From assembly GCA_009602725.1 (NCBI GenBank), contig WELB01000350.1:68032-91390 (forward strand): a DNA stretch of 23,359 bases, read 5' to 3'. Made by a program: the position numbers and the translations under genes. Below are positions 1 to 23,359 of the stretch, piece after piece. How positions within the stretch are numbered: the stretch's first letter is position 1; every line of letters starts with the position of its first letter. The notes under the pieces were generated by a model. The model searched no databases, was not told the origin of the DNA, and worked only from the letters and a program-made list of their open reading frames with translations. The stretch is from Spirogloea muscicola. Lineage: Eukaryota > Streptophyta > Zygnematophyceae > Spirogloeales > Spirogloeaceae.

Positions 1-1
1 G

Positions 2-3000
2 GCCTCCGTCCCCTGGCGCATCCGCGCCGCGCCCGAGGCGAGCGGCAGCCCGGCGCCCGCGGCCGCCGAGTACGCGCCCGTCCTGCTCGTGGACAGCCCC
101 GAGGACGCCGACCTCGTCGGCTGGGACGCCCTCCGCGGTGAGGCCTGCCTGCCGCTACACCCCACCTCCCTTGTCGCCTGTGTCGGTGGACGAGGCGGCG
201 GCTGACCCCTTCCCGCCTCCCCCCCCCCCCGCGGCAGCCTCGGGGCTCCGCCAGGCGCTGCGAGCGGCCCAGGAGACGCACCTGCCCGTCTACCTCCCAG
301 TCTACCCGGCGGCGGGCGGGGACGTGGTCGCGTACATCCTGGCAGTGCTGGCCGTGCGCGACCGCAGCCGCCTCCCCGCCGACGTCGGCGTGCTGCCGCC
401 GTCGGTCCTGAGCAGCGCGACCACGGGTTTCATCGTGTCCATCTTCCACGTGGACTTCAACCGGTCGTGGCCGCTGTCCACGGGCGGCCGGGAGGAGGTG
501 TCTGTGACCCTGCTGGACACGCGCGGCCGCCCGCGCCTTCTGCTCGCCGACGCCGACGCCGGCAGCACGCCCTTGGGCTACGTGAGCAGCGAGCCCGACT
601 GCGCAAATTGCACCACCGACAGGCCTCCTCCGCGCTGCATGGCACGCGTCCTTCTGGAGCCCACGCAGGCAGGCCAGGACTTGTCGCTGGGCTTCGAGCT
701 GTGCTGCAGGGCCGTCCATGAAGGTGAGATGCGTTGCCACCCTGCGCCGGCGGCTGCCGGCTCCCGGTCCCGTCACCAGCAGAAATTGCAAGCAGCAGCG
801 TCCACTCGTGCTGGTTGCCCCCTGCGGCGGCTGGGCGACGCTGCCCTTCCGAGGCCACGCTCAGCCCGAAGACAGCAGCGGCTGCATCGCAGGGGCCGTT
901 TGGGGCCACAGTGAGACAATCCCGGAGGCAATCGGTCACCTGAACCCGGCCGCGGCTGGACTACCCGCGGCAGGCCGGCGCTGCAGCCCGGAGATCCAGA
1001 GGGCATGCGTGCTAGATTATGCTTGCGATCAGAGAACGGTCACCACTCCCCCGCAACCGCCATGCTCACGGCCTGCCACTTCGACCCGTGACTGCAGATC
1101 AAGTTGTACCGACGGGCGCGCTGCTCTGGCCGTTTGTCACCCTGGGACTCGCGCTGCTGGTGGGGGCCATGGTGTTCGTATTGGTCAAGCGCCTGGATGC
1201 GGCGAGCAACTCCGTGCGGCGCATGGAGAACCTCAAGAATCTCATGAACTGCGCAATGACGGCAGCCCTTGCAGCGGACGTAGCCAAGTCCAAGTGGGCC
1301 CCTGCACCCTCCACCCACCCAATCAGCAGCGGGCATGCGCCGGCTGATGCCTTGGACGCCGCCGCTCTGCGTGGGCCAGTGGGAGATGCCATGCAGTCCA
1401 GCGCTCCACCGCTCCACGCGCGGCTCGCAGGGTCCAGCCTGCCTGGGCTGCGCCCCGCCCCCGTGCTCGTTCCCGTCCACGCAGCACGCCTCCTGCATGA
1501 GAGAGGCCTTAGGGACGCGCTTGCCTGCCTGCCCGTGTTTCAGATTCCTCGCAACCGTGTCGCACGAGATCCGCACTCCGCTCAACGGAGTGCTGGGAAT
1601 GATGTCGTGCCTGCTCGGGACGCCACTGAGCGCGGTCCAAGCTGACTACACCAACACGGCCATCAACAGCGCCAAGACTCTCGTCACACTCATCAATGAC
1701 ATTCTCGACTTCTCCAAGGTGAGCCCACGTCCACGGCTCCTCCAGAGCCTTCCTGATGCGGTCGCTCGGACCTTCTCTGGCCCGCCCCCGATGCTTCCGG
1801 TGTCCAGCTCCGTCCTGGCAACCGCCTGACAAGTTGCTTGGACGGGGCGGGCTTGCAGATAGAGGCCGGGAAGATGGAGATGGAGCACGTCAGGTTCGAC
1901 CTCCGGTCTGAGGTGGAGAGCGTGCTGAGCCTGTTCCTGGAGAAAGCACGTGAGCGGGGCCTGGAGCTGGCCGTGCTTGTGCAGCCTTCTGTGCCCCAGA
2001 TGGTCATGGGAGACCCCGTGCGCTTCCGGCAGGTCGATCAATGAGCACACACTACTGAGAGTGGCCCACGAGTGCAATTGGGGCATCAGTGGCCTGCAGA
2101 AGTAGCTCACTGGCACTGAGGGCTGAAGAATCTCGCTCTTGCTGCCTGTGCCACACAGGTGCTCATCAACCTCGTCGGCAACAGCTGCAAGTTTACGGAA
2201 ACTGGCCACGTGTTCGTGGTCATCGGCACTCAGCCTGAGCCCGGTGACCCCGACTCTCGGGATGACAGCATCAGCAGCAGCAGCAGTGAGCACGCCGATC
2301 GCTGTTCTCAGTAGTGCTGGCTGTCGTTCGCAGCCTCCATCCTCCTCCGTCAATTGCAATGTCAGCCATCTGCTCTCGCCATTGTAGATACGATACAAGC
2401 AGCACGTTGTATGCTGGTGCGTAAGCGAACGTGTGACAAAGCCTGCCATGGTCGTCCACCCGCTGCTGCAGTGTCCCGAAGCAGCACGAGTTACGCCCAC
2501 AGACGAGGCAGCATCAGCGGCCTGCTCCACCTAGCCCGCTTGAGCATCTCCGACTCTCGCTCGTCCATGAGGTGAGGTCCAAGCCTGCGCTGTGCACAGA
2601 CACCGAGCGGCCCTTGACACGAGCGGGCTTGTGACCCCAGGAGGGTTCCACAAGGTGTCCTTCGGTGGCCCCCAACAGCTCTGCTGTGTCTGCGCGCGCA
2701 GTGGGGACGCCAGTCGGAGGCAGTCACTCGGGGGTTGGCCGACCAAGGGGCTGATCACCGCGGCCACCGCGTCCATCAACCCGCTCCCTGCCAAAGGCGG
2801 CTGCTCTTGGCCGACCCTGAGTGGGAGGCGCAGTGCCACAAGCCAGTGCAACGCGGAGCGGCTGCGCCAGATGGGCGAGCTCTCGCGGCAGCGCGCCGCA
2901 AGCCATCAGGAGGATCAAGGCCAGCCGCAACAGGCGCGGCTGCTGATCTATGTGGAGGACACGGGCATCGGCATGGAGCCGGAGGTGCTCGACAACATCT

Positions 3001-4693
3001 TCGAGCCGTTTGTGCAGGCGGAGGGCGGGCGCAAGTACGGTGGCACCGGCCTGGGCCTGGCCATCTCCAAGCGCCTCTGCACGCTCATGGGAGGCTCCAT
3101 GGACGTGCACTCGGTGCCTACCGTGGGAACCACCTTCAGGCTGCACCTCTGCCTGGACGTCCCCCCGCCGCTCGGCGAGGCGGAGGAGGCGAAGCCCAGC
3201 GGAGTGCCACCTGGGGTGGAGCACTTGCGAGGCAAGCGGGTGCTGTACGTGGATGCTGGGCTGGTGCGCCAGCAGGTGGTGGGCAGCTACATGGAGCGCC
3301 TGAGTGTCGAGCCCGCCGACGCCAGCAGTGTCGATGACGGCTGCAACATGCTGCAAGCGGCGGCCAAGCCCAAGTCGAAGGCCAGCCTCTCCGACCTGTG
3401 CTCGTACTCGCGGCCCCAGCAACCCTTTGACGCGGTCCTTCTGGCGCTGGATGACACCCTGGCCGACAACCTCGGCGCGCCGCTGCGCCTCCTGCAAGCC
3501 TCCTCGCGGCTCGGGACCAGGGCTCTCCCAGTCCTCCTCCTCCTGCCATCCTCTGCGGCACCGTCCCTGGAGGGTGACGCCCTGGCGGCTGGCTACGCCG
3601 TGGCACTGCGGAAGCCCCTCCGCCAGGTCTGCTCAAGCCTCGTGCCGGCCACCTTCTCGGGCGAGATGCCCCAGCATGCCCCGCCAGAGCGAGGTGGTGA
3701 TGGGGTCATCTGTCTCCTGACAGCGCGGTCGGCATTCGGTGCAGAGCACGCTGGCAGCTTCTCTGGTGACCGCCCTCGGCTTGCAGAAGGTGCCCTCCCC
3801 CAGGCGCGCTGTGGTCCACACGCAGAGCCTGGGAGAGCTGTTCCGTGGGCGTCGCATCCTCATTGGTGAGCAGGCCAGGAGGCGCTGCTTCCCGGGGGCC
3901 TGCAGCCGACCAGCTGATACGCGCCACGCGCCACTAGGCACTGACTTCGACAGCGCCGTACGTGGCTGTGTGCAGTGGACGACAACCTGGTGAACCGCAA
4001 GGTGGCCACAACCTTGCTCACCAAGTTTGGCCCAGTGGTGCAAACCGCCAACAACGGGCGGGAAGCACTGCAGCTGCTCCAACCTGGGCATGCCATCGAC
4101 CTTGTCTTCATGGACATCCAAGTGAGATTGAGGGTGCTGCCTACTTGGGGTGCTGCACACCATGACTGACGGTCGAGCGACAAAGATCGGCTCCGCACTA
4201 CACTCGCAGCTCTTGCAGTCATGGGACTCTGACAAGTCACATTGCATGTCTCCATCAGATGCCCGAGATGAATGGCTACGAGACAACGGAGAGGCTGCGG
4301 GCGATGGAGCTGGAGCACCCCCAGGACCGCCGCGTGCCGGTGTGGGCCATGACCGCCGACGTCCTCAAGGTGCGACTCAGTCAGGGACGGCCTCAAAGAA
4401 GACCCTGAATGAGCCGGATCATCGCTGACATGCACCTGATCAACTGAGACGTCTGCATGCGCCCTCGCAGTTCAAAAGTGCGGCAACTTGTCGCCTTTGT
4501 TGTGCAAGGTGGTGGCATCGACTTCTTTCTCCACCCACAAGCTTATGTACATGGTCTTTGTGTATTTCAGGGGACCAAGGAGCGATGCAAGGAAGTGGGG
4601 ATGGACGGGTACATCTCCAAGCCCATCCAGGCCGAAAAGCTCCACAACATCGTGATGCAGATCTTCGACCAGCAGGACCAGCGGGGCAGATGA
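2..4693 (+). CDS. Cytokinin-receptor-like hybrid histidine kinase, 5' end off the window
   Basis: Membrane sensor kinase of the CRE1/AHK type: an extracytoplasmic CHASE domain senses a ligand (cytokinin in plants) and a His-Asp phosphorelay starts inside the cell. Exons: 2-137, 238-723, 1098-1293, 1544-1718, 1859-2032, 2159-2285, 2641-3626, 3745-3865, 3976-4121, 4259-4369, 4571-4693. All joins are GT-AG and in phase, giving 926 residues plus stop; the true N-terminus lies upstream. In order: CHASE (starts EYAPVLL, later [13 protein letters not shown]), a transmembrane helix at 1125-1190 ([19 protein letters not shown]), HisKA with the phospho-acceptor in [10 protein letters not shown] (about 1560), N box [10 protein letters not shown]1 DTGIGM, F box FEPFVQ, G2 [11 protein letters not shown], a degenerate receiver-like domain, then a receiver with VDDN, acceptor Asp in FMDIQMPEMNG and SKPI lysine. 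The exon 6/7 join is the least certain; it falls in the variable region between N and G1 boxes. Kinase identity is very secure; cytokinin as ligand is inferred. Confidence 0.95.
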
Positions 4694-4764
4694 CTGCACC
4701 GAAGTAGTGTACAGGGCTCACAGCACCCGGCCCTCTTAGATGCTCCTCGAGGCCGCCAAAACAT
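4694..4764. other. 71-base gap between two convergent genes
   Basis: The kinase stop (TGA, 4691-4693) and the AASDH-like stop (TGA read on the minus strand, 4767-4765) are separated by only 71 bases. The 3' untranslated regions of the two genes must therefore overlap. No TGTAA-type algal polyadenylation signal is visible in the gap. Confidence 0.85.
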
Positions 4765-7700
4765 TCAGGCTGCCTCAGCAGGCCCCCAGGGCCTCAACTC
4801 GAGGCAGTACAGGTAATCGTCCCTGCAGCCAACGTAGATGTGGCCCCCCAGCATGACAGGAGATGAGAAGACCTCTCCTGGCATCTTGTACAGTAATGCT
4901 GCTGCTGGCTGAGACTGCTGCTCGACCGCAGTGGCGTGAGGACGGCCTTGGAGCTTGCTGCTCGGGGCCGACCCAGTGGCTGTGGGGGCCACGAACACCT
5001 GCACATCTCCTGCTGTGCTGCAACCACACACATACCTGCAGGCAGCAACCAAATCAACAAGCTCAAGGCCAGTCCCTTCCAGAACCAGTCGGACGAGAGG
5101 ACTGGCTCAACAGACTTGCACGTCTGCTTGGAAACGTGCCTGGGTCTGAGCTGTCAGGTCTGGCCATCGAGCCCTCGCTCTGGCAGAAGCTACCAACAGG
5201 TTTGCAGTAGACCACTGAGCTAGTATGCGCGCACGTCAAGTAGCCCAAGCCCCTTCACCAGTCCAAGCTTTTGGCTTCACATTTTTGCAAGGGTGCCGGT
5301 AGCATGGTAGACATTGTTGAGCAGCCTATGTGTCTTAAAGAGCACAGGCTCCAAGGCTTCTTTGATGGAACATGCACTGCAAGTCATCAAACATGAATTG
5401 CAGCACAACAAGCAGATGAGTGCAAGCTTTTCTCAGGGCTTACTGCGACGCCGTCAAGGCGTGAGGAGAGCCCTTGGCCAAGAGGTCATGCACAGCATCC
5501 ACACACGGCGATGCTGTCATCGCAGCACCACAGTCCCTCCTCCACAGCAACTTGCCACCACGCTGTCACCCTCATAGTGGACAAGCTGGTCAACACAGCC
5601 CCTGCAGCGGGCCCTTTCCTACTCCTTCGAAGTTGCTGTTCTGTGACTTCCTCCGCAGTTATGCTATCAGCGTGACACAGGACTGTGGCCCTTTGTGCAA
5701 TGTTTGCATAAAACCTGTGGTGTAAAAAGTACAGTACCAGGCTGATGCAGTATACAAATCCATCCCTGGAGCTTGCGAGAACCTGCACACCTCGTGGTTG
5801 CAAGGGAGGGGAAAGTGAGAGCGCTGGCAAGGTTGACGGCTTCACGTTGACATGCATTACGTCTTGCCTTCTAAGTGCAGACTTGCAGGACACAGTCAGG
5901 GCCAGTACCTGTCCTGGGAGCGCGAGAGAGGTACACAGGCCAGCAAAGATGGGGCCACCAGCAGTAAACTGCGCACAGGCATTTTGGACGTAAACGAGGT
6001 TTGCGAGCTGCGCTTGAGGCTGCCGTAATGATCCCAGTAATGTTTGTGGCAGCATCGAGCAGGTCATTCGACTGTGACGCAGACATATGTTTCGACGCTT
6101 CTGCTACCTCAACAGACAGGCAGCTGTGGTAGTGGCCACGAGCCTCCATTTGTCCAGCTTCAAATTGTTATGCGGGTGTATCAGGAGGGCGGGGGGGGCA
6201 GCAAGGGGGTGGGATGTGTATGCAAGAGCTATGTGGGCGCTTGCCTTCCACAGGGGAGCCCCGCCCGAAGATATGCCTGTCATCGAGCCATCGACTGCTC
6301 CCAAGACAACTGACATCGGCAGTCGAGGATATTTTCGTCAGCCACGGCTCAGAATGTTTGGCAGCAACGAGGAGGACGATCTGTTGCAGGCAGATCTTGT
6401 TGTCTTATATGGAGACTTCGTATGCTAGCATCCTCATGTCATGCCACCTACCTAGTCCACTATCCTTATCCACAGCCGGCACTCCGAAGATGGGCGAGTG
6501 CGCTGTGTAAGACCACCGCACATGGAAAGGCTCCTGTTCACAGAGCTTGCAGCAGTGGTTCAAGCTTCTTTTGCATGAAGCTCGCAGATGCAGAGGGAAG
6601 CCATGATGGCCGCAGGCAGGAAAGTCAGATGGTCCATGTTGCATCTGATCAAAGGATCGTGCTGCATGGCCACTGTATCACAAGCACTTTAAGTACTGCA
6701 ACATGCCCACACCGAGACATCACTTCAACATCACGCAAGACGTGCATGACAGTGTCAAGGATCCCGAGCATTCAAGGACAACCCTGACATGAATTTGCAA
6801 GGGGTTGTTCTCAGGGAAAGCCTTACATCGCCAGCCAAAGCCAAGACATGACCGCTGGTGGTGGCCACGTACACGAGTCGCCGAACCTGTACACCACGTT
6901 TTAATCACACTGTAAGAGGTCATCTAGAGGACCTCACTGGAACACTTGACCTACCTCGCCCCCATGTCCAGGGGTGGACGTTGCGTACACGCGAAATCAA
7001 GATCAAGAGCCGCGCTTTCATGGAGAGCATTAAGACAGCTGTGAGCTATCTGATTGCTGCTCACTGACTCTGTAGAACGATACTTGAGCGCCAAAGTGCT
7101 GATTCACCTCGTCAAGAGCAGGTGAAGCGAAAACACTACCGGGGCACTTGTGCCTCCACATGCACGAAGCCTGAGGTGGCTGCCTCAAAACATACACGTG
7201 CTTATCATGCGAACTGCACCTGCGTACGAGAGTTCCAAATTGACAGCGAGGTAAGCCGAGCACTGAGAGGTGATCTACTTTTGCCAGTGGTGACCGTGCA
7301 AGCAGTCAAACGGAGTGCCACCGTACCAGATGGAGCCTGCCCACGGGTCTACGAGTGGTTGGCACTTGACCTGCCATTTTGGAACCAACCACGAAGCCAT
7401 CTCAGCTTAGTCACTCGTACTCTCCTGAAAGATCCCAGAGCAATAGAAATGTGAGCGTACACCTGACAGCTGCATGAGCATCACATCTCCTTGCACCTCT
7501 GCTGCAGTCGAAAACCTCCAAAGGACGACGCCACGAAGCAGGCAGAGGAAGTATATGTCTCCATCATAGCACCCGATCACAACCTGAAAAGGCCGTCTCT
7601 TGCTTGGTCTTCCTGACATTCAGCTGCATGGCAGGTCGATTGCTCGGAGCTAACACTTCGTTCATGACCTTTGTTCATGAGCATCGAACTCTACTGAACA

Positions 7701-8936
7701 TTGCAGACTTGCACATCAAACTGTTACCAGCCAGAGAAATCCAAATCGGATACAGAAGGATGCAGATACTAATCACCTGTGTCCCATCGAGAGTGACAGC
7801 AGCGGGAGCCTCTATCCGACCACCGAGCTGTGTTTGCCACTGGACTCGTCCGTTGCCGCTTGACTAAGACGGAGTATCTGAGTGAAACATCACGTGTGCA
7901 CTTTGACAAGGAGCCTGGCTCGAGCACTGAAGTGGACCTGGACAGGATACCAGATTGAGCACAAGTGAAGGCAGCAAAGCTTCTTGGCAGAAAGCGTACA
8001 GGGAGCTCACCTGGAAGCACTGGCACACACGAATGTGTGAGCATGGGAGCCTACGAGGATCCTCCAGCCCAGATGATGGTACACGAGCACCGGGGATGCA
8101 TCAATGCACGCACCTAAGAACAACCGCCAGACCACCTTCTCATATTACTCCACACAAGGAGCGGATGTCAGTGGAGGTGGCCACAACCTCCAAGGCCCGA
8201 CAGCTTGAATTGCGGAAACGCCTCATGCACTACCATGCAGTCATTGGTTATTCACATGGTGTGGAATATACCTGGACTTCACCTGGGACAACATCTGAAA
8301 GCGTCAGCTTCAGATCCACATGGGTGTTGTGTTCTCCCATGCCAGGCTGACAAAAGCTTCGGGAAGCTCCAGCACACTACTTAGTGAGGGCTTTGAGGCT
8401 CCCTTCTGAGGCGAAGACGAATCTTGACCTACAATGTCTCCAGGCTGCTGCAAGGCCGGCGCGTCGGGTGGTGCCAGCTGCCAGCTCGACCAGACTGTGG
8501 CATCCTGCGTTACAATGACTGCGAGTTGCGCGTCTGCAGCGATGGCGTGCAGGCGGCCAAGAGGCAAGGCGGGGTCCAGCGGCACAAAGGCGGCACCAAC
8601 TTCCAGAGCAGCCAGCAGCGCGACGAGGTACACTGCGGAGGGCGGCAGGTGCAGGCCGACCAGAGGTGGCAGGGTGCCGGCGCTAGGCTCTGGCGGCAGA
8701 TGGTGGATGAGGAGATGGAGCAGGTGTTGTTGGGCGACCTGCAGCTGCTCAAAGCGCGGGGCAGCAGGCGGCATGGAAGCCCCCAGGTCCTCGAGCACGG
8801 CTGCGCGTGTGGGGATGAGCAGGCAGGCAGCTCGGAAGGCCGCTGCTACGCTCGAGTGGTAGCGGGCGCCCAGCATGAGCGGCAAAGGACGAGGTGTGGA
8901 GCCTTGACCTGCCGCTGGCTGCCCTCCCGCCTCCAT
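4765..8936 (-). CDS. AASDH: AASDH/ACSF4-like protein: partial adenylation domain plus PQQ-like beta-propeller
   Basis: Family knowledge: AASDH (beta-alanine-activating enzyme, U26) joins an AMP-forming adenylation domain, a phosphopantetheine carrier and a C-terminal PQQ-like propeller. Exons, 5' to 3' on the minus strand: 8876 (or 8936) to 8352; 8113 to about 8011 or 8031; 7863-7777; 7583-7497; 7370-7327; 7219-7108; 6886-6827; 6533-6452; 6309-6245; 5968-5909; 5782-5738; 5035-4765. From 7863 to 5738 all phases agree. Diagnostic propeller segments are CIDASPVLV, LVGSHAHTF, WQTQLGGRIEAPA, VVIGCYDGDIYFL, SSHDKHVYVL, CPGSVFASPALDE, LVYVATTSGHVLAL, VVLGAVDGSM, FTAGGPIFAG, SSRDGFVYC and, at the C-terminus, MPGEVFSSPVMLGGHIYVG then CRDDYLYCLEL. 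At least one exon between 5737 and 5036 is unresolved: phase 0 to phase 2, so its length must be 2 mod 3. The adenylation core and carrier are missing, so the locus may be a pseudogene, an internal deletion or a misassembly. Confidence 0.88.
5969..6244 (-). other. GC-AG intron in the AASDH-like gene
   Basis: The exon encoding VLGAVDGSMTG..PLWK ends at 6245 and is followed on the minus strand by GCAAGC, the usual form of a GC donor (AAG/GCAAGC). The acceptor TGCGCAG precedes FTAGGPIFAG at 5968. Phase 0 is kept and the protein matches the family across the join. No usable GT donor lies close by. Confidence 0.7.
8352..8876 (-). other. First exon: N-terminal part of an adenylation (AMP-binding) domain
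   Basis: Translation from ATG 8876 (an in-frame ATG also lies at 8936) gives about 175 residues with the early adenylation-domain landmarks. These are an A1-like FEQLQVAQQHLLHLL stretch and an A2-like ALEVGAAFVPLDPALP, followed by a helix with AVIVTQ. The exon stops at ELPEAF with donor TTT/GTCAGC, just where the P-loop motif A3 (TSGSTGxPK type) should follow. No A3 to A10 motif is found between here and the first propeller exon at 8113. The exon is much more GC-rich than the propeller exons. Confidence 0.8.
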
Positions 8937-9600
8937 GCCAGGGCTTCGCCTCCCACGGTCGACTGGGCCCTCCCGGCTCTCCCTCCCCTTGTCTTCGAGC
9001 TGCGGGCACCAGGCAAGCACCCAGTCGCTACCTGGGGCTCCCAGGTCCTAAAGCCTGGTAGCTGTCTGTGTGCTGCCTCCGTTCATGTGGCTCCACCCCT
9101 CTCTGGCTCTTGCGTTGCACAGCAATTGCCATCTGAGCTTCAGCAGCTGCCTCTGTTGCGAGCAGCGGAATCATGCCAGCTCTTCTCTTGTCCGACTCGT
9201 TGTCTAGCTGACGAGCAGCCCTGACACACCGTGCCTGTCGCCCCTGGAAGTATAGCGGCAGATCAAGCTGTGGTTGCTCCTTGGCGGCCAGCTTCCGCAG
9301 TCGCCGTTGCACTCCTGGGAGCCGGAGAGCCGCTTCGCTCCTCTCTCTGCCGGCTTTCTTCTCGGGCGGTCAGAGCAGTCCCTCGCCAGCCTTGGCCCAT
9401 GCCCGACGAACGACAGACGACGAACAACGAAGCTGCGCGTCTTGCCAGAGGGGCGGGTGCCTGAGAGAGGCCGAGCTCTGAGGGCTGGCGGAAGGCAGGC
9501 GGCAGGCGAGCTTCCTCTCCTGGCAGGGCGCCACGGCCGTGAGCCGCCTGGCCCAGAGGAGCTGGGGCGCAGTGCGGGGCCACACGCTCTCCCCTCGCCC
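8937..9600. other. 5' flank of the AASDH-like gene, no gene supported
   Basis: GC-rich sequence upstream of the AASDH-like start. Open frames on both strands are Arg/Ala/Pro/Gly-rich, with no recognisable motif and no splice-consistent link to the downstream exon. It probably holds the promoter and 5' untranslated region; no element was recognised. Confidence 0.4.
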
Positions 9601-9609
9601 ATCCCCGCT

Positions 9610-9840
9610 TGGCGCCGCTTTGCACAAGGACATGGACCACCCGGCGGCGGTCCAAGCGATTGCTTTGCATCGCCGGGCTGGTGGCGCCCTTGCAGCAGTC
9701 CTCGGGCTTGCGCGGCGGGGTTGCTCTTCCTCCCCTCACCTCATCTGGCTTGTTACTGCTGACACGGGGGTACAGAAAGAAGGTGCTCGCCCATTGAGAA
9801 GAGGGGCTGGCAAAGCCAACCCAAAAAGAATGGACAATGT
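9610..9840. mobile_element. Truncated retrotransposon end (copy a) and an oppositely oriented hairpin tail
   Basis: At about 9640-9775 the plus strand reads AIALHRRAGGALAAVLG and then SSGLLLLTRGY, the C-terminal signature seen in better copies to the right. Directly after it, 9778-9838 is the shared 3' tail in the opposite orientation, with the hairpin at 9804-9822 (GGGCTGGC, AAA loop, GCCAACCC). The join of opposite orientations points to a nested or rearranged insertion. Confidence 0.6.
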
Positions 9841-9915
9841 TCAAAGCCAAAGAAAGAGGTGCTGAAAAAGGACTACACTACAAAGTGCAAGATGGTGCAG
9901 AGGGAGATGTACAGA

Positions 9916-10009
9916 GGGCGCCCTGTCTGCCTAGCCTTTGGCTCCGTCATGAACCCCTGTATGCATCTGGCTGGCAGTTTACAGCCGGTTCTCCAATATC
10001 AGCAGCCGC
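9916..10009 (+). repeat. 94-base repeat B, copy 1
   Basis: This 94-base block recurs at 11253-11346 with about four mismatches by eye. More diverged versions occur at 13658-13731 (plus) and 13235-13322 (minus). One frame reads CLAFGSVMN.CMHLAGSLQP; the minus copy at 13235 reads CLACGSADM..LCMHLAGSL, so the repeat may descend from a zinc-finger-like coding segment of the retrotransposon. It is followed at 10020-10055 by a SSDLLLLTR-type C-terminus (copy b). Confidence 0.75.
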
Positions 10010-10165
10010 ATTATCTTCCTCGCCTCTTCTGACTTGCTACTGCTGACACGGGTAGCGATGTGTGTATTGAGAGATGGGGAGGCCATGTGTGGCCAAGTAC
10101 GAAGGCAAGCACATTGACAAATGCACGTCACCTGCTGCTAAGCCGACCCGCTCAGTCAGCACATA

Positions 10166-10275
10166 GAAAGTGCTCGCCCATTGAGAATAGGGGCTGGAAC
10201 AACCAGCCCGAAAAAGAATGAACAGAGTACGAGAAGGGGGCCAGGGGAAGCGCTAAGAAACAGAAACAAAGCAGC
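10166..10275 (-). mobile_element. Retrotransposon 3' tail with hairpin, minus orientation
   Basis: Read on the minus strand: GTAGCTGCTTTGTTTCTG, then TTAGCGCTTCCCCTGGCCC, the conserved GTTCATTCTTTTTCG block, the hairpin (10191-10209, seven-base stem, five-base loop) and the AATGGGCGAGCACTTTCT end. The same order is found at 14640-14850 (minus), 15500-15640 and 16395-16520 (plus). Confidence 0.7.
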
Positions 10276-10334
10276 TACGCACGTAGAGGTCTGCCTAGCT
10301 AGTGTTGGAGCACATAGAGGTCGCTAACTGATGC

Positions 10335-10900
10335 GGCGGCGGCGGTCCGCGTATCATCGCGGATGTGGTGACCGCCGACTGAGTCGACTCCGCCAACCCC
10401 TCCAAGTCGGCGACGACCGCTGGGCATTCGGTCGCTTTGGCGGCCCGGGGCAAGGAGCGGAAGTATGCCGATCACCCCCCAGGTGATGAGTTCGCGGCCC
10501 TTGCCATAGACGTCCACGGGGCTTACGGCAGCGGCTGGCTGGATCTCCTCCAGCGGCTTGCCCGGCAGGCCATGGAGCGGCGGCCGGGTCCGCCAGGGGG
10601 GCTGCCCGGCTTCAACGCGGCCGGCTCCCTGGCCCAGGTTTTCCGGATGCGGCTCTCCGTGTCCCTTCAACGCTCACTCGCTCATGCCGTCCACTCGCGC
10701 GCGGGCCGTGCTCTTGTTGCTGCTTCCGGGTTCGCCCGGCTGCATCTTTTCCAGCCTCGAGCTACTCTGACCTGATGTTGCTCACCCGCGGGTATTGAAC
10801 TTCGTGTGGTTCCGTCATGTCTAGTTGTCTAGATGCCTAGCTAGTGTTGGAGCTCTTTGGATATTGTCCATTCTTTTTTGGCTGGCTTCTGCCAGCCCCT
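10335..10900 (+). mobile_element. 5'-truncated non-LTR retrotransposon (copy c): RLE-like C-terminus and 3' tail
   Basis: The plus strand encodes PRIIADVVTAD, then AARGKERKYADHPPGDEF, ALAIDVHGAYG, AAGSLAQVFRMRLSVSLQR and finally SYSDLMLLTRGY with stop at 10796-10798. This is the same domain as copies g and h. The coding frame is broken by an in-frame TGA just after DVVTAD and by a frameshift before the C-terminus, so it is dead. The tail carries a hairpin at 10880-10897 (GGCTGGC, TTCT, GCCAGCC). Confidence 0.75.
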
Positions 10901-10929
10901 CTCTTCTATGGGCTTCTGCCAGATGCTCG

Positions 10930-11090
10930 AATACCGGATGGCAATCGACAAGCTCTCGGACTACCAGCCAAGGCTCGACCAGCTTTCTGATGCAACGCAT
11001 GAGCCTGAGCTCGCTGCAGACAAGCTGACACTCGACGTCGCAAATATGACATATAGGCAGCCGGCATACCCATCTGGGCTGGAAGCATAT
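10930..11090 (-). mobile_element. Short retrotransposon C-terminal remnant (copy d)
   Basis: On the minus strand one frame reads YLRRRVSACLQRAQAHALHQ followed by KAGRALAG. This aligns with YRMRLAVSLQRSMARALH in the other copies. A block GCCAGCCCCTCTCTTCTATG is repeated directly at about 10891 and 11104, bracketing the remnant. Confidence 0.55.
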
Positions 11091-11252
11091 CCTCTATCCC
11101 TGCCAGCCCCTCTCTTCTATGAGCGAGCTCATCTTCTTCGATCCTCGCGTCGTGCATATCCCAGACTCGCTATGTTCTCAAGTAGGGTATGGAAGCGAGG
11201 ACCCAAGCAGCCGAAAGTGTCGATTGCGGCCGGGAGAAGGTGGGGGTGTTGA

Positions 11253-11346
11253 GGGCGCCCTGTCTGCCTAGCCTTTGGCTCCGTCATGAACACCTGTATG
11301 CATCTGGCTGGCAGTTTACAGCCGATTCTTCAACATCAGCAGCCGC
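11253..11346 (+). repeat. 94-base repeat B, copy 2, next to the gankyrin-like gene
   Basis: Nearly identical to 9916-10009. It ends 73 bases before the ATG of the ankyrin gene at 11420, so mobile-element sequence probably forms part of that gene's promoter or 5' untranslated region. Confidence 0.75.
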
Positions 11347-11419
11347 TTTCTTGGCGCCCGCCCCCCACCCGCGCCCCTCCGCTCGCCGGGCACCCCCGGC
11401 CCCAAGCCCCCAAGCCGCC

Positions 11420-12787
11420 ATGGGCGCCGACGAGGACGGCTTCTTTGCCGCGGCCGCAGCAGGCGACGAGCACTGCCTGTACAGCCTCCCTCCGGACGCG
11501 CTTGCTCGCCACGCGCGCCGCCGTGACGAGGACGGCCGCACCGGCCTGCACGTCGCTGCTGCAGCCGGCCACGCCAAGGTGAGCGCCGTGCTCGACTGGC
11601 TGCAGCTCCCACGCCCGGCGCGCTGAGCCAGCACTGCTTCCCGCTGCAGGCAGAGTTGCGCCTGGAGCCACCGCTCTGAGGCGCACCTCCAGAGGATCGC
11701 TGCAGTCCGCTGCACCAGCTCTGCCGGAGCCTGAACAGCCACAGGGCTTGTGTGACGCGCAGCGTAGATCGTGGCGCTCCTCGCTGGTGAGGGAGGCAGG
11801 GATGTCGTGGATGCCTGCGACGACGAGGGCTGGACTCCGCTTCACTCGGCCGTGAGCAGCGGGCATTCGCTGGTTGTGCTTTCCCTGCTGGATCATGGGG
11901 CCGATCCCAACAAGGCCAACTCTGGAGGCAGGACGCCTCTTCACTATGCCGCTTCGAAAGGCCACACGCAAATTGCCCAGCTCCTGTGCAAACGGGGTGC
12001 CAACATATCTCCTACAGATAAGGTCCGCAACTGCTGCAGGTCTCCAACTGCGCTTCCTGCTGTACGGGGTGGTTGCTTGCACTTACATGCAGCTGCGCAG
12101 ACTTGCACGGACGTACAAATGGATGGCGCCCTCTTACGGCGTACATATGGTCGTGCAGATCGGTGCCACGGCTCTTCACCGGGCTGCTGGCACGGGGAGG
12201 ACCGAGCTTGTGGAGCTTCTTCTAGAGGATGGAGCCAGTGTGGATGCCAAAGACAGGGCTGGCCAGACTCCTCTCATGTACGCAGTCATCAGCTCCCATG
12301 CCAAGGTAAGCCTCGTACAAGCTAGAATTTCCCCAAAACGAAACCCCTGATGTACGCACTTAGCAGCACTCATGCCATGGTAAGCATACTACATGCTATG
12401 CACACTCCCCAAGTCAAAGTCAAGGCACTGCCACCTCCAGGTCACATAGTCTGGCTCCTGCCGGGGCTTGTATCAACCCGTCATTGTGACGTGACGATTG
12501 CCACGCTTGTGGTTTATAGTGAAAGCAGGAGTCATCATCCTTGTCAGAGAGGTCGCGTGTGGCAACTGTGTGCATGTGGCGACTGTGTCAGACCTCACCT
12601 GCATGGTAGTGCTACCTTGTGCACGTGGCAGGTTGTCGTACAGCTCATGCAGCATGGTGCAGATCCCCACACAATGGATGCTGATGGCAACAGTGCAGTC
12701 AGCCTTGTAACAACCCCCGAAGTGCAGACTGCCTTGCTGGCTCAACTGGAGGCTCTTAGAACAGAGGCCATGGATGCTGACTCATGA
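11420..12787 (+). CDS. Gankyrin/PSMD10-like ankyrin-repeat protein
   Basis: Exons 11420-11578, 11768-12022, 12159-12305 and 12632-12787; every intron is GT-AG and phase 0, giving 238 residues, close to the roughly 226 of animal PSMD10. Ankyrin repeats are clear: DEDGRTGLHVAAAAGHAK, DEGWTPLHSAVSSGHSLVV, SGGRTPLHYAASKGHTQIA, GATALHRAAGTGRTELVELL, AGQTPLMYAVISSHAKVVV, and a last DADGNSAVSLVTTPEVQTAL. The protein is repeats from end to end with short caps, no other domain, and a short acidic C-terminus. In animals and yeast PSMD10/Nas6 is an assembly chaperone of the 19S proteasome cap; that role is inferred here, since other small ankyrin proteins look alike. The start ATG has GCC just before it and lies downstream of a repeat copy. 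The intron before the last exon holds a partial duplicate of exon 3. Confidence 0.85.
12337..12386 (+). repeat. Intronic duplicate of the end of exon 3 with its splice donor
   Basis: The stretch around 12345-12384 (CTGATGTACGCACTTAGCAG, then CACTCATGCCATGGTAAGC) copies the end of exon 3 at 12275-12310 (CTCATGTACGCAGTCATCAG, then CTCCCATGCCAAGGTAAGC). It would read TPLMYALSSTHAM and has its own GTAAGC donor. No good acceptor precedes it, so it is probably a decoy rather than an exon. Confidence 0.75.
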
Positions 12788-13000
12788 CTCAACCGCGACT
12801 TGGTCATTAGGCACGAGCCACCAAGTAGGAGCTCGTGTACAGCTGCTTGCTTCATAGGTGCTTGCGTACACCTGGCACAATCTGCTGCTGCTGCACCATT
12901 ACATGTGCGCTTGAGGAAATGGCATGAGGCTTCAGCCTGAAAGCGGAGCTTTGCCATCACCTGGATGTGAGGATCAAGAGACCAAAGCAATGGGCTTCAG
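12788..13000. other. 3' flank of the ankyrin gene
   Basis: No gene or repeat was recognised between the ankyrin stop codon and the start of the second repeat cluster. Confidence 0.5.
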
Positions 13001-13007
13001 ATGGATT

Positions 13008-13330
13008 TCAACTGGCACACAAGCTGCTCAATCTGTTTCTCAGGTGGGTTGACAAGATGCAGACTGCGAGAAAGAGAGGGGTCAAAGTGAGGGGCAGCCA
13101 GAGCAGGGAGAAATTCATTGACAACCACGGGTCAGCAGATGGAGGTCGCTGATCGATGTCCGAGTGCCGGACGACGGGATCCAAGCCCTTTTGCCACCAG
13201 GGAGGGTGGCGCCCATTCCGTGGGCGACAGGATACGGCTGCTGACGTTAACGAGCCAGCCAGGTGCATACAGAGGGTGTTCATAACCATGTCAGCGGAGC
13301 CACATGCTAGGCAGACATGGCGCTCTAAGT
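13008..13330 (-). mobile_element. Retrotransposon coding remnant with a zinc-finger-like motif (repeat B, copy 4)
   Basis: On the minus strand the frame reads HVCLACGSADM, LCMHLAGSL, then further to KGLDPVVRHSDIDQRPPS. The C-x2-C ... H order resembles the Cys/His cluster that precedes the endonuclease in R2-type elements. Part of it (13235-13322) is a diverged copy of repeat B. The relation is inferred. Confidence 0.45.
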
Positions 13331-13376
13331 AACCCCGTGGCAGCAGTAGAAGAAGTGGCTCTCCTAATGGGGGCAA

Positions 13377-13640
13377 GGGCTGTGAAAAGCCAGCCCGAAA
13401 AGAATTGACAAAGGTTCGAAGGGGCCAGATGACGGAAGGGGCCAAAGCGGCAGCAGTAAGAAGTCAGATTAGCTGAGGGGAGGAAGAGCTGCTGCAAGGG
13501 CGCGACCGGCTCGGCGGCGCGAAGCAAGCGCTTGGGACCGCTGGAGGGACTTGGATAGACGCATGCGGTAGCAGGACACATCCAGGAATAGAATCGAAGG
13601 CACCGAGCCTCCAGGAAGTGCTGCTGCCTTCTTCTTTTCT
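13377..13640 (-). mobile_element. Retrotransposon C-terminal remnant (copy e) with an adjacent hairpin tail
   Basis: On the minus strand the frame ending at 13469 reads YRMRLSKSLQRSQALASRRR then AGRALAAALPPLS, the same module as the other copies. A hairpin tail lies at 13377-13396 (GGGCTG ... CAGCCC) in the same orientation, with the conserved CCATTAGGAG-type end beyond it. Confidence 0.6.
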
Positions 13641-13657
13641 TCCCTTCTGTTCTCTTG

Positions 13658-13731
13658 ACTTGGCTCCGGCATGAACACCTGTATGCATGTGGCTGGCCTT
13701 GTACAGCCGCTCTTTCAACATCAGCAGCCGC
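13658..13731 (+). repeat. Repeat B, copy 3 (diverged)
   Basis: Shares GGCTCCG, CATGAACACCTGTATGCAT, GGCTGGC and CATCAGCAGCCGC with copies 1 and 2 but carries several substitutions. It is followed at 13760-13875 by a tail with GGGCTGGCTTTTCG, the right arm of the hairpin lost, and a degenerate YSD..LLTR C-terminus (copy f). Confidence 0.65.
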
Positions 13732-13924
13732 AATCCCTTCTCTTTTGTTGTCACTTTTGGGCTGGCTTTTCGTCAATGGGCTATCCTCAATGGGCGAGCC
13801 CTTCGGCGGAGTGCCTCCTTCCCTGCAACGAGCTACTCCGACTGATGTTGCTCACTCGTAGGGTACTGAGCTTCCCTAGTGCATTGTCGTGTTTCGTAGT
13901 GTAGTCCTTTCTCTGCACCTCTTT

Positions 13925-14095
13925 CTTAAGAGAAAGCGCGGCCAGATTGACTGGTGGCTGGGAAAGGCCAGCCCAAAAGAATGGACAAGGTCTGAGGGAG
14001 CTTGAGTGCGAACGACTAGGACTAAGACATCAGCCAGGGAACGCTCAGTAACCTCTAGACAGGAGATGCAGATCCGAGTAGCTAGCTGGTGGAAA
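13925..14095 (-). repeat. About 160-base dispersed element H, copy 1
   Basis: On the minus strand it includes AGACCTTGTCCATTCTTTTG, the GGCTGG/CCAGCC hairpin (13956-13973) and CACCAGTCAATCTGGCCGCG. A second copy lies at 14312-14478 in the same orientation, and a third, shorter one is inserted in copy h at about 15908-16004. Confidence 0.75.
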
Positions 14096-14099
14096 GGCT

Positions 14100-14250
14100 T
14101 TGGACATTGTCCATTCTTTTTGGGCTGGCTTTGCTAGCCCTCTTCTCTTCTCCCCCTGGCCCCCTTCTCGTACTCTGTTCATTCTTTTTTGGGCTGGCTT
14201 TTCCAGCCCCTATCGTCAATGGGCGAGCACTTTCTTCTCTATGGGCGAGC
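14100..14250 (+). mobile_element. Two retrotransposon tails with hairpins in tandem
   Basis: Hairpins at 14122-14140 (GGGCTGG, CTTTG..., CTAGCCC, with one G-T wobble pair) and 14191-14209 (GGGCTGG, CTTTT, CCAGCCC). The second is preceded by CTGGCCCCCTTCTCGTACTC and followed by AATGGGCGAGCACTTTCTTC, the standard end. Confidence 0.7.
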
Positions 14251-14311
14251 ACTTCGTTTCTTCTTTCTCATTTCTCTCTTTCGTCCGCGGCACCGCTGGT
14301 CTGCTTGAGAA

Positions 14312-14478
14312 GAAAGAGTAAGCGCGGCCAGATTGACTGGTGGCTGGGAAAGGCCATCCCAAAGGAATGGACAAGGTCTGAAGGAGCCAGAGTGTGAAGG
14401 ACTAGGACTGAGACATCAGCCAGGGAACGCTCAGTAATCTCTAGTCAGGAGATGCAGGTCTGAGTAGCTAGCCGGCGG
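14312..14478 (-). repeat. About 160-base dispersed element H, copy 2
   Basis: Direct repeat of 13925-14095, including the stretch AGACATCAGCCAGGGAACGC and the TAGCTAGC block near its outer end. Its hairpin arm is mutated (GGCCATCCC in place of GGCCAGCCC). Confidence 0.75.
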
Positions 14479-14535
14479 AAAGACATCGCCCTGACGGAAG
14501 CCGGAGGCCGCCGCTGAAGCTTCCAGAGGAAGAAG

Positions 14536-15444
14536 CACTTGCTCGTTGAATATAGGGGCTGGAAAAGCCAGCCCAAAAGTTAAGGAACAAAGTCCGAGAA
14601 GGGGGCCAAGGGGAAGCGCTAGGAAGAAAGTGCTCGCCCATTGAGGATAGGGGCTGGAAAAGCCAGGAAGCCAGGAAGCGGTTCTTGAGAAAGTGCTCGC
14701 CCATTGAGAATACTTCCTTCCAAAGAAGACAGTGCCCGCCCATTGAGAATAGGGGCTGGAAAATCAGCCCGAAAAAGAATGAACAGAGTACGAGAATGGG
14801 GCCAGGGGAAGCGCTAAGAAACAGAAACAAAGCAGCTACGAATCGCTCAGTAACCTCTGCTAAGCAGCCGCAGGTCGGAGATGCTAGGCTCGTTGAAGTG
14901 GGTCCCCTGGCCAGAGCTAGAGGCAGCAGCGAGGGCTCTGCCGGCACGAAGGTGCATCGCCCGGGCCATAGACCTCCTGCAGCGAGACGGCCAGGCGCAT
15001 TCGATACACTTGCGCCAGCGACCCGGCTGCAGGAAAGTCTACCAGCTCCCCATGGAAGCGACGGGCGATGGTGTAGTGGGCGAGCTGGGTGAGCAGCTCG
15101 AGACACCGAGCGCCCAGCGCCCCATGGGTATCAATGGCCAACGGGAAGAACTCGTCTTCCCGCGGATGGTCTGCGTACTTCAGCTCTTTAGCCCGCGCAG
15201 CGCAGGCGACCGCATACCCAGCCTTGGTGGCACATTGAGCTGGGTGTGAGCGGTCGTCGGCATCAGTGGTCACCACGGCCAGGAGAAGACGTGGCCCGCC
15301 GGCCTGTGGGGTGGCCACCAGGTCCACACGCCGGGCGTGGAGACCGTTGGCCCTTTCCTGGCCCCGCGCGCCTTCTCTCCTGGATCGGCATGATGCCGGA
15401 GTGCTCCGCTGCCACGGAGAAGCCAGCCTCCAACAGGATGCCAT
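14536..15444 (-). mobile_element. 5'-truncated non-LTR retrotransposon (copy g), RLE-like domain and tail
   Basis: The minus strand encodes GLHARRVDLVATPQAGGPRL then LLAVVTTDADDRSHP, ARAKELKYADHPREDEFFPL, AIDTHGALG, AAGSLAQVYRMRLAVSLQ, then the 3' tail with hairpins at 14753-14770, 14651-14657 (left arm only) and 14556-14574. Compared with copy h, the second Asp of the VD-x14-D pattern is Ala, and about 20 bases are inserted after MPIQER, shifting the frame. Several tails stacked at 14536-14760 mean more than one copy ended here. Confidence 0.78.
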
Positions 15445-15454
15445 GCATCACATG

Positions 15455-15640
15455 ATGAGCCTAGCATCTCTGATCTGCGGCTGCTTAGCAGGGGTTACTG
15501 AGTCATCCTTAGCTGCTTTGTTTCTTTGTGTGCCTGATTTTCTTAGCGCTTCCCTGGGCCCACTTCTCGTACTCTGTTCATTCTTTTTGGGGCTGGCTTT
15601 TCCAGCCCCTATCCTCAATGGGCGAGCACTTTCTCTTTTT
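15455..15640 (+). mobile_element. Isolated retrotransposon 3' tail, plus orientation
   Basis: Begins AGCATCTCTGATCTGCGGCT (the SISDLRLL C-terminus) and runs through the TTAGCGCTTCCC block to a perfect hairpin at 15590-15608 and the AATGGGCGAGCACTTTCT end. It is the reverse complement of about 14690-14890 with modest divergence. Confidence 0.72.
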
Positions 15641-15647
15641 GAGGGGG

Positions 15648-16530
15648 GAGCTGGCCACTCATGTCCTGCGCTGCGCCCACGGCGGCGAGCGGACAGCGGC
15701 CCGCGACCGCCTCCGCGATGCGATATATGGCGTCCTGGTGGAGGCTGGCTTCTTGGTGGCAGCGGAGCACTCCGGCGTCATGCCGCTCCAGGAGAGGGCC
15801 GACGGTCTCCACGCCCGTCGCGTGGACCTGGTGGCCACCCCACAGGCCGGCCGGCCACGGCTTCTCCTGGACGTGGTGACCACCAACGCATACGACCGCT
15901 CACACCCGTCGTTCGCACTCAGGCTCCCTCAGACTTTGTCCATTCTTTTGGGCTGGCCTTTCCCAGCCACCAGTCAATCTGGCCGCGCTTCCCTTTCAAA
16001 CCCAGCCCAATCCGCCACCGAGGTTGGGTATGCGGTCGCCTGCGCCGCTCGGGCTAAAGAGCTCAAGTACGCCGACCATCCGCGGGAAGGCGAGTTCTTC
16101 CCGTTGGCAATTGACACCCATGGGGCGCCGGGCGCTCGGTGGCTCGAGCTGCTCACCCAGCTCGCCCGCCACACCATCGCCCGTCGCTTCCATGGGGAGC
16201 CGGTGGACTTTCCTGCAGCCGGGTCGCTGGCGCAAGTGTATCGTATGCGCCTGGCCGTCTCGCTGCAGAGGTCTATGGCCCGCGCGCTGCACCCTCGCTG
16301 CTGCCTCTGGCTCTGGCCAGGGGACCCACTTCCAGGAGCCCAGCATCTCTGATCTGCGGCTGCTTAGCAGGGTTACTGAGTGATTCGTAGCTGCTCTGTT
16401 TCGTTGTGTGCTTGTTTATATTAGCGCTTCCCCTGGCCCCCTTCTCGTCCTCTGTTCATTCTTTTTCGGGCTGGCTTTTCCAGCCCCTATCCTCAATGGG
16501 CGAGCACTTTCTTCTCTACGGGCGCCCCGC
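15648..16530 (+). mobile_element. Best-preserved retrotransposon C-terminus (copy h)
   Basis: Plus-strand frame 15528-16352. Motifs: THVLRCAHGGERTAARDRLR (H-x3-C then GG), AAEHSGVMPLQERADGL, HARRVDLVATPQ, RPRLLLDVVTT, KELKYADHP, FFPLAIDTHGAPG, AGSLAQVYRMRLAVSLQR. VD-x14-D followed by K-x3-Y fits the R2-type restriction-like endonuclease (known consensus R/K-PD-x12-14-D); here the Pro is Val. No reverse-transcriptase core is present, so the copy is 5' truncated. It is interrupted by a small element at 15908-16004. The SISDLRLLSR C-terminus and the tail with hairpin 16468-16486 follow. Confidence 0.78.
15908..16004 (+). mobile_element. Small hairpin element inserted inside copy h
   Basis: Copy g reads DRSHPAQCATKAGYAV where copy h has about 97 extra bases between DRSHP and PAQSATEVGYAV. 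The insert matches element H at 13925-14005 read on the minus strand (TCGTTCGCACTC, CCATTCTTTTGGGCTGGCC, CAATCTGGCCGCGCTT). ACCC-like sequence flanks both sides, possibly a short target-site duplication. The insert happens to keep the frame open. Confidence 0.72.
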
Positions 16531-16539
16531 GCGCCTTCT

Positions 16540-16950
16540 CTCTACGGGCAGACGCGGCGAGCCAGCCGACTTCAACGCCGCGGGCTCGTGGGCTCAGGTA
16601 TATCGGATGCGCCTCTCTGTATCCCTGCAGCGGTCCATGGCCCACGCTCTGCATCTGCGAGCTGGCCGTGCTCTCGCTGCGGGCTCTGGCTTTCGTCAGG
16701 GTGATAGCTTCCCGGCAGCTAGTCTGTCGGATCTGAGGCTCCTCACTCGTACTTATTGAGTGATCCATCCTCCCCCTGTTTTACCATTGCATCCTCAGGC
16801 CCCTTTGTAGCTGCTCACCGCTCTTAGGCCCCTCTGAGCCTTTGTGAATTCTTTTTGGGCTGGCTTTTCGCAGCCCTTGCAGTTCTTTGTTCATTCTTTG
16901 TTGCCCCCATTGGGAGTGCCACTTCTTCTTCTACGGGCGAGCACTTGTTC
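16540..16950 (+). mobile_element. 5'-truncated retrotransposon end (copy j)
   Basis: Encodes DFNAAGSWAQVYRMRLSVSL, QRSMAHALHLRAGRALAAGS and a complete C-terminus SLSDLRLLTRTY with stop at 16757-16759. The tail carries GAATTCTTTTTGGGCTG and a weaker hairpin at 16857-16876, then CTACGGGCGAGCACTTG. It shares AAGCGCGGGC-type C-terminal features with copy c rather than with copies g and h. Confidence 0.7.
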
Positions 16951-17112
16951 GCTTGAGAGGCCGGCAGCACAAGTGGGGCGAACCACCGACCCCCGTAACA
17001 CCCGTGGAGCGCAGGACGGCGCAGGGCGGGGGGCCGCGAGCCCAGGCCTTCGTCAAGGCCCCGGGAGCCCGAAGGCGGGCGAGCCGATCCCCGGCCCCAA
17101 CCGCCCCCCCCT

Positions 17113-17127
17113 NTGCTCTTCCGATCT
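17113..17127 (+). other. Illumina adapter remnant next to an ambiguous base
   Basis: After a run of C the sequence has N at 17113 and then TGCTCTTCCGATCT at 17114-17127. These are the last 14 bases of the TruSeq index-side adapter, in which the base before them is G. Such a string is not expected in an algal gene; it marks an assembly join or an untrimmed read. Confidence 0.9.
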
Positions 17128-17216
17128 CCCCTCCCCGGGCGCCATGCTCGCTGCGCCGCCCCCCGCGCCTCCCTGATCTCCGCTGTGCCCGCAATGCGGC
17201 CGCGGCCCCCCTGAGC

Positions 17217-20200
17217 ATGGTGAAGCCTCCGGCCGCCAAGCCCGCCGGCAGCCTCCTCCGCGCCGCCGCCGCCCTCTTGCAGCGCATCCGCGCCATGGGC
17301 AGCCCGCCCGCAGAGGCCGGGTCCACCTACAGCCCCCTCGTCGCCTTCATGTGCGCCCTCCGCCTTCCCCCGCTGATCTCGCCCCTCACCTGCCACGACG
17401 GCCTGATCGGCCATGCCTGAGCTCCAGCGCTGCCGTACCGCTGCACTCCGTGGGCCCCGTGCGCCAACTTCTCCGGTGACAGTCAGCTCGTCCGGCGCGT
17501 CCGCAGATACGTCTTCAACCTCGTCGTCGGCACGGGCGTGCTAGCACTTCCTGCTGTGCTCACAACGGGCGGCTGGGTGAGCCTTTCCCCGCCGTTCCCT
17601 AGGCAGCCGTTGCTCTGCCCGCCCATTCTCTGCCTGGCAGCGCGCCCAACGGCCGGACGAGACAGTGCAGTCTGACCTCGGCCCTGGAACTCAGACTGGA
17701 AAACTTGCTGCCGGCGTCGCTCGCTTCCGAACCTCCAAGCCCAGCATTGCCGGCAGACCAATGAGCATGTCAGCTTTCCTTGCGCTGCCTGCAGGTCCTG
17801 GGGGGCCTCTTCCTCTTCCTGGTCGCTTCCTTGAGGTACGATGGCATTGTGATGCCGTAGGGCAGCACACTGCACCGAGATGCCGCAGCCAGCCTTGAGA
17901 CTGAGTCATTGCTGGACATTCCAGGGGCCGGACTCTACTGTGTTTGCCACTGCCCTGACATCACTGAAGCATACCTCTGCAGCTATGTAGGTGTCACCTT
18001 CATGATAGAGAGCATGGCAGCAGCAAATGCACTCCTATACTACGAGAAGAAGGTTCGCAACCTTGCCAGAAACCTCCTCTGCAGCTTCATGTTCATGGTT
18101 GCCGAATGCCTCTGCACTCGCTTGCAAATGCACAGTCAGCAAGGCTGGCCTGTCTAGCAGCGAGTGGCAGGGTACTGCATTTTTGTACACTCCGATAAGC
18201 CTGTTGCTGAAAATCTCTTGCAGACATCACAGTCTGTGCACGACTCCGAGTCAACCGAGCTGCTGGATTCGGCAGAGAAGGACCGGTCACCATTTGAGAT
18301 TGTCCGGCGAACAGAGCTGGGGCAGATGGCTGTAGGTTCTTCGTCCTTGTTTTTTCGCATTGCACAACGGCGTTTGCTGCTGCCTGCGCATGGTTGTGCT
18401 TTGTGAGGTCGTGATGCACCCTTCAATCAAACACAAGAAATTGTGGACAAGCATGGTTTAACTTTTGGGGCTCATTTGTGTGCTACTCCCACGAGTCTCA
18501 ATCATAAGCACGTCAAAGCTAGTGATTTTTCATGTCGTGCCCCTGTGTAAAGATGGAGGGGTCCTGCAAGATTAGATGTACATCTGAGTAGTCAACAAGC
18601 GTGTGCCTTGTGTTTGTCAGGAGATGTTCTTCAACAGGACCGGAAGGGTGCTCTTCTACGTTGCCTTGATTGTCAGTCCCCATGCCTTCTTAACCACATG
18701 AGGCATGCACAGCAAGTCACAAGGCTCCTTGTCACATGACATTCTTGCCCAGCCCACAAACCAGCCCTGTAATCTGGGGAGACATCTCGAAAAGGAGTGG
18801 CTGATGGTGGGCTAGGGCCACAGCTGATAAGCACACTCGATCACACCTGTTGACTGGAGCTACAGCTGCCGATATGGAGCCTGCTGATTTTCTGGACACC
18901 CAATCTCAACTGCTTTTGACCAAATCGTAGAATGCATCAAGCAACCCCTTGTGAGCTTGTGCAGCTATACTTATTCGGGGATGCAGCAATCTATTGCACG
19001 TTCGTACCACGTTCAATGGTGGGTTTCATGTATGGGGATCATGCTCCTCCTTGGGCCTTCAATATGTTTCTTGCCCTTTTCATCGTCCTTATTGTGCCTT
19101 TCTGGTGAGCCCTGCCACCTGCAAATGCTAGGTCAAGTCAGCAGGATCCCAGTCAGTGGCATCAGTGCAGCCAGGAGCCTTGCTGAGAGGTCATGCCATG
19201 CTTAAGAGATGCCTTTTCACCACTACCACCACAAGGTTGTGAGGTCCATTTGGTCTAGGTCTCCCCATGCAAGGGCATCTCTCGCTGAGTCACTTATCAG
19301 GTACAGTTGTACACAGACCCTGGAATACTGTGGGGTTCTAAAGTAGATGTGGGCTAGCCTACAAGGCAGCCACTTTGTTCATGTCCAGCAGACCTTAGCA
19401 AGGCAAGAAGATCGCACAACCAGAGCAATGAATTTTGATTGTTTGTCCTTACCTGCAGTTTCTTTGACTTTCAGAAGACTAAGCTACTCCAGATGGCCAC
19501 AATGGTACGCTTGCTACACGTGCTAAGTGTGTTGATGCTGGTTGCTTGCCGGTACGATTGGCAGCCTGTGCATATTCCTTGCCAGTGCCTCACGGACAGT
19601 ATTGAGGGGCTGCTGTCGCCTGTAACGTGTAGGGCATGTATTGTACATCCCCCTAATCAACTTGCACATCCCCCCATTCAAATCCATGATTGCTGTGTGT
19701 TGCTTTTCAGGCAATCAGGAACGCCTCCCTCTTGACGTGAGTCAGACGCTCATGCAGTTCCTCTTGCGTAGCTCGAGCAAGCTAGCTCCTGTTACGCATT
19801 TGTCACCAGCTACACTTGGGCAATGGCCACTACTCACTTCATCAATGGTCTCTTAGTACCCAAACAAGTGCTGTTAATAAATGGAATCATGATAACCCGC
19901 CAGGTTCCACGGGTTGAACCAATCACCCTTGGCAGCTTCGGTGGCAGCTTCCTTGGCAGCATCAGGTTGCTTCTTGCAGTGCACCCACCATCTTGCTGCT
20001 CCGACCTTTCTGAACAATCCTCATTGTCTTGCAGCATCATTGTGCTAGCCTCAGCATCTGCCCTGAGGACGGGGGGAAAGGTGAAAGAAGTCCCACTTTT
20101 TGAACTCAGGTGCTGCTCATCTCAGCTTGTCCAACCAGCTTGTGGCCTATCGAGGCTCCTCTTCTCCGTGTGATAGCTGCTCTATGTCGTCGTCCTGCTC

Positions 20201-22441
20201 TCTTATGCGGCACAACTTCCCATGTTCATACAGAGAGCTGCCGAATCTATTTGGTGGCGCAGTGTATGCCTTCATGTGCCACCACAGGTGCAAAGTGGCA
20301 GCTACTCGTAGTGATGCATCATCTCCGGAATGGTGTTGGAAGTGGGACTTATTTTCACCATCAAGCTCTTGTACCTTAGCTGCTGAGGGAGGACATTGTT
20401 GAGTCTCTCTCATGCACTGTGCATGTTGGAAGGATGGCGTTTGAGACCGGTGACTGTCATGTTGCAGCCTGCCTGGCATCATAACACCCATGCAGGACAA
20501 GGAACTTGTGACCAGAGTCATAGGTCTTGCCTTTATTGGGATCTTCTCGCTGTACATCCTCCTATTTGTGTCGTGCGGCATAGCATTTGGTATGTTATCA
20601 TTCCTCCATTTCAGCTTGAGTCGGGGATTTGCAAGGTTTTGATGTCCTGTCGTGCTTAGGCAGATACTGGATTCTCCTCTGCTTTGGCATGCGCCACTGT
20701 GGGAGTCGTAAGCACCAACATGGGTGGTGCAGACAGCTAACGTGTATACTGCACAGGTCTTCATGCTGAGGATCCCATCACATTCAACTTCCCAGCTGCA
20801 GATATCCAAATGATGCCTGCACTCCAAAACCCTTTTGCCCTGCTTCACTCTTGCCCGTGTGAGGATGCTTGACCACAATGGATAGACCCTACTGTGTCCT
20901 ACTCGTTGCTGCATGAGCTACAAGAGTAGTGCGTTCGCATAGTAAAGGATGTGAGTCTGTATGAAAGCTACATAGACGGGGGGGGGGGGTGGAGGGGGAG
21001 CTTCCTTGACCTGGCTCACACTATGGATGGGTTGGAGATGCTTTGCTTCTTTTCCCAGGTATTGCCAAATGCCAGAGCAAACATCATGTGCAGTAAATCC
21101 AATTCATAGGAGTCTTGGTTGCCAAGTATTACCTCACACTTGCCTTGCACAGCTGTTACGATTGACACCTGTCCAAGCCGCCACAAGTATGCTAGAAAGG
21201 GCTACCTAGCGACACGAACTGTGCCTTGTCTGACCATTGACTGTGGACTTCAAGGTTCGCAATTCCATGCAGTATTTACGCTGTCGTCGAGCTTCCCAAT
21301 GCTTTCGATTACCCTGCGGAACAATCTCGACACACTCCTCCACCTCATTCTTCCCCCAAAAGGTCTACTCTCAACCGTACTCCAGTCCCCTGTTGTGCTC
21401 CTGTCAGACCTGCCGGTGAATATCTGTAATTTCTTCACCAAACGCTGAAGATATCAATATCCCATGACAAGGAGCCAATAAGCTAAGAAATATTGCACAA
21501 TGCAGAGTCCAAGGCCCGCCTGAAGGATGATCTGGAGACTGTTGCTATCATTGATCCACGGTACCTGGACAAGGCAGCACTGCGTAGAATTGGTGTAACG
21601 CTGCTTGCCGTTGGGCCCCCTATAGCTTGTTGCCTTGCTGCCGAGGTAAGGACTACCGCGACTGAACCCGATTGGATAACGACCTCAAATACCTTGCATG
21701 CGTGCCTCGCTGAAAGCCTCACAAAACGAATGTCAGAGTCCTTCTCAAGCTCACCCAGGTCTAGTACTCAGAGGACAAGCATCATCACTAGTGTCATGCA
21801 TGCTGGAGAGATGGATGTAAGCAGGAGCCACTTCTAACCAGCAAGTGAAATCAGAGACGAAGTTCAGCAAGATGACCTCGTACTATTTTGCTGTGAATGT
21901 CCTGTATGTCAAGCATTTTGGCTTGAATGTAAATTCATTGGTGGGGATTACGGGCGCATATGCTGGCGCCGCTGTCATGTTTATCATACCTGCTTGCCTT
22001 GTCCATTGCTCAAGGATGTACGTGTCCAACCTTAATGGGCTTTACCTATCTGTACACTCTATGTTTTGTGTACTGGTTGAACCAGTCGTCTGCTTTACCA
22101 CGATGGGCTATTTCCTGCTTATGTGCTGCTCCCTGCCAGCTTGTCTCTTGAATGCTGCTGCAATTGCATCACATCGCAATGACTGACGATTGATGTCAAG
22201 GGGGCAGCCTCTCACACGACGTGCCTGTCAATTGTGCAGGACGGTTGCCCAAGACTTTAGGGGCAGAGAACCAATACATGAAAGTGGCTCAGCACATCCG
22301 CCACTCTATTTAGCGCACAATCCCCACCCTTCAAATATTCATGCTAGCCCATTTAGAGGGCGGACTTGGGTATGTCTCTTGGTTATCATGGCTGTATTAG
22401 CCATGCTATTTAATACCTATGAGAAGGGCATCACAGGCTAG
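17217..22441 (+). CDS. TMEM104-like multi-pass membrane protein (amino-acid permease superfamily)
   Basis: Exons: 17217-17350, 17507-17576, 17795-17835, 17983-18052, 18224-18331, 18621-18671, 18965-19104, 19459-19540, 19711-19736, 20234-20287, 20468-20589, 20757 to about 20864, about 21038-21058, 21273-21362, 21506-21645, 21914-22017, 22240-22441. All joins are in phase; only the 20864/21038 join is doubtful, as its acceptor lacks a pyrimidine tract. Family hallmarks: IYVFNLVVGTGVLALPA in helix 1, FMIESMAAANA, PFEIVRRTELGQMA, LYLFGDAAIY, CFFDFQKTKLLQMAT, LFGGAVYAFMCHHS, LPGIITPMQDKELVTR, FTLSSSFPMLSITLRNNL, NSLVGITGAYAG, then SPFRGRTWVCLLVIMAVLA at the C-terminus. The predicted length near 490-500 residues fits TMEM104 (about 496 in human). 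Substrate unknown; relatives of the SLC32/36/38 fold carry amino acids. TGTAA, the usual chlorophyte polyadenylation signal, occurs at 22528-22532. The ATG at 17217 is the first in frame after the adapter remnant; residues before TYSPLVAF are not supported by similarity. Confidence 0.9.
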
Positions 22442-22895
22442 CATCGATCACTCTCTCTTGAGTAACACAGCCTGGTGACACATTGTCACTTCGGCTTTGG
22501 AGGAGCAAAAACTTCACATTATGTGTATGTAAGGATCCAATGCAAAATTGTGCATAGCAGGGTCCTTTGCATGCCACTGCTTTAGGGCATTGTCAGTGCC
22601 AGAAATCTAGCAAACCTTATGACAGATTCACAAGCACTAGGTCTATGTAAGGACTCACAGGACTGCCAGGCGCCCGACAACCATCAGAGCTGACACTGAA
22701 TCTATGGATTAGAATTGAGGTTGAAGGATTGAGAGTTTAGATTCTGGGTCCCAGGTTCCTCTTACAAGGTTCGTTTCAAGGAAAAGGGAACGGGTCAGGA
22801 GAACTCGGTGTGGGAATCATGGTTATGAGATCCAAATAAGGTCAGGTTAAAGAATCGATTTTAGGGTTAAGGGTTCGTTGAATATTGTAAAATGT
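22442..22895. other. AT-richer 3' flank with degenerate telomere-like heptamers
   Basis: No gene is seen. TTTAGGG at 22860-22866 is followed directly by TTAAGGG, and several GGTT/GGATT-rich strings precede it from about 22715. This looks like decayed telomere-type sequence. Confidence 0.5.
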
Positions 22896-22943
22896 TAAAT
22901 CGGCGGGTCGGGGTGGATGACCATCCCGCACGTCTCATTGGGC
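22896..22943 (+). repeat. 48-base repeat T, copy 1
   Basis: Identical over 48 bases to 23312-23359. It contains a short palindrome (GGATG, AC, CATCC). Downstream of this copy the sequence goes on into CCTTAGAGTCTCC. Confidence 0.95.
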
Positions 22944-23123
22944 CCTTAGAGTCTCCCCTGGATAAGGGAGGCCTCGGGCACCAGTCGGAACACTCTGAAC
23001 ATCTGAGGGCCACGCGGTCACGCGCCCGTGCGCCCTAGCCCTGGCTGCCACCCACCTTGGGTGAGGGCGAAGCCTGTGCTGTCTGACTGTCTGTCTGAGA
23101 TCTGAATCTGCTTGCCGCCATGA

Positions 23124-23336
23124 GCACATCTGCATCTGAGCCGCTGCGACGAGGTCGCTCTGCTGGGCCGCCGCCTCAACGAGGTCGATCTGCTGGACCT
23201 GGAGGACGTCCAATGGAGGAACATGACTGGAGGAATCCAGAACATTCTCAGGGACAGGTACAGGAGCAGGCACAAGAGCACACAGCCCAGGAACATTTTC
23301 ACCCTAAACCCTAAATCGGCGGGTCGGGGTGGATGA
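23124..23336 (+). other. Possible exon or ORF of unknown function
   Basis: A plus-strand open frame without an early ATG reads CDEVALLGRRLNEVDLLDLE, then DVQWRNMTGGIQNIL and a basic stretch, ending inside repeat T. A 30-base imperfect tandem (ACGAGGTCGCTCTGCTGG at 23149 and ACGAGGTCGATCTGCTGG at 23179) underlies the Leu-rich part. A different plus frame opens with ATG at 23120, and a minus frame is strongly hydrophobic. Which, if any, is coding cannot be decided; no family was recognised. Confidence 0.2.
23302..23315 (+). repeat. Two CCCTAAA telomere-type heptamers
   Basis: CCCTAAACCCTAAA, the complement of the plant/green-algal TTTAGGG heptamer, runs directly into the second copy of repeat T, sharing its first four bases. 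The orientation is opposite to the TTTAGGG at 22860. Confidence 0.85.
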
Positions 23337-23359
23337 CCATCCCGCACGTCTCATTGGGC
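23312..23359 (+). repeat. 48-base repeat T, copy 2, at the window edge
   Basis: Exact copy of 22896-22943 that ends at the last base of the window. The start-to-start distance is 416 bases. If this is also the contig end, the assembly stopped inside a multi-copy repeat. Confidence 0.95.

Follow-up and report, generated by a model that had tools for sequence, protein, structure and literature searches.

Remnants of sequencing adapters are a familiar contaminant. Moeller et al. (2024, PMC11536531) describe adapters that concentrate at the contig ends of published assemblies, with reverse complements at contig beginnings, and note that adapter contamination can inhibit the merging of contigs; the kind of artefact considered here is, on that source, already known. 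The window, by which we mean the whole stretch of 23,359 bases of Spirogloea muscicola DNA that was analysed, shares with those cases a TruSeq remnant at a presumed contig end, present as the reverse complement at the contig beginning, at position 17114. It differs in that its contig end lies inside a scaffold and is accompanied by one N, whereas the paper covers the contig ends of microbial assemblies. The word "scaffold" was not found in its main text, and among the matches listed by a literature search a description of the single-N form inside scaffolds was not found.

Joins of the same form occur in two public assemblies, those of Mesorhizobium sp. LSHC420B00 and LNHC252B00. In these, as in the window, the inside of a scaffold holds one N that directly abuts a truncated index-side adapter, and the orientation is the same. 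Below we compare the window with these bacterial joins, and with the placement of adapter words in public contigs generally, and ask what the N and the remnant say about the DNA on either side.

The adapter remnant and its identity

The letters of 17100-17143 are ACCGCCCCCCCCTNTGCTCTTCCGATCTCCCCTCCCCGGGCGCC. Position 17113 is N, the sole non-ACGT letter across the window, and positions 17114-17127 on the + strand read TGCTCTTCCGATCT, which agrees at 14 of 14 positions with the last 14 bases, at the 3' end, of the TruSeq adapter on the index side (Read 2). The T at 17114 fits the index side and tells it apart from the universal side and from the old paired-end adapter, both of which agree with the window over the next 13 bases only. 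A text search of a literature collection listed 1,399 papers in which the string is printed. The remnant ends in GATCT, which abuts genomic sequence, as at an insert boundary, and the N sits on its 5' side, that is, the adapter points inward from the presumed contig end. TGCTCTTCCGATCT is the reverse complement of AGATCGGAAGAGCA, the first 14 adapter bases entered by Read 1 when the insert is shorter than the read. The sequence-only reading had recognized an adapter in the assembly, made up of the N and the index-side end of TruSeq, and on this point it was correct.

Under a first-order Markov model, 2.4e-4 exact copies of the 14-mer are expected in the window on both strands, and 6.1e-9 at the single + strand site directly to the right of the N. 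The 13-mer GCTCTTCCGATCT with two mismatches has a mean of 0.59 copies in shuffled sequence, and at least one copy in 48 of 100 shuffles. Because two-mismatch versions are so common by chance, the weight rests only on the exact match beside the N. Eighteen adapter and linker words were scanned; three of them match at the site (the two TruSeq sides and the paired-end adapter), and the longest match of any other, taken as the longest per word and strand, is 12 bases. In our judgement common adapter words are few, so the post hoc choice of word does not rescue chance.

Adapter words in public contigs

Where does this word occur elsewhere? A scan of the viral_contigs collection with the 14-mer found at least 120 loci, holding 124 matches. 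Among the matches listed, 118 of 124 lie within 300 bases of the 5'-side contig end and 107 within 100 bases of it, fourteen of them being flush with the contig end; a single match lies within 300 bases of the 3'-side end. Two control words behave otherwise (at least 120 loci for the first; distances measured in contig coordinates): among the matches listed, the first has 3 of its 120 and the second 2 of its 77 within 300 bases of the 5'-side end, where a limit of 100 bases leaves 0 and 1; near the 3'-side end, again within 300 bases, the counts are 3 and 4. None of the 124 listed adapter matches has an N within 20 bases upstream, nor do the 120 loci hold any N, so this collection supports the contig end, not the N. 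The right-flank contig of the window, sought in the same collection with one 20-mer, gave 0 matches.

The genome_contigs collection was scanned with a 17-mer, which found at least 120 loci and 123 matches. Of the matches listed, 116 of 123 are within 300 bases of the 5'-side end and seven are internal. Two of the seven internal copies listed have a single N exactly at the adapter start; the other five have no N within 80 bases upstream. Of the two copies with an N, L383 comes from Mesorhizobium sp. LNHC252B00 and lies 392 bases from its scaffold end; L429 comes from Mesorhizobium sp. LSHC420B00 and lies far inside a scaffold.

Proposed origin of the site

Positions 17113-17127 are almost certainly an assembly artefact, in which read-through adapter on the left end of the right-hand contig would have been scaffolded with one N. 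The site is very probably a hidden contig join, the N at 17113 being the join mark and the remnant at 17114-17127 (+ strand) the left end of a contig that starts with adapter read-through; its orientation and its position at a contig end are those of the public copies. Within the window the single N is the only sign of a contig boundary at the adapter, and 28 of 30 analogous places in Mesorhizobium have such an N. The adapter has no biological function, and is an ordinary artefact rather than a real feature.

The letters, the single N and the orientation are read directly from the window, and the same architecture is present in other public assemblies. The read-through and the scaffolding would have proceeded as follows. 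A library fragment shorter than the read length would have allowed a read, running leftward on the - strand, to pass the genomic insert and enter the 3' adapter. The first 14 adapter bases, untrimmed, would have been kept on the left end of the contig that bears the TMEM104-like gene, and the scaffolder would then have set that contig beside one ending at 17112, writing one N because it found no end-to-end overlap. SSPACE may write a single N for a negative gap; a source for this scaffolder rule was sought in the literature, and was not found in the passages searched. Two points run against the comparison. The window remnant, at 14 bases, is shorter than all 28 N-flush Mesorhizobium remnants, yet the flush copies among the listed viral matches are also 14-mers. 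The N beside an adapter is matched only by the two Mesorhizobium assemblies.

A variant of this history would have the adapter brought in not by contig assembly but during gap filling, by a program that lengthened the edge of the contig from untrimmed reads. One such program, GapFiller, uses k-mers from reads to extend the edges of contigs (PMC3446322), and edge extension of that type could leave the same N and adapter. The sequence itself does not separate gap filling from assembly read-through. Contigs without any N already carry adapters at their ends, however, and we consider the gap-filling route rather unlikely.

Single-N joins in Mesorhizobium

The 14-mer is present in 32 copies in LSHC420B00 (G001) and in 36 copies in LNHC252B00 (G002), and the reversed word is present in neither. 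For these 68 copies 30 loci were fetched, 15 per genome, which yielded 30 unique places; some loci hold two places, and two places each occur in two loci. At 28 of the 30, one N is flush with a remnant of 19-28 bases. Of the remaining two, L464 is a contig start, and L466 has the adapter in full length and lacks an N within 40 bases. Two joins, L455 and L465, contribute both of their sides to the 28, four places in all; in each of them adapter flanks one N on both sides. No run of N in these loci is longer than one base; 30 such runs were counted, with overlapping loci taken in. The remnants at L383 and L429 are 17 and 24 bases long.

When L383 and L429 are added to the 28, there are 30 N-marked places, of which 11 have an exact duplicate of 44-107 bases that ends at the N and restarts after the adapter (L439, L441, L442, L444, L446, L447, L456, L458, L459, L460 and L463); the other 19 have none. 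Such duplicates are what the joining of overlapping contigs leaves when an adapter tail hides the overlap. For three of the eleven, those at L439, L441 and L447, a comparison with relatives showed a single copy in the latter, so these repeats are false tandem repeats made by assembly. The Mesorhizobium cases thus differ from the window in being bacterial, in the number of 14-mer copies, in the longer remnants, and in the duplicates at about a third of the places.

Are the flanks of such joins true neighbours? For L429, 20 relatives were compared, and in 19 both flanks fall in one match across the join; the other has a short partial match. The closest relative, G019 (92%), exceeds the 621-base query by 10 bases over this stretch, which means that at L429 some 35 true bases were replaced by the N and 24 adapter bases. 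The N and adapter at this place, at 1675-1699 of the locus, break a GTP cyclohydrolase I gene of LSHC420B00 (Pfam E 4.1e-60 for the part to the right of the adapter).

Eight further joins were searched in five relatives; they were chosen in the order of the list among the + strand places of the LSHC420B00 genome that have a single adapter. In G019 the flanks of L439, L441 and L447 overlap by about 71-84 bases, the exact duplicates being 75 bases each, and 121 bases are missing at L443. L445, L451 and L453 are each crossed by one G019 match, with length differences of +27, -16 and -6, to which other indels may contribute. For L439, L445, L447, L451 and L453 the two flanks are adjacent in each of the other four relatives as well. 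L443 has them adjacent in three of these, G005 giving no match, and L441 in one, with G003, G005 and G022 giving no match or only a stray one. At L461 the join is uncovered in all five relatives searched. By these alignments, eight of the nine joins connect true neighbours, the largest loss being about 121 bases and the largest duplication about 84, and none of the nine was shown to be false; the sample comes from one genome and one pipeline, other than the window's, and leaves out L383.

The flanks of the join in the window

To the left of the adapter, the region 9734-16891 is dense in short direct and inverted repeats, such as the 273-nt arms at 14977-15249 and 15996-16268, which are 93% complementary. 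The sequence-only reading saw retrotransposon debris here. Dispersed repeats are indeed present, but six reading frames of the repeat region held no Pfam domain, including reverse transcriptase, endonuclease and integrase, although decayed copies could escape such a search. The repeats listed, which include 25 of 41 inverted pairs, reach 16891 (D7), near a break in composition at 16955.

That break is the strongest in 16600-17500 when the adapter is left out (log-likelihood gain 28.4, against 10.8 at 17128), and it lies about 158 bases to the left of the adapter. The stretch from 16955 to 17112, at the right end of the left-hand contig, is GC-rich and T-poor (T 0.05), as is the right side to 17216 (T 0.13), which includes the C-rich leader of 17128-17216 (+ strand) between the adapter and the predicted start codon. 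A Pfam search of 16955-17112 in two of the six frames found no match. This stretch probably belongs to the leader or promoter region of the gene. The earlier proposal that the flanks change character at the adapter is therefore not borne out, as the main break is elsewhere and the GC-rich, T-poor leader spans the site. A weaker difference does remain, in that base shares differ across the adapter (permutation p 0.003 and 0.004 for two spans, uncorrected). That difference is evidence against a seamless leader, and is compatible as well with the joining of two GC-rich pieces that are unrelated.

Closeness of a repeat to a gene start is not peculiar to the adapter site, since the same order is seen at a predicted ankyrin-type gene in the window, where 70 bases of C-rich leader separate a repeat copy ending at 11349 from an ATG at 11420. 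Ankyrin domains lie at 11768-12325 (Ank E 7.6e-21), and the ATG at 11420 would belong to this ankyrin-repeat gene.

The window's join was also searched for a concealed end-to-end duplication of the kind that 11 of the 30 Mesorhizobium places have, and none was found: no duplicated contig ends are present, so the window does not offer that internal proof of a join; the longest shared word is 9 bases, and the local score of the flank ends is 21, where shuffles give a mean of 17.8 and a maximum of 27. A short loss is therefore likelier than a duplication, and by analogy with the Mesorhizobium joins the two contigs of the window are probably true neighbours with tens of bases lost.

The contrary case is a chimeric join, in which the right-hand contig would have been linked to a contig with repeats that does not belong there, so that the true upstream DNA and the promoter lie at another locus. 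Contig ends near dispersed repeats are a usual place for mis-scaffolding, and the contig end here is close to such repeats; the weak composition difference across the adapter also points this way. Between 16955 and the N, however, are 158 GC-rich bases without a listed repeat, with 25 of the 41 inverted pairs listed, as would be expected of the gene's own leader. The ankyrin-type gene has its repeat next to its leader as well, and the comparable Mesorhizobium joins, though of another genome and pipeline, connect true neighbours at eight places of nine, the ninth being uninformative. On the change point, the ankyrin-type gene as a control, and the Mesorhizobium joins, we rate a chimeric neighbourhood as less likely, and indeed improbable. 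The suggestion that the neighbourhood is artificial and the promoter elsewhere thus finds no support, insofar as the Mesorhizobium joins are a guide. A further reading takes the 14-mer as part of the genome itself and the N as a base call that has nothing to do with it. The abundance of two-mismatch 13-mers by chance speaks for this, but a chance match is rejected when the exact-14-mer expectation is set against that two-mismatch background, and the listed public copies lie nearly all at contig ends in the same orientation, unlike the control words, so that this reading is improbable in the extreme.

The TMEM104-like gene and other features of the window

The adapter was said to lie just upstream of the first exon of a TMEM104-like gene, and it does: the start codon predicted at 17217 comes 90 bases after the adapter. 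The first coding exon predicted for this TMEM104-like (Aa_trans) gene is 17217-17350 on the + strand, with a GT donor at 17351 and an alternative ATG at 17295. GT-AG splicing of exons 1-4 (17217-17350, 17507-17576, 17795-17835 and 17983-18052) gives an open frame of 105 aa, which is only part of the gene. The spliced exons match Aa_trans with E 1.9e-5 and 23.9 bits, slightly below the cut-off of 25.6, compared with a best Aa_trans E of 0.089 among eight single frames, and a PDB sequence search with them gave no match. The name TMEM104 rests on a putative similarity of pieces such as SLVGITGAYAG. Human TMEM104 is reported to have moderate similarity to Aa_trans (PMC9333335). The predicted start codon, splice sites and coding bases are all untouched by the adapter. 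The predicted coding sequence is intact, and doubt is limited to a short piece of the 5' leader or promoter.

Elsewhere in the window, HisKA and HATPase_c domains at 1284-1829 and 2571-3869 (+ strand) are probably those of one histidine kinase gene with introns, and a fragment of an AMP-binding enzyme lies at 8310-9047 on the - strand (E 2.5e-10). There are two C or G homopolymer runs of at least 9 bases, at 219-230 and 20978-20989. Searches for tRNAs and for Rfam families gave no hit anywhere in the window. The last 48 bases (23312-23359) are an exact copy of 22896-22943, 416 bases upstream; CCCTAAA heptamers are at 23302 and 23309, and TTTAGGG is at 22860. The 3' end of the window may mark the stopping of the assembly on entry to the second repeat copy.

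Implications

What follows for the use of such sequence? An analysis of promoter, 5' leader or spacing across 17112-17128 would take laboratory DNA for genome, and the 15 bases should therefore be masked. The remnant contains GCTCTTC, the SapI/BspQI recognition word, and it would give a false label in an in-silico optical map.

We give even chances to a broader proposition, that a single N directly abutting a truncated adapter serves generally as a sign of hidden joins within deposited scaffolds and can be found by machine; in such joins the adapter tail would spoil the end overlap, so that the join would silently duplicate or drop tens of true bases, sometimes in genes, as in the GTP cyclohydrolase I gene of LSHC420B00. 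A lone N beside an adapter remnant can reveal a join that the scaffold hides, and in the calibrated cases the pieces so joined are real neighbours, with tens of bases duplicated or missing between them.
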